From positions 10,782,976-10,846,975 of the forward strand of contig NC_049995.1 in the NCBI RefSeq assembly GCF_000003815.2: 64,000 nucleotides of DNA, written 5' to 3'. The notes under the pieces were generated by a model, which worked only from the letters and a program-made list of their open reading frames with translations, was not told the DNA's origin and did not search any database. Position 1 is the stretch's first letter. Each line of letters begins with the position of its first letter. A program made the translations under genes and the position numbers. This document shows, piece by piece, positions 1 to 64,000 of the stretch. This DNA is from Branchiostoma floridae (lineage: Eukaryota; Chordata; Leptocardii; Amphioxiformes; Branchiostomatidae).

Positions 1-1914
1 AAGCAATGCAATTCAGCCCCTACGAGGACTGCACAGTTGATTGAGAAATAAAGTTTAAAGTTTGAAGTCACTTGAAAGTTTCGTACTTACTTCCACGCAG
101 CCTTGCACCTATGCATGGAATATCTTTAGAATAGTCCGCTCCCCGCTTTGTCATAGTTTGAATACATATTACATCCAACCTTCTGAGCTCTAGTAGTGAG
201 TTTGTGAAACAGGAATACAGTCTAATATCCGCCTTTACAATGCTCAACGCAATCCGTAATCTCCAAGTCAGACATATGGTCTGGCTAGATAAGCTTCTTA
301 ATGCTCGTACCAAATCCCTGAAACTCACTTTCTCCTGCAATTTGTAATGTCTTTAAGTATATCTCAGCCACAGCGTAAGCTACATTGCTGCTATAAGTTC
401 ACTTACCTTAGATGAGGTAGAGAGATGGGTGTGCCCTTGGTGAACCACAGCAGCGTTAATCGTTCAGACGCCTATACACACAAGGGTGGGATGTTTAGAA
501 GGATGCCATTCGTCATAGATAATAACCACTATAAAACAAAGTACCCACAGCGTGTCGTACTAATGTATATTACATCATGCTGAACTTTATATAATACATC
601 TATGTCTCTACTGCTAACTGCTGTGGCGATCACAGCGATGGATCTTAAATCGCCACCCAGTGCGTGTGAGCCTGGGTGTTTAACGCAAGCTGATTAGGAT
701 AATGGTTTTTGGTATCAAATGCGTGCAGAAAGGGATACCAGAAGATACACACCAAAAACAAGTGCGGTAACATTATGCAAGTTCATAATGTTTGTCTTCA
801 CATGGTCTAGCCTAATAAATTACTGTTCTGTTTCTTCCCACCCATTCATATATATTGTGACCAGCCCCAAGCTTTGTCCTGCCACTTGCTACATAATGTA
901 TTCGAACACATTTCCGCAAAGTAAACATACCTATATTTGCATGTAGTTTTTTTCTATAGAAAAATTATTGTTAAAGTCTAATCACCCTGGCTTTAGAGAG
1001 TATGGCGTGTGTGATTGTATATATAATTCAATTTCCATAAATGCATTTTCTAGATATGGAATACACGTAAATACACATTACACAAACACGTAAAGGTGCC
1101 TCCTGTACTGTGGGAGACCTAGATTTACAGTCAAGCCAGTCTAGGCGGTGCCTGTAAAATCCTACTCATCTTTTTCAACTCCGCATCACTACACTCTGTG
1201 GAATCATAAGCTTACTACACCAATGACTCCTGGATGATGAATTAGTATTATATCATGGTGACAGAGGAGGGGGGGAAATCGAAGAGGAACATTCAAAGAG
1301 AGTATGACCACTTCCTCACAAGATCCACAAGCATGTCAGAGAGCTCCCCAATTCCTGTTAATCTCCTTTTTTGCCAAAGTAGGAAAAAAAGTCAATAAAA
1401 GTGCTGGGCTTGCCCCTCTCCAGTGCATTACAGGGATTCTGAAAGTGCCAACTGAAAAGATTGATGCTTTGCCAAAAGTCGACGTCAGTGAACTGATAAA
1501 GTTCTTTGATACTTACTCTGTAGACTTGGACGTTCTCCAATGTTTCTCTAGAACTTAGGCTGGGACTCTCCAAATGATGGCGAATCAAGTCCATTGCGTC
1601 ATCGTGCCTCTCAACGGCTCACGGGGCATCTGATGCGGAAAAAAAATATGTTTGAAAATTGCAGGTTCTAAAGGTGGACTTAGACCGTATGCCCGTAACT
1701 GCTTTAAGCTGTAAATCCAAAGAGTAAATGATTATGCTTTGAGAATGGGTTCGATGGATTTGCCAACAGAATCAAAGTTAATTCACAGTTCTGGTAAGCT
1801 GAGTCTAGGTCTTTGTACTTTGTATGGTAACTGGGCCGTTGTGTGCAATGTACATGTAGTTTGAAACTTCAGGCTTTTTGAAACCTGTGAATCCATGGTA
1901 TTAATATAAACTTA
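1..1914. other. Left-edge non-coding stretch
   Basis: GAAATAAAGTTTAAAGTTTG at 45-64 resembles the 3' tail of a LINE. Opposed open frames at 1304-1594 overlap and are unconvincing. Confidence 0.35.
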
Positions 1915-2210
1915 ATTGCAAGATCATGCCCGAGGGCTAATTACAAAGTAAAACAGTGGTATATAGAACATAAACATGCCAATCTATGTATATTTAAGCT
2001 GAGGGGTTTGACTTCTTTTTCGTATGAACGGAAGATGAATTGTCCAAGATTTTCGTATATAAAATGGTTGGACGACTTAAGCAATAAGATCGTTTTTTTT
2101 TTGGTCGTTGAGGTGTTGAATGCTATTTTAAATTTTTTGTAAAGATTTCTGGCAATAATTTCCTTTTTTCGGGGTAATATTGTGAACATTTACAGGAACA
2201 AATGCAGTTC
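1915..2210 (-). pseudogene. Non-LTR retrotransposon 3' fragment
   Basis: A minus frame has KKTILLLKSSNHFIYENLGQ then FIFRSYEK, parallel to ILLLTSQNPHIIEKVGSFVF of the 9.0-kb copy, and shares its 3' end (CATGCCCGAGGGCTAATTAC at 1925). Confidence 0.6.
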
Positions 2211-3270
2211 ATCTTCTACCGCATTTTTCTGTCCAATATTTAAAAAATCTCGTTGTTATGCCTCGGTGCGTGAATTGTGTGGTGGACAAATTTGCCAACA
2301 CGCAAGGTTTTTTACTTCACGGTGTGCAGCTATACAATGTTTTTATTAGCTTCTGCATCTGCCGTGTCACGGAGCCATATGCTGTTTTAGTCAATTTCGC
2401 TGGATATGCATTTGTCTTTAGTAGGTTTCTTCTGTTTACTTTAAGACGGACGAGGACAATGTAGCGCTGCACTCAAGTTCACGTTCTACCAGTTACGCCT
2501 GTAGTAGTTTGACCCAGCAAACGAACTAAATGTTCTTAGAAAGAGAAGAATTCGCCACGCACTACATCTTCTAATTACGTGCGTAGCGTGAGGAGATAGG
2601 AAGAAGACCATGATGAATCAGCACTGACTTTAAACCAATTACTGTCCGTCTGCTTTACGCAAGATTGGAAATATTGGGTGCCGTGAGCGTACTAACTAAC
2701 ACTTAGAGGCCATGACAGGGGAATGTCAAAGACTGTAAAACAAACTGCAGGCAATATATGCACTTTTATTGATGCTACAAAGTTAATTTTTATTGCAGGT
2801 CAGTAACTGCTGCTGGTTGATGTCTGCTTCAGGTTAATTAAGGCTTAGTGACCCACCATAGGCGTGTTGGTATGCTGTCATAATGCCTGGTTACTAGTTT
2901 TTGTTATGTTAAACCACCGAATAAAAACAGCGAGTGAGCGAAGTGAAATTATTTAGTTTTGTAATGTACTTTCAGAAGATTTGGTTTATGTTAAGATGAT
3001 AGAATAGCTTTGAACATGTATGCTACGCGTTAAGAAACTAACCCCCTCTCTACATAAAAGAACGGTCGGATAGTAATGAGGTTTATTATTCATCACTTTT
3101 GGCACGTATGTGACGTTACGGCGTCATAATCAATATAAAATGAGGACTTCTAATTGATCAACGTCATTAATGATAGTATCGGCTGGCGATACACAAAAAG
3201 TACCAATAGTAAAATAATTACATTACTGTGAGTGAAAATACAAAGCTTTTCTTTTTAAATTTTCGGGCAA

Positions 3271-3360
3271 GCGATATATATATTCGTACAAACAAATCTT
3301 TATAACTTTAAGAGTGCGATATATATATTCGTACAAACAAATCTTTATAACTTTAAGAGT
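3271..3360. repeat. Two-copy 45-bp direct repeat
   Basis: GCGATATATATATTCGTACA with AACAAATCTTTATAACTTTA and AGAGT, repeated exactly at 3271 and 3316. Confidence 0.95.
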
Positions 3361-3678
3361 TTGTCTTCTATATGTGGTATGATCATGATTTTTCGGGACA
3401 ATGAGTATGCACTGAATTAGTATATACTGAATTAACACAGAGGAAACTGATAAATTTAGCTATCAAATACAGTACACACAAATGTGCAATTATATGACCA
3501 AAACATTCTACCACTGTGTTTAAAAGACTTAAAAAATTCTCAATCTTAAAACAAAAACTCAACATGTCAGAAACATAACCAATGAAAAATTGTAGCCCCC
3601 TTAATCGCTCTATCGGGAAATCATACTCAAAATAAAAATTGATTGTATATTACCCGATGACGTTATTTCTATTTGTAG

Positions 3679-3876
3679 ATATCCCTCTTGTCTAGCTCTC
3701 AAAAGACCTATGGCACTCTTCAATACCTATTTGTCAATGATGCTTTGAAATTAAATATGGACATTGCAATAGTTGCGAATGACAAAGCACTATCATCGAA
3801 AACCGTCGATACCCTGAAGTGTCTTATTACATCGCTTCCAGATGTTGAAATATTGATTTTAATGAATTTATCGTAA
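3679..3876 (+). other. Possible orphan exon, unrecognised
   Basis: After ATTTGTAG an open frame reads ISLLSSSQKTYGTLQYLFVN, then DALKLNMDIAIVANDKALSS and KTVDTLKCLITSLPDVEIL to TAA. The composition looks protein-like, but no partner exon or family is recognised. Confidence 0.25.
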
Positions 3877-3895
3877 AGTTCATAGACTAAAATTC

Positions 3896-4173
3896 TAAAG
3901 GTGGTATCTCACTGAATTTGGGGCATCGGTGAGGCACTACGGGGTTCGTTTACTCAGCGAATGTCAGAGGTAAAAAAACAACTTTGACTTTGACTTTGAC
4001 TTGACTGTTCTTAGTGATACGTTATGTGTATTTTGTTGTCTTCCAAGTCATAATTTTTATTACGCAATATTCAAATTATAAAAATATCGGAGAAAAGAAC
4101 ACAACAGTGCCGCCGTGAACGAATCCCGCAGTGCCGTACAGGTGTCCCAAGTGCAGTGAGATACCACCTTAAG
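3896..4173. mobile_element. TTAA-type MITE, full copy
   Basis: AAAGGTGGTATCTCACTGAA at the left and TGCAGTGAGATACCACCTTA at the right. The interior holds a CTTTGA microsatellite (3983-4003) and the family core. Confidence 0.85.
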
Positions 4174-4679
4174 ATTCTAAAGCACGTGCAGAGTTGAATG
4201 ATCTACACCAGGCAGGGCGCAGGACTAATAAAGCACCAATGAAGAGTAATTGGAGTAAAAAGACTTGCTATTAATCAGGGAACATCATAAAGGGCAGCCT
4301 TAAATCTCTATGAATAATTCTCGGCATATGTGAAATCCTGCTCTGAGTAAAATGGAAATCGGATGTCTGGGGTAAAAGAAGTTTATGGCTACCCCAAAGC
4401 TACCCTGCATCTCATGAATATTGCGCTCAGTTTCCAAAGGGTAACGTACAGTGGTATTGGAGGTAAACAAATCGAATATACAGCAAATATATTTTCCAAA
4501 GGACATCATGTTCAGGTCATTGCTTTTCAAAAGAGTTTCTAAAGTCGTGGTAAAAAATGCACGGATCATATGTGTGTGCAAAAGAACTCTATGTCTACCC
4601 AAAAGCCACCGAGTATCTCATCATTCTTATCGATGCTCAGTTATCAAAGGAGAACGAATAGTGGCATTAAACCAGAGAC

Positions 4680-5395
4680 ACATCGTGTAGCCTACAAATA
4701 TCTTTACCAAAGAACATCATGTTCAGGGCAAAGATTTTCTCCAGTTCCCTTGAACCATAAACGGGTACAGTGTCGTAAAGTTTGGTAAAAGCGCTCAGCC
4801 CTTGTGTTGGTAATAATTACATATTGAAATTTGCATTCCATGGCATTGCCTGTAAATGAAGGGTTGACTCTCCTTGTACATAACTGAATTCTATGTCTAG
4901 CCTACAAATATCTTTACCTAAGATTATCGTGTTCAGGGCGAAGATCTCCAGTTCCATTGAACCTTGAACGGGGACATAAAGTATGGTAAAACGCCTCTAA
5001 AATCTGCATAAATAGGGAGTTAACATCGGAACATGTGTTGGTAATAATTACATATTGAAATTTGCATTTCATGCCATTGCCTGTAAATGAAGGGCTGACT
5101 CTCCTTGTACGTAACTGAATTCACTGTCTAGCCTACAAATATCTTGACCAAAGAACGTCATGTTCAGGGCAAAGATTTTCTCCAGTTCATTTGAAACTTG
5201 AACGGGGACAGTGTCATAGAGTTTGGTAAAAACGCTCTAAAATGTGCATGAAAAGGAATCTAAAATCAGCCCGTGTATGTTGGCAATACTCATATTGAAA
5301 TTTACATTTCGTAGCATTGCCTGCGCGTGAGTGGAAAGAACGAAAAGTGAAGGGCCGTCTCCCCTTATACATAACTGAATTTAATGCCTAGAGGG
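4680..5395. repeat. ~220-bp tandem repeat, three units
   Basis: TAGCCTACAAATATCTT at 4689, 4898 and 5129, each followed by CATGTTCAGGGC.AAGAT, CTCCAGTTC, GGTAATAATTACATATTGAA (or a variant) and CTCTCCTTGTAC. A weaker piece begins near 4440. Confidence 0.85.
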
Positions 5396-7113
5396 GATTC
5401 TCTGAATATGAATATGATAACAGTACAGCAGAGGAACAACTTAATCACAGCCAGGAAGTACAGCAAATGTAATAATGCGGTTTAAGCTTTTATCGTGATA
5501 CATGCTTCAAGACAAACCCTTCGGGACAAGTTGTGAAGTATGTCCTGATACTGATTTACGAGCAGCTCAGAAGGTGCCGTCTCTGGATGACATACCTCAA
5601 ACAACGCATATCTATATTTTACAAGACGCTTTAATATCAAATATGAAATGTACCTTGTAATCACATGTACATACATCAGAATAAGTTTGATATATTTGAT
5701 AAAGTCTTCTTGAAATTGCATACATGTGTAGAAGAACATTGATGTAATGGAGAGGGCCGAGCATACCTCCTTGGGGAACCCTTATACAAGGCAAGAAGGA
5801 AAGCCAGGAATTAAGAGATAATAGCATATTCGAGCTGAGTGATACATATTCCACTTAGCTACCCATAATCTTTACAGAGAGTCACTTCAAGGTCTTAAAG
5901 CCTGAGGAGTTTCTTAGCGTTCCTTAGTACATTTGATGTATCGGTATTCTGCCATGCTCCTTCATCCATGGTATTATGGGCATGGATAGCAGAAATGCCA
6001 CCGACATCAATCCTGAAAAGGACATCTCAGACGCAGTCTATACTGCATAGTCACGACTCCACGACATAGTATGAACAACCATCTGCTGCAACCAAATATC
6101 AGTTAGATCCAGTAGTATATTTGGCATGTAGCATGCTTAAATCAATCTCGTTATGCGAAGTCCTTTAAGGCCATGAAAAATCACGACACAGTCGTATGGG
6201 GAATACGAAAAGGCCCTGTCAAGATGTCATGGTTAAACTACTGCTTCCATTGGCAATATAGATTTCATCTGTTGATGAAACATATGGTCAGAACGCAACG
6301 TCTCTCCCCTTCAGAAATCAATGCGATGACAAGCATACTCGTATTTGTCTTACCCCTCATATCTAATAGGTCCGAACATGTATCCTTGGGGGACCCCTGT
6401 GGTGTTACTCCAAATGTACGTTCATAAGCGGGAGATTTTGGCCTCCATTGTACTGTTATGTTCTTTTATAATTCATTGTCATGTATTTATTTATTTTTTT
6501 GCAAAACAAATTTTAAAAAAACTGAAGAAGTGGTTAGCAATTGCAGGAATTGCTATTTTTCAATACATGTATTGCACAAACACGTCTTTCAGCTTTTTTG
6601 AGACGAACAAAGAGAGCGTTCAGCAGTTCTGGAACTCGTGCTGATGCCTTATTGGTCAGTGCATATATCTTAGGCCGAACGGATTACGTGACACAACCGC
6701 CACGAACTGATAACGGGTACCGGCATTAGATCCTATGAGCCGCACCTTATACTATCTGTATTTGTCACCACTACCATTCCAGCAGCTTGCATACCAACAC
6801 TGTCTAGCTTAGACATATCCCATAAATCATTTAGATGAAAGGACGCCCAGACGGTTTGACGACCATAAATGATGGACGTGACATTTTCACCTAACAACTT
6901 GAAGTACACGCTGTCTACCATGATGTATATTTTCTCCGGCGCCTTTCATTGATGATCATCCGTTCCATTTCCATATAGATTACCAGTCCTGGTAAGTGTA
7001 CTTTGTAAAGCCAGCAAAAATCTGCCCAGTGACAAAATCCACTGGAGGGTGTAATTCTAAGCCTCTGTGCAATCGGGAAATGGAACCCGTAAGGTGCGTA
7101 ATTCCGGCCATAA
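5396..7113. other. Non-coding stretch
   Basis: No repeat or RNA recognised. A minus-strand open frame at 6733-6921 looks mildly protein-like but has a pyrimidine-poor acceptor and no partners. Confidence 0.35.
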
Positions 7114-8045
7114 TGTACGTGTCGTGACAATCGGGACGAGTCACCTGGGGATGGGATCTTATACTGCTGACCTTTGAAACTCATTCCAGGAAGAACTATA
7201 TCCCGAAAACTGGAAAACCGTGTAAAAAAATAGCTCTCTTCACGTTTTCGTGAGGTTGTATCTAAGGTATCTAAGTGTACGTGTCGTGATAATCTGGAAG
7301 AGTCACCTGGAGATGGGATCTTACACTACTTACCTTTGAAACGTATTCCGGGAAGACCTATTTCCAGGAAACTAGAAAACCGTCCAAAAAGTAGTTTTCT
7401 TCACGTTTTTTTGAGGTTGTATCTAAGGTATCCAGTTGTACGTGTCGTGACAATCGGGACGAGTCACTGGGGATGGGATATTATACTGTTGACCTTTGAA
7501 ACTCATTCCGGGAAAGAACTATTTCCATGAAACTAGAAAACCGTGCAAAAAGTAGCTCATTTCGCGTTTTTGTGAGATTGTACCTAAGGTATCTAAATGT
7601 ATATGTCGTGACAATCTGGACGAGTCACCTGGGGATGGGATCTTACACCGCTGACCTTTGAAACGTATTCCGGGAAGAACTATATCAATGAAACTAGAAA
7701 ACCGTGCAAAAAGTAGCTCTTTTCACGTTTTTGTGATGTTGTATCTAAGGTATCTAATTGTACGTGTCGTGACAATCCGGAAGAGTCACCTGGGGATGGG
7801 ATATTATATACTGCTGACCTTTGAAACTCATTCCAGGAAATAACTATTTCCAGGAAACTGGAAAACCGTGGAAAAAACAGCTCTCTTCGCGTTTCGGTGA
7901 GGTTGTATCTAATGTATCTAATTGTACGTGTCGTGACAATCTAGACGAGTCACCTGGGGATGGGATCTTTTACCGCTGGCCTTTGAAACTCATTCCGGGA
8001 AAGAACTATTTCCACGAAACTGGAAACCCGTGCAAAATGTAGCTC
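7114..8045. repeat. ~160-bp tandem array, six units
   Basis: GTACGTGTCGTGA.AATC starts units near 7115, 7276, 7438, 7602, 7760 and 7924. Each continues GAGTCACCTGGGGATGGGAT, TTTGAAAC.(C/T)ATTCC.GG, GAAA.CCGT.(C/G)AAAAA and CACGTTTTTGTGAGGTTGTA. Confidence 0.93.
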
Positions 8046-8365
8046 TCTTCACGCCTCCAAAATATAACGTTTTCTACGAAAATTCAATTTTTGAGGGATC
8101 AACTCTGACAGGTCATTCTAGGAAGAACTATTTCCAGGAAACTGAAAAACCGTCCAAAAAGTTGCTATCTTCACGCCTCCAAAATAAGGCGTTTTCTACA
8201 CGGAAATTCAATTTTTGAGGGATCAACTCTGACAGGTCATTCCAGGAAAAACTATTGTCAGGAAACTAAAAAAAACGTCCAAAAAAGTAGCTCTCTTCAT
8301 GCCTCTAAAACAGGGCGTTTTCTACGGGGAAATTCAATTTTTGATGGATCAACTCTGACAGGTTT
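8046..8365. repeat. Continuation of the array with ~118-bp period, three units
   Basis: Units keep GGTCATTC.AGGAA.AACTAT and AAACTGAAAA.CCGTCCAAAA but replace the rest with GCCTCCAAAATA and ATTCAATTTTTGAGGGATCA, at about 8053, 8176 and 8300. Confidence 0.88.
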
Positions 8366-8959
8366 GCGGGAACAGCGAAATGCTATCACTACTTCCAGTT
8401 GCCTCTGGGATGCCTTCGTCAGCTTATAACTATAGTTTATCAAAGGACACATGGTCCGGTGACGGATGTGCTTTATATATACATATGATCTTACATACCG
8501 GAATTTACCTCAATGGAATTGAATGTCAAATTTTAATACATTATGACAGGTGAAAACCCCTGTATGGTATACAAAGGAAAATATATTAAAGAATGTCTCG
8601 ACACTAGAAATCCCTCCAATGATTGTGAAAGTCTTCAAACAATTTTCATTCCATCATATGAACCCTTGCATCAAGTAGATTAGCATTATAGAACTGTAAT
8701 TATGTATTAGTAAATGACATGCTTTATACCATGTACAATTGTTGCGCAATAAATTTACTGTATCCCTCCGCCGTAGTCCTATTAGTGCTGATCAATGCCT
8801 TTTCGTTGTTTATTAGCTTGTTAGTGAATTTGCTTGGATGGTTGGTAGGTTGGTTGGTTGATTATCAGTAAAAAGTATGAATAGATGTTTTCATGACTTT
8901 TTTCCGTCAGGTTTATCTTTGGGCTTGCATTTCTATTTCTGTCACAAACAATACATTAC
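8366..8959. other. Non-coding stretch
   Basis: AT-rich; a GGTTGGTAGGTTGGTTGG run near 8839. No gene seen. Confidence 0.4.
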
Positions 8960-9348
8960 CTGTGTGTAAAAGAACGTGCAAACAGTGCACGTTCAAACAT
9001 GGTGGAAGACGAAACACATCTTATGTCAAACTGCTCTTTCTACGATCACGAAAGAAAAGGGCTGTTTGAAGAGGCCACCAAATTCCATCCAAACTTCTTA
9101 ACATTCACCGACAAAATGAAAAAAACTATTCTCCTTCTAACTTCACAAAACCCACACATAATAGAAAAGGTGGGATCTTTCGTCTTCCACTGTCTTCGAA
9201 AAAGGAGTCGAACCGAATAACCCAGGATCTAGAGTTAGCTTTTACCAGTTTTAGACTTTAGCAGACACCCTTGATATTGTTTTTTTTACTTTGTCTGAAT
9301 GGCTCATGTTACCTGCAATTAGCCCACGGGCAAGAATTTGCAATAAAC
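8960..9348 (+). pseudogene. Non-LTR retrotransposon 3' fragment
   Basis: A frame reads MVEDETHLMSNCSFYDHERK then GLFEEATKFHPNF and KMKKTILLLTSQNPHIIEKV. VEDE.H.(L)..C..Y...R..LF is the cysteine/histidine C-terminal motif of many non-LTR polymerases. The upstream CKQC half is out of frame by one base. The 3' UTR ends GCAATTAGCCCACGGGCAAG. Confidence 0.7.
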
Positions 9349-9414
9349 TTGGGTGTTGCCATTGTTTGTGTGCTACACATACCCCCTGCAAATAAACACA
9401 TAGAGATATATTTT

Positions 9415-9560
9415 TATTTCATTTATTTGCAAATTCATGCCCGAAGGTTAATAGCAAGGGTACAGACAGTAAAAAGTAAGAAGTGTCTATTCTATACAGC
9501 TATCTATGTACATGATTCTACATTGTTTACTGGGAGGTTTGACTTCTTCTTTGGAGGCAG
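9415..9560 (-). pseudogene. Same LINE family, 3' end in opposite orientation
   Basis: CATGCCCGAAGGTTAATAGC and GTTTGACTTCTTCTTTGGAG match the 3' end of the neighbour and of the copy at 1.9 kb, on the minus strand. Confidence 0.55.
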
Positions 9561-10267
9561 TGGCTGATGAAAAGTCCCACGTCCTTAATGACTAGTGCGT
9601 TCTGTGATATATGTGCAAACACTCAAAACATAACCGATTACATTACTCTGTCGACGTAGGATACCCTCCAGTCACAGACTAAAAATGTCTCACTAGCTCT
9701 TTTCAACCTCTTAGTGAGAAACTGTCTCTGGTGTCTTTACAAAGTTATCTCACAGCATGGCGCGCACCTACATAAGTGTAAGAAATATTCATCCCTATCC
9801 CTGAGCACGTAAAGTGATACAAAAGGTTTAACCTTGAATACACATCTTTATCGTAACCTGATCACCTTAAACCATTATAGTTTTTATACCTCGACTCTAA
9901 GGGGTGCTTAATAGGAATCAGTCTCTCTGGGACTGACACCAAAGACCTGAGTAAAACAACTTTTCTAAAAGAGGCTGTCAAAGTACTCATTTCAAAGGCC
10001 TGGTTTCACACTTAGAGTTAAAAGGTTTATCATTACTACATATACAGTGCGCCCTTTTCATGCACCCATTTAGTATGATGGTACGATTTACTGTTTTTTT
10101 TAAATCCCAAGGTGGATGCTTCTATCGTCAGTCATCCCAGGACAACCTTTCTTATTGCTTTTAGAGGGGCTACCAGTCAAGGTAACTTTTGTGTGCAATC
10201 TCCCCATAGAGAAACAGTTTAAAATCCAGAAGAACAGGGATGTTCTTGTACCTCAATTGGTAGTACC

Positions 10268-10506
10268 ATAAAGGTGGTATCTCACTGCACTTAAGGAGCC
10301 GGGTGCGGCACTGCGGGTTTCATACACTGCGGCACTATTGGTTATTTTCGATTTTTTTTTTTTTACTTTACATGTTGCGTAATACGTAAACCAACAAAAT
10401 ACACAAAACGTAACAAATTTCGTCTTTATCTCTGAAATTCGTTGAGTAATCTTTCAAACCCCGCAGTGCCTCACCGGTGCCACAAGTGCAGTGAGATACC
10501 ACTTTA
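10268..10506. mobile_element. TTAA-type MITE, full copy
   Basis: AAAGGTGGTATCTCACTGCA at the left, TGCAGTGAGATACCACTTTA at the right: perfect 17-base inverted core, extended by GGTGCGGCACTGCGGG. The flanks are TTAA-like (ATAA / TTAA). Confidence 0.88.
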
Positions 10507-12086
10507 ACATTTGGAGTCCTGGTTCCAATTACTTAGTACATGCGAGACCTCGATTCAATCCTGGTATATGGCATCTCTGTTGCGGGTTGCTCTCGTCTTC
10601 ACTTTCAAAAGAAACGTGCAATGGGTGTTCCGTGCTTAAAAAGATGCTATAGGCACATTACATAAGGGGACTGGTATCCTCTACGTGTGGAATACATCAA
10701 GATAATGAAACAGCAAGCAAACTTGCTGCTCTATACACATAAGGGTGTGAACAAGAATATCCATATAGTAAACTGTGTGAAACAAACGATAGTACATCAC
10801 GTAGTAAATATATATGGGGTCATCAAAACCATAATGATTTAAGTTGGGGTAATAATGTCCTGTAAATACCGGTCATCTACAACTTTTACTTTCAGAGGCC
10901 AACTATTTTTTGACACCTTTGCGGGTCGTCATGTATGATATTTTCAGAGTACATGGCTAGGTGATGCAATGGGACACACAGAGGTTACTCTAAATGTCAT
11001 GACAACTCAGTCAGCTTTTTGCTAACATGCTCGACCGAACACTTTCGCTTTGACAGGTGGATTTTTTTCAATATGTTCTGATTTTTGCCTACCTGCTGTC
11101 AGGATTTGCAAACGAGAATTTCTTTGCACTATTTTCTTTTTTTCTTTGCAATGTTTTACCTCCTTGGATCAAGGTGTAAAACGCAAAGGTTGCAATTGGC
11201 CTGTTAACGTTTTCTTCATTTGGACTTGTCCAACATACGTCACTGATTACCAAGTTGTGAATTCAGAAAAGGTTGAAAAAGTTTGCTGTGTTCATCATAA
11301 CAAGCTTAAGATATCACAAAGGTACGAAAAATGATGAATGTTGTAATATGTTGGACAAAAACAAGGCATGCATACAGATAACATACGTAAGGTAAGGCAT
11401 ACGTAAGTTGTGACATTAAAATGCAATGGCTACAAATGCACTCTTCTGTGATCCAAAACATTGTTTTGTGACAGCATAGACAGCATAGATAGGTGTTTAT
11501 AACAATGAAACCTGCACTATTGAAAGTTAAAAACATTTATCAGAAATTCACCTGGGTTTCTTGGAATTTTTTTACCTTCCCACAAAACCATTAAACTACT
11601 GGCAAATTCATGATGGTGTTTCAGTAACGACGTGATATCTTTAGACTGGAAATATGAATTTTGAAACGTTTCCTTATCGAATTAGGTCGGCAATAGCTGC
11701 AGGTATGAATACGAATTGATTTAAAATCTGAGATCGTAATTGCAATCTTAATTATGTGAAAAACTTGCCTGCGGCTTCTGTCATCTTACACAGTGTATTT
11801 CATCTTACTGACTCTTTCATGGCGGTAGATTTGAATGCGATGATCACGATATTTCTATTGAATTGTTAGTGAAAGATGGAAAAGCCATAAATCATGTGTG
11901 ACCGAACATGATGTTATGATGAATATATTTCACAACATTCAAAATAAGATGTGGAACTGATAAGTTATGTTTTTTCTGCTTTATAGTGAACGTAGTGAAA
12001 CTGAGCAAAAAAACCTTGTTTATCCTCCTTAAATTCTCCAACGTAACACGAAACAATGCAAATGGTTAAAAACAGTTCATCTCTAC
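10507..12086. other. Non-coding stretch
   Basis: Contains CCTCGATTCAATCCTGG near 10545 (decayed B box). Nothing else recognised. Confidence 0.35.
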
Positions 12087-12374
12087 TACTGGATAAGAAA
12101 ACGGATATTTACATCCGGACGTTTCGAGTGACATCCATCACTCTTCTTCAGCGTCACTAGAATGAACTGGCAGAAACAAACCAATACAAGTACATAGTTA
12201 ATTAGAAGGATCGTAAGGAAATATTACTCAAATTTGAATCATGTTTGTATAGTTCCGTATGGTAAAACAATACCATGGGAAGTTATTGTCCTAGTTCTTT
12301 CTAGTGACGCTGAGGAAGAGTGATGGATGTCACTCGAAACGTCCGGAATTAAATCTCGTATTTCATCCAGTTGT
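12087..12374. mobile_element. Foldback element, ~70-bp arms
   Basis: CCGGACGTTTCGAGTGACAT at 12115 faces ATGTCACTCGAAACGTCCGG at 12326-12345. Pairing continues through CATCCATCACTCTTC and CAGCGTCACTAGAA. Outer ends ACTGGAT(A/G)A also pair. Confidence 0.88.
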
Positions 12375-12948
12375 AGATAATCAGTTGTTGTTGTTGTTGT
12401 TTTTTTCTCATAACGTTTACCTGGATGTTTAACCTTCATAGACGTACAATGCCATTTTATACAAAGTAAGAAAAAAACTTTCAAAAGCTTCTTTAAAGTC
12501 TCCAACCGGAAACATAAAGCTGTGCTATCTAATGCTTGTGTTGATGGCAATCGAAGGCAATATACGCACAGGAATTCCTCTCTAGCTTCCTGTTGTGTCC
12601 AAAGGCATTTATCCAAGTTTCCGCATTAGTAAGATGTTATCCTACGGTACTCATTAGCAGAATAGTCTTGAAAGACATCGCATGGGGTTTTCTTTGAAGC
12701 CATGTGCCCCACGAAACCCAACAATTTTATCAGATCGCGACTTTGACAACTTCAATTAATCATCAACCTCAGAGAGATACCATTGTCAGATCAGTATCAG
12801 GTATAAGGTATGGTGGGTGAAGTACGAAATAGTTTCTCACGCTGAAGCTACTTTCATCTGCCAGTGATGCAGATGAATCGCCTTCAGACAAGGGAAGAGC
12901 TTGACTTATGACCTGTCACACAGGCTGCTGATGAAGCCTGATGCCATC

Positions 12949-13465
12949 AGGTAACTGATTCTAACGGTCGCAATGGGCGATCCCATAGGCAGTGCTGTAT
13001 GTAGTATGAAGCTGTGAAAAAGATATAATCTTTGGAAGGAATGGGGGGCTACAAATAAAGCTTCATCAGGCGATTCTCAAATGTGCACCTTTTATGAAAG
13101 ACATTTAGCTGATGCAACTTATGATGGATTATAAATCAAGGTCCGTTGCATACGAAGCCTTGAAAAACTACCTATTGGCGAACTATTGCGAATTTTATAT
13201 ATCCCGATTCATAACATCAGGTAACTGATTCTAACGATCGCAATGGGCGATCCCATAGGCAGTACTGTAGTATGAAGCTGTGAAAAAGATATAATCTTTG
13301 GAATGGGGTGGATAGCTACTTCATCACGAGATACTGTGAACGGACGTATCATGAAAGACATTTAGCTAATACAACTTATGATGGATTAAAAGTCACGTCC
13401 GTGGCATACAATAGTTTTAAAACTGACTAACTATTGCAAATTATATGTATCCCTATTAATGCGAG
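12949..13465. repeat. Two-copy ~268-bp tandem duplication
   Basis: CAGGTAACTGATTCTAACGG at 12949 recurs at 13218, followed by GCAATGGGCGATCCCATAGG and AAAGATATAATCTTTGGAA, with AAAGACATTTAGCT and ACTTATGATGGATTA later in both. Confidence 0.9.
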
Positions 13466-14264
13466 AAGCTTCTTTTTTATACTAATTAACTGAAGAATGG
13501 CGGACATAACAATCGTTTACTGGTTAACACTTACTGTTGTAATAATCATCCATAGATGCAAAAAATATTCTGGCCCAGCGGAATTTGTGTTGTTTAAGTC
13601 GTAGTTACATCACTTCAGATTTTAGCAGTCTTTTTAGTTATATGCATTTTCCACAAATGTGATCCTAACCTAAGCAAAGGACAACACACGCTAACTAAAT
13701 GGAAAATTCGGACCTAGAATTGCCATGTGCAGTTGGTAGAAGGTTTTCTAATACAAAAGACTAATGTGTAACAACACCTAATGTTAAAATACATGTAAGA
13801 CAAAAGTTTGAAACCAGGCCACCTATTTCTTGGAAAAATGCATTATGAACGCAATATACTACCAGATATCTACTTTATGTTTATGTTAAATCCCAATACT
13901 ATTAAGGATAGATGTATTTCGCATAAGCTAAATGGCAAATGAACGACATTTAGCACGAGGTACATACTTATTTTTGTTGCCTGTATTCCTAAGATTTAAC
14001 TATTGGAATATCAGAAGAATCAAACAAAATATTTTGAGCGAAAAACGCAGGAATTCACATTTGCGACCAATTTAGCATTAAAGGTCTTTCCATGCACAAT
14101 AAGGTCCATTCCGTTGATGGCGAGCTTGACTTCAAGGCCATTTACTAATGGTAGGTAAAAAATGATAGCGGAAGGCAAATTCCCCTTTCTAACATGGACT
14201 TCCCATTCTGTGACAGGCCAAATGGATGAGGCAATTATGCTCGTTATCTCTTCCTGCCTAGAGT

Positions 14265-14580
14265 GCTTAAGGGCCACTCTAAAGGTAAGTAACTATCTAA
14301 CAAAACTTACAAAAATACCTTCTACTTACGTGCAGGACCAGATGATGATAGATATTATTTTTGGTCCCATTTGTAAGATGGTCTACGCGATATTTGGTCA
14401 TTTTCTTAAAGTAGAAACAACAAAGTGGAAGCTTTATGAACCAGAATTAAGAGCCACTTGAAAAGTAAGTAACCCTCTAGCAAAACCTATAAAGAATACA
14501 TTTTACTTAGATGCTATTTGGGTCTTATTGGTAAGATAGCCTACACGATGTTTTGGCCATTTTCTTAGTTTTGAAACGTT
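14265..14580. repeat. Two-copy ~190-bp tandem duplication
   Basis: GGCCACTCTAAAGGTAAGTA / GAGCCACTTGAAAAGTAAGT starts each copy, followed by CAAAAC.TA.AAA.A and TTGTAAGATGGTCTACGCGA / TGGTAAGATAGCCTACACGA. Confidence 0.75.
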
Positions 14581-15834
14581 TAAGTTTGTTGCAATACTTT
14601 AAAGTTTTATTATTGTCAGCTTATTTTCATGAAAATTACATCCATTCACAAATAAAATTAAAATAAACAAGAAATCTTTTTAAAAAAGCTGTGCCTTGCC
14701 GCGTATTTTATGTTATTTTGGTAAGATAGACTAGATTCTACGCTTAAAAATCCCGAGTTCCACATGTCGCCCCCTCCCCCCTCATTATCATAATTTATGT
14801 CAGATGAATTATTGGCACATTAAACAGGTTTTGTAAAACTTTTTGACCCACAATGAATATGCATTATTTTTTATTACAAACTAAGTTCCTTCTGATGCAA
14901 TTTGTGATATATATTTATATAAACATGGTGAGTTAAAGCGTAGATTTATTACGCTGGACCACATACAGTAACATGCGTCTAGAAGAGCGTTTTAATACTC
15001 GCCTGGAATGTACTATTGTCTAACTAAGCCATGAAACTCGGCAAGGAAAGAAGGGCCTTTGGAAGGGGCTTTGGAAGGGCTGGGTTAAAAGGTCCGTCCA
15101 TTGATCCATGGAAAAAAGCTGGCGTAAAGCCTTGCCTGGCGGCAAGGCAAAAAATATTTATGAACTAGAATACGAATTAGACTGTTAGAAGCAGGTGATA
15201 TTAATAGTTGTTCTGTTGCAGAAATAATATTCACTGTCACATATAAGCTCATACAATCCACAATGTTCTCGTTGATTGTGCTAAATACAAACTGAGATAT
15301 GCACATAGACCTTGCTCTCAGTAAATACGTGCCAAGGTAAGCTTTGACGTGGTAATGTACGAGTGATGAGTCACTTAAGAAAGGCTTTTTGCTCAACATG
15401 CGCTGACAATTACACCTGTGAAGAGTGTAGTATCTTGTGGAAGATGCACTCATTACTGTGATCAATGAAGTCAATGAAGTTGATGTAAGGCCGGGATGAA
15501 AGGTTAACTATTTTATTATGAGATACATTAAGATCGTTCAATTCCTGGAAGCTTTACAGAAAGACGTATTATATTAATATTATATCATATTAATAAAGGC
15601 TATTGGACCTTGAAAGCTTTTCTTTTAAAGTCTATCAAAAATTGAGGTATTCTTTTTGGTGCGGGTCGCCTTCACTATGTATAGAACATCATAGGAAAAC
15701 ATTGTTAAATTTATTCATATTGGAATAACTCAAGAAAATCAAAATAATTGAGATATTGCAACCATTGTATACTCAAGAAGGTATTATCATTTATCAAAAT
15801 GGTTCCTACAAAGTACATATCTAAAATCAAGTTA

Positions 15835-16135
15835 ATTGGCTTATCAAAGTTTATTCATTTCAATGGCCCATCAAAAAAGTTTGTGCTTTCTACTGTTATT
15901 GCAAGTTTAAGAAATCAATGAGACTGGCGACAGCAAAATCAGATAAGTGAATATATAAAGCTTTTCAATTAACGTGTCGGAAGTAGATTGGCAATTGACT
16001 TAGCTGACGTAGTCTTATCAAAGTTTGTTATTCTGAACAGTAAAAAAACGTTTGTGTTCTCCAATGTTCTTCTAGATAGGTTTAAAGAATCAATAAAGCT
16101 GGCAACAGTAGAGATACCACCAGTATCTGTATTGC
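15835..16135. repeat. Degenerate two-copy ~190-bp repeat
   Basis: CTTATCAAAGTTT, TTTGTG(C/T)TTC.(A/C)...TGTT and AAGAAATCAATGAGACTGGC / AAAGAATCAATAAAGCTGGC occur twice in order. A shorter similar piece (TTCTCCAATGTTTCTCTAGA) lies at 1535. Confidence 0.55.
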
Positions 16136-16421
16136 ATAAGTAAGACATCACATAATTCACTTCAGTTAATATTTCAAAAACTGCTGACATATCAAAGAAA
16201 GCGCTGTCACTGCGTCTGTATGCGCAATGATAAAGTAGTATTGATCCTATCGAGACTGCTATAAATATGATATCTCGGTTTTACGGGCAGCGAATAAATG
16301 ACCATAATACCCACGCTATCAAAAATCTTTATCATGTGTGCTTTACTGAGCAATAAAAGAAATAGCTAAATCGATATCTAATAGTTGAACAAAGTGCGTA
16401 AAATAAAGTTGTCGACGACAA

Positions 16422-16494
16422 CTTATATATACATATATATAGAATGAGAGATATATAAATTAGATATATATATATATAGAGAGAGAGAGAGACT
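16422..16494. repeat. TA and GA microsatellite
   Basis: ATATATACATATATAT, then AGATATATATATATAT, then GAGAGAGAGAGAGA. Confidence 0.9.
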
Positions 16495-17389
16495 GAAAGA
16501 GGCTAAAAAAGAAAGATAGAAGATAGACGAAAAGGCATACTATGAACTAATATATTTGTTCCATCTTCAATCAATCTTCAAAATCGTATAGCATTGTCAA
16601 ATCTAGCCAATTTCCAATTGGCCAAGAGGACCCAAAAGTTGCCTCTAATAATAGTTGTTTAATATTTATCTAAAGTTGCATAGTAGACACTTAATACGTA
16701 TATTCAATTCAGATAATGGAAAAATATGTCAAAAGTAAATCAATAACACAAAATCTTTGCTACAACTGCCAGAGTGAACCAAATTACTTCAGAGTTTGAA
16801 TAAGGCTGATTTTGATTATATGCATGAAATCTGCGTGCACATCAAGTTTCTTCCGTTTCCAGAACGAAATTACAATGATCATACTGTGATTCACAAAAAA
16901 AGAGGCTACCAAAAATAATAAAACACAAAATCTGAAAATATCTGGAAACGGATATTAATGTTGTAAAATGCTTAAGTTAATTTCAAGATCAAAGAAGAAG
17001 AAAAACAAGCTAGCAAACAGCTATCGCTTGGTATACCATGTTCTGTCTGTATAAGCATATTTAAATCTTACAATGAACGCATTCATTACCCCGATTTATT
17101 CTGGCCTCCGTCGAAGTCTTCGAACGGGGCTGTTATTATTTTTTTGAAGGAAGGGCGCTGGGTCGAAACTTGATATTTCTTTATGATATTGATATTGATA
17201 TTGGGTGGGCCGACTACTCACTCTTTGCAGCCAGGGGCTGAATTGCAAGGAACTTACAATAGGCGGGGCTAAATCGTAAGGGTCTGGAGCGAGCTGCCAT
17301 TCGGCGCCTCTCAGGTGACCTCAATACGACAGTAATTGCCCCAGGTGCGGCCAAGGTACTGTAGGTTTTGAACCTCTCACACCGCACCA
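16495..17389. other. Non-coding stretch
   Basis: Contains GATATTGATATTGATATTGG near 17185. Nothing else recognised. Confidence 0.35.
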
Positions 17390-17490
17390 TCGCACGTGTG
17401 GCGGGTTCTTACAACGTTCTCCCTCGGATAGGGCGTTAAATGGAGGTTCCGTGTCTGGGGAGAGCCATGCCCCTCGGCAAACTCCCTTTC
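17390..17490 (+). mobile_element. SINE body fragment
   Basis: CCTCGGATAGGGCGTTAAAT and GGGGAGAGCCATGCC match, in the opposite orientation, the body of the SINE at 18.3 kb. Confidence 0.6.
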
Positions 17491-18284
17491 CAGGCATGAG
17501 AGAACGAAGCCAACGTTGAAAATCTGCCCTATTCAAAGACTGCAACGTGGGCGAGATTATTCTTCTCACACTCGCATCAGTTTTGTGGTACCCAGAGCCA
17601 ATGATTCTGAGTAAATTTCAAGTTGAGCCAGATGAAATATTCTTCTCCACAAAGAGCATTTCAGGACATACTAGCGCTCATTAATATTGAGTGCGCATGG
17701 CACCGACATATACAAGATGTTGCTAACGCAAATTAAAGCTAGCAGTGTAATTATTAGAGATTTGAGTGCAAGTTGGGATCTCCATATGAATATCATGAAT
17801 AACGTTTGGAAAACAATTTTAGATGTCATTTATTATTGTTTTCATTGATCATTGTTAAGACGTTTGGCTTGTTTACCGGTAGAAACATTTCGATGAGACT
17901 TATTGATATTCCTGAACAAGACGATATCAAATATGTACGTTAAATGGAAGTTAAAAGAGAAAACCTTACCCTGCGCAGAAGTGCAAAAATTGAATCACAA
18001 AGTATTCTAACATATCACGACCGGACGAACGTATTGAGAAGACCAACTGTATAATATTATTTGAACATATAACCTCAACAAACAAACTCACCTGCACTAT
18101 GTCGATATCAGCAGTTTAAAATTTGTTTTGCATACCCGGTAAACCGCCTTATGGCGTAACACACCAGGATTTTACTGAACAGTACAAGCTGCATATCTGG
18201 ACAGATTTATTTTATCCACTCACACTGGGAAGAACCCATAATCTTTTCAATAATATAAGTGCGGTGGGTTATTTTTCTAACGTG

Positions 18285-18495
18285 TTCGAGGTATGGCTCT
18301 CCTCAAACACGGGACCTCCATTGAACGTCCTATCCGAAGGACGGCCCTGACCGAAGCTATAGGTACTCATTTTCACCTAAGTGAAGTGAGGAAAGTCGTG
18401 TTAAGTGTCTTTCCCAAGGGCACAAGATCGGTGTCACACCAACGAATTTCGAACCCAGAACACGCTGCCGATTGCGCCACACGACACCCCCCCCC
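18285..18495 (-). mobile_element. tRNA-derived SINE
   Basis: On the minus strand: GTGTGGCGCAATCGGCAGCG (A box), TGGGTTCGAAATTCGTT (B box), then a body with CTTTCCTCACTTCACTTAGG and GTCCTTCGGATAGGACG. The C-run at 18485-18498 abuts its 5' end. Confidence 0.7.
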
Positions 18496-19078
18496 CCCCA
18501 ATTTATTTAAACAGGATGTCCCTATGGTGACCTATAGCATAAGGTAAAATACTCCATTAATTTGGGCAATTTGTGAAGCGCAAGACGCCTTTGGTCCTGA
18601 CGTTGACTTTGATTACATCCCTAACCTTACTGACCTCCACTATACCAATTACATCAAATGGCATAGGTAATGTAGTAGTTTAGGTGCAGAGGAGTAGTTG
18701 TATCGACTATGGAGTTTGGATATGCCCGTTAGAAACAAACAGGTTTGCATCATGCAAAATGTGTGCTTACTACGTTTGTGTGCATTTATGTATGTGTTTG
18801 TGTGCATGTTTGCGTAACTTTGTGTTTATGCATATGAACACACAACGTTCTTCACTTCAGACATATTGAAAATTCTTAAATGAACATCAATATGTACATG
18901 CATTTACAGAGTTACTTGCTGTAAAACGAAGGACCTTCATCGCGTTCCAGGCATATCTGCATACATTATTTAGTTTAATATCTAAGAGCATGAGTTTACA
19001 GCTAGCTGCATGTGGATGGCGAATGCATATGCCAACGGATGGTAATAACTTATAGATTTTTATTATCTCTATTTGTAA

Positions 19079-19150
19079 CTCAGCGGCCGTGTGGTTAGAG
19101 TAGTTGAATCAGAACCCGGAGGTACCGAGTTTGAATTACTGAAAAGTCCC
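19079..19150 (+). mobile_element. tRNA-like fragment
   Basis: GCGGCCGTGTGGTTAGAGTA resembles an A box and CCGAGTTTGAATTAC a decayed B box. Too degenerate for a tRNA gene. Confidence 0.4.
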
Positions 19151-19201
19151 AAAATGGTAACCTTGCAATTGGCAAATAAATGTACTTTACACCAATTCTC
19201 T

Positions 19202-19483
19202 AGTCTCCAAGCAGACCCTACGGTGCCTTAGAGATAGTACATGTATCAAAGCTGGCCAAGAGTATAGCCGGCCAAAGGGAGTCAAACGGGCACCGGAGAT
19301 CTGCCTGCACTGAAACAGGGTGGAGCGTTTCTATTCAACAATGGTGTTGCTGCCCAACCCTGTAGCCAAGTGCTAATGACTTAACGAGCGACTTACACTG
19401 GACGAAGTCCTGGTGCCGCTATACTAAGTCCCTTGCCAGCTTTGATACTATCTCTAAGGCACCGTAGGGTCTGCTTGGAGACT
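19202..19483. mobile_element. 282-bp MITE with ~50-bp inverted ends
   Basis: AGTCTCCAAGCAGACCCTAC at 19202 faces GTAGGGTCTGCTTGGAGACT ending 19483, continuing through GGTGCCTTAGAGATAGTA and AGCTGGC. The interior is non-coding. TCT borders both sides. Confidence 0.88.
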
Positions 19484-19626
19484 TCTAATTTTCTCGCTCG
19501 ACTAAGGTGTACTTGAATGAGTAGCTTGGTTCAGCTGGGGATGTTCCAATAGGCTAGAACGTTTAATTTAGGCCCGACCATTGAAGCTATCAACACCACG
19601 CTATCAGCATACTCTAAAGATATATT

Positions 19627-20465
19627 GTTTGTTTGTTTGTTTGTTTTATTTGGATCTCCATTAGTGATACTAAATATAGTATCACTATTCTTCCTGGAGT
19701 CCTACAATACATGAGCAATAAATACAATACATAAGCAACAAATCTTATACAATAAGTGAACAGAAAACCAACAAAATCAACTGAGGTAACTCAAAGTGAA
19801 TGATGGAGATCAGAGGTCAAATAAAAATGCCATAACTTAGGTTTTGTATGCAGAAGGTGAATAAAACAATGATTAACAAAACATAATTGATTCTACCAAA
19901 CTGAATATGTATTATGAATATAAGTACAAAGTAAAGTAGTCGTAATGATAATAAATAATAAAATGTAGACACCTATACATAACTGAAAATGACGATTGCA
20001 ACAGAATAAACCAAAGTAATGTATTACCAAAACAACAGAAACCGCTGAATGAAAATAAAGGTAATGTAAAAGAATAGGGTTGCCTTTGTCTTCGAACATA
20101 TACAATGTATATACAACTATACAACAATAATTATTCTATCATATTACCACCACATACTCAGTGGTGCTGATTTGTTTTGTTTTCCCCAGTCTTTGATTCT
20201 GTTTTTGAATACTGCACAGTTGGTAGATGTGAGGTTGCTTGGTAGTGAATTGTATGTCTTTGTGCACCTATAAAGGAATGTCCTAGTGAGTGCTTTTGTT
20301 TTGGGTTTCGGTAAAGTGAATCCCCCCTTGTGTGCCAGTCTTGTGTTGTGGTTATGAGAGATGAAGGAAGTACTGACCCTGTCATAAATACCTTGCGGTT
20401 CCTTGACTGTAAGGATTTTATGAAAAGCACAGATGGTACTGGTGAATAATCTCTCTTTGACAGTT
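19627..20465 (-). pseudogene. 5'-truncated non-LTR retrotransposon with AAAC tail
   Basis: A minus frame at 20160-20460 reads HNHNTRLAHKGGFTLPKPKT then YRCTKTYNSLPSNL and FKNRIKDWGKQNK, the C-terminal end of a CR1/L2-like reverse transcriptase. The 3' region runs to GGAGATCCAAATAAAACAAA and an (AAAC)n tail at 19627-19645. Includes a short palindrome AGTGATAC...GTATCACT. Confidence 0.75.
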
Positions 20466-20514
20466 TGCCACCCTAGCCTGGAAAGTAAGTTGTAGCATCT
20501 GCCTCGTTAAAGCA

Positions 20515-20870
20515 AGAAAGGCACTGTCAGCGTCACTGACAAAAAGTAGTGGGTTCCGCCTGAAACGTCTGACCGTTTCCAGAAATACTGTAAATGCATT
20601 TAAGTTCGCGGGGATTTAATTTCGCGGTAGCGGGAAAAGGACTTTTCGCGGTGGATTTAAGTTCGCGGTAACACCACAGACTGCAATCTAATACCATAAT
20701 AGAAAAATGTTCGCGGTGCAGAAGTCACCGCGAAAACCGCGAACATTGATCCACCGCGAACATTTCTGCATTTACAGTATATCCAGTTGCTTGAGTAACT
20801 GCTATTTGGTGTATCTTATTATCTGGATGTCTAACCTTCATCAATGTAAAAAAAGACTGTTTTTACATTT
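20515..20870. mobile_element. Foldback-family element interrupted by a nested MITE
   Basis: CTGAAACGTCTGACCGTTTC at 20561 and CCAGTTGCTTGAGTAACTGC at 20783 are contiguous in the 27.4-27.7 kb copies but separated here by 194 bases of inserted DNA. Confidence 0.75.
20586..20779. mobile_element. TA-flanked MITE rich in GTTCGCGG
   Basis: Inverted ends TACTGTAAATGCATTTAAGT and its partner ending TTCTGCATTTACAGTA, each followed inward by GTTCGCGG blocks (TTCGCGGT, CCGCGAAC repeated). Flanking TA fits a Tc1/mariner-like target. Confidence 0.85.
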
Positions 20871-21339
20871 TTCTACACCATTAGTTGAATCTACCTCATC
20901 ACATTGCACAACGATACTCAAAACGTATGAATGCGACTTAGCTGTGTTGTGAGAAATTCTACGCCAATAAAGAGTTTTCGGTAGTAGGCTATCTAAAACT
21001 AGGGGAGCCCGTTCACGCTGTCTAGTAACGTTGAAGAATGTGATATAACGACGCGACTATGTTGAAGTTTTCGAAATTCAGAATTTGAAGGTTTGTAGCC
21101 ATAAATTCTGCAATACATGTCTTAAAACGTATGAAAATACCAGACTCACCTAGTCTTGAGTAGATCTCTTCTGTTGCTTCCTCGAAAGAAGCCCGGATTC
21201 GTTTTGTTCTATCCGGATGCCCCGCAAACTCCCTGAGCAATACTCCCCCCTCTTTCAATATTCAGTCATCTTTTAGAGGGCGAAAAAATGATGATGTCAT
21301 AACTTTGGAGTCGACAGAATTCGTGCGTAGCGTGCGCAG

Positions 21340-21480
21340 TCCAGTGGTTGGCGATCTTACCTCCGTACCAAGAGGTTGTGAGTTCGAATCCCGGCTGTTG
21401 TTGCTCACCTGACATGGACGCTACTGGAAAGGATTGCAGGAAAGGACGGAACGTTAAGCCGTTGTCCACTGTCCTTTGTC
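21340..21480 (+). mobile_element. tRNA-derived SINE piece
   Basis: GCGCAGTCCAGTGGTTGGCG (A-box-like) and GTGAGTTCGAATCCCGGC (B box) at tRNA-like spacing, then a non-tRNA body. The acceptor stem does not pair, so not a functional tRNA. Confidence 0.55.
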
Positions 21481-23897
21481 GTAAGAAAACCTATAAAAAT
21501 TTCCCCATACAATAAACCTGTATATACTGTACATCAGAGCATATTCCTTCTCTGTCACGACCCGTGGAAGATCAGCTCTTCAGTGCGCTAAACTGGCTTG
21601 ACATTTTCACTTTCCAGAATTCAAAATCGTATGCACAGAACCCTAACATCGAAGCGTGTGAGGTTCATCCTACAAGCACCTCTTGTGCTATCCTAACATC
21701 TTTGTGCCCATAGAGGTTACGCCCTTTTCATTTGAAGGATTTGCTGAAAACCATCCATAAGATCACCTTCCTGACACGAACAACAGCACTGCATAAAATT
21801 ACCGCACAGTACAAGCGTGTATTGAATGGGCCAAGTCATATACCCTTTACGTCTTTTATCTTCAAGATGATAAACGCCAGAGGCTGCCATTATAGTCAAT
21901 AGGGTCCTAAACTTATCTTATCATCGAAGAGCAGCTGCGGGCTTCATGTATTCATTACAGAGAAATCTCCATCTAATTTACAAACCGTAACCTGAGGTAT
22001 GACCTTTTCCTGGTGTTGAGCACCCCTATATTTGTCACGAAGGAGTCTTTTTTTATTCGTCTGTAATGAAAGATATTTTGATAAATGGGCGTTTGATAGT
22101 TTGTTACCTTCGTTGAAGTGGAGGTATTGTTTTTTGTCTGTATGTTTGTTTGTTTGTGTGGTGTGTGTGTTCGTAGTTGTATTGACATTGTTGAGTGAAG
22201 GGGTGTGATACGAGAAACGGTGTGTCTGGATACTGGCAGCATTGGAAGGTTTGCTTTCACATGATGATTAAAAGTCGGTTCCGCATGCCGAAAAAATATA
22301 TAATACTTGGAATAACGTCAAGATAAATAAAACAAGAAATTTACATTATCATGAAGGAATACATTATGTTTATTGTAACTAAATGGAATATATTCGGCTG
22401 ATCTTTCTGAATATGTCAGTACAAGTAAAGTTGATTATGAACCGACTTGTTTCATCAGACACCATATAAATTATAATTGTCTGCAGAGGTATAATTTGCT
22501 GCTAGCTGAAAAAGAAATCAAACATCTCATAATACAGTAAAATCTCCTACTTAATGAGTAAAATCAAAAGAGTTATACCGTGAAACATTCACAGTTCTTG
22601 TGAGTTTCTTCCTTTGTTCGATATTGTGAATTTCTCCATAATTCTTTCTAATACATGTTGTATGTATTTCCATCTGACTCGCATAAGGCAACAGACAATT
22701 ATCTAGCAAGTAATAGCAGACAGAAAATGAGATTGGCTTCATAACCTACTTGAGACCTTTCTGTGACCTTTGACCTAGCTTCCTGCCAGTGTCTCCAATG
22801 TGCATAACACCTTTGGAGCCGCGCCAAGCTAACCTTTCCATCCTGCCAGTATCAAACCATTCCCCAACTCACACCCTGCCACTCTAAACTACAAATCTAA
22901 ACTACGGACAGACTCCAGCACAAACAAACATAGAAATCAATATCTCCGTTTTTACAGTCCATTGATATTGTTTCATATCGCACGAAAATAGAATAAATCT
23001 TGGCATTAAGTCCAGAACACCTATATTACCCGATCTGAAAAACAATCCTTAGTCTTTGACCCATAATGTCAGTGGGGCGCACGCAGGGTCAGACACGGGA
23101 GCAGCTCTGATGCCACTTTTGATCAAAAGACACATTCAGTACAAAAACCATTATACAGTGCTATTCTACAAAGTAGAGGTTTCGGTCGGGGGGGGGTGGT
23201 AGTATTGGCTAGGATTTTAATTCTACTACTTGAAAAAGTATCCTGTTACAATACTCATTAGATTATGAACACTCAGATATACTACGCAGCATGGTCAGCA
23301 GTTTGGTTTTGCTAAGTATGTTCTTTATGCTCTGTTGTGTGATGTGTTCAGTGATTGTATTGACAGTGTTGTGTTGCGCATCCAATATTGTTTTGTGCAC
23401 CTAACGTTGTCTGTTTATGTTAGGACACATAATGCAGTTCAGTAACAGTCCTGACCTTAGAAGATAGATTTAACCAAATTTCTATAGCTACAATAAATTA
23501 ATGTAATGTTACATTGACTATGACCATAAAGAAGTGCGTCAACTTCAGTGTTGAACGGCTACCCCGAAGTGAAATGGCTATTCTTGATGATTAACACCAA
23601 CAGAATAGGGGTGAATTCAAAGATTGAAATCTCTGTATACTACGGGAGAGAAACATTTATGCCCAGATCAACAAGCCAATATTTATATCTTGGGAGAACA
23701 ACTTTGGACCCGGCCAATCCAAATTTCCTATTTTACCAGTTTCCAATTACACCATCCCCACCTTCTTATACATCTGGTGTATGATTTGCAGCCCGTAGGT
23801 ACCCAATTTTATAGTCATGAGGCTGATTTACATTGCACCCTTTCGTTGTACAGTGACTAAACTACGGACACTAACCAACACACACGCCAAAAATCAC
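21481..23897. other. Non-coding stretch
   Basis: No gene recognised. There is a GT-rich patch at about 22130-22175 and a G-run at 23189-23198. GACCTTTGACCTAGCTTCCT at about 22764 recurs in similar form near 48530, so it marks a dispersed repeat. Confidence 0.35.
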
Positions 23898-24013
23898 AAT
23901 CTCCAAGTAGATACTACAGTAGCATAAGATAGTATCGAAAGCTGGCAGAGGAGTGAAGCCGACCTTGTAGCTAGTGTGTTTCGCGACCTCCAGTAGGATC
24001 TGCTTGGAGATTA
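23898..24013. mobile_element. Short MITE, AATCTCCAAG ends
   Basis: Left AATCTCCAAGTAGATACTAC, right GTAGGATCTGCTTGGAGATT: inverted ends of ~22 bases. The ends resemble those of the element at 19.2 kb, so a related or shortened family member. Confidence 0.7.
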
Positions 24014-24719
24014 CAAAAACAAATCCTCCATTCTCGCACAAGTATATATTCCCTGTGAAAATTCACATGCGTCTGCATATCTAGTTTAAACAAGTACGAT
24101 AACCTCTTCGTCTAGTTCATCGATCTAGACGGTTATCACCCATCATTCATTTGACCTTCAAACACTACTGGACCGATTCCAATTTGAAAACAGGTTGGGA
24201 ACTTCCGATAACGGAAATAGACCTTGACTCTGAGTGAGAATCAACCGGTTGTCAATCCTGCGGCCATTGACTGGTCAATGATTGGTGGTTTATGACTCTA
24301 GAGCCTTCTGATTTGTGGAGATAAGAAAGAACACAAACCTCGGTAAGGTCGTGAATTTCAAGTCACCCGCCGATAACTCATAGATGTCACCTTTGACCCG
24401 GAAGGCAATCTGTGCATGTGAGGGTCAAACGCTGGGTCAAAGGCCTGATGATTTGTATAATGAAGAGTTACGCCCGACAGGACACTATGGAATGACCGAG
24501 ATAAGCCTACGCGAACACTTGAAGAGAAAACGCTGCAAAAATGTCTGGAAAAAAATTGTTAGTATCATATTGCTAAATCGTTGTGCCCATTTTGTTACAT
24601 TATAAGTTACGTTATAATTCAACCTTTGTACATTTTCCCTTGCCGTATTAGAAAATATAGAGTTTTGTACACAGGATGTTTAAATGGCAAAAAAAAATTT
24701 GGATTCAGTGCGAAAAACT

Positions 24720-25470
24720 ATTCATTCTATTCTAAAGGCACTTCAGGCAAATTGATGCCCAGAAAATCACCCTATACAACACGTATGATGTTATTCGGAC
24801 CCAAAAGCGGGAGCCGTAGTTTCAATATATGGCAACCATCCATTGTCCATGCAATTTTGACTTGGTCCATATCATCGCTGCCATACAAAATCCACAAATT
24901 GTCGCAAAAGAACTTTCTTTGTATTTGCAAATCTATTGACGTATTTGCAGCCAAGAATCACCCTATAAAAAGTTCGAAAACAGCAACTACAGATTTTTCT
25001 CAGGACCCAAACTGATTTGCCCCGAAATACAGGTTGACTGGACAGACAATTTGGACTTGGTCCATATCGTCACTGTTATAAAAAAATCTACAAATTGTCA
25101 CGTTATCACAAAAGAACGTTTCTTTGTACGTGCCAATATATTGATGCATTTGCAGCCAAGAAAATCAACCAATTAAAAGTTCGAAAGTAGGAACTACAGA
25201 TTTTTCTCAGGGCTCAAACAGCGTTGTTCCGTATTACATGTTAACTGGACAGACAATTTGGACTTGATCCATATCGTCAACGCCATGAAATATCCATAAA
25301 TTGCCATGTAATCACAAAAGAACGTTCCTTTATATTTGCAAGTTTATTGACGTATTTGAAGCTACGAAAATCACCCAATAAAAATTCGAAAGCAGCAACT
25401 ACGGATTTTTATCCGGGCTCAAACAGAATAATACAAGTTAACAGGGTAGACAATTTGGACTAGATCCAAA
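24720..25470. repeat. Degenerate tandem repeat, about four ~190-bp units
   Basis: ACAATTTGGACTTG.TCCATAT, TATTTGCA.(A/G)..TATTGACGTATTTG and AGCAACTAC(A/G)GATTTTT recur in order near 24850, 25050, 25255 and, partly, 25450. Confidence 0.8.
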
Positions 25471-25729
25471 CCATTACGTCTGTCAATGGTAGGGAGTAGG
25501 TCTCCAGAGCTCGAGGGTCAACGGTGTAGCAGTAACACAGCAATTACTACAAGATCGATCGCCCTGATAAAGGACAGATACTGGGTTATGTGGGGTGAGA
25601 TAGATGTACAGAACTGACTGGGGACGAAGTATGACGCTTTCTTGTTAGTTAGTAGTGTAATGCGATCGTTACGACTCAAGCTTTCAGTCGGCTCATCCTT
25701 ACTCTTCTCGATGATTATGTTGGGATCTT

Positions 25730-25895
25730 TTAAGGTCACTGCACTTGGGGCACCGGTGCGGCACTGCGGGGTTCAAAAGATTACTCAACGAATTTCAGAC
25801 ACAAAGAACAAATTCTATAGCGTTTTGTTCATTTTCTGGTTCATTTGGTTGTCTTCTAAATCATATTTTTACGTATTACGCAATATCTAAATATC
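25730..25895. mobile_element. TTAA-type MITE, left half
   Basis: TTAA at 25730, then TCACTGCACTTGGGGCACCG and the shared interior (TTACGTATTACGCAATATCT). The right inverted end is missing. Confidence 0.75.
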
Positions 25896-27149
25896 TAACG
25901 TATAGAATAACTGTTGTCTCCGAAGGAACACCTAAATGTAAACAAATGAAAAAAACATATCCACTGAGTAAATACACTCTTTCACAACTTTATTTCCCCC
26001 GCGTTTTGGTGACCGTCTGTCCCCTTCTTCAGGGCAATTCTGACTGGTTCACATTGTATCGCAGCAATAAGTATCCCTGCTTACAGATGCACTCACAAAC
26101 GCAAAGCTGGAAAAGAATCGAATGAAGTCAAAACTGTGGTTGTGTAAAGAGAGTGTCTTTACTCGTACTTTGACTGTCCGTAATGCTATTATATAGATAA
26201 TAAAATACAGGGGGAATCAAAGAATCATTTACCCTCCTTGTTTTCTTACCACGACTTCGCATTAGATTTGGAATCTGCAAATGGTATCATCCATAAAAAT
26301 TAATTGCTGTGACCTAACATGTTGTTGCTATCTATCGCCTCAACTGTACATTTCCAATTGTATTTCGATACTTTATACGAGAGCAGAAAATTGGTTGGCA
26401 TTGAAAAGGGATATCCAAAGTATAGATATATTTTCGGCTGTAAGACTGCAAAATAGTTGGCTACTGTGCATTCATTCTGCTTCAAGCCACATTGAGTACA
26501 CTAGTAGTACATTTATGTGACCCAGGGTACACATAGAAAAGATGGAAAACATTCAAGAATGCCTATAACGAGGCTGGGCGCGGCAAAAGTCTACTTAATG
26601 TTTCAATACTAATCAAGGAACATGCCATTATACGCCGCTTTGTATTAAAATATAAGCAATTTCTTCATCTTGTGTGGTCCTTTACAAATTAGGGCACATT
26701 ATTTTGTTCCGGAAAAAAGTATCTTGCCGTTCTCTGTAAAAAGCACATTCTGTTCACAAACAAACCGATGACCATTTTGATAACTTCTAGGCACATTTAC
26801 ATTTTCTCATGACATGGATTTATTTGCGTGGTCCGACTACAACATAATCTGGTTCTTTAATTAAACGGGGTTACTGTTGTAGGCGGTATGTCTGCTTTGA
26901 TTCGACCCTTGGGACATCAATTTTTCAAACAGTTGGGGAATACGTATCACGATGGGGCCGTTAACACAAGGAAGAATGACTTAAGATCACTCAAGAGGCA
27001 TTCAACTCAATATTGCCGTATGTAATCAATGTTTTATATTTAGAACAATCGATGAACAATCTCATTAGCAGGGATATTTAGACACAAAATCTATCTTAAA
27101 GAAGATGGTTTAGTATCGTATCTAATGACAATAGGTTCTAATCAACAAC
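25896..27149. other. Non-coding stretch
   Basis: AT-rich, no exon or RNA recognised. Around 25996-26035 there is a CGTTTTGGTGACCGTCTGTC...CTTCTTCAGG motif similar to the arms of the foldback family at 12.1 kb. Confidence 0.35.
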
Positions 27150-27353
27150 AGTTTACTGATACAAGAACATGATTTTAAGAACTAAGATATTAATACGTCG
27201 ATGAAGTTTAGACATACAGGTAATATGATACGCCCAAAAGCAGTCATTCATGACAAGCAGTTTACCGATACAAAAGAACATAGGTTTAAGAACTATAAGC
27301 TGCTAATATGTCGATGAAGGTTAGACACCAAGGTAATATGATACGACAGAAAG
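27150..27353. repeat. Two-copy ~108-bp tandem duplication
   Basis: AGTTTAC.GATACAA.AGAACAT and GTCGATGAAG.TTAGACA then GGTAATATGATACG occur twice in order. Confidence 0.8.
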
Positions 27354-27404
27354 TAGATACTCAAGCAACTGGATATGATTTTGGGAACAGTCTCTATCCA
27401 GTGT

Positions 27405-27720
27405 CACTGATGAAAGACTCCGGATGTTGTCTGAAACGTCTGACCGTTTCCAAATGATACCCAGTTGCTTGAATAACCGCTTTTGGGCGTATGATGCTAA
27501 TAAAGTGTGTTTCTTTGCACTACGAAACTTTCCCATTCTTTTGCATCACTCTTCAAATCAAAATGTTGTCTGAAACGTCTGACCGTTTCTAAAATCATAT
27601 ACAGTTGCTTGAGTAACTGCTTTTTGGCCGGCGTAAGATGCTGATAAGGTATGTTTCTTTGTACTACAAAACTTTCCATTCTTTTACAGCACTCTTCAAA
27701 ACAAACGTTACAAGTTTTTT
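27405..27720. repeat. Two-copy 139-bp repeat with GAAACGTCTGACCGTTTC
   Basis: CTGAAACGTCTGACCGTTTC occurs at 27431 and 27570 with the same following blocks (CAGTTGCTTGA.TAACCGC, GTTTCTTTG.ACTAC). It is the same family as the host element at 20.5 kb, here without the nested insertion. Confidence 0.85.
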
Positions 27721-28077
27721 TTACGATTAAACAAAACTTCAACTACCGCTGAAGATGATTTCTTATACGGCTGCATGGCTACACCTAGGGCAGAGCAGAC
27801 TGAAATAATCCCACCCGCACCCCTATAATGACATATTTCAATATTCCGAGGTTTACCAACGGCAACGATCGAAATAGAATTGTAAATCTATTTAATACAA
27901 GTCTTTTATGTAAGCTCAGGACTACGCAAAGATCACCCACAGCCCACTATACCTTGTCCTTGTCACAAATAATGCTCACAACAATTCTCTTTACGTCTTG
28001 TGTAGTTTGCCGGCTTTTATATCATACTTTTCGTTTCTGAAAGCTACCTGGGCAGGCCCTGGTATGGACATGTGACG

Positions 28078-28665
28078 TACGAGGGGCGTTCAATAAGTAA
28101 TAACTCTGACTCATTTTCCATAAAAGGAGATTAATGAAACTTGGCACAGTTATTAGTCTTTCTCTTCATAGGAACTACCTAGAGTTATGCATTTCTCCCA
28201 TCGTTTGATGCAGCTCTGGACACCGTTTTTGTAGGACACCCCAGGTTGGTCCTCCAACAGATGCCTCATCAATGGCAGAAGAGAAACGACCAGGTCTGGG
28301 AGATGTTTCCACAGACTTCCGGCCATGTTCGAATTCAGGATGCCAGCATTTTACAAGGTCATAAAATGGGACATCATCACCATAAGTTTCTTTCATTTCA
28401 TCAAAAGTCTCCTTTGGTGTGCGTCCTTTCAAATACAAAAACCGGATCACTGCGCGACACTTAACTGGCTCCATTTCACACCTGGTCCATTTCACACCTT
28501 ACTCAGTTCAAACACCAGTAAATCAAAAGCCACAATTAGTTCAGAGCTGTTTTTTGCAACATAAACTATAGAGACATGAATCATTACACATGCAAAATTT
28601 CATTTAGATCAAACAACTGCAAGTGGGTCAGAGTTATTACTTATTGAACGCCCCTCGTAGGCTTT
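28078..28665. mobile_element. Internally deleted mariner-type element (588 bp)
   Basis: Near-perfect ~33-base inverted ends: TACGAGGGGCGTTCAATAAG at the left and CTTATTGAACGCCCCTCGTA at the right, flanked by TA. Only the 5' third of a transposase frame is present. Confidence 0.93.
28175..28495 (-). pseudogene. Mariner transposase remnant, N-terminal HTH only
   Basis: About 106 codons: an N-terminal helix-turn-helix of the Mos1 type (CRAVIRFLYLKGRTPKETFD, then EMKETYGDD.P.Y..VKCW..EF..GR.S) and a linker ending SPRPGRFSSAIDEASVG. The DD(D/E) catalytic domain is absent; sequence then runs to the right inverted end. It could still encode a DNA-binding peptide, but no evidence of expression is visible. 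Confidence 0.85.
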
Positions 28666-28713
28666 GGTCTACCATCGCAGCAGAAATTTCTTCATTGGGA
28701 ATAATCGCTGGAG

Positions 28714-29290
28714 TGAAATATAAGACTAGAATACGAAAATACGAACGAAAAAATGGCTACTACAACGTTACCAGATGATGTCATTATATATACAAACATA
28801 GCTCTCATTCTGACTAACTCTTTAGCTCTTGTATCCCAATTCAGGGCATCAATAAAAGAATTTACGTATATCACAGTAACACAAAATGAACTTTATTTTC
28901 AATATTTTCGGAGATCTAATGTGTAAAAAGTCTATTTACCTTTCAATGAACTTTTCGTGCTGAAATATAAGGCTAGAATCCGAAAATAAGCAGGAAAAAA
29001 TGTGCGGATGTTAACTCAAATCCAATACTAAATAAACTTTATTTTCAACATGTTTGGAGCGCCAAATTTAACAGAGTTTATGTACCTTTCAAAGGACTTC
29101 TTAAATTGAAATATAACACTTTAATCCGAAAATACGTATGAAAAAAATGGTGTGCGGATGTATAACTCACCGACAAAACAAAACGAATTCATTTTCAACA
29201 TATTTGTAGTTATAAATAGAGTCTATCTACCATAGTGAAATATAAGCCTGCAATCCGAAAATACGTAGGAAAAAATGGTGTGCGGACGGC
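28714..29290. repeat. Degenerate tandem repeat (about four units)
   Basis: GAAATATAA.(A/G)CT..AATCCGAAAAT recurs near 28714, 28960, 29108 and 29237, with ACTTTATTTTCAA.AT between. Unit length is uneven (about 130-250), so some units were lost or fused. Confidence 0.7.
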
Positions 29291-29308
29291 TGTGCTGTAA
29301 TTGAACAT

Positions 29309-29518
29309 TCAGTGAACGTCTTCAATTTCTGGCTTGACTGAGTAGTCCCATACCTTATCGCTGGGAGCTGTGCGCCTGGGAAGGTCAGTTTTACCGATAA
29401 CTTCCCGGAAAATTTCTTCCGCGGGAGGATGATAAGGAGTAATGGGAGCCATCTGGACTTGACTGGCGCCCGTGGAAAATTGGTACCAGGCGGAGCTCCG
29501 GAGAAAAAAGGGTAAATT
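29309..29518 (-). CDS. Putative terminal exon of an unrecognised gene
   Basis: Seventy codons from an acceptor CTGACTAAG to TGA: NLPFFLRSSAWYQFSTGASQ, VQMAPITPYHPPAEEIFREV, ... SDKVWDYSVKPEIEDVH. Composition is protein-like (W, Y, P, acidic end) and unlike the surrounding repeats. It joins in phase 0 to the exon at 29890-30005. Not recognised; small basic-to-acidic tails like this occur in mitochondrial and other small proteins, but that is a guess. Confidence 0.5.
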   Translation of the reverse strand, partial: NLPFFLRSSAWYQFSTGASQVQMAPITPYHPPAEEIFREVIGKTDLPRRTAPSDKVWDYSVKPEIEDVH

Positions 29519-29889
29519 CTTAGTCAGCAAAGTGAAGTTGCATCAAAGGAAAAGTTGAATACCAAAGAAGCACATGGAATAAAGTAAAAATTGAATAAGA
29601 AGATGTTTTTTGATAAATATGTCAAAAAGCGAAGATGAAAACAATCAACGTATTGAAAGAACAAACGGTGAACAAGAATTCAGTTCATTTTATAGCTAGA
29701 AACAATGAAGAAAATTGATGGATGTTGCTTTACTTGAAACGTAGGAAGTAAACTTCCCTGTTTTATCCAGTTTTAGAGACTGAATCGCCTTTGAATATTG
29801 CTCATCTGCATGTCTAACTTTAAAAATCAACGTAGCAAGAAGAAGAGCAAATAAACTGCAATACTACAATAAAAAAAGAGTGCACTTAC

Positions 29890-30005
29890 CTCTTCAACCG
29901 AGACGGGGGGTGATATAGGCTTCCCAAAACGTTTGACCCATTTCTGACGCCACATGGGCAGGGAGTCACGTGTTGACAGCAGTTGAGTCAGACGGCTGAG
30001 GAAGG
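29890..30005 (-). CDS. Putative penultimate exon of the same unrecognised gene
   Basis: After TTGGTCAG it reads FLSRLTQLLSTRDSLPMWRQ then KWVKRFGKPISPPVSVEE, ending GAG|GTAAGTG, a strong donor, phase 0. The 5' phase is 1, so an upstream exon or an internal ATG (the Met of PMWRQ) starts the protein. No upstream exon was found before the LINE at 30.5 kb. Confidence 0.5.
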
Positions 30006-30551
30006 CTGACCAAGTCCGTCAGTCAAACACTTCGGTAAATTTAATTCGGACTTTACGAACTTTAATGGTAATAAAGAAAGACTTTAGATAAAAACATGGA
30101 AATACATAAGACAAAGAGCAAAAGCAGTTCTTGGTATCTATTTATGTACAGCTTAAGTAGTGCGAAAAAGACGTGCTAAACAGGACTGTTAACATGTTGA
30201 AAGGAGGTACCGTGTTTGAGGTGAGCCTTATGTGGTCACGTCGCAGCACACTTATCGAAAAGAGCAGGGCCGGTTTCTAGCCCGGTATGAGTCACTGGAT
30301 CTTGTACTTATAGCTTTTACTACTCTCCAGTACAAACCTGGTATGTTACGCCACGAGGCGGTATATAAGGTATACAATTCAAACAAGCAAGAAAGTCGTC
30401 GAGTCTTAAAGCTTCTCATAGTATAGCAAATAACTCCTACGAGACGATATGAAATAAGCAAAGTTTATGAAGTTCCTTATCTTGCGGCCACCCAGGGAGT
30501 CACAGATACATCTATCTCGGGAACATATCGACTCATCCTTTCACCTTTGAA

Positions 30552-31262
30552 ATCTTTGAAATCTTTGAAATCTTTATTAACATACCATGTTGCAGACATT
30601 TAGTTATGTCTGAATTACGTTGGTATTCACATGTGATCCTCCAGGGAGAAATAAACTATAAGTTAAGTACATCAATTTAAAAAGACAGCATAGTTCAAAA
30701 TCTTAATTGCTAACAATACGATTTTTATCACGAATAAGGGACCATTGGTCTTAGACTATATATCACAAACAAGACAGGTATTCGGTTCTTATGGACGGAC
30801 ATGCACAATATAATAGTCGATATAATTTGTTAAAAAAAATCGTGTTCAAAAGTCACTCAAATCGTTCAAAAGTCACTCAGGGATCAGGCCATACTTGTTA
30901 ATCAGTTGGCACATGTACGGTATTGGTGAGTTCCTATATCTGTTGGTTCGTGCTGCTGGGCAATCTACCTTCTCACTGTTTCTAGTAGTGTGGCCAGTTA
31001 TCTGAAATCTTTGCGGAGGTAGCCAGTCTCTGTACTCGGATTTCAGGAGTGACTTAGCAAACTTAACACATAATAGTTCCCTTCTCTCGGATATCCGTGA
31101 CAGTCCTAGCCGTTGAAGTGCAGGGTCGTATCCTACGTAGGAGTCTCCAAGAATAATGCGGCACGCCCGTCTTTGGATCCGCTCAAGGCTTCGTGACTTA
31201 AGGAGTCGCTGATCATCTCAGCTGACTCAAAGACAGCCCCCATGAGGTACAACGTATCTTCT
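30552..31262 (-). pseudogene. 5'-truncated non-LTR retrotransposon, reverse-transcriptase C-terminus
   Basis: On the minus strand a frame reads LERIQRRACRIILGDSYVGY, then DPALQRLGLSRISERRELLC and FAKSLL...YRDWLPP. This is the conserved segment after the polymerase domain of many non-LTR elements. It ends with a tail of AAAGATTTC repeats near 30552. Upstream coding sequence is missing and the left part has stops. Confidence 0.75.
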
Positions 31263-31497
31263 ACGGGTTAAAAGGTCGTCATTTACTTGTCTAGGGGGGA
31301 AAAACTGGCACGGTCTCTCTCCGTAAGGATTTTTCACATGATGACAACTGGCTAATTGTACCTCTTATGGGATAGACTAGCACATGATTACTAAAATCGT
31401 ATACGCGACTTTTCTACCCTCATAATAAGCGAAATTAGACCCGCACACAATTGCAGCAAAGTAATTAACCTCATATAGACGTTTGAAGATGAGAAGA

Positions 31498-31625
31498 AGG
31501 CACAGAAAAGGCGCCATGGCGGTCGAGTTGTTTCAGAGGCATATCGTGTAACTACATGATGGATCGGACGGTCACGGGTTCGAGTCTCAAGAGAAGGGTT
31601 GGGAAGTTGCCATCGTTTCATTCCT
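31498..31625. mobile_element. tRNA-derived SINE-like piece
   Basis: GGCGCCATGGCGGTCGAGTT is followed ~50 bases later by ACGGGTTCGAGTCTC, a good polymerase III B box (GGTTCGAGTC). No tRNA cloverleaf is intact. Confidence 0.45.
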
Positions 31626-31939
31626 TGTCAGAAAGGGTCTTTCAAGTAGATCTAAAATGCTTTTAGTTCTCAAATTGAACGTAAATGTAAGTACCATTGC
31701 TCATAGTGCAACTAGCAAGGCTTACGGTTCCCAATACACTTGATTGCATATCATGTTAGCGAAGAGAGGTTACATAACAAAAGTTGCACCAGTCCTTCTA
31801 CGACTATAGAAATGAATTTATTCCATTCGCAAATAGATTCATTGGGTCGGTACATAAGTGATTGATACAGTTCCTTGTTGAACAACAATGGTAACTTATC
31901 GGTACTTCGGTATTACCAAATTGAGGCGTTCTGGGTGTC

Positions 31940-32090
31940 GTAACTGGCGAGAGTTGAGCCCGGAGCCTATAGCTAGATGTCCTGAGTTTAATACCCGTTG
32001 TGCAACTTTACACGGCCTTCCTCACTTCACCCATGTGTATGAATGGGAACCTGACTTCGTTCGGGGAGGTAAAATACTACCTTTGCTTTC
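31940..32090. mobile_element. SINE-like piece
   Basis: B-box-like CCTGAGTTTAATACCCG is followed by CCTTCCTCACTTCACCCATG, a body motif also present (inverted) in the SINE at 18.3-18.5 kb. Confidence 0.4.
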
Positions 32091-32446
32091 TGTTTGCTCG
32101 TACTTTGTATAGTGACACTGTTAAAATAAGTTACTAAAACTTGACAGTGCCACATTGTACTCGTATGTCCGAATGCGAATAAAAATATTTCGGTAGTCCT
32201 TTCGTTACGTCAACGTCAATGCTATTAGATTATTTACTTTACACAGCTCACTAAATGGATTAGAATATCTTAGAACAGTAAAGAAGGGAATGCACACAAG
32301 GTCACGTTTGGAATCGTATTCTTTGTCACAGCAGCGCCACCTAGCAGCTTGTCATTATCACACAAGAAAAGATAGTAGACCAAAACTTTGGTCGGAAAGT
32401 TATGGCTATATAAGAAAGACCTTATTACCCAAAGGTATTGGCCATG

Positions 32447-32693
32447 TTAAAGTGGCATCTCACTGCACTTGGTGCACCGGTGCGGCACTGCAGGGTTTGA
32501 AAGATTTTCAGAGATAAAGAACGCATTATTTTCTTACGTTTTGTGTATCGCATTGTCTTCTAAGTCATACTTTTACGTACTACGCGACATCTAAATCATA
32601 AAACAATCGGCGAAAATAACACAACAGTACCGCAGTGAACGAACCCCGCAGTGCCGCACTGGTGCCGCAAGTGCAGTAAGATACAACCTTTAA
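32447..32693. mobile_element. TTAA-type MITE, full copy (247 bp)
   Basis: Both ends touch TTAA (32447-32450, 32690-32693). Left end AGTGGCATCTCACTGCACTT is the inverse of the right end AAGTGCAGTAAGATACAACC's mirror, with ~60 bases of imperfect inverted repeat through CCGGTGCGGCACTGC. TTAA duplication is the piggyBac hallmark. Non-coding. Confidence 0.85.
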
Positions 32694-33976
32694 GATTCAA
32701 ATTTTTATACCAAAGCGCCATCTAGCGCTTAAACCCCGTTTCCACTAGACTGCGATCGCGCTGCGCTCAAGCTAACTGCGTCCTACACAGGATATGCGTA
32801 ACCTTCGCTTTCACACTGGGTATATCATACAAAACGTAAAAGTTTGGCTGAGAAGACAACAAAACACACAAAGTGTAAAAAGATTTTTTTTCTTTTAATT
32901 CTATACAATTTGTTGAGCGATATGTCAAACTTTAGGTCGCAGAGAGAGCGCGACGAGAGCACCGTCCTAGTAGAAAGGGTGTATTAGAAAAAGGGCAAGT
33001 CATCAGAGCAATTGCAGCTGAAGGACTAATAAAGAGTTGGCAGGAAAATCTTTTCTGTTGGATAACAAAGAACTTCATCATCCAAATGTATTCCCTGCGC
33101 CCTTCATACTTCACATGTAATGTGTGTCCAAACCGCTGCGCGTGTATAATTACCAGCTGATCCCGCTAGCCTTGACAAATGTTGAGATAACTACTGGTAC
33201 TTCAGATATGACCTTTCTATTTGATGCATTTGACATTGTACTTGAGCCAAGTACGGTGACGACCTTATGCATGGAAGATGTGGCAATTGAATTGATGTCT
33301 CAATCGCCATTAAGGGGACACACCCCAGTTTATTTGGGGTTTCAAATGGAGGCGGTACACCCTCAAGTCTAGCGACCATCTCATCCAGGGAATTATCCTG
33401 AAGCAAAATAACTGGTAATGGGGTGAGAGGATATTCCTTCAGCTACAAGACCAACTGATCTTCAACTTCAACTTCAACGTCTCTAATTTTGAAATATAAT
33501 AGGGAAAAACCATTATTTTCATGTCAAAAATGATGCACAAAATCGGGTATTTTCGTATTGGATAAAGCAGATGAAGAAGATTTTTCCAGCAAGCACGACT
33601 GATAGTGCCAGAAAGAGGAAAGTCTAAAGAGTAATCCAGCTAATTATGAAGAAAATTCTAGCACTACAGTTTTTTTAATCATCCAAGACGCGCGGCATTG
33701 CAACTTGGCTTAACACAGCGCTTCAGAGGTCAATCTAGGTCACGGGCCTGTTTACATTCAGGCGTAGGAATATCCCGGAAGTAAGGCGCGGACCAAAACA
33801 CAATTTGCACCCAAAACACACCATTTCCTACGCTTTAGCCATGTAACCGTTTAATATCATTTCGCAGGAAATATTGAGAAATCTCAACTCAAACATAGAC
33901 CCTCGGAAGCCTTTCGTCACTTTTTTGTCGCGCACAACCTCGGACCTCGGTCGCGGAAGAACTGTGATGTGCACTG
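32694..33976. other. Non-coding stretch
   Basis: Open frames on both strands at 33124-33406 overlap each other and match nothing I know. No other signal. Confidence 0.35.
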
Positions 33977-34011
33977 TTAATGTGGTATCCCACTGCACTT
34001 GGGACACCTGT
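33977..34011. mobile_element. Solo end of the TTAA-type MITE
   Basis: TTAATGTGGTATCCCACTGC followed by ACTTGGGACACCTG matches one terminus of the family only; the rest is missing. Confidence 0.6.
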
Positions 34012-34099
34012 ATCGTTTTTGCTTCCATCCTTGAGGGCCGCCATGTTGAATTTTGACGTAATAATCAGTGACCAATCGTCTGTCCTGTTTCAGTGAAGT

Positions 34100-34212
34100 C
34101 ATTACATCCCTATTACCTATTCATTACATCCCTATTACCTATTCATTACATCTCTATTACCTATTCATTACATCCCTATTACCTATTCATTACATCTCTA
34201 TTACTTATTCAT
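34100..34212. repeat. 22-bp minisatellite, five units
   Basis: CATTACATCCCTATTACCTA plus TT repeated five times with C/T variants. Confidence 0.95.
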
Positions 34213-35164
34213 AAGCTACAAAATTCATTATCTAACCTTCATCATTTCAAGCTATATAAAGGGGCAATACTCTTGTGCACTTTGGTTTGTGGGTTGTCAA
34301 ATTGTGTCAAAATGATATTAAATAACGCTTAATCAAGACTAAAGTGCTATTAATACGTAAGGACAAAGATGGGTTATTTATCTGATTTGACGGAATATAT
34401 GTTGTTATTCCAGTCGAATAGATAATAGCTATAATTGCTATATAGTGTATCTCTGAGGGAGCTCATTATCATAATTTCAGCAAATGAAAACTACTAATAA
34501 AACCTCACTGCAAATGATATGTGTTTAATCCTTTCGTCAAATGTAATTGTTATCATTAAGATTACCATGAGATGTGAATGTTGTGCAAATGAGGTAATAA
34601 TTTGCATATCAATTTCAAAATCTAAAAAAGCTGTTACACTTTTGATATTCATACAGTATGTTCCTTAAGTAGAGAGGAATGTAGCACGTTAATTATGCAA
34701 ATTTTGACGATCATCTCCATAATTTATGCAAGCAGTAAACTAAACGGACGGCAAGCTTTATTACGTGCACTGTTTTCTGTTTGGTTGAGCGCCCCTCGCA
34801 CCTCGTGTGTACGTGTGTCTCAAGTACTCAGAACTTGCTGAAGTAGGGGGTTGTTCAGGTGAGGCTAGTCCATTTCTTATTGCTTATTGCTGGAGGGTCT
34901 ATTCAGGTGGGGACAGTACATTCTTTCCTGCAGAAGGGACTGTTTAGCTGGGGCAGTCCATTTTCTTCTTGGAGGATGGAGTGTTCAGGTTGGGACAGAC
35001 CATTTCTAACTGCCTCACCTCCTTGTCACACCCATCCTTTGACCTCTAACTACACGGGCTGTATATGTTCACACCTGCCTTTAAGATTACCTAGCTAGAA
35101 TTTTACCTCGCACAAATTACACTTAAAAGCGACCCTGTGTGTCTGTGTGACTTCACATATTTAT
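34213..35164. other. Non-coding stretch before the satellite
   Basis: No exon, RNA or repeat recognised. Around 34880-34990 a short motif with GTTCAGGTGGGGACAG recurs loosely. Confidence 0.4.
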
Positions 35165-36167
35165 CTCTAGTACTTCCTTACTTTTCTACAAGGCTTGAAA
35201 GCGAATGAAGTTTCTTCTTGGCAAAACCGCTAAGCGAACCCTTCGGTAACCGCAACGTGACCCCATACGATGGAACTTCCAGAATCTTAAACAAAATGTG
35301 CGTTACTTTCGACACTTGAATTTCATAGTAAAACCCATAAAGAGTAGGCAGAAAGCAAGTTGAGTAGTAAATATTAATTCCATACTTTTCTACAAGGCTC
35401 GAAAGCAAATGAAGTTTCCCCCTTGGCGTAACCGCTAAGCGAACGACCGAACCCTTCGGTAACCGCAAAGTAACCCCATACGATGGAATTTCCAGACTCT
35501 TAAACAAAATGTGCGTTACTTTTGTTACTTGAATTTCATAGTAAAACCAAGAAGAAGTAGGAACAAAACAATTTGAGTAGTAAAAATTACTTCCTCACTT
35601 TTCTACAAGGCTCGAAAGCGAAGGAAGTCTCCCCTTGGCGAAACCGCCAAGCGAACCCTTCGGTAACCGCAAAGTGACCCCCATACAATGGAACTTCCAG
35701 AATCTTAAACAAAATGTGCGTTACTTTTGTCACTTGAATTTCATAGTAAAACCCGTAACGAGTAGGCAAAATGCAAGTTAAGTTGTAAAAATTACTTCCT
35801 TACTTTTTTACAAGGCTCGAAAGCGAATGAAGTTTCCCCTTAGCGAAACCGCTAAGCTAACCCTTCGGTAACCGCAAAGTGACTCCATACGATGGATCTT
35901 CCAGAATTTTAAACAAAATGTGCGTTACTTTTGTCACTTAAATTTCATAGTAAAACCCGTAAACAGTAGGCAAAATGCAAGTTAAGTTGTAAAAATTACT
36001 TCGGGATCCTTACTTTTTTACAAGGCTCGAAAGCGAATGAAGTTTCCCCTTGGCGAAACCGCTAAGCGAACCATTCGGTAACCGCAAAGTGACCCCATAC
36101 GATGGAACTTCCAGAATCTTAAACAAAATGTGTGTTACTTTTGTTACTTGAATTCCATAGTAAAACT
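35165..36167. repeat. 204-bp satellite, block 1 (about five units)
   Basis: Head-to-tail units marked by CAAGGCT.GAAAGCGAA at about 35190, 35393, 35607, 35813 and 36022. Each contains GCGAACCCTTCGGTAACCGC, GATGGAACTTCCAGAATCTT and AATGTGCGTTACTTTTGT in order. Units are more diverged than in block 2. The fifth is cut by the insertion at 36168. Open frames read across units on the minus strand but look like a by-product of the period. Confidence 0.95.
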
Positions 36168-38019
36168 AGAAAGGCCGACATTTGCTTGGGTGCAAATACA
36201 GCATATTTCAGCCATACCCATTCCCATGCAACATTGGACTGTTCCAAGTCACCCCTGCACAAAAATGCAATATCTTAACTGTAAGTTATCCCCAAAAGAG
36301 AACTAATATTGTGAATTGATTCCAGGTCAAAACAGAACTTGCCCAATATGCCCCGGGCCCATATGGAAGAATATAATCTTCCACAGGAGCGCCTATGCAT
36401 AACTGATTGGTTTTTAGAATTGCGGCAGCTCCTATTTTTCCGAGAGTGAAAAAAAAACGCATATTCCATTCAGAAGATATTCATCATGAAATTACATGAC
36501 GCCATTCAACAATTTCCACTTCGATAACTAGGTCTAAGTACCGTCATAATCTCCTTGTGATGTGGGTACATTTATTATTTTTAATCAAGTAGGGCATACG
36601 TTTTAATAATTGTCAAACAGGTTCAGGTACTGTGTAGTAGGAGTTTTTTTTTAAAGCTAAAAACTTCAATCTTCATCTTGTTTTGTATGAGCCATTACAT
36701 AAACGGAGACGCCTCGAATTTTTACAAGAATTTTACCACCCTGTCGCTTCATTTCTTTTCTGAAAAATCCCAGGACCAGTTAACCTGATTTGGCTTTATC
36801 TACATATTTCATTTTCCTTCGAATTCTTTGTTAAGTATATACCCCTGCATACCACTGTTAAATTTTTTTACTTTGTATGCAATCAGCCATCGGACGTAAT
36901 CTTGTCTGAGTGTTATAATTTCCTGCTCGTAGCTTGCGAGACCTGGAGGATAGGAGTTTCTACCTTGTTCGGGGGTTTCTTTTCGGAGGTCAGTGGTGAT
37001 ACTCTGGTACTAAGAGTGTTTTATTGGGCTCAAACTCTGTCAGTTTAAAGTTACTTACAATTTGAATGTACAAAGTTTACGTCAAAAAATAACAACAACA
37101 ACACTAGAAGTACCTACATTTGTTCGGGAAAAAATACATGCATTCTCGCCACTGTCAAACTTACGTATCAAAACTAAACGCAAATTGTCCAATTTTCCCG
37201 CGTTTTCTGCCAAGTAACATTTTCTCGATTGTCTCAACTAACCCCCAAAGTCAAATCTGCCGAAAATGATTGATAGTGCCATGCGGAATGTTGGTAAATT
37301 AATCGACACAGACTTGTATTCTAACGTTCAATGCACGCGTACCGTCCGCTACAGCTCAAATGACCCTGTCTGAACTCCAAATCCTCGCAAACTACAATTT
37401 CAAACCGGGCACAGGGTAACATATAGCCACTGTAAGGCTGTAATATGCATCTGTTTGTGTATATACGGGATTGCAAGGCCCCGCTTATGAATATTAACTA
37501 GCATTCGCCTTTCTCGTCGTTGATTGGCTGGCGTCCATAAAGTAATTAACTCTCGCTCTCCCCAGACCGCTGGCACCTGGCACGTGTGGGCTCTGGGGTC
37601 ACGGGAGTTCACGGGAGAAGGCCGAAAGAAAACCAATTTCTCCTCAGAAAAGTGCAGAAATTAATAATTTGAAATTGGTTTATGCCAAAAATTTTACTTG
37701 GATCATTTTACCAACTATTTAATGTCTATCTACACCAAATTTAAGGCCATTCCATCGTAATTCAAGGGTACAGGGGGCCAAAATATACCGTTTTGGTCAA
37801 AACGTGACCTTTAAACTTCAATGAAATCATTTAAGAGGCAGATATGAAAAAAATGAGAAAAAATCACCTCGGTATTGACCCACTCTACCCTTGTGCCAAA
37901 TTTCAGGTCATTCGGTCCCGGAACGACGGAGATGATTCGATTTGAAGATTTGACAGGAGAAAGAAACATTACGAATACAATATATTTCACCATACCATAT
38001 ATGGTATGGCTGAAATATA
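36168..38019. mobile_element. ~1.85-kb insertion splitting the satellite
   Basis: Satellite sequence stops at ...AGTAAAACT (36167) and resumes at ACTAAGAAGAAGTAGG (38020). That restores a type B unit and leaves a 3-4 base duplication (ACT/AACT). Near the ends CATATTTCAGCCATACC (36202) and GGTATGGCTGAAATATA (38003) are inverted. No protein was recognised inside; a CG-richer patch lies at 37,550-37,630. Probably a non-autonomous transposon of unknown class. Confidence 0.6.
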
Positions 38020-41000
38020 ACTAAGAAGAAGTAGGCACAAAACAATTTGAGTAGTAGAAATTACTTCCTTACTTTTTTTACAAGGCTCGAAAGCGAATGA
38101 AGTTTCCCCTTGGCGAAACCGCTAAGCGAACCCTTCGGTAACCACAAAGTGACCCCATACGATGGAACTTCCAGAATCTTTAACAAAATGTGCGTTACTT
38201 TTGTCACTTGCACTTCATAGTTAAACCCGTAACGGGTAGGCAAAATGCAAGTTAAGTTGTGTAAATTACTTCCTTACTTTTTTACAAGGCTCGAAAGCGA
38301 ATGAAGTTTCCCCTTGGCGAAACCGCTAAGCGAACCCTTCGGTAACCGCAAAGTGACCCCTTACGATGGAACTTCCAGAATCTTAAACAAAATGTGCGTT
38401 ACTTTTGTTACTTGAATTTCATAGTTAAACCAAGAAGAAGTAGGCACAAAACAATTTGAGTAGTAAAAATTACTTCCTTACTTTTCTACAAGGCTCGAAA
38501 GCGAATGAAGTTTCCCCTTGGCGAAACCGCTAAGCGAAGCCTTCGGTAACAGCAAAGTGACCCTATACGATGGAACTTCCAGAATCTTAAACAAAATGTG
38601 CGTTACTTTTGTTACTTGAATTTCATAGTTAAACCAAGAAGAAGTAGGCACAAAACAATTTGAGTAGTAAAAATTACTTCCTTACTTTTCTACAAGGCTC
38701 GAAAGCGAATGAAGTTTCCCCTTAGCGAAACCTCTAAGCGAACCCTTCGGTAACCACAAAGTGACCTCATACGATGGAACTTCCAGAATCTTAAACAAAA
38801 TCTGCGTTACTTTTGTTACTTGAATTTCATAGTAAAACCAAGAAGAAGTAGGCACAAAACAATTTGAGTAGTAAAAATTACTTCCTTACTTTTCTACAAG
38901 GCTCGAAAGCGAATGAAGTTTCCCCTTGGCGAAACCGCTAAGCGAACCCTTCGGTAACCACAAAGTGACCCCATACGATGGAACTTCCAGAATTTTAAAC
39001 AAAATGTGCGTTACTTTTGTCACTTGAATTTCATAGTAAAACCCGTAACGAGTAGGCAAAATGCAAGTTAAGTTGTAAAAATTACTTCCTTACTTTTCTA
39101 CAAGGCTCGAAAGCGAATGAAGTTTCCCCTTGGCAAAACCGCTAAGCGAACCCTTCGGTAACAGCAAAGTGACCCCATACGATGGAACTTCCAGAATCTT
39201 AAAAAAATGTGCGTTACTTTTGTTACTTGAATTTCATAGTTAAACCAAGAAGAAGTAGACAAAAAACAATTTGAGTAGTAAAAATTACTTCCTTACTTTT
39301 CTACAAAGCTCGAAAGCGAATGAAGTTTCCCCTTGGCGAAACCGCTAAGCTAACCCTTCGGTAACCGCAAAGTGACCCCATACGATGGAACTTCCAGAAT
39401 CATAAACAAATTTTTCGTTACTTTTGTTACTTGAATTTCATATTAAAACCAAGAAAAAGTGAGCACAAAACAATTTGAGTAAAAATTACTTCCTTACTTT
39501 TTTACAAGGCTCGAAAGCGAATGAAGTTTCCCCTTGGCGAAACCGCTAAACGAACCCTTCGGTAACCGCAAAGTGACCCCATATGATGGATCTTCCAGAA
39601 TTTTAAACAAAATGTGCGTTACTTTTGTCACTATAATTTCATAGTAAAACCCATAACGAGTAGGCAAAATGCAAGTTAAGTTGTAAAAATTACTTCCTTA
39701 CTTTTTTACAAGGCTCGAAAGAGAATGAAGTTTCCCCTTGGCGAAACCGCTAAGCGAACCCTTCGGTAACCGCAAAGTGACTCCATACGATGGAACTTCC
39801 AGAATCTTAAGCAAAATGTGCGTTACATTTGTCACTTGCACTTCATAGTTAAACCCGTAACGGGTAGGCAAAATGCAAGTTAAGTTGTGTAAATTACTTC
39901 CTTACTTTTCTACAAGGCTCGAAAGCGAATGAAGTTTCCCCTTGGCGAAACCGCTAAGCGAACCCTTCGGTAACCGCAAAGTGACCCCTTACGATGGAAC
40001 TTCCAGAATCTTAAACAAAATGTGCGTTACTTTTGTTACTTGAATTTCATAGTTAAACCAAGAAGAAGTAGGCACAAAACAATTTGAGTAGTAAAAATTA
40101 CTTCCTTACTTTTCTACAAGGCTCGAAAGCGAATGAAGTTTCCCCTTAGCGAAACCGCTAAGCGAACCCCTTCGTAACCACAAAGTGACCTCATACGATG
40201 GAACTTCCAGAATTTTAAACAAAATGTGCGTTACTTTTGTTACTTGAATTTCATAGTAAAACCAAGAAGAAGTAGGCACAAAACAATTTGAGTAGTAAAA
40301 ATTACTTCCTTACTTTTCTACAAAGCTCGAAAGCGAATGAAGTTTCCCCTTGGCGAAACCGCTAAGCGAACCCTTCGGTAACCGCAAAGTGACCCCATAC
40401 GATGGAACTTCCAGAATCTTAAACAAAATGTGCGTTACTTTTGTTACTTGAATTTCATAGTTAAACCAAGAAGAAGTAGGCACAAAACAATTTGAGTAGT
40501 AAAATATACTTCCTTGCTTTTCTACAAGGCTCGAAAGCGAATGAAGTTTCCCCTTAGCGAAACCGCTAAGCGAACCCTTCGGTAACCACAAAGTGACCTC
40601 ATACGATGGAACTTCCAGAATTTTAAACAAAATGTGCGTTACTTTTGTTACTTGAATTTCATAGTAAAACCAAGAAGAAGTAGGCACACAACAATTTGAG
40701 TAGTAAAAATTACTTCCTTACTTTTCTACAAGGCTCGAAAGCGAATGAAGTTTCCCCTTATCGAACCCGCTAAGCGAACCCTTCGGTAACCACAAAGTGA
40801 CCCCATACGATGGAACTTCCAGAATCTTAAACAAAATGTGCTTTACTTTTGTTACTTGAATTTCATACTAAAACCAAGAAGAAGTAGGCACAAAACAATT
40901 TGAGTAGTAAAAATTACTTCCTTACTTTTCTACAAAGCTCGAAAGCGAATGAAGTTTCCCCTTGGCGAAACCGCTAAGCGAACCCTTCGGTAACCGCAAA

Positions 41001-41490
41001 GTGACCCCATACGATGGAACTTCCAGAATCTTAAACAAAATGTGCGTTGCTTTTGTTACTTGAATTTCATAGTTTAACCAAGAAGAAGTAGGCACAAAAC
41101 AATTTGAGTAGTAAAAATTACTTCCTTACTTTTCTACAAGGCTCGAAAGCGAATGAAGTTTCCCCTTGGCGAAACCGCTAAGCGAACCCTTCGGTAACCG
41201 CAAAGTGACCCCATACGATGGAACTTGCAGAATTTTAAACAAAATGTGCGTTGCTTTTGTTACTTGAATTTCATAGTTAAACCAAGAAGAAGTAGGCACA
41301 AAACAATTTGAGTAGTAAAAATTACTTCCTTACTTTTCTACAAGGCTCGAAAGCGAATGAAGTTTCCCCTTGGCGAAACCGGTAAGCGAACCCTTCGGTA
41401 ACCGCAAAGTGACCCCATACTATGGATCTTCCAGAATCTTAAACAAAATGTGCGTTACTTTTGTTACTTGAATTTCTTAGTAAAACCGCA
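38020..41490. repeat. 204-bp satellite, block 2 (seventeen units)
   Basis: Seventeen head-to-tail units of ~204 bp from about 38061, each starting TTACTTCCTTAC. Two spacer types occur: A with CCCGTAACGAGTAGGCAAAA, B with CCAAGAAGAAGTAGGCACAA. Type B dominates from about 40040 onward. Each unit has the small palindrome CGCTAAGCG. The array ends near 41490 in unique sequence. Confidence 0.95.
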
Positions 41491-41494
41491 AAGT

Positions 41495-42346
41495 TTTGTC
41501 CGGGATAACCATATCCTATATAACACAAAAAACTACCCCCAAAAATAACTGACAAAATGTGACGGAATTGAAGAGTAAATAAGAAGAAGAGTTTAATTCT
41601 GTGGGCCTCAGATTCAAGTGCAAGTTTAAGCATTCAATAACACACATGATGTTATATAGGTTTTGCAAATAACATATTACTCTCGATTATACATACTTCT
41701 GCATATGTCGCGACGATTTAGCACAAAGAGATTATGTGAAAATCAGTAGCTGAACTTTTCAACTTCTTTATTGTCTCCCACACGTATGAATGCCTTTCTT
41801 TACCGCTTGCAACCTTAAGCTTTGCTATACATCCTGTATCTATTCATTTCGGTAAGGTAGATTTTTTACACTGTATAAATCCCTGCTATCAAATAACGAT
41901 GACAAAGGAAACGGGCTGCTTACACCATTTAAATTGTGTGGAGCATTAATTTTATTATCGGTTAAAAATAGAATTTATGTTGCCATTAACATCATCTGCA
42001 TAAAGAAGAACTAAAGGCTTCACTGAAGACGAAACATTGAATTTTTCACGCCTCTGTGAAATTGTATTTGATATGTCGTGATTAATTGTAATCATTTCGA
42101 ATATTCTTTATTAGCATTAAATGTGGCCATTGCTCACTGTCTGTCACCCTACAGTGTACGTGACTATCATAAAAAATATATAACTGTAAACGTAAAAACA
42201 GAAGAAAACAATACTTCCCTGTGAATAAGTAGCCTATCCCAATGACCCTGTGATGTCTATTACAAATGGGGTGGGTTTTCCGGACCGGTGCAATAAGAAA
42301 AAAGTAACGTTTTTATCGTACCCATACCTACCCCTAGTTCTATCAC
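41495..42346. other. Sequence between the satellite and the SLC5A-like gene
   Basis: AT-rich; part is probably the 3' UTR of the SLC5A-like gene. No other signal seen. Confidence 0.4.
42107..42112 (-). terminator. Possible polyadenylation signal of the SLC5A-like gene
   Basis: AATAAA on the minus strand, about 235 bases past the stop codon at 42347. Position and orientation fit; no cleavage evidence is visible. Confidence 0.35.
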
Positions 42347-42496
42347 TTATAAGAAAGTGGCTGTTTCGATTTCATTCACTTTATCATCTCTCTGTCGGTC
42401 AGGTAGATCCGGCTCTTCGCTGTTCTTGGTCCCTTCCTTCTCAGATAGGAACGACGGATTCTCGACGACAGTCATGTTTACAGTCGTGTCTTCCTC
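42347..42496 (-). CDS. SLC5A-like exon 14 (C-terminal tail with PDZ ligand)
   Basis: Forty-nine codons plus TAA after [26 protein letters not shown] ... NEIETATFL. It is acidic and hydrophilic with no membrane segment. The phase (0) matches exon 13 and the length suits the family's cytosolic tail. The terminal T-F-L fits the class I PDZ consensus, and mammalian SLC5A8 is known to bind a PDZ protein through its C-terminus. Assignment rests on splice signals, phase and tail character, not on strong homology. Confidence 0.65.
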   Translation of the reverse strand, partial: EEDTTVNMTVVENPSFLSEKEGTKNSEEPDLPDRQRDDKVNEIETATFL

Positions 42497-44992
42497 CTGT
42501 AGTTGAGACAGAAAGAGAGCCAGTTTTCATATTGTATTTATCTTCAGCTCTCTACTTTGCGTTTCACCTTTGTAAGTTGCAAAGCGCTCTTGCAAATAAT
42601 TGCTTTGTTTCAACCCAACCTGTTGGTCCGTTACCTTCGTCATGGCAATACTGGATGCTCCTCCCCATCCTCGTGAGGGTTCTAAATCCAACTGCAGAGA
42701 AAAATTCCGAGAAAAGTCTTGCTAAAGAAGCGTGCAGTTCAAGAGCTAACAAGTTCTGATTGTGGAGCAGATGTTGCATCCCAAATAGGTCGTCATCGCA
42801 AAGTAGGCCATGAGTCCAACATGGGATGTCCCGGAAAGGTCGCAGGCAGAACTATCTGCCTGTGATTTCCAAAACAGCTATTCAGCAGGACCCATCCAGG
42901 ATTAACAACGGTGTCTATCCGAACATGTACTTGGAGGAGGAGTTTGATTTTCGAAAGATTATTGTAAACCTACTTTCTCTTGTTGTCGGACTCCACAGCG
43001 CAGACACTTCAGCCAACTGTTGGGCAGGAAGCAAAACAGCGCCTCGCAAATCGGGATGGTCAGTTTGGGGTCAAGTTCCTCTGGCTTCTGTGGTCCTGCA
43101 AAATATGAACGACACTCAAGAAAATCAATGCAAAGCAAGTTACATATAAAGTACAGCTCTTTTTTTTCATTAGAAAAAAAGTTGAAAATCAATGAATGCA
43201 TCAAATGAAAATGCATATCAAGCAGTCCAAGTTTTATGTCAATAAAAAATGTTTAAACTATTCATCGTGCTATCATCACTTATCATTACTGCCACTGCTC
43301 ATCATCATAGTCAACATTATCATTATCAAATCATCCAAAGATATGCATTATGCAATGGTTGCTCCAATGTTTGATACTCAAAATCATACTGATTATGGTA
43401 GAAGTATCCTTAGTCATAATATTGATTTAGATATGGTAGTTTTGCTCAAAGACACAGCTCATGTAATCTTTTTTAAAGTTTTGACTTTCATCACCTGTGA
43501 CGAGACTGACCAGAAGACCAACGACGATACAGACGACAGTTGCGAAGGCTCCCAGTAATGTGTAGGACAACTCGTAAAACACTGCTTCGGGTGGGCTGCA
43601 AAAAAAATTCAGTACTTTGAAGTCTTTAGGGCGCCATTCACTTAGTAAACCCGTGCCAAAGAAAGGCACGGACATTTTTAATCTACTTGATAAAAGCCTT
43701 CAGCTAGTTTAGTTGGGCAGCCCTGGCTGTATTTCATTTCATAGAACCGAATACGTGAAATAAAATAAAATCTACTTATGTCATGTCCCGACTTCATATA
43801 TACTTTCTTACGCCAATACATTTTAGCTCTATACAAAAGAGTGATTGTATCACACCACAGAAACGCTAAGCGAGCCCTTACACAATCATGTCAATCCGCC
43901 ATTACACCCATATTCATGTAATGATAAGTCTTGGAATAGACTAGAGTAACTGTATTACTGCTTTGATATTGTTGCCATACATGTGTACAACTGTCTTCGC
44001 TTTTGTCACGAATTTGAATGCTTTGTTTTGCAAAAGAAGCACATGGCTAGCAGTAATGTATTAATATCTATGCTACTGACCCAAATTTTGTAACTGTTAC
44101 TGTAGGTGTCACTTTCGCCAAACACGACTTCAAAATCGCAACACAATAAAAGTGATAAAGATGCTCACTAGCCATTGTCAGTGGGTCCGGCCATAGAGGT
44201 GACGTCATAGAGTGCGGTTGTCATGGCTGCCGTGGTGAAGTTTGCTGTGACGTTGGCCGAGGGACAGCCCTCGGTGGACACGGGTGGCATCCAGCGGGCC
44301 CTCGGCCACACGATCCCGCCCATCCCGACCCATAGGGTCATGGCAAGGCTGGTCAGAAGGCCTACCAACCCTCCCTGTGTTAGAATATACAATGTAGTGT
44401 TGCGAGCAACTCTGTTAACGGACTTGAAAGGCATATAAAAGGTGGTGTCTCGCTGCACTTGGGGCACTGGTGCTGCACTGCGGGGTTCGAAGATTACTCA
44501 ATGAAATTAAGAGATAAAGAACGAATTTTCTTGCGTTTTGTGTATTTTGTTGTCTTCTAAGTCTTCTTACGTATTACGCAATATCTGAATTATACAACAT
44601 CGGCGAAAATAACACAAGTGCCGCAGTAAAAGAACACCGCTGTGCCGCACTGGTGCCTTTAAATGCACACATACATGCATACATGTACAATGAATGAAGT
44701 CCTTTATTGTATATTTCTGAGCAAAGTACAGGTTACAACAAAGACAAAGCATATATGTAGAATCATAATTCTAGTATAGAAGTTTGGCATCTTCTCGCTT
44801 CATGGTAATATGGTGCAAATGTAGGACTATATGGGTTTAGCAATAATATTGTTGGTTTGTCAAAACGTATGAGAAATACATGTTTTTTCAATGCTACTCA
44901 TATATGAACACAGACACGTATAAACGTTCACACACACACAAACAAACAAACAAAGAGAGAGACACAGAGAGAGAGAAAGAAAGGCCGGAAGA

Positions 44993-45032
<40 letters not shown>

Positions 45033-48000
45033 CGTCAACTGAAAAAGGTAGTAAACCAAAACTAAACGTTAACGTACCCATTTGTTAGCGCACGGGAAGA
45101 ACATCCCCAGGGTGAAGATGCCGAATATGGGCCCTCCCACCATGCCGAATATACTGAGAGACGCCTGAACCACCGGACCCATCAGGGACGCGATGTACGA
45201 CATCATGATCATGGAGCAGCCGAACAACATCGCTGAAACAATCAATCATTTCCCAAAATAATTTCATTGGTAGAGTATAGTATATAGGTGAATTCTTTTA
45301 CACAGCCAGTATGTTCTTACTTTGCTTACGTTTTACGACGAGGGGGGGATGCAAGTTTAGCCAAGTTTGGGATTGTGCAGAACAGAGGTTAGAAGCTCTG
45401 AGTAAGGTGTCTGAGAGACGTCTAAACGTAAGCAAAGTGAGTACTTACTGGTTGTGTAAAAGAATGATCTATCCAATCAATTAATCTTTATTGCACAACA
45501 ACTGCAAGGGGTACAATACTAGTATATGGCAAGTTCTAGTGCAGTACATGTATAAGAAATCAAGTCTACGCAATAGCTTATTACAATAGTAAAGAGCTAT
45601 ATATAACCAAAGACGGTGTGCTTCTAACTTATACTTTTAATACGTTGGACTACAATCCAAGTTGTTCAAACGTGTATTTCTGCCACTTTCTAACTTTACA
45701 TCCGGTTTGTATTACAGTAAGTTTTATGTGAACTCTGTGTTTATTTCATTTGTTTGTTTGAATATTTTATCCTTTTTCGGTCTGTTTGGTAGAAACCCAC
45801 AGTTATGTGATTATTGCACAGTGGATCGGAAGTTTGTCATGATATCAGAAGGAAATTGTGTAGTAAGATACTTGAAGAATTGGAAGGCTTAGTCTGATTT
45901 GGCTCCGTCCCAATATTGTAGACAGTCAGGAAGTGATCATGCGCATGGGCCGATGATACTCGCCTCTGTGCTAGACCTACACAAGCACTAGTATGTACCA
46001 GGTCGCTAGGGTTACCAATTTAGATCTTGTTGTTGTTGTTGTTGTTTGTATGTATCATACCCTGTATCCATTGAATGTCATAACTTACCAAGACCCTTAG
46101 ATATCCAGGTGTACTTGAGATCGGTGAGGTTGGGGAAGCAGGGCTTGACGAAGTCCTCCAGCGCCACGGCGGCGAGCGCGTTCAGGCCCGAGGACATGGT
46201 GCTGAGCGCCCCGCTGAACACACAGGCCGTGAAGAGACCGGGCATACCGGGAAACTTACCCAGGATGTCCATCACAAAGTACGGCATCATCTGTGAAACA
46301 CATAATTATTGAGATAGGCTCGTAGCTTCAATGCCTTTTATATAGTACAATGCTAAACTTTCTTCCAACACAAAAGTGTATACAAATTTTCAACGACTAC
46401 TTCAGGATCAATACTGATAACCAATCACTTCAATCCTAAACTCACAAGGGTTACAGACACGTGATCTTATCAACACTGGACTTGTGACGCCATAATTTGG
46501 TCAAACGTGCCAGGATGTTTATAACTCCCACCGTACCCGTCTCTGTTCTGTTAGAATAGAGATTGCGATCTGGCAGAATCGGCCAGTCGAATTTATCGAA
46601 TAAACCTGTACTCCTACGTTTACCATCAAGTATTGACACATCACCAAGTTATTGCGTTTTGTTTGTCTCAAAGAAACAAGCCTTATCTTGTTTGTGTGAT
46701 GCATACACACATATTTATTGACTGTGTGTTTTGAAGGCAGGGCCAACCCCTTAAGTAGTATGCACTACACTACAATTGGATTCTTCTGATAAGATTGTGA
46801 ATGCTCTACTTTACCTGGTCCGAGTTGTCTATGTAGCCCATTAGCTTGGGGTCGCAGTCGTGGTACCGTGCGTACATCACCAGTCCGCTCACACAGGCGA
46901 AGGACACCAGGATCGACAGTCCCGGGATGTTCCACAAGATGGCGCTGTTACACGTGGAACAAAACGTTCACAAGTATAACTATCAAGTTTAACGCACAAA
47001 CGTAAAATATGTGAACTTGAATTACACTTTAATCACCTTTGAAACTCTCCCACGTAATGTAATTACTCAATTACACCTATCTGATTCTCATTCTGATTCT
47101 GTATGCCAAAGTAAAAACTTTCGCTGTTTTGTGACCTTGTGGACTCTGTTACCAGATTGTTCTCCCAATTGTCATCTTCGTTTAATGCCACCCGTGTCAA
47201 AATTGACTAATGTAAGGACTCACATCTGCGCCTTCTTGACGGAAGGACAGCTGAGGTACCGCTGCACCTGTGCCTGGTTCACCCCGTACACAGCCAGCCA
47301 GATGAACGTTCCTCCCACCACCACGTTCCAGGACGAGTGGCGGATCCGCGGGTCGGGGTCAAAACTGGAAACAGAATCTAAGAATGAATCTTCAGGCAGG
47401 TTTTGGGGCAATCTAGCATTTTGGTCTCGATCCGAACAAAATAATTTCCATAGAGAGATGAAAGAGGTAATCTACATTATAAAGCTCATCAACCATCCCG
47501 AGACGGGGGCCGATACCAACTACCGGGCACCTTTGACCCGTTGCTGACGTCACGCTTCATGCTACCCCAAGCGTTTATGTGTTGGTAGAAATCAGTATGA
47601 ACACTGATTTTAACATGAAGGATGTTTTTTTTTTCTTACTTGATTGTTTGACAAGAGCAGTGAGGCAATCAGAGAATCTGCCTTACCTTAAATTCATGAT
47701 TTAACATTTAGGCAATTCTATGATTGATTGACTGGCTAGCTACAGTACATGCTCATTAAAGTTGAAACTTCAGCCCGGTTTCGATGAGCCTCGTGTATAT
47801 TGGAAAGAGTTTCTTAGATGACGAAAAAAACATCTTTCCATTGCTACGGGCTTGTTAGCACATCTGCATATGATCCACGACCTCCTACTACCGTCTCCGG
47901 TGACGGTTTGTCTTTAGACACAGAACCGCACGTCGGTTTGTGAAAATACCGCCATACGACCCTTGTTAGACAATCGACGGTTAAACGTCATGCTGGTTAA

Positions 48001-50923
48001 AGCGTGGAGGGTGTAAATCGACCCTTACTTGAAGAACTCCAGTCTCTGTCCCTGCTGGTTGAGTTCCCAGACTCGCGCCAGTCCTCCCACATCCATGGTC
48101 CCCTGGATAATGACGGCGAGAAACCCCGCCACCATCACTACCACCTGGAACGTGTCGGTCCACATCACAGCCTTCATACCGCCCTGGAAAGGAGAAATCA
48201 AGAAATTGAAGATCTTATATCTACGTGAACTATTCTTAGTTTTGATCCATTTTCTTTTTTTATTCATTAGTGGGCATTTCTTGCTGATCTTGTATAATAC
48301 ATTTCCCACTTCCTCTTAAGACTAATAAGGCAATAAACTTATGCAGAAGTAGCCTGGGTACCATCCGGAAAGTACCTTGCTCCGGCGTTAATTATACACT
48401 ATATACAGTCGCTTCTGCTCTGACATTGAGCAAATGAGCGAACTACCACCCGGATTGAACCCAGGCTAATGCAGAAGTTGAAGACAGGAAATGAGATAAC
48501 ACATATTCTGGGATCTTTCTGGAACCTTTGACCTAACTTCCTGTCAGTCTTACCGACATAAGTAGCATATGTAAAAAAAAACAGCTACTCTACTCTATTC
48601 AAGTAGCCACGTAGATGCCCTGTTGAGTAGTCGTATATATGTCTTTGTTCTGTCGAAGTCTGCTTGAAAATTCAGACCGGAGCAAAAATCTCATGACGAC
48701 ATACGACGAAAATGACGTTTGCACAACTCACAAGTGTTGTGTAAAAGGTGCAGACCACGCCCACAGCCACCACCGCGCCCCACAGCGTCAAGCCAGTTAC
48801 TACAATTTTAAAACAGAAACAACACATTCATAATAAACTGATACAACCTATATTTCTCCCACTTCATAGTATTACGTAATTTGAAGTAAAACAAACAAAC
48901 TCTGTTCCCAATGTCAAAGTAATGAGTTTATTATACAAACCTTTGATTGTAAAATATATCATACTGTTCCTATGTAATTATACCTTTCACCTCACAATGA
49001 AGCGACGGAAAGTCAAATGAACTTAGTAGAATATAACGTTAATTCATGTTTTCAATTTTATGTCTGCACAAGTTCAAAAGCATATCTTTAAACACCAAGT
49101 AGTTGCTATCTTTCGTTCTTGTACACTCACCTGCATTAAGAGCCAGAGAAGGCACATACAGTACAAGTCCCATGTACAGGAGCTGGGGTAGGAAAGAAAA
49201 ATGCTGAATCAGACTTGTTCAACCACTTTTAAATTGTTTCACTTTAATTAAAATTGAAAATGAGAACTATGAACTGAGACGAGTCTTGATATGGAAATGA
49301 AAACTCACCATATTGGCCATGAAGAGGACCGTGCAGACCAAACGTACAATTTTGGAGAATCGTATCTCCAGATACTGTAAAACGAAGAAAAACGTGTATT
49401 ATGTATTAAAGTAATTTATTTCTAGTTTCTATAAACATATAGCATGTCTACATCATTGACTGTCGCCACAATAGGGATGGAAGGGGGAACTACATGATAT
49501 GATGGCTTTGAGGTACTAGTCGTGCTATCAGCACTTTTGAAACTCCACTGGTGACACTTTGACACAAAGATCTTCATTTTTGGCGACGCCACAGGGGCAA
49601 GCCTTATAGTAGGGCCCGATTTGAACATTATAAGGAATGTACCCTTGGCAAGAATTTTACAAATACATTCCATATGGGATTCTTTTCCTCTACCTTATAG
49701 CTCATAAGAAATTCGCTATTTCAGGTATGGTAATATATATTAGACACAAACGATCGCCATTTTTGGCGACGCCACAGGGGTGAGCCGTCTTTATAGTAGG
49801 GCCTGGTTTGGTTTGAACGTTATATTTATAATAAGGAATGCACCCATGGCAAGAATTTTACACAATACATTCTCCGTGGAATTCATTATCTCTGCCTTAT
49901 AACGAATAAGAACTTCGCTACTTCGGGTATGGGAATATATATTCTACAATCTTGGTCAATTTTCACATACATATGGTTGAACGAACCTCATATGTGCTGG
50001 TGAGTCCCAGCCTGTAGAAGGTCGGGATGAAGAGCCTCGCCACCAGCAGTATGGTGATGGTGTAGGCGACCACGTAATTCCAGAACATGGTGCCGTTAGA
50101 GTAGATCTCCGCGGGGGTTCCCAACACGGTGATGGCAGAGATGAAGGAAGCCAGCAGAGACATGGCCACTGGTACTACTGACATGGACTTAAAGGTACAC
50201 TATGTAAGATCGTGGCCACCGGTACTACAGACATGGACTTAAAGGTAGACTATGTAAGATTATGGCCACCGGTACTACTAACATGGACTTAAAGGTACAT
50301 TATGTAAGAATATGGTTCCCGGTACTACTGACATGGACTTAAAGGTACACTATGTAAGAATATGGTTCCCGGTACTACTGACATGGACTTAAAGGTACAC
50401 TATGTAAGATTACGGTTTTTCATAAATAACCAATAACAACTATCTGCCCACTTTTTCATACTGGCTCTGCTCCCTTCTTTACAATTAGCATTTCAACCTA
50501 TGAAAGCCTCAGACACTTAATGGTTCTACTCTATGGGAGAGTGGCTGGTCAAATCCGTCAAATATTTGCATTTTCATGTTTTTATTTGTCCATCTCTACG
50601 TTCTGAGGGAGGTTGACGGGGCAATCAAATCGGTCTTTTGGAACCAATTTTCATTGCCAGGTGAAACTGCAATGGGAAAGATGCGGCCACATACGTGACT
50701 AAGCCTCTACCCCCCCCCCCCATCACGACTGAAATGACGTCATATAAATCAACTTCCTGTAACATTTTCCTACCTTGTCAGCCATGAGGAATTCCTTCTG
50801 CGTGCGCTGCCGTCCCCCCGTGCATGCGTAGTACAGTCCAATACTAGCCGACACACACAGCATGACTCCGAACACGACATAGTCCCACACACCGAAGTAG
50901 CGAGTCTCCAGATCGTTGTCCAT
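42347..50923 (-). CDS. SLC5A8-like: Sodium-coupled solute transporter, SLC5A8/SLC5A12/SLC5A6-like, 14 exons
   Basis: Fourteen exons on the minus strand join with matching phases into one ~632-residue frame, close to vertebrate SLC5A8 (about 610). Coordinates: 50774-50923, 49987-50187, 49309-49374, 49131-49182, 48732-48799, 48029-48183, 47224-47364, 46815-46944, 46089-46290, 45078-45232, 44169-44374, 43495-43595, 42974-43095, 42347-42496. Family features run in the expected order: an N-terminus with VWDYVVFG, a first core helix with [16 protein letters not shown], the [13 protein letters not shown] loop, the [13 protein letters not shown] segment, the [15 protein letters not shown] helix with the Na2-site-type Ser/Thr cluster, and SIFGMVGG followed by FTLGMFFP. 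The family is a plasma-membrane symporter using the Na+ gradient to import short monocarboxylates (SLC5A8/12) or biotin and pantothenate (SLC5A6). I cannot decide the substrate from sequence. The start is the Met at 50923, which opens the family-like N-terminus. The protein ends Thr-Phe-Leu, a class I PDZ ligand. Confidence 0.9.
42974..43095 (-). CDS. SLC5A-like exon 13 (cytoplasmic tail)
   Basis: Completes a Gly codon and reads [20 protein letters not shown] then [21 protein letters not shown] donor AAA|GTAGGT at 42972-42973 ends it in phase 0. Without splicing, translation adds only four codons (VGLQ) before TAA at 42959-42961, so an intron-retained form would give a shorter tail. Confidence 0.75.
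43495..43595 (-). CDS. SLC5A-like exon 12 (last membrane segment)
   Basis: After TTTGCAG it completes a Tyr codon, then [20 protein letters not shown] and [14 protein letters not shown], ending in phase 1 at ACAG|GTGATG. The ELSY then G(L)LVSLVTG pattern is the family's final helix. Confidence 0.85.
44169..44374 (-). CDS. SLC5A-like exon 11
   Basis: Starts [20 protein letters not shown] after ACACAG. It includes an extracellular loop with two sequons (NVT, NFT) and ends in phase 2 at GGCTA|GTGAG. Reading through the donor meets an in-frame TAG at once, so splicing is required to continue. Confidence 0.85.
44434..44662. mobile_element. TTAA-type MITE copy in SLC5A-like intron 10
   Basis: Left end AAAGGTGGTGTCTCGCTGCA and the same core as the other family copies; the right end is shortened, stopping at GCACTGGTGCCTTTAA. 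It sits 60 bases upstream (minus sense) of exon 11. Confidence 0.75.
44955..45030. repeat. GA microsatellite in SLC5A-like intron 10
   Basis: Runs of GA/GAGA with a few interruptions. The longest pure stretch lies around 44996-45026. Confidence 0.9.
45078..45232 (-). CDS. SLC5A-like exon 10
   Basis: Fifty-one codons after a split Ala codon: [18 protein letters not shown], then [20 protein letters not shown] and [13 protein letters not shown], phase 0 at TGG|GTACG. It carries the glycine-rich family signature. Acceptor is TTTCAG at 45233-45234. Confidence 0.9.
45308..45452. mobile_element. ~145-bp inverted-repeat element in SLC5A-like intron 9
   Basis: CTTACTTTGCTTACGTTTTA at the left faces CTAAACGTAAGCAAAGTGAG at the right, giving ~30-base inverted ends. 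Class not identified. Confidence 0.65.
46089..46290 (-). CDS. SLC5A-like exon 9 (Na+-site helix)
   Basis: Starts [20 protein letters not shown] and includes [20 protein letters not shown] then EDFVKP, ending in phase 1 at G|GTAAGT. The STMSSG cluster corresponds to the conserved Ser/Thr residues of the Na2 site in sodium/solute symporters (family knowledge). Confidence 0.92.
46815..46944 (-). CDS. SLC5A-like exon 8
   Basis: Reads [20 protein letters not shown] then [23 protein letters not shown], ending in phase 0 at CAG|GTAAAG. It is the family helix plus the Y...CDP(K)..G.I...DQ extracellular loop. Confidence 0.9.
47224..47364 (-). CDS. SLC5A-like exon 7
   Basis: Begins by completing an Asn codon, then [20 protein letters not shown] and [18 protein letters not shown]. 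It ends in phase 2 at AT|GTGAGT. The [10 protein letters not shown] segment is diagnostic for the group. Confidence 0.9.
48029..48183 (-). CDS. SLC5A-like exon 6
   Basis: Opens [20 protein letters not shown] after TTCCAG and ends in phase 2 at AA|GTAAGG. GGMKAV.WTD.FQ is one of the strongest signatures of the SLC5A6/8/12 group. The tail ([13 protein letters not shown]) is the extracellular loop. Confidence 0.9.
48351..48468. mobile_element. 118-bp MITE with 9-bp target duplication, SLC5A-like intron 5
   Basis: Inverted ends TAGCCTGGGT / ACCCAGGCTA are flanked by identical 9-base direct repeats ATGCAGAAG (48342-48350 and 48469-48477). No coding capacity; a non-autonomous DNA transposon. Confidence 0.8.
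48732..48799 (-). CDS. SLC5A-like exon 5
   Basis: Completes the split Val codon, then reads [20 protein letters not shown] (plus TL) to ACTT|GTGAG, phase 0. The family helix leading into the GG(M/I)KAV loop is recognisable. Confidence 0.85.
49131..49182 (-). CDS. SLC5A-like exon 4
   Basis: Fifty-two nucleotides encoding [17 protein letters not shown], between CCCCAG and GCAG|GTGAGT. It ends in phase 1. It matches the family helix that precedes the VTG turn. Confidence 0.85.
49309..49374 (-). CDS. SLC5A-like exon 3
   Basis: Twenty-two codons, [22 protein letters not shown], between TTACAG and ATG|GTGAG, phase 0 at both ends. YLE.RF..IVR is the family loop joining the second pair of helices. 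Confidence 0.85.
49548..49945. repeat. Tandem duplication, ~190-bp unit, in SLC5A-like intron 2
   Basis: TTTTTGGCGACGCCACAGGG occurs near 49577 and 49760. The following blocks (TATAGTAGGGCC, AAGAATTTTACA, ATACATTC) recur in the same order, so the unit was duplicated head to tail. Confidence 0.8.
49987..50187 (-). CDS. SLC5A-like exon 2
   Basis: Sixty-seven codons beginning [18 protein letters not shown] and ending TSTYE at GAG|GTTCG. It encodes the first core helix, where family members place substrate and Na+ contacts ([16 protein letters not shown]), plus the next helix. There is an NGT sequon. The acceptor is TTTAAG|TCC at 50188-50189. The acceptor and first codons are repeated four more times upstream (50161-50410). 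Confidence 0.9.
50161..50410. repeat. Five-copy 50-bp tandem repeat containing the exon 2 splice acceptor
   Basis: Five units with an exact 50-base period (GGTACTAC at 50171, 50221, 50271, 50321, 50371). The unit nearest the exon overlaps its 5' end. Each unit carries on the minus strand the same CTTTAAG acceptor and the first codons after it. Confidence 0.95.
50774..50923 (-). CDS. SLC5A-like exon 1 (start codon)
   Basis: Fifty codons starting [19 protein letters not shown], ending ...FLMADK at an AAG|GTAGG donor in phase 0. It holds the extracellular N-terminus and first helix ([19 protein letters not shown]). The start was chosen because the family begins its conserved stretch about ten residues after the initiator Met, as here. 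Confidence 0.88.
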
Positions 50924-50980
50924 GGTGATCTCAGGAAATCCAGACTAGAACAAATAATGTCTGAGTTAAGTCTACTGTAG

Positions 50981-51186
50981 TCTCCATTGCAGGCTCTCTG
51001 GGCCTTTCTTCTTTTATTTTCTTTTGCTCACTTTACACTCTTGCTGGCCATTTCTTTTTGTACTGGGTCGTTTGTGCCGTCTTTGGGTCGGCGACACAAA
51101 TGGCCCAGTACAGAAAGAAATGGCCAGCAAGAGTATGAGCCAAAAGAAGACGACAAAGGGTCCAAAGAGCCTGCTATGGAGGCTAA
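50981..51186. repeat. Near-perfect ~200-bp palindrome (foldback) upstream of the SLC5A-like start
   Basis: Arms of about 95 bases (50981-51078 and 51088-51186) are reverse complements with few mismatches and a ~10-base centre; for example ACTCTTGCTGGCCATTTCTT faces AAGAAATGGCCAGCAAGAGT. It lies about 60 bases 5' of the initiator codon, in the promoter or 5' UTR. It may be a foldback transposon or a recent inverted duplication. Confidence 0.9.
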
Positions 51187-53514
51187 ATCTAATGCCTCAC
51201 TCACACAGTAGGAAAATCGAGTCTGTGAGCTCTAAATCACATTTTCGGCAGCAATACGCCCAGTGTTCTGTCGATCATCGTGCGATTTTTGAGATCGGCC
51301 GATGTTCGCAGATTCCCGTTCAACCGGATGGGGTACATTTTAAGCTGCCCTTTGGCCATTTTTTCAGTATACTTAGTTGACTTTTTGTCGATCAACAAAT
51401 ACGTCAGAAGTCAAGGTGTGACAGGGGCAGTTTGATGACATTTGAAATAGACTTAAATGATAGAAATGACAATGTCCTATTGATTTAACTAGAAATGTGT
51501 TCACAGTATCACTACTTTCATAATGAAGTGGTAACTACAAGTTTTGTCCAAGGGATTGCAAAAGATCAGGATAGTGTTTGCTTGACAAACTTTGTAGCAC
51601 GTATTTATCGTAGATATCGAGCATACTCACAGTGTTTCAACGTCTATACTATAAACTGTCAAATCTGTTCTTATCGCTCAAGTATCTACATTCTACCAGC
51701 CTGGCTTGCAAACTATCATTGTTATATACTTAGTATTACATAATATTAAGTCCAGATCCAGGTAAAAAGAACAGGTAAACGTTTACAAAAGATGAATGTC
51801 TATTAGATATATCAATGTATGACCCGAGGTCCTAAACCTAGCTCGTTATGATTTAACTACGGTACAAACACATTTTGAAGCCAAGTTGTGTAGCATGGAA
51901 ACACTGTGCCAGCATTTGGATGACATATAGGTTAACGGTTCCAAAAAGCTAGGAGCTTACCTGTAGGCTTGAACAGAAAGATCAGCCAGACTCCGGCCCT
52001 CAAGCCTACCTTCACCCTACAACCGGTATTTGTGTGTCACTGTGAACTTTCCAAGGGTCACAGTGTTTGGTAAGTTCTGATAGGGTAAATGACTTTGCAT
52101 AAGGTTAATCATTAAAATTTGTGATGAGGTTCTTTTCACTTGTCACCCGCAGTTTGAGAGCAAAATCAACATGACTTGTACATAAAGGAGGGTATTGTCA
52201 CACAGTGACATAAGACGGTTTGGTGATCTAGTGACAAAAGAAAGAATTAGGTGCTGACAATTCATTTGAGTAACTTCATGGCCTACACTGTAGGCTCAAA
52301 TTAAGTGACAGCTGAGTCATTGGTGACTTTCCATTTTTACAACAATACGATTTTTTGACTGGCCTTGATGACTGGATTAATGGCCCCAGCCGCCTTCCTG
52401 TCTTAATAATATACTGCTGTTGACATTTTGTACCTGATTTGTGGAAACCTCGCAATGGTTACAAAACCAAATATAGTAATTGGCCTTGTTCGTTCAGATC
52501 TGTACATGTAATCCGCATACCATGAAGATCTCTGCTTAATCAGTATCTGTACCCTGGGGACCAGCCAGAATCGGGCAGCTAGGACAGTTTATTCGGTGGC
52601 CCAAGACAGTCAGGCCCGCCGATCTCCTATTAGCGCTCCGGGGAGTTTTCCAAGGGTATAACTGTTACATAAGCTATACAATGTCATAAACAAAACGTGC
52701 TGCACGAAAATACATTCTCTTCTATTCTTATTGAGACCAACCCAAATTACTTCCATAACGCTAAGTCAAGAAGAGACTGAATCCAGTTATAGGTTAGAAT
52801 CCTAGAGTTTCATCATTTTATATGTGGTATTTCATTACTGATAGCTCACATGACATCCTATAGTAAGTCACATAATTTGTCACAAAATCTTCATTATGAC
52901 CTTCCTTTCTTTAATATGTCATCACACTCACTATCATGGTTATATTATTTAACAAATTTAATAAGCATGTATTTCTCTTTCAGATACTTTATGATTGACT
53001 CATACATTCCAGTTACATCATGCAAAATGCAGAAACGTAAAAATAACTGAGATACTTGGCCCTCTGTTGAGTGTGTACTCTAGTCTAAAGTATGCTGAAT
53101 TGCACTGAATATGAGTGACAATTATTCTTAAAACATTAGGATTGAGTGTTTCATTGACTAGCATCACAATCTTCATACCATGTAAAGAGAATACAACCTA
53201 GAATTTCGATCAATTGATAATCCACTATGAACTTTGCTGAATCCTTAGTACCCAAGTGCAAAATTTAATTACAATATACCACAGAATATGTGAAAATGTT
53301 GTATAAAAAGTGATGACATCATCTTACTACTTACCAAACACAAATTGTGATGATAAGCAAAACCAGCAATGTCCAAACTAGATACACTATACTAACAAAG
53401 CAATGGAATGCTAATCATCCTACTGAATGTCAATCCCAGTTATATAAAAGAGCTTGTTGTGAAAACTATCCATTGATACCTACTGCCAATATTACAGAGT
53501 TTTATTTCATATAC
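51187..53514. other. Intergenic stretch upstream of the SLC5A-like gene
   Basis: AT-rich unique-looking sequence with no convincing exon, RNA gene or tandem repeat. Confidence 0.5.
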
Positions 53515-53522
53515 CTCTACCA

Positions 53523-53868
53523 CAGGGCTCTCGCCAGCGTCCGTTTTTCCGTCAATCGACGGAAATTTGCTGCGTGTGCCGGAAAAATTTTAAAACCAAT
53601 CCTTCAACCTTGACGGAGAAAGAAAAATCCTTGGTGGAAGCTACAGGCGGCTTGGGGACGCTGTCCACGACCGTAAAAGTCACACACTGTTTGTTTTGCT
53701 ATTGTTATGATTGTTGATAATGTGTGCCGGTGCACTTTTGCATACGATAATCTCATTAAAAACCCGTTTTTCAATATCTCAGTTCAGTCCCTCTAACTCC
53801 TGGAATAGTGTTTTCGCGACAATGGGAATTGGCTGACGGAAAAAAATCTTGAGCTGGCTAGAGCCCTG
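53523..53868. mobile_element. hAT-type MITE, 346 bp, with 8-bp target duplication
   Basis: Ends CAGGGCTCTCGCCAGC and GCTGGCTAGAGCCCTG are inverted. The element is flanked by identical 8-base repeats CTCTACCA (53515-53522 and 53869-53876). CAGGG termini and 8-bp duplications are hallmarks of the hAT superfamily. No transposase frame. Confidence 0.9.
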
Positions 53869-53876
53869 CTCTACCA

Positions 53877-54426
53877 CCTTAAACTTAAACACCTAGTTAA
53901 TATCTGTAATCAACATAACTAGAAAGGTTAGAAACACAATTCTTATTAATAAGTAATGAACATGTAGCAAAAACTGCAGCAAAAATATGTATATCTGAGA
54001 AGTTTGCTACTTGATCAACAGTCAATTTTCTGTAAATTACATCAACTAATTGGCCTGATAAGATAGTATGTACATTGTACAAGGTAGTAGTTTTTAAGAT
54101 CATACAACAACTTTGTCTAAAAAATGACCATGTACTACAAAGATTATTCGGTTCTCATTAGTTCTGTCTGTCTCAAGCAATAAAGTTTACTCTTCGACTT
54201 TGAATTATTAAGCCTTCTAAGTCATCTACACCTTCTTTCCTAGAACTACATCATTATGAACAAGCTTCCACAGAATTGCTTCCCGTGTAGTACAATCTAA
54301 AACTTTTCAAGACAAGAATAAGCAAATATCTTTCTTCAGAATCCAGTACTGTAACCCCAAACGCACCTTATGAGCCTTGTTTTGAGTTGAACTTCAAGTA
54401 CTACTAAATTTAAAAAAAAAAAGACT
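53877..54426. other. Sequence 3' of the death-domain gene
   Basis: Presumed 3' UTR or flank. It includes CAATAAAGTTTACTCTTCGA near 54178 on the plus strand, which resembles a LINE tail. Nothing else recognised. Confidence 0.35.
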
Positions 54427-54734
54427 TTAAATCCAGTCCATCAATAGAGGTTGCTCATAGCAAAGGTGGTGGTACTTGTCTGGTCCAATCCCCACCTGGT
54501 GCAGAACTTGACACAGCCTGAATGCTGTAGCTTCATGACCAGACTTCTTTTGCCACTGGAACAGCATGGCGTCAATCTGTTCAAATGTATTACCTGGGTA
54601 TTTCTTTTGCAAGTCTTCCATATCCTGCTTCAAGAAACCCAGTGCTTCTACTACACGGGACGCATAAGGGTCTGACGTCAGGTTCAGGGCAAGCCTTTTC
54701 AACTCAGTCTGTGTTGATAGCCGTGCTGTTGTGT
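54427..54734 (-). CDS. Death-domain exon L (terminal exon)
   Basis: 102 codons plus TAA: TELKRLALNLTSDPYASRVV, EALGFLKQDMEDLQKKYPGN, MLFQWQKKSGHEATAFRLCQ, ending LCYEQPLLMDWI. Acceptor TTACAG. The D.YH.L end parallels the D.Y.F...G end of exons I-K, so this is the last module of the same array. No AATAAA was seen on this strand within about 500 bases downstream. Confidence 0.83.
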
Positions 54735-57700
54735 CTGTAAAACATCAGACAAGTGTAAATAGTGACAAGTGGATGTTGTCAAAGATTTTGTCCATAATTC
54801 GTCAATCATATCTGTGTAACATAGTTGTTGGAGATCAGTGCCTGTACGTATTCTATGACTATGAGATTATAATGTCAATATTTTTGTGTTATAACTTTCA
54901 TGTTAGAACTATACCAGCATAAGTTGAAAACATAGCTGTCACTGGCAGTGGAGGATTGCAAAAATGACAGGTATGCATTGTGGTCACCGTTTAATCTAGT
55001 TAAGAATCAAGGTGGCTAGAATCAACATCGTGGAGGTATGATTTTTTATGGTTCAGTGTTCACTATATTCACTGTATCCTCTTTGTAACTAGTTATTAAT
55101 GTTTTCACAAGTAGGTTATCATATAGGGCAGTCTCTTTTTGCATTAAAGCCATACAATGTACTTTGAATATGGTGTAAAATTGCTGAGCAATAAAGTTCA
55201 TAATATTATTATATCTGATATATTACTATCTATTAGATAGAGTGGCACGCATCTATTAGTAAGAGACTCACCAAAAATGAAGCGATAGTTGTCCACAGTA
55301 ACACCTTCATGGTAAAGACTTTCACACAGTTTGCCAATGGAAGCCTGATTGCCAGACTTGTCGAGCCAAAGTAGTAGCATGGCAGCCTTCTTGGCATGTT
55401 CATCTCGCTTGAACCTGTGGTAACAGGCCTGCACCTCAGCCTTTGTCAGCCCCAGTCGGAGACAAACAGCCTCACAAAGTCGCCTCTCCAGCTTGTTAGC
55501 AAGAGTTCCCAGCTGCCACACACTCACAAGTGATTCTGGTGAAACTAAAGAAAATGGACAGTTTCAGTACATTTTATCCTGAATTATCATATAGCCAGGC
55601 GATGCTGACCAATCAGAAGGACCCAATGTCGTGATGCCTTATGATACCATATACACTTTGGCGTGAGTCATTAACCCTTCTTTTAAGAACCAAAGAATAA
55701 CCTGCCATGGTTGTTACAATGCAACTGAAAGACTGATCACTGACAGGTTAAATGAAACAATACATATTACAAACAGCTCTATAGACAATGGTGACACAAT
55801 ATTTCATGCACCAAGCTGCTTGAATCACTGCATCAAATTTTCCCTAAAGGTTGACTGTCTGTAGGGGCAATGGTTATAATTATGGTTATACATGTAAGCA
55901 TACAAACATGCCTACAGATAGTAAACATTACAGAAATATAGTCCTCTTCATTTTGAAAACCATTAGAACTCACCATGTATGAAGCAGTATTTGTCCACAG
56001 GTACACCCTCCTGATAGAGACCCTCACACAGCTTGTCCAATGTAGCCATCTCACCGGCCTTTTTGTGCCACTTGAGGAGCATGGCAGCCTTCTGGGCTTG
56101 TTCATCTTTTGGGTACATCTTCAGACATGTCTCTGTTTCTTCTTCTGTTACTCCTAGCCTGAGACTCACATCCTTACATGTCTGCTTGCTGAGGTTGTTG
56201 GCAAGCATTTCCAACTGCCACCTACTGGTCACAGGTATGAATGTGTCTGGAAGAATATGCAGAATAACACGACTAATTTTTCTTTGCTTCCTCAATATAT
56301 TATTAACAATGTGCACTTTTGACATCATGATATTATTTTTTAAGTTTTGTGTAATGAATCTAGGGCCTGTTTGACATCATTTAACACTGGCTTGATTATG
56401 GATTCCATTTAAAAAAACAAACAGGTAAGTTACCAAAATTTTTAGCGCACATTTTCAGTCAATCTGTCAATGATGTTTTACAAATTCCCGTGCAGTTATC
56501 CAGCACGTGTGATGATGGGCTGTGCAGTAATGCTATTAGTCACTAAACAATGGAGTGAATAGGAACACTGGCTTGGGATTTGGGATTCCTGCAATTGATC
56601 GAAGTGTGCATTGTGCAATTAACTGGCTTCTAGTGGATCACTCACCCACGAGGAAGTGATACTTGTCCATTGGTACTTTCTGATGATGAAGACTTTCACA
56701 CAAAGCATCCAGTGTGGCCTGGTCCCCTGCCTTTTCCAGCCACTTCAGAAGTATGGCAACCCTCTGGGCATGTTCGTCTAGTCTGTAGCTCTCTCTGCAG
56801 ATTTCCAATTCTTCTCTCATAAGTTCGAGCTGGAGACACACAGACTCACATTCCTCCAAGCTGAGGTTTCCAGCAAGAGTTCCCATTTGATACACACTAG
56901 CAATCTGGGTTGCTGCATTGAAAAGAAAAAGAAACAGACTTGAACCTTTTTCTATACTAATCTGAGTGTGTACTATAAAAAATGAGGTGAGCTCATTCAG
57001 AATCATCTAACTTAAAGATACATGTACAGTACTCTATCCAAATGATAGCAAATTAAAGCAAATTTATTATATAATGATACTACAATCTATCATCTACTCC
57101 ATTCTAAATTATTAAAAGTAACTTAATGGTACTACGCAACTTACTGAATGGAGTGTGCAGATTAAGCATCAGATGCTTGCTTTGAGTTCGGAGAGCTTCA
57201 AACAGATTTTCCATAGTAGCTTCTTCACCAGCTGCGTCCTTCCACATCAAAAGAGCAGCAAATGCCAGACCTGTCGGGCTTGCAGGCTTGGTGTGCATAG
57301 ACTCTTCTACCTCTTTTGTGTTGACACCAAGCTGGATAGCTGTACCTTCCCATTCAGGCCCAAGTCGGTCTGCCACACACAGCAAGTTGTATATGGATGG
57401 GGGCTGCTCTGCAGGGGCTGAATAAATGACAAATTCAGATTAGCTGTTCCAACCACACCTGTAGATATCAGTACTGTACTGTTCAGCATTTGTACTTGTA
57501 ATAATATCTCAACAATTTAGAAGTCCTTGTTGCATTTTGCAAAAGCTTCTGGCAGTGGCATATACATAAAGTTTAAAAGAAAAGAAAAAAATAGCTTCTT
57601 TAATACAAAAAACAATAAGCTTACCTTATTTCAATTGTTCCGAGTACTTCTCTCTTTGACTAATAATGCTAACTACGTAACATGTAACATAATTATGTAT

Positions 57701-60700
57701 CACCTAAAACATTGTATATGGTACTTTAAGTTTACCTTTAATGAATTATCTTATTGAGAATCAAAACAAAAGAATGACAAAGGTTCAGAACTTACTGCCA
57801 AGAAACTTGTATGCTTGTTCTCGTTCAAACGGATCTAAACAGAAAAAAGTGATAAATGTCATTTATGATGTACATCTGTATGTTTGCATGGTTGATATCT
57901 GAAATGAAGACATGAGAATGGCAAGTCTGTACACTCTGCGCTATTATCAAAGATCTCTCCTTTTTTAAATCTCATCATGAGCACAAATGCAATTCATTGC
58001 TGTAACCGTTACAGTACATCTAAAAGTCTTGATGGCTGCCTAATTAACTGGAATCAGGCTCCATAATAATCCGCCAGAAGTGGAAAGACTTTATGAACAG
58101 TCTGACTGCCCCTACGGCCACCGGCTACGGGACTGAATGAATGAGTGAGAGTGATAATCTGAATCTTCTTTAACATATACTAATAGAGTTAACATTTGTC
58201 TGCAAATTGTGTATATTTAAGATAGAGACACATTGAGTAAAATCAAAGCAAACCTTTCAGGAACTGGAAGAGTGTTGTGTCAACATTCCGACTTGTCAGG
58301 CCCTCACACAGTTTGTCCACAGTTGCTTCCACACCATACTTCTCCCTCCAGTTCAACAGTCCAGTTTGGATCTGTTTGAGTTTGCTATCAGGATGAGTTG
58401 TCTTGGCATGACTGATGTCGTCCTGTGTCAAACCCAGTTGTGTAAGCACCTGTTCCCAGTGTCTTACCGACTGTAGCTCGCAGGCAAGGAGACACAACTC
58501 CAAGGCTGATGGCACTGTGGAACAGTCAGAACAGTTAGTTTGAAATTGGGCAATGATATTACCAAATCATTGCCTATTGTATAATGCTTAATTTTCAAAT
58601 GTAATGCTGGCATACTGTTATGTACATGATCTACATGTACATGTATGAAGAGACATGACTGTGTACATCTTCATGATTGTATGTTTCTGTGTGGAATTGT
58701 GTACATGTCATCACAGTGAATTAAAGGAGTCCTAACTCTAGAAGGGAGTGTTACTTTTCAATAGATTAATGTATCAACGAATACACAATCAGCCTAGCTT
58801 TTGCAGGATCTCTCATGTGGCGAAGTACACAATGTATGCAATGTGTGTTTGTACAACAATATGGTACTCACTAAACTCATTCAGACCCTACCCATGTCTA
58901 CCTTAATGATACGTATGTATGTATTAGACACTTGACCTTCATCATGAATATATTTGGCATAAATGAGGGGCGATGTGCACACCAAGAAGGCCAATTGTTC
59001 ATAAAATATAAAAGAATGCATAACAAGACAACTTTTTAACATCACCCCGTTAACATTGGTTTTGTAACCAAACTTTTGTCAGGCCATATCAAACACATTG
59101 TATTCAGCCACAGGCTACAGCTTACAAGTAAGAACTCATCACTATAATTGCTTTTTAAGGCAGCCCTTACCTCTGATGAAGGAGTAGAGATTCACTCCCA
59201 CTTCTGCTGCTTTAAGAGCTGTTGTCAACTTCTTCACAGTAGCCTCAGCCTCGAACTCTTCCATCCATGTCAGCAGCATGTCGTGAACCTGTCCCCACTG
59301 ACTGTCCCTGTTGTCCAGAGCACAGCGGTCAAGCGTGTCCTGGTCCAGCCCCAGCTGCTGACCAACCTGCTCCCACTGGGCACCCAGGTTGCGGCAAAGC
59401 AGAAACAATTCCCTCGTTGTTGGTTGTCGAACTGTTGAGACACATAATATCACACTTTTCTCAGTCAGTATTCAAAACTTCAAATGTTACTCATGGACTT
59501 TGGGAACTTGCAATGATATTATCTGATAACTTCTAAAGCACTCCATTTTATTAGACACATTTCATGTTACTGTCTGTTCTTTTTTTTTTGGGGGGGGGGG
59601 GTATGAGATTTAGGGGTATCATCAATGATCTTCAGACAAAGGAATTTGTAATTGAGTTGGAGCTGGATTTTGCTCTTAAGCCAAATACTGTATATCAATT
59701 TACATGTACATTAGGCCACACTGACGTAATTTTATGGATTACATCCTCTGGAGACCCCCAACCTAATACGTGCAGGCGAAAAACAAAAAAATTCAGCAAA
59801 TAAAAAAAAATACTGCTAAACCACAGGACCACAAAGCTGCCATTATGAATTGAACCACAGAACACACTCAAAAGAAAAGGGTTTAAATGGGGGCACATGT
59901 AGGTTGTATAAATCATCGTAGCAGTCTCGGCTGGAGTAACCGATATTCAATATATTGACAGGAATGATCAAATAAGTACACTATTAGAAGGTATATGGTT
60001 CCAAGGACTGTGAATGATATATGACTGTGATAAGAATAAGTTAAAGGGCAGTCTCAACATACATGGTTTGGAAATCAAACTGACCTCAACTCCTCTCTCG
60101 TTCATTTTTCTCATCGTTCTAGATAGAACGTCTCTCTGAATTCGAAGTTGACTGGGAAAAAATTACTCGCTGGCCGTTGACAGTCTTTCGTACAACTGTG
60201 CAAACGTAACATCCCCTCGACGGTAACCTTTTGACAACATTGCCTTCCTTTGATGCTGACGCATTTTGATGGTGGACATGTGTTTGTCGTATCTTACTAT
60301 ACAAGCAGAGCTTAGGCTCCAGCTGTTTTGACGTTTTTTTAGGCATTCTTATTGGGCATCTTAAAGTTTATTTTGTAATGTTTTCTTCTTGGCTGCGAGA
60401 CATCAAGAAAACAGTATGAAATAGAAAGTCCGATAAAAACTATTAAAAAACGTTAATAAAAACAAACAGCCGGAGCCTAACCTCTGCTTTGGGAGTAGTC
60501 ATATCATGGTCAAATTGCCAGATTTTGAATTTGTGGCAATGCAAGACGCTTGTGCAGAAGCACAATTTACTACAAAATTAGCACGTTTGGGGGAGTTTTA
60601 CAACAAACAGACATATGCAGGCCTTTTGGTTCCACAATTTCCGGACATACATGGAGCCTCGGAGGAGGTGATTTTTTTTAAGAACAGGTGAAAACTGATG

Positions 60701-63465
60701 CGCGCGAGGATGTCATCCATAAAATTAAGTCAGTGTGGCCTTAAAAGAGCAATGCAAGACCAACTACATGTACATGTAGTGCTGTATGAAGGTCATTATC
60801 TATAGCTTACCTGGCTTTGGTGCTGCTTGAAACCAACTGAACACTGAATACAAGGGCGTTTCAGCTTTAGCATCACTGCTCTTTTTCCTAACACGTTGAA
60901 CACTAAGTCTTCTGGTTTGTCCTGCTACTGTTCTAGACCCCTTGCCCTTAGCAGCAGATGAAAGTGACTCATAGCCACTTTCCTTTGCTCCACCACTACT
61001 CCTTGAATAAACTTCAGATAAAGGCACAGTTGCATCATCTTCACCAAGTTCACTGAATTCTGATGGTGTCTCCCATGCCTCTACCCAAGATGATGACAGC
61101 ATCAGCGGCTGTCTTTCTCTTGACTCCAGGCGCCCTAATTTCTCTCTATGCTCCTCCTTCACAAGTTGCCCAATGTTTGGAGCCAGCATATAGGAGAACC
61201 TGGGCAGGGCTGTTGAGGCAAGGTCCAGGGACTGGATAGTGGTGCTCACTCGGTCTCCCAATGCAAGACGAGTCTTCTTAACATGATGGTACAGCTGTCC
61301 AACAAGGCCTGGATTTCAAACAAAATAAAACAAAGAATGAGTCAGAGTTGGCATTCCAAGTCTTGCAAAAATTATCATTAATTGGAAATAGTAAAAAAAT
61401 GAATTATCAAGATTTCTATGTCCTTAGATTTCGAATTTGGATAAAGAGTAATGTTTTTTGTCTTTCTGAGGTTCCATAATTATATAATAGAGACTAGACC
61501 AGAGTGAATGGTAAAAGGCAACTTAATGTAAGATTCAGAGAATTTAAAATCAAGAGAACTGAGATAACAAAACATTGTGTCCATAAGTGAGAGTTAAGAA
61601 CCTTTGACCAATCAGTTTCACACTGAAGAACATTCATTTTTCTTCCCTTTGCTTATTGAAAAGAATGTGATCGTCTTTTCTGTACCTTCACATTGTGTGA
61701 AATCCTGTGCATTCAACTTGCAGATGCGGTACTGTTCCTTCCTGATGAAGCTCTTCAGCTGGACAGCCTTCTTGCAGGAACTTTGTATGAGGGTTTTCTG
61801 AAAAAGCTGGTCTAGTTCACCTGACTGATAACTTTCCCACAATTTCTCCAGGCTAGCTTTTGAAGAGGGAATGAAGCTGAACAGAAGACAGCCTTCCTGT
61901 ACAGACTCGACAGTACCAGAGTACGCAGTCTCTAGCTTCTTGACTGCTGCATCTACATTTATGGCACAGACAGACCCCCCCATTGTCAAAGTCTGTTGAA
62001 GCGACGTGTGCCCCTTACTGCCAAAGGGAACTTTAAGTCTTGCTATTTCTCCTTCCACGTCCACAATGATCTCCAGCTGCCCTAAATAAGGTAAAAAAAA
62101 AATTGGTAGTCAAGAATGTTAATCGTCTTGACTGTCAAAATGTTGAATTGATTGGTTATGCATGTTTGGCTTTTCTGTTGACAGCATTGCACTTTGATTG
62201 CTAGATTTATTTAACTTCGTTTTTTTTATGTTTCTGTACAAATACTACGTATACATGTATAAACATTAATTTGTCAACAGTTATCCAAGAATGAAAAAAA
62301 ATCAATGGAAAGTTTTAACAGTGAAAATTTTGATTTTATTTGGCAGAATCAAAAGATTACATTTTGATAAGATTATATCAACAATCACTGTTCTATTGAT
62401 GATAAAATTGCCTATCTACACTAATATCCACCCTGGCTTGTACAATGTAAAGTATCCATCCAGCTCTAATTTTATTTCATGTATTATGAATCAATGGACC
62501 TAATAAAACTAATTGAAAAAAGAAATGTACATGTACCTGTTTTCTGTCTTTTAGCCAGTGGTGTATCATCCTGGACTTTCAGACCCCTTGTCTGGCGAAG
62601 GCTCGCTACTTCTTGGGGCCTCATACCTAAAAAGAATATCATACAAAAATCAATGCAAATTCTGAAACAACTTATTTGTCAGTGTCTGGAACATTGACAA
62701 TGTGTATAAACTCCAATTTACAATCATGTAGGTAATGCACAACAATATTGGGTCTTTACAGATTCTGTAATGTGAGTATACACTGAGAAACAAAATGTCA
62801 AACCAACACATGTTTTCATTTAATATGTAATATATAAAATGTAATATAATATTACTACTCTACATATGGGACTGCATTGTAAACAGTCTGAATTACTATC
62901 AGTGTATTAATATCGTACTAATCACCTAACGATTGTGACCGTACATGTAAGCAGAGACACCTAATATATTGCTGCAGCACTACATGAAGCCTGGTATCCA
63001 GCCTTATCATAGCTCCAGAGTCTCTTCTGTCGTCTCTGCAAATACTTTATATAGAGAGGACAGAAGAGACTCAGGAGCTATAATACGGCTGGATACCAGG
63101 CTAGGTAGTTTAAGCATAAACAGAGTTTTATGGGTTATGATCTACATAATTTTTTGTTGTCATTGACTATTTATGTACCTGAGTGGCAAAACTTTGAAAA
63201 TATTACATACATGTCTCATCCACTTGGTCTGCAACATTTTGAAACCTGGCTGCGACAAGACCTTCCATCAAGGCAGCAGGTGTAGCTGCTCTCCCATTGT
63301 CCCTCACCCACAGGTTAAGGGCTTGGCGACAGCATTCAGTTGTGTCCCCTCGATGCTCCTTGTCTAAGGCTGCAATATCTGGTTCTGATAATCCTAGCAT
63401 GCGTGAGACTTCCTTCCACTGATGACGTGCATTTCTTACCACAACATTAAAGCATGCTTCAACAG
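54427..63465 (-). CDS. Multi-death-domain protein with TRADD-N-like domain (partial, 5' end off window)
   Basis: Twelve exons on the minus strand: 63211-63465, 62537-62626, 61686-62081, 60811-61308, 59171-59431, 58254-58514, 57796-57834, 57145-57417, 56646-56912, 55974-56246, 55272-55544, 54427-54734. All visible junctions are phase 1, so they join without a frame break into ~1,064 residues ending at TAA. Predicted order: death domain, short basic linker, TRADD-N-like domain, Ser-rich linker, then seven death domains. Each death-domain exon shows a W/E-rich helix 2, L.LG(L/V)...(E/D), and a late LL.W..K.G..AT...LC..L pattern. Death domains form homotypic six-helix assemblies in apoptotic and NF-kB signalling (family knowledge). 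No protease, kinase, TIR, LRR or membrane segment is visible. I infer a cytosolic scaffold with many docking sites. It could be more than one transcript. Confidence 0.8.
55272..55544 (-). CDS. Death-domain exon K
   Basis: Ninety-one codons: VWQLGTLANKLERRLCEAVC, LRLGLTKAEVQACYHRFKRD, MLLLWLDKSGNQASIGKLCE and VTVDNYRFIFG. Acceptor TCTTTAG, donor G|GTGAGT. Same length and boundaries as exon J. Confidence 0.87.
55974..56246 (-). CDS. Death-domain exon J
   Basis: Ninety-one codons: WQLEMLANNLSKQTCKDVSL, RLGVTEEETETCLKMYPKDE, MLLKWHKKAGEMATLDKLCE and VPVDKYCFIHG. Acceptor TTCCAG, donor G|GTGAGT. Closest relatives in the window are exons I and K. Confidence 0.87.
56646..56912 (-). CDS. Death-domain exon I
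   Basis: Eighty-nine codons: YQMGTLAGNLSLEECESVCL, QLELMREELEICRESYRLDE, then ILLKWLEKAGDQATLDALCE and VPMDKYHFLVG at G|GTGAGT. Belongs with exons J and K: shared (E/D)(E)HAQ/KA...LLKW and a V.(V/M)D.Y.F...G ending. Confidence 0.85.
57145..57417 (-). CDS. Death-domain exon H
   Basis: Ninety-one codons: IYNLLCVADRLGPEWEGTAI, QLGVNTKEVEESMHTKP, LLMWKDAAGEEATMENLFEA, ending LNLHTPFS at TTCA|GTAAGT. EWEGTA.QLGV..(K)EV marks helices 2-3. More divergent than the I/J/K group. Confidence 0.82.
57796..57834 (-). CDS. Micro-exon G (13-codon linker)
   Basis: Thirty-nine bases between TGTTTAG and GGCA|GTAAGT, reading DPFEREQAYKFLG with phases 1 and 1. Supported by good splice sites, open frame and matching phase only; it could be skipped without changing frame. 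Confidence 0.5.
58254..58514 (-). CDS. Death-domain exon F
   Basis: Eighty-seven codons: SALELCLLACELQSVRHWEQ, VLTQLGLTQDDISHAK, LLNWREKYGVEATVDKLCEG, ending FQFLKG. Acceptor CCACAG; donor G|GTTTGC. Same length and phase as exon E, its nearest neighbour in the array. Confidence 0.85.
59171..59431 (-). CDS. Death-domain exon E
   Basis: Eighty-seven codons: RELFLLCRNLGAQWEQVGQQ LGLDQDTLDRC..., then LLTWMEEFEAEATVKKLTTA, ending YSFIRG at G|GTAAGG. QWEQVGQQLGL...(T)L is a classic helix 2-3 of a death domain. Phases 1/1. Confidence 0.85.
59714..60740. mobile_element. 1.03-kb DNA element with inverted ends in the intron between exons D and E
   Basis: GGCCACACTGACGTAATTTT at the left faces AAAATTAAGTCAGTGTGGCC at the right; the complementarity runs ~38 bases. 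TTA flanks both sides (59711-59713, 60741-60743), a likely target duplication. Inside are two short unrecognised open frames (60119-60346 minus, 60506-60691 plus) and a nested foldback. Superfamily not assigned. Confidence 0.75.
60302..60492. mobile_element. Foldback/MITE nested in the 1.03-kb element
   Basis: Left end CAAGCAGAGCTTAGGCTCCA pairs with the right end GGAGCCTAACCTCTGCTTTG. The arms are ~45 bases, followed inward by (A/T)-rich sequence. Confidence 0.7.
60811..61308 (-). CDS. Ser-rich linker exon D
   Basis: 166 codons after ATCCAG. The first half is probably helical (QLYHHVKKTRLALGDRVSTT, LVKEEHREKLGRLESRER). The second is low-complexity, with EFSELGEDDATVPLSEVYSR, a GYESLSS patch and a basic stretch TRRLSVQRVRKKSSDAKAE that could act as a nuclear signal or phosphosite cluster. 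It ends CCAG|GTAAGC, phase 1. It separates the TRADD-N-like module from the seven-domain tail. Confidence 0.75.
61686..62081 (-). CDS. TRADD-N-like domain exon C
   Basis: 132 codons starting GQLEIIVDVEGEIARLKVPF and ending CKLNAQDFTQCE at G|GTACAG. The central block GCLLFSFIPSSKASLEKLWE followed by SYQSGELDQLFQKTL and a QLKSFI.KEQYRICK end resembles the TRADD N-terminal fold: a beta strand, a helix with W..Y.SG.L...F, then a strand and a charged helix. In TRADD this domain binds TRAF2; whether the partner is kept is unknown. Identified by pattern memory only. Confidence 0.55.
62537..62626 (-). CDS. Linker exon B
   Basis: Thirty codons: MRPQEVASLRQTRGLKVQDD then TPLAKRQKT, between TTTTAG and ACAG|GTACAT, phases 1 and 1. 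Polar, no domain recognised. Short, so the call rests on splice sites and matching phase. Confidence 0.6.
62988..63103. mobile_element. ~115-bp foldback element in the intron between exons A and B
   Basis: AGCCTGGTATCCAGCC at 62988 faces GGCTGGATACCAGGCT at 63088-63103. Arms are ~50 bases with a short AT-rich centre, so nearly the whole element folds on itself. Confidence 0.8.
63211..63465 (-). CDS. Death-domain exon A (most upstream visible)
   Basis: After TTGCAG it reads (A)VEACFNVVVRNARHQWKEVS..LGLSEPDIAALDKEHRGDT, with ALNLWVRDNGRAATPAALME in helix 5-6. It ends ACA T|GTATGT, phase 1 at both ends. The HQWKEV..(M)LGL and W...G..AT spacing are typical of death domains. It lies N-terminal to the TRADD-N-like exon, away from the other seven. 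Confidence 0.8.
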
Positions 63466-64000
63466 CTGCAAAGCAATAAAGAAAATTGTAAAATATACTG
63501 TAATATACTGCATTTTATTTCTTGATTAAAGCATGCACTTTTAAAAACTTTCAAATTTAAAAGGTGCTGCAAGTTGTTGCCAAAGTTGGGGTGCATGTGC
63601 TTTATTGAGGTTATTGCATGGAACAATGGGAAGCAGAGCCTAGATTTAGAAAAAGTCAGTTATCACCAGTAATAATAGTGACCTGGTATGCTTAAGGCCA
63701 AATTCTCTGGGACATTAAGGTTTCAGGATCGGCTAAATTGGCATTTTGACCTTCCATTGTTTTCTCAATAATGAATTAACAAAGAATTGAGCCCTAACGA
63801 ATTTTGATAGATGGGCAGGAAAGAATTCTAACTCTGATATGTTTGGGTCATATGGATGACATCATCAAGTTTTATTGCCCCTAATATTATCTTTTTCTAT
63901 GAGAAAATACAGCACTTTGGTACATACCACTGCAATGAAACTATGTTTTTCATGTGCATAATGATGAAAGCTACATACTCAGGTTTGCGCCAATTGATAT

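Follow-up and report, generated by a model that had tools for sequence, protein, structure and literature searches.

Does a row of death domain (DD) exons in the amphioxus Branchiostoma floridae belong to a single gene, and what would a protein with so many DDs do? Death-fold signalling is an assembly of many single-domain adaptors, and elsewhere DD platforms form from separate molecules with loose stoichiometry. In the 64,000-nucleotide stretch of DNA that was analysed (the window), a sequence-only reading had placed at 54427..63465 a gene made wholly of phase 1 modules, with eight DDs, of which seven follow one another, and had proposed that it encodes a multivalent scaffold for homotypic assembly.

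An open frame of phase 1 exons extends beyond the window

We obtained a model of 14 exons on the minus strand, running from 68379 to 54427 in window coordinates and encoding about 1203 aa, at a SMYD4-like / SLC5-like locus. An open frame spans all exons between the ATG and the TAA, GT-AG sites are present throughout, and 13 of 13 junctions are in phase 1. A phase 1 start was seen in all 12 exons inside the window and in the single non-initial exon outside it, a linker at 65724-65864 (minus strand). Reading of the exon ends indicated that no skip or re-ordering of internal exons leaves a stop in a junction codon, so that both the phase 1 rule and the claim that internal exons can be skipped in frame were upheld. 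The extent first proposed was correct as far as it went: the exons described between 54427 and 63465 are present, but the gene continues past the window, where this linker and the CARD exon lie.

Within the gene, 1251 N bases at 64001-65251 could hide an exon, and the first AATAAA after the stop (53501..53506, minus strand) is a possible poly(A) signal judged from motif position only. Among 1410 open frames of at least 35 aa in the 93.6 kb around the gene, a ninth DD was not found. The predicted gene structure, with eight DDs and a CARD in one adaptor gene, is well supported; the splice frame is the one basis on which exons 1-5 (CARD to TRADD-N) are predicted to join the DD chain. The encoded adaptor is probably cytosolic, and its predicted domain order is CARD, linker, FADD-like DD, basic linker, TRADD-N-like domain, linker and seven DDs.

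Eight exons encode death domains

Each of the eight DD exons, all on the minus strand, passed the curated cut-off of 22.6 bits for the Pfam Death domain model (PF00531), with scores from 23.3 to 42.1 bits. DD1 (63211..63465, phase 1-1, 38.8 bits) is FADD-like, with FADD as its best PDB match (1.9e-7). DD2 (59171..59431, 41.1 bits), DD3 (58254..58514, 42.1 bits) and DD4 (57145..57417, 30.4 bits) are clearly RAIDD/CRADD-like, and had CRADD as their best PDB match at 1.3e-8, 9.9e-10 and 5.5e-7, respectively. DD5 (56646..56912), the weakest of the eight at 23.3 bits, and DD6 (55974..56246, 29.6 bits) are weakly RAIDD/CRADD-like, DD6 by its best PDB match (CRADD, 7.4e-4) and DD5 by fold. DD7 (55272..55544, 27.4 bits) had RIPK1 (0.0016) and PIDD (0.0029) as its closest solved relatives, with CRADD at 0.99. 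DD8 (54427..54734, 28.1 bits), the terminal exon with the stop TAA, had CRADD as its best natural PDB match, a weak one (0.033), two designed proteins scoring better. DD7 and DD8 are left unassigned, and the idea that all seven consecutive DDs are RAIDD-like was not upheld for these two. A profile of all eight DDs gave CRADD as best PDB match (2.7e-16).

An AlphaFold model of DD5, made with an alignment of all eight DDs, had a mean pLDDT of 97.3. Its top PDB fold match was the RAIDD DD (2O71, TM 0.87) and its 20 best PDB fold matches were all DDs; structure prediction, carried out for DD5 alone, therefore placed even the weakest exon confidently among the six-helix DDs. DD2 to DD8 follow each other without interruption except for a 39-nt mini-exon between DD3 and DD4 (57796-57834, minus strand, phase 1-1, recognised by its GT-AG sites and frame), which is perhaps a remnant of the last helix of some DD. 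Both counts made from the letters, eight DDs in all and seven in a row, were borne out.

CARD, TRADD-N-like and linker exons

The gene starts with the CARD exon (68103-68379, minus strand), 4.4 kb past the window, which scored 39.2 bits with PF00619 (cut-off 23.9). In the PDB this CARD matched Apaf-1 (3e-4) slightly better than RAIDD (6e-4), and its nearest relatives in the genome sit at a CARD-TIR-helicase locus. Downstream of DD1, and likewise on the minus strand with phase 1-1, are the linker exon LNK2 (62537..62626; splice sites and open frame), with a basic stretch KRQK in its translation, the TRADD-N-like domain exon (61686..62081) and the linker exon LNK3 (60811..61308), which ends SVFSWFQAAPKP. 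The TRADD-N-like exon passed the cut-off of Pfam TRADD-like_N marginally (24.5 bits against 23.7). Alignment with hhalign to a profile of seven TRADD-N exons, picked out of 15 loci, gave 80.9% over 56 columns, compared with at most 3.5% for 30 shuffles; the fold prediction for this exon was poor (pLDDT 45.9) and unusable.

A collinear paralogue and the age of the chain

A paralogue lies on the same chromosome, 3.3 Mb from the eight-DD gene (C17:7517272-7521568). It has five DD-like exons, in the order DD2', DD3', a further one, DD5' and DD8', and four of the five pair collinearly with DDs of the eight-DD gene. Tree pairings with the paralogue had values of 98/98 for DD2, 90/92 for DD3, 100/100 for DD5-7 and 89/79 for DD8, with the last exon of the paralogue, DD8', joining DD8, and DD7 in a clade with DD5, DD6 and DD5' (100/100). 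DD5' and DD8' gave no Pfam match at E 0.01 and were found only by profiles built with the eight-DD gene's own DDs. Past the end of the paralogue, at 7516929, a broken duplicate of its last exon, with an internal stop, lies beside a gap.

The paralogue bears on whether the locus is instead divided between two neighbouring genes, one for CARD-DD-TRADD-N and, downstream of it, a separate seven-DD gene that begins close to the LNK3 exon; the paralogue may begin in this way too. The paralogue has an end SVFGWFKSASKP, similar to that of LNK3 (BLAST E 0.012), just ahead of DD2', and its LNK3-like exon carries an in-frame ATG. A gene for an L30e-family ribosomal protein sits directly upstream of it, and CARD, DD1 and TRADD-N were not detected in it. 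A DD exon adjoining a TRADD-N exon also recurs at other loci in the genome, e.g. L036 and L029. However, the phase 1 donor of the TRADD-N exon in the eight-DD gene is in frame with the phase 1 acceptor of LNK3, and the minus strand from TRADD-N to LNK3 contains neither AATAAA nor ATTAAA. We consider two genes rather unlikely, and a single gene is assumed below.

The same DD order in the paralogue suggests that the chain is an old unit. The array may have been built by duplication of a symmetrical phase 1 exon, with the first four or five or so DDs chained already in the common ancestor of the gene and its paralogue; later, one unit would have been copied again to give DD5, DD6 and DD7. Recent tandem copying was rejected, as there was no similarity among the six introns compared. 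Among DD5, DD6 and DD7, dN/dS values were 0.42/1.16, 0.44/1.31 and 0.40/1.20, and ratios against the paralogue were 0.22 for DD2, 0.13 for DD3, 0.29 for DD5, 0.57 for DD6 and 0.51 for DD7, with dS near saturation (9 of 28 DD pairs, and likewise DD8-DD8', not computable). That dN is below dS in these comparisons fits repeats under selective retention. For the pair DD1-DD5, dN (1.32) exceeded dS (1.09).

Likeness to RAIDD and divergence of the interface

A true CRADD gene, with a CARD and one intron-split DD, is present elsewhere in the genome (C5:12392885-12394225). Its CRADD match is stronger (2.2e-15; CARD 62.6 bits), and the eight-DD gene was therefore rejected as the amphioxus CRADD. The neighbour of the C5 gene, considered as a second CRADD, has a DED by Pfam (35.9 bits, exactly the cut-off) and is thus a DED+DD gene. 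On C8, a locus combining UEV and a DD is likewise not CRADD but a distant relative. PF10461, the PIDD peptidase family, gave no match, but this search matched nowhere at all and absence is not implied.

Among the RAIDD residues that bind PIDD, an excerpt of PMC6169973 names Arg170 in the type I and Gly128 in the type III interface. Across DD2-DD8, the Arg170 position holds Lys in 5/7 and Glu or Ala in 2/7. At Arg147, a RAIDD interface position, Arg is retained in DD2 only, Gly128 is retained in DD2 and DD4 only, and the Trp at RAIDD position 131 is gone from DD5-DD8. Together with the nearness of DD7 to RIPK1 and PIDD, this suggests several binding surfaces, not eight equal ones. The scaffold proposed from the letters was accordingly kept in part: eight death folds in one phase 1 modular gene are supported by Pfam, by one model and by the collinear paralogue, and a multivalent scaffold for death-fold assembly is the most likely role of the predicted protein, but "homotypic" is doubtful because the interface residues differ.

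The divergence of these positions would also suit a decoy or sink, whose DDs bind partners, pass no signal and damp cell death, as would a ratio of one CARD to eight DDs, with few outputs per input. We think such a function unlikely: a CARD output domain exists, all DD exons are open, and dN falls short of dS within DD5-7 and in the comparison of DD2, DD3, DD5, DD6 and DD7 with the paralogue, though a selected decoy would show likewise.

Phase 1 death domain exons elsewhere in the genome

At 19 other DD loci, a crude uncalibrated caller found phase 1 at 18/18 callable acceptors and 7/9 callable donors; several of these loci are near-identical, and a twentieth was skipped. A phase 1 rule peculiar to the eight-DD gene was thus rejected, and phase 1 is, from these exon ends, the usual phase of amphioxus DD exons and the mark of a shuffling module. 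Besides this generality, the sequence-only reading had overlooked the exon for the CARD at the start of the gene, the one for the TRADD-N-like domain, and the likenesses of several DDs to RAIDD and FADD.

These phases are relevant to a scheme of many short products, in which phase 1 exons are skipped in combinations to give one to a few DDs each and the full chain is rare. All internal exons are symmetrical and skips create no junction stop, which favours this scheme, but symmetry is common to DD exons genome-wide and requires no splicing function; we doubt that short products predominate. A decaying or mis-joined array of exon duplicates rather than one working gene, to which the broken duplicate past the paralogue might point, is highly improbable given 14/14 open exons with GT-AG sites, dN/dS between 0.13 and 0.57 (DD5-7 compared with one another; DD2, DD3, DD5, DD6 and DD7 compared with the paralogue) and the DD order conserved in the paralogue.

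Inspection by eye of the best 150 of 588 DD candidates in the genome found no run beyond a pair (within about 4 kb on one strand), a result that proves little on rarity as this list leaves out the eight-DD gene's own weaker DDs. With the results of a further search added, there is one possible DD triplet on C19.

Relation to known death domain proteins

CRADD/RAIDD, the CARD-DD adaptor of the PIDDosome, resembles the predicted protein in its N-terminal CARD and C-terminal DD, and RAIDD is the solved structure that DD2, DD3, DD4 and DD6 match best; it has one DD, whereas here a run of seven is joined by a FADD-like DD and by a TRADD-N-like domain. FADD is the best match of DD1, but a DED was not recognised in the exons of the eight-DD gene by Pfam scans. 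The DD/DED-TRADD-N proteins of amphioxus and other marine animals, as described in an excerpt of PMC8195603, likewise have a death-fold domain and TRADD-N before a variable C-terminal region; there the C-terminus is WD40, GTPase, RNase etc., whereas here a CARD stands in front and a seven-DD chain follows. That excerpt does not mention a seven-DD chain among these proteins. Apaf-1/CED-4 homologues with "double death domain repeats" are reported from sea urchin, amphioxus and Nematostella in a portion of PMC2246300. These, too, place successive DDs in one protein, but carry two on an NB-ARC protein, whereas eight were found here and an ATPase domain was not. The parts of the open-access literature covered held no protein with seven or eight tandem DDs, although one may well be on record as a predicted protein.

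A proposed pre-linked platform in a CARD adaptor

We propose, with a probability of about 0.57, that the gene encodes a pre-linked DD chain, a partly RAIDD-like platform in one CARD adaptor that arose by exon duplication; this figure was lowered from 0.6 because DD7 is nearest to RIPK1 and PIDD, with CRADD at 0.99. The linked DDs would form a ready-made, high-avidity platform, covalently tied, in which each DD, via its own surface, takes up a single position alongside the DDs of upstream partners of PIDD, receptor or kinase type in a joint DD assembly. At the opposite end, the CARD would bring in and concentrate a CARD partner, most probably a caspase, in the way that RAIDD recruits caspase-2. 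The tethered units would substitute for many recruited single-DD adaptors, and tethering may lower the assembly threshold or fix assembly size.

A stricter form of this proposal is a single-chain DD oligomer, in which seven RAIDD-derived DDs make one helical platform with CARD output and with the FADD-like DD and TRADD-N as inputs; exon order would then set subunit identity and order, and stoichiometry would be encoded. We regard this form as quite unlikely, and slightly more so since the closest matches of DD7 by itself were RIPK1 and PIDD, not RAIDD. The solved RAIDD-PIDD core comprises seven RAIDD and five PIDD DDs, according to an excerpt of PMC4332690, and its agreement with the seven consecutive DDs here may be coincidence.

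If one natural protein does carry all eight DDs, it would show how lancelets build new immune adaptors through phase 1 exon copying, and would allow a direct test of whether covalent linkage sets assembly size, threshold and cooperativity. Together with its paralogue of five DD-like exons, the eight-DD gene would provide a natural length series.

Structure of the predicted gene

The sequence-only reading had proposed eight death domain (DD) exons in a gene with only phase 1 junctions, and both claims were borne out by the analysis of the window (C17:10782976-10846975) and of the genome searched (513 Mb, 431 contigs). All eight exons, DD1 to DD8 in gene order (minus strand, 63465 to 54427), scored above the Pfam Death cut-off, and 13 of 13 junctions in the predicted gene model were phase 1 with GT-AG sites. 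The frame is open from ATG to TAA and encodes 1203 aa across the eight DD exons, the intervening exons and two exons outside the window. The predicted order is CARD, LNK1, DD1, LNK2, a TRADD-N-like exon, LNK3, DD2, DD3, a mini-exon and DD4 to DD8, where LNK denotes linker exons. The CARD exon (68103-68379) and LNK1 (65724-65864), both outside the window, and the 39 nt mini-exon between DD3 and DD4, all on the minus strand, were joined by frame and splice sites; confidence in the model is lowest for LNK1 and the mini-exon. A stretch of 1251 N bases at 64001-65251 inside the predicted gene may hide a further exon, and no additional DD was found across 93.6 kb around the gene. The union of the CARD-to-TRADD-N half with the DD chain in one gene is predicted from frame and splice sites only.

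The DD1-LNK2 intron carries a near-perfect, MITE-like inverted repeat at 62990-63100. Two neighbouring genes share the minus strand: one at 44171-48315, probably SLC5, with an exon of the sodium:solute symporter family (SSF, 29.1 bits), and, outside the window at 70221-77590, a TPR gene resembling SMYD4.

Domain identities

The CARD exon scored 39.2 bits in Pfam, and its closest solved structures were Apaf-1 (3e-4) and RAIDD (6e-4). Among solved structures, the top match of DD1 was FADD (1.9e-7), and that of DD2 (1.3e-8), DD3 (9.9e-10), DD4 (5.5e-7) and DD6 (7.4e-4) was CRADD, also called RAIDD. DD5 was RAIDD-like by fold, the RAIDD DD being the top structural match of its predicted fold (pLDDT 97.3). 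DD7 matched RIPK1 (0.0016) and PIDD (0.0029), with CRADD at just 0.99, and the weak CRADD match of DD8 (0.033) ranked under two designed proteins. An eight-DD profile matched CRADD (2.7e-16), then PIDD (2.5e-11). By these matches, the DD chain resembles RAIDD in its first part and has diverged toward its end.

The exon at 61686-62081 scored as TRADD-N-like in Pfam (24.5 bits, cut-off 23.7), and hhalign gave 80.9% to a profile of seven TRADD-N exons picked from 15 loci (30 shuffles, at most 3.5%); its predicted fold was of too low quality for use. The DD1-linker-TRADD-N part resembles the constant part of amphioxus DD/DED-TRADD-N families, which is described with variable C-termini (PMC8195603). 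A DD exon adjoins a TRADD-N exon at several places in the genome. Of the 69 TRADD-N matches, some 50 lie in a large array at C17:18.30-18.90 Mb, where several are immediately preceded by a DD exon. Shuffled death-fold genes are described from amphioxus (PMC2575513, PMC3196919), as are 'double death domain repeats' in invertebrate Apaf-1 homologues (PMC2246300); a limited literature search turned up no published account of seven or eight DDs in one protein.

Elsewhere in the genome, at C4:23357000-23365500 (minus, locus L068), a TIR exon and then DEAD-helicase exons come after a CARD exon (46% to that of the gene under study), an arrangement that resembles a CARD-TIR-RIG-I-like gene. A UEV exon (41.6 bits) and a charged linker with a DD exon downstream of both form a possible UEV-DD gene at C8:12570425-12573010 (minus, L066/L069). 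Repeated close same-strand DD exon pairs and one possible triplet, among the matches listed, mark C6:25314425-25422559 and C19:8160583-8164383 as candidate further multi-DD genes.

CRADD and the phase 1 rule

The gene is not the amphioxus CRADD, since contig C5 carries an ordinary CRADD gene, in which a CARD exon (62.6 bits) precedes an intron-split DD matching CRADD at 2.2e-15. An adjoining gene combines a DED-like exon with a related DD that is likewise split; by eye, a phase 1 intron after helix 1 splits the DD in both genes, which together occupy C5:12392800-12397000 (plus strand). Nor is phase 1 peculiar to the gene under study. Twenty DD loci were taken, one was skipped, and in the remaining 19 phase 1 was found at 18/18 callable acceptors and 7/9 callable donors. 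Phase 1 is thus general for DD exons, and the gene has inherited its modularity from a widespread exon type; what is new in it is how many DDs it has and in which order.

A paralogue and the history of the chain

Genome search with DD6 and DD3 found a paralogue at C17:7517272-7521568, containing a LNK3-like end and five DD-like exons, the last with a stop codon, in the same order and, by eye, with all junctions phase 1. The CARD-to-TRADD-N half was not found at this locus. Three of the five DD-like exons passed the Pfam cut-off; DD5' and DD8' (primes mark paralogue counterparts) had no Pfam match at E 0.01 and scored 68.8 and 55.4 bits with a profile built from the study gene's own DDs. Trees paired DD2 with DD2' (98/98), DD3 with DD3' (90/92), DD5, DD6 and DD7 with DD5' (100/100) and DD8 with DD8' (89/79); pairing of DD4 with the paralogue's fourth DD was neither supported nor rejected (p-AU 0.196). 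Order and tree pairs indicate that the chain probably already had some four or five DDs when the two genes diverged, and that DD5-7 probably expanded later from a single unit.

One tract of DD2 is identical to the paralogue at 115 of 118 bases, while the preceding 54 bases match at 35 (59171-59431 vs C17:7520474-7520980), and looks like a candidate for ectopic gene conversion. Among DD5-7, dN was below dS (0.42/1.16, 0.44/1.31, 0.40/1.20); across all DD pairs, 9 of 28 were not computable and DD1-DD5 had dN above dS. Against the paralogue, dN/dS was 0.22 for DD2, 0.13 for DD3, 0.29 for DD5, and 0.57 and 0.51 for DD6 and DD7 with DD5'; DD8 was not computable.

Possible mechanism

RAIDD is described as a bridge that binds PIDD through DD-DD contact and caspase-2 through CARD-CARD contact; the stoichiometry of the solved RAIDD-PIDD core, which contains seven RAIDD DDs and five PIDD DDs, is described as flexible (PMC4332690, PMC3344246). 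Seven DDs chained behind one CARD would amount to the RAIDD layer of such a core, pre-linked. The DDs vary among themselves, and depart from RAIDD, at known interface positions: in DD2-DD8, Arg170 is replaced by Lys in five of seven and Gly128 is kept in two of seven, and the tryptophan at position 131 is absent from DD5-DD8. This divergence and the likeness of DD7 to RIPK1 and PIDD are also compatible with a decoy. We read them as pointing to a chain whose DDs may occupy specialised places in one assembly, or may serve several partners.
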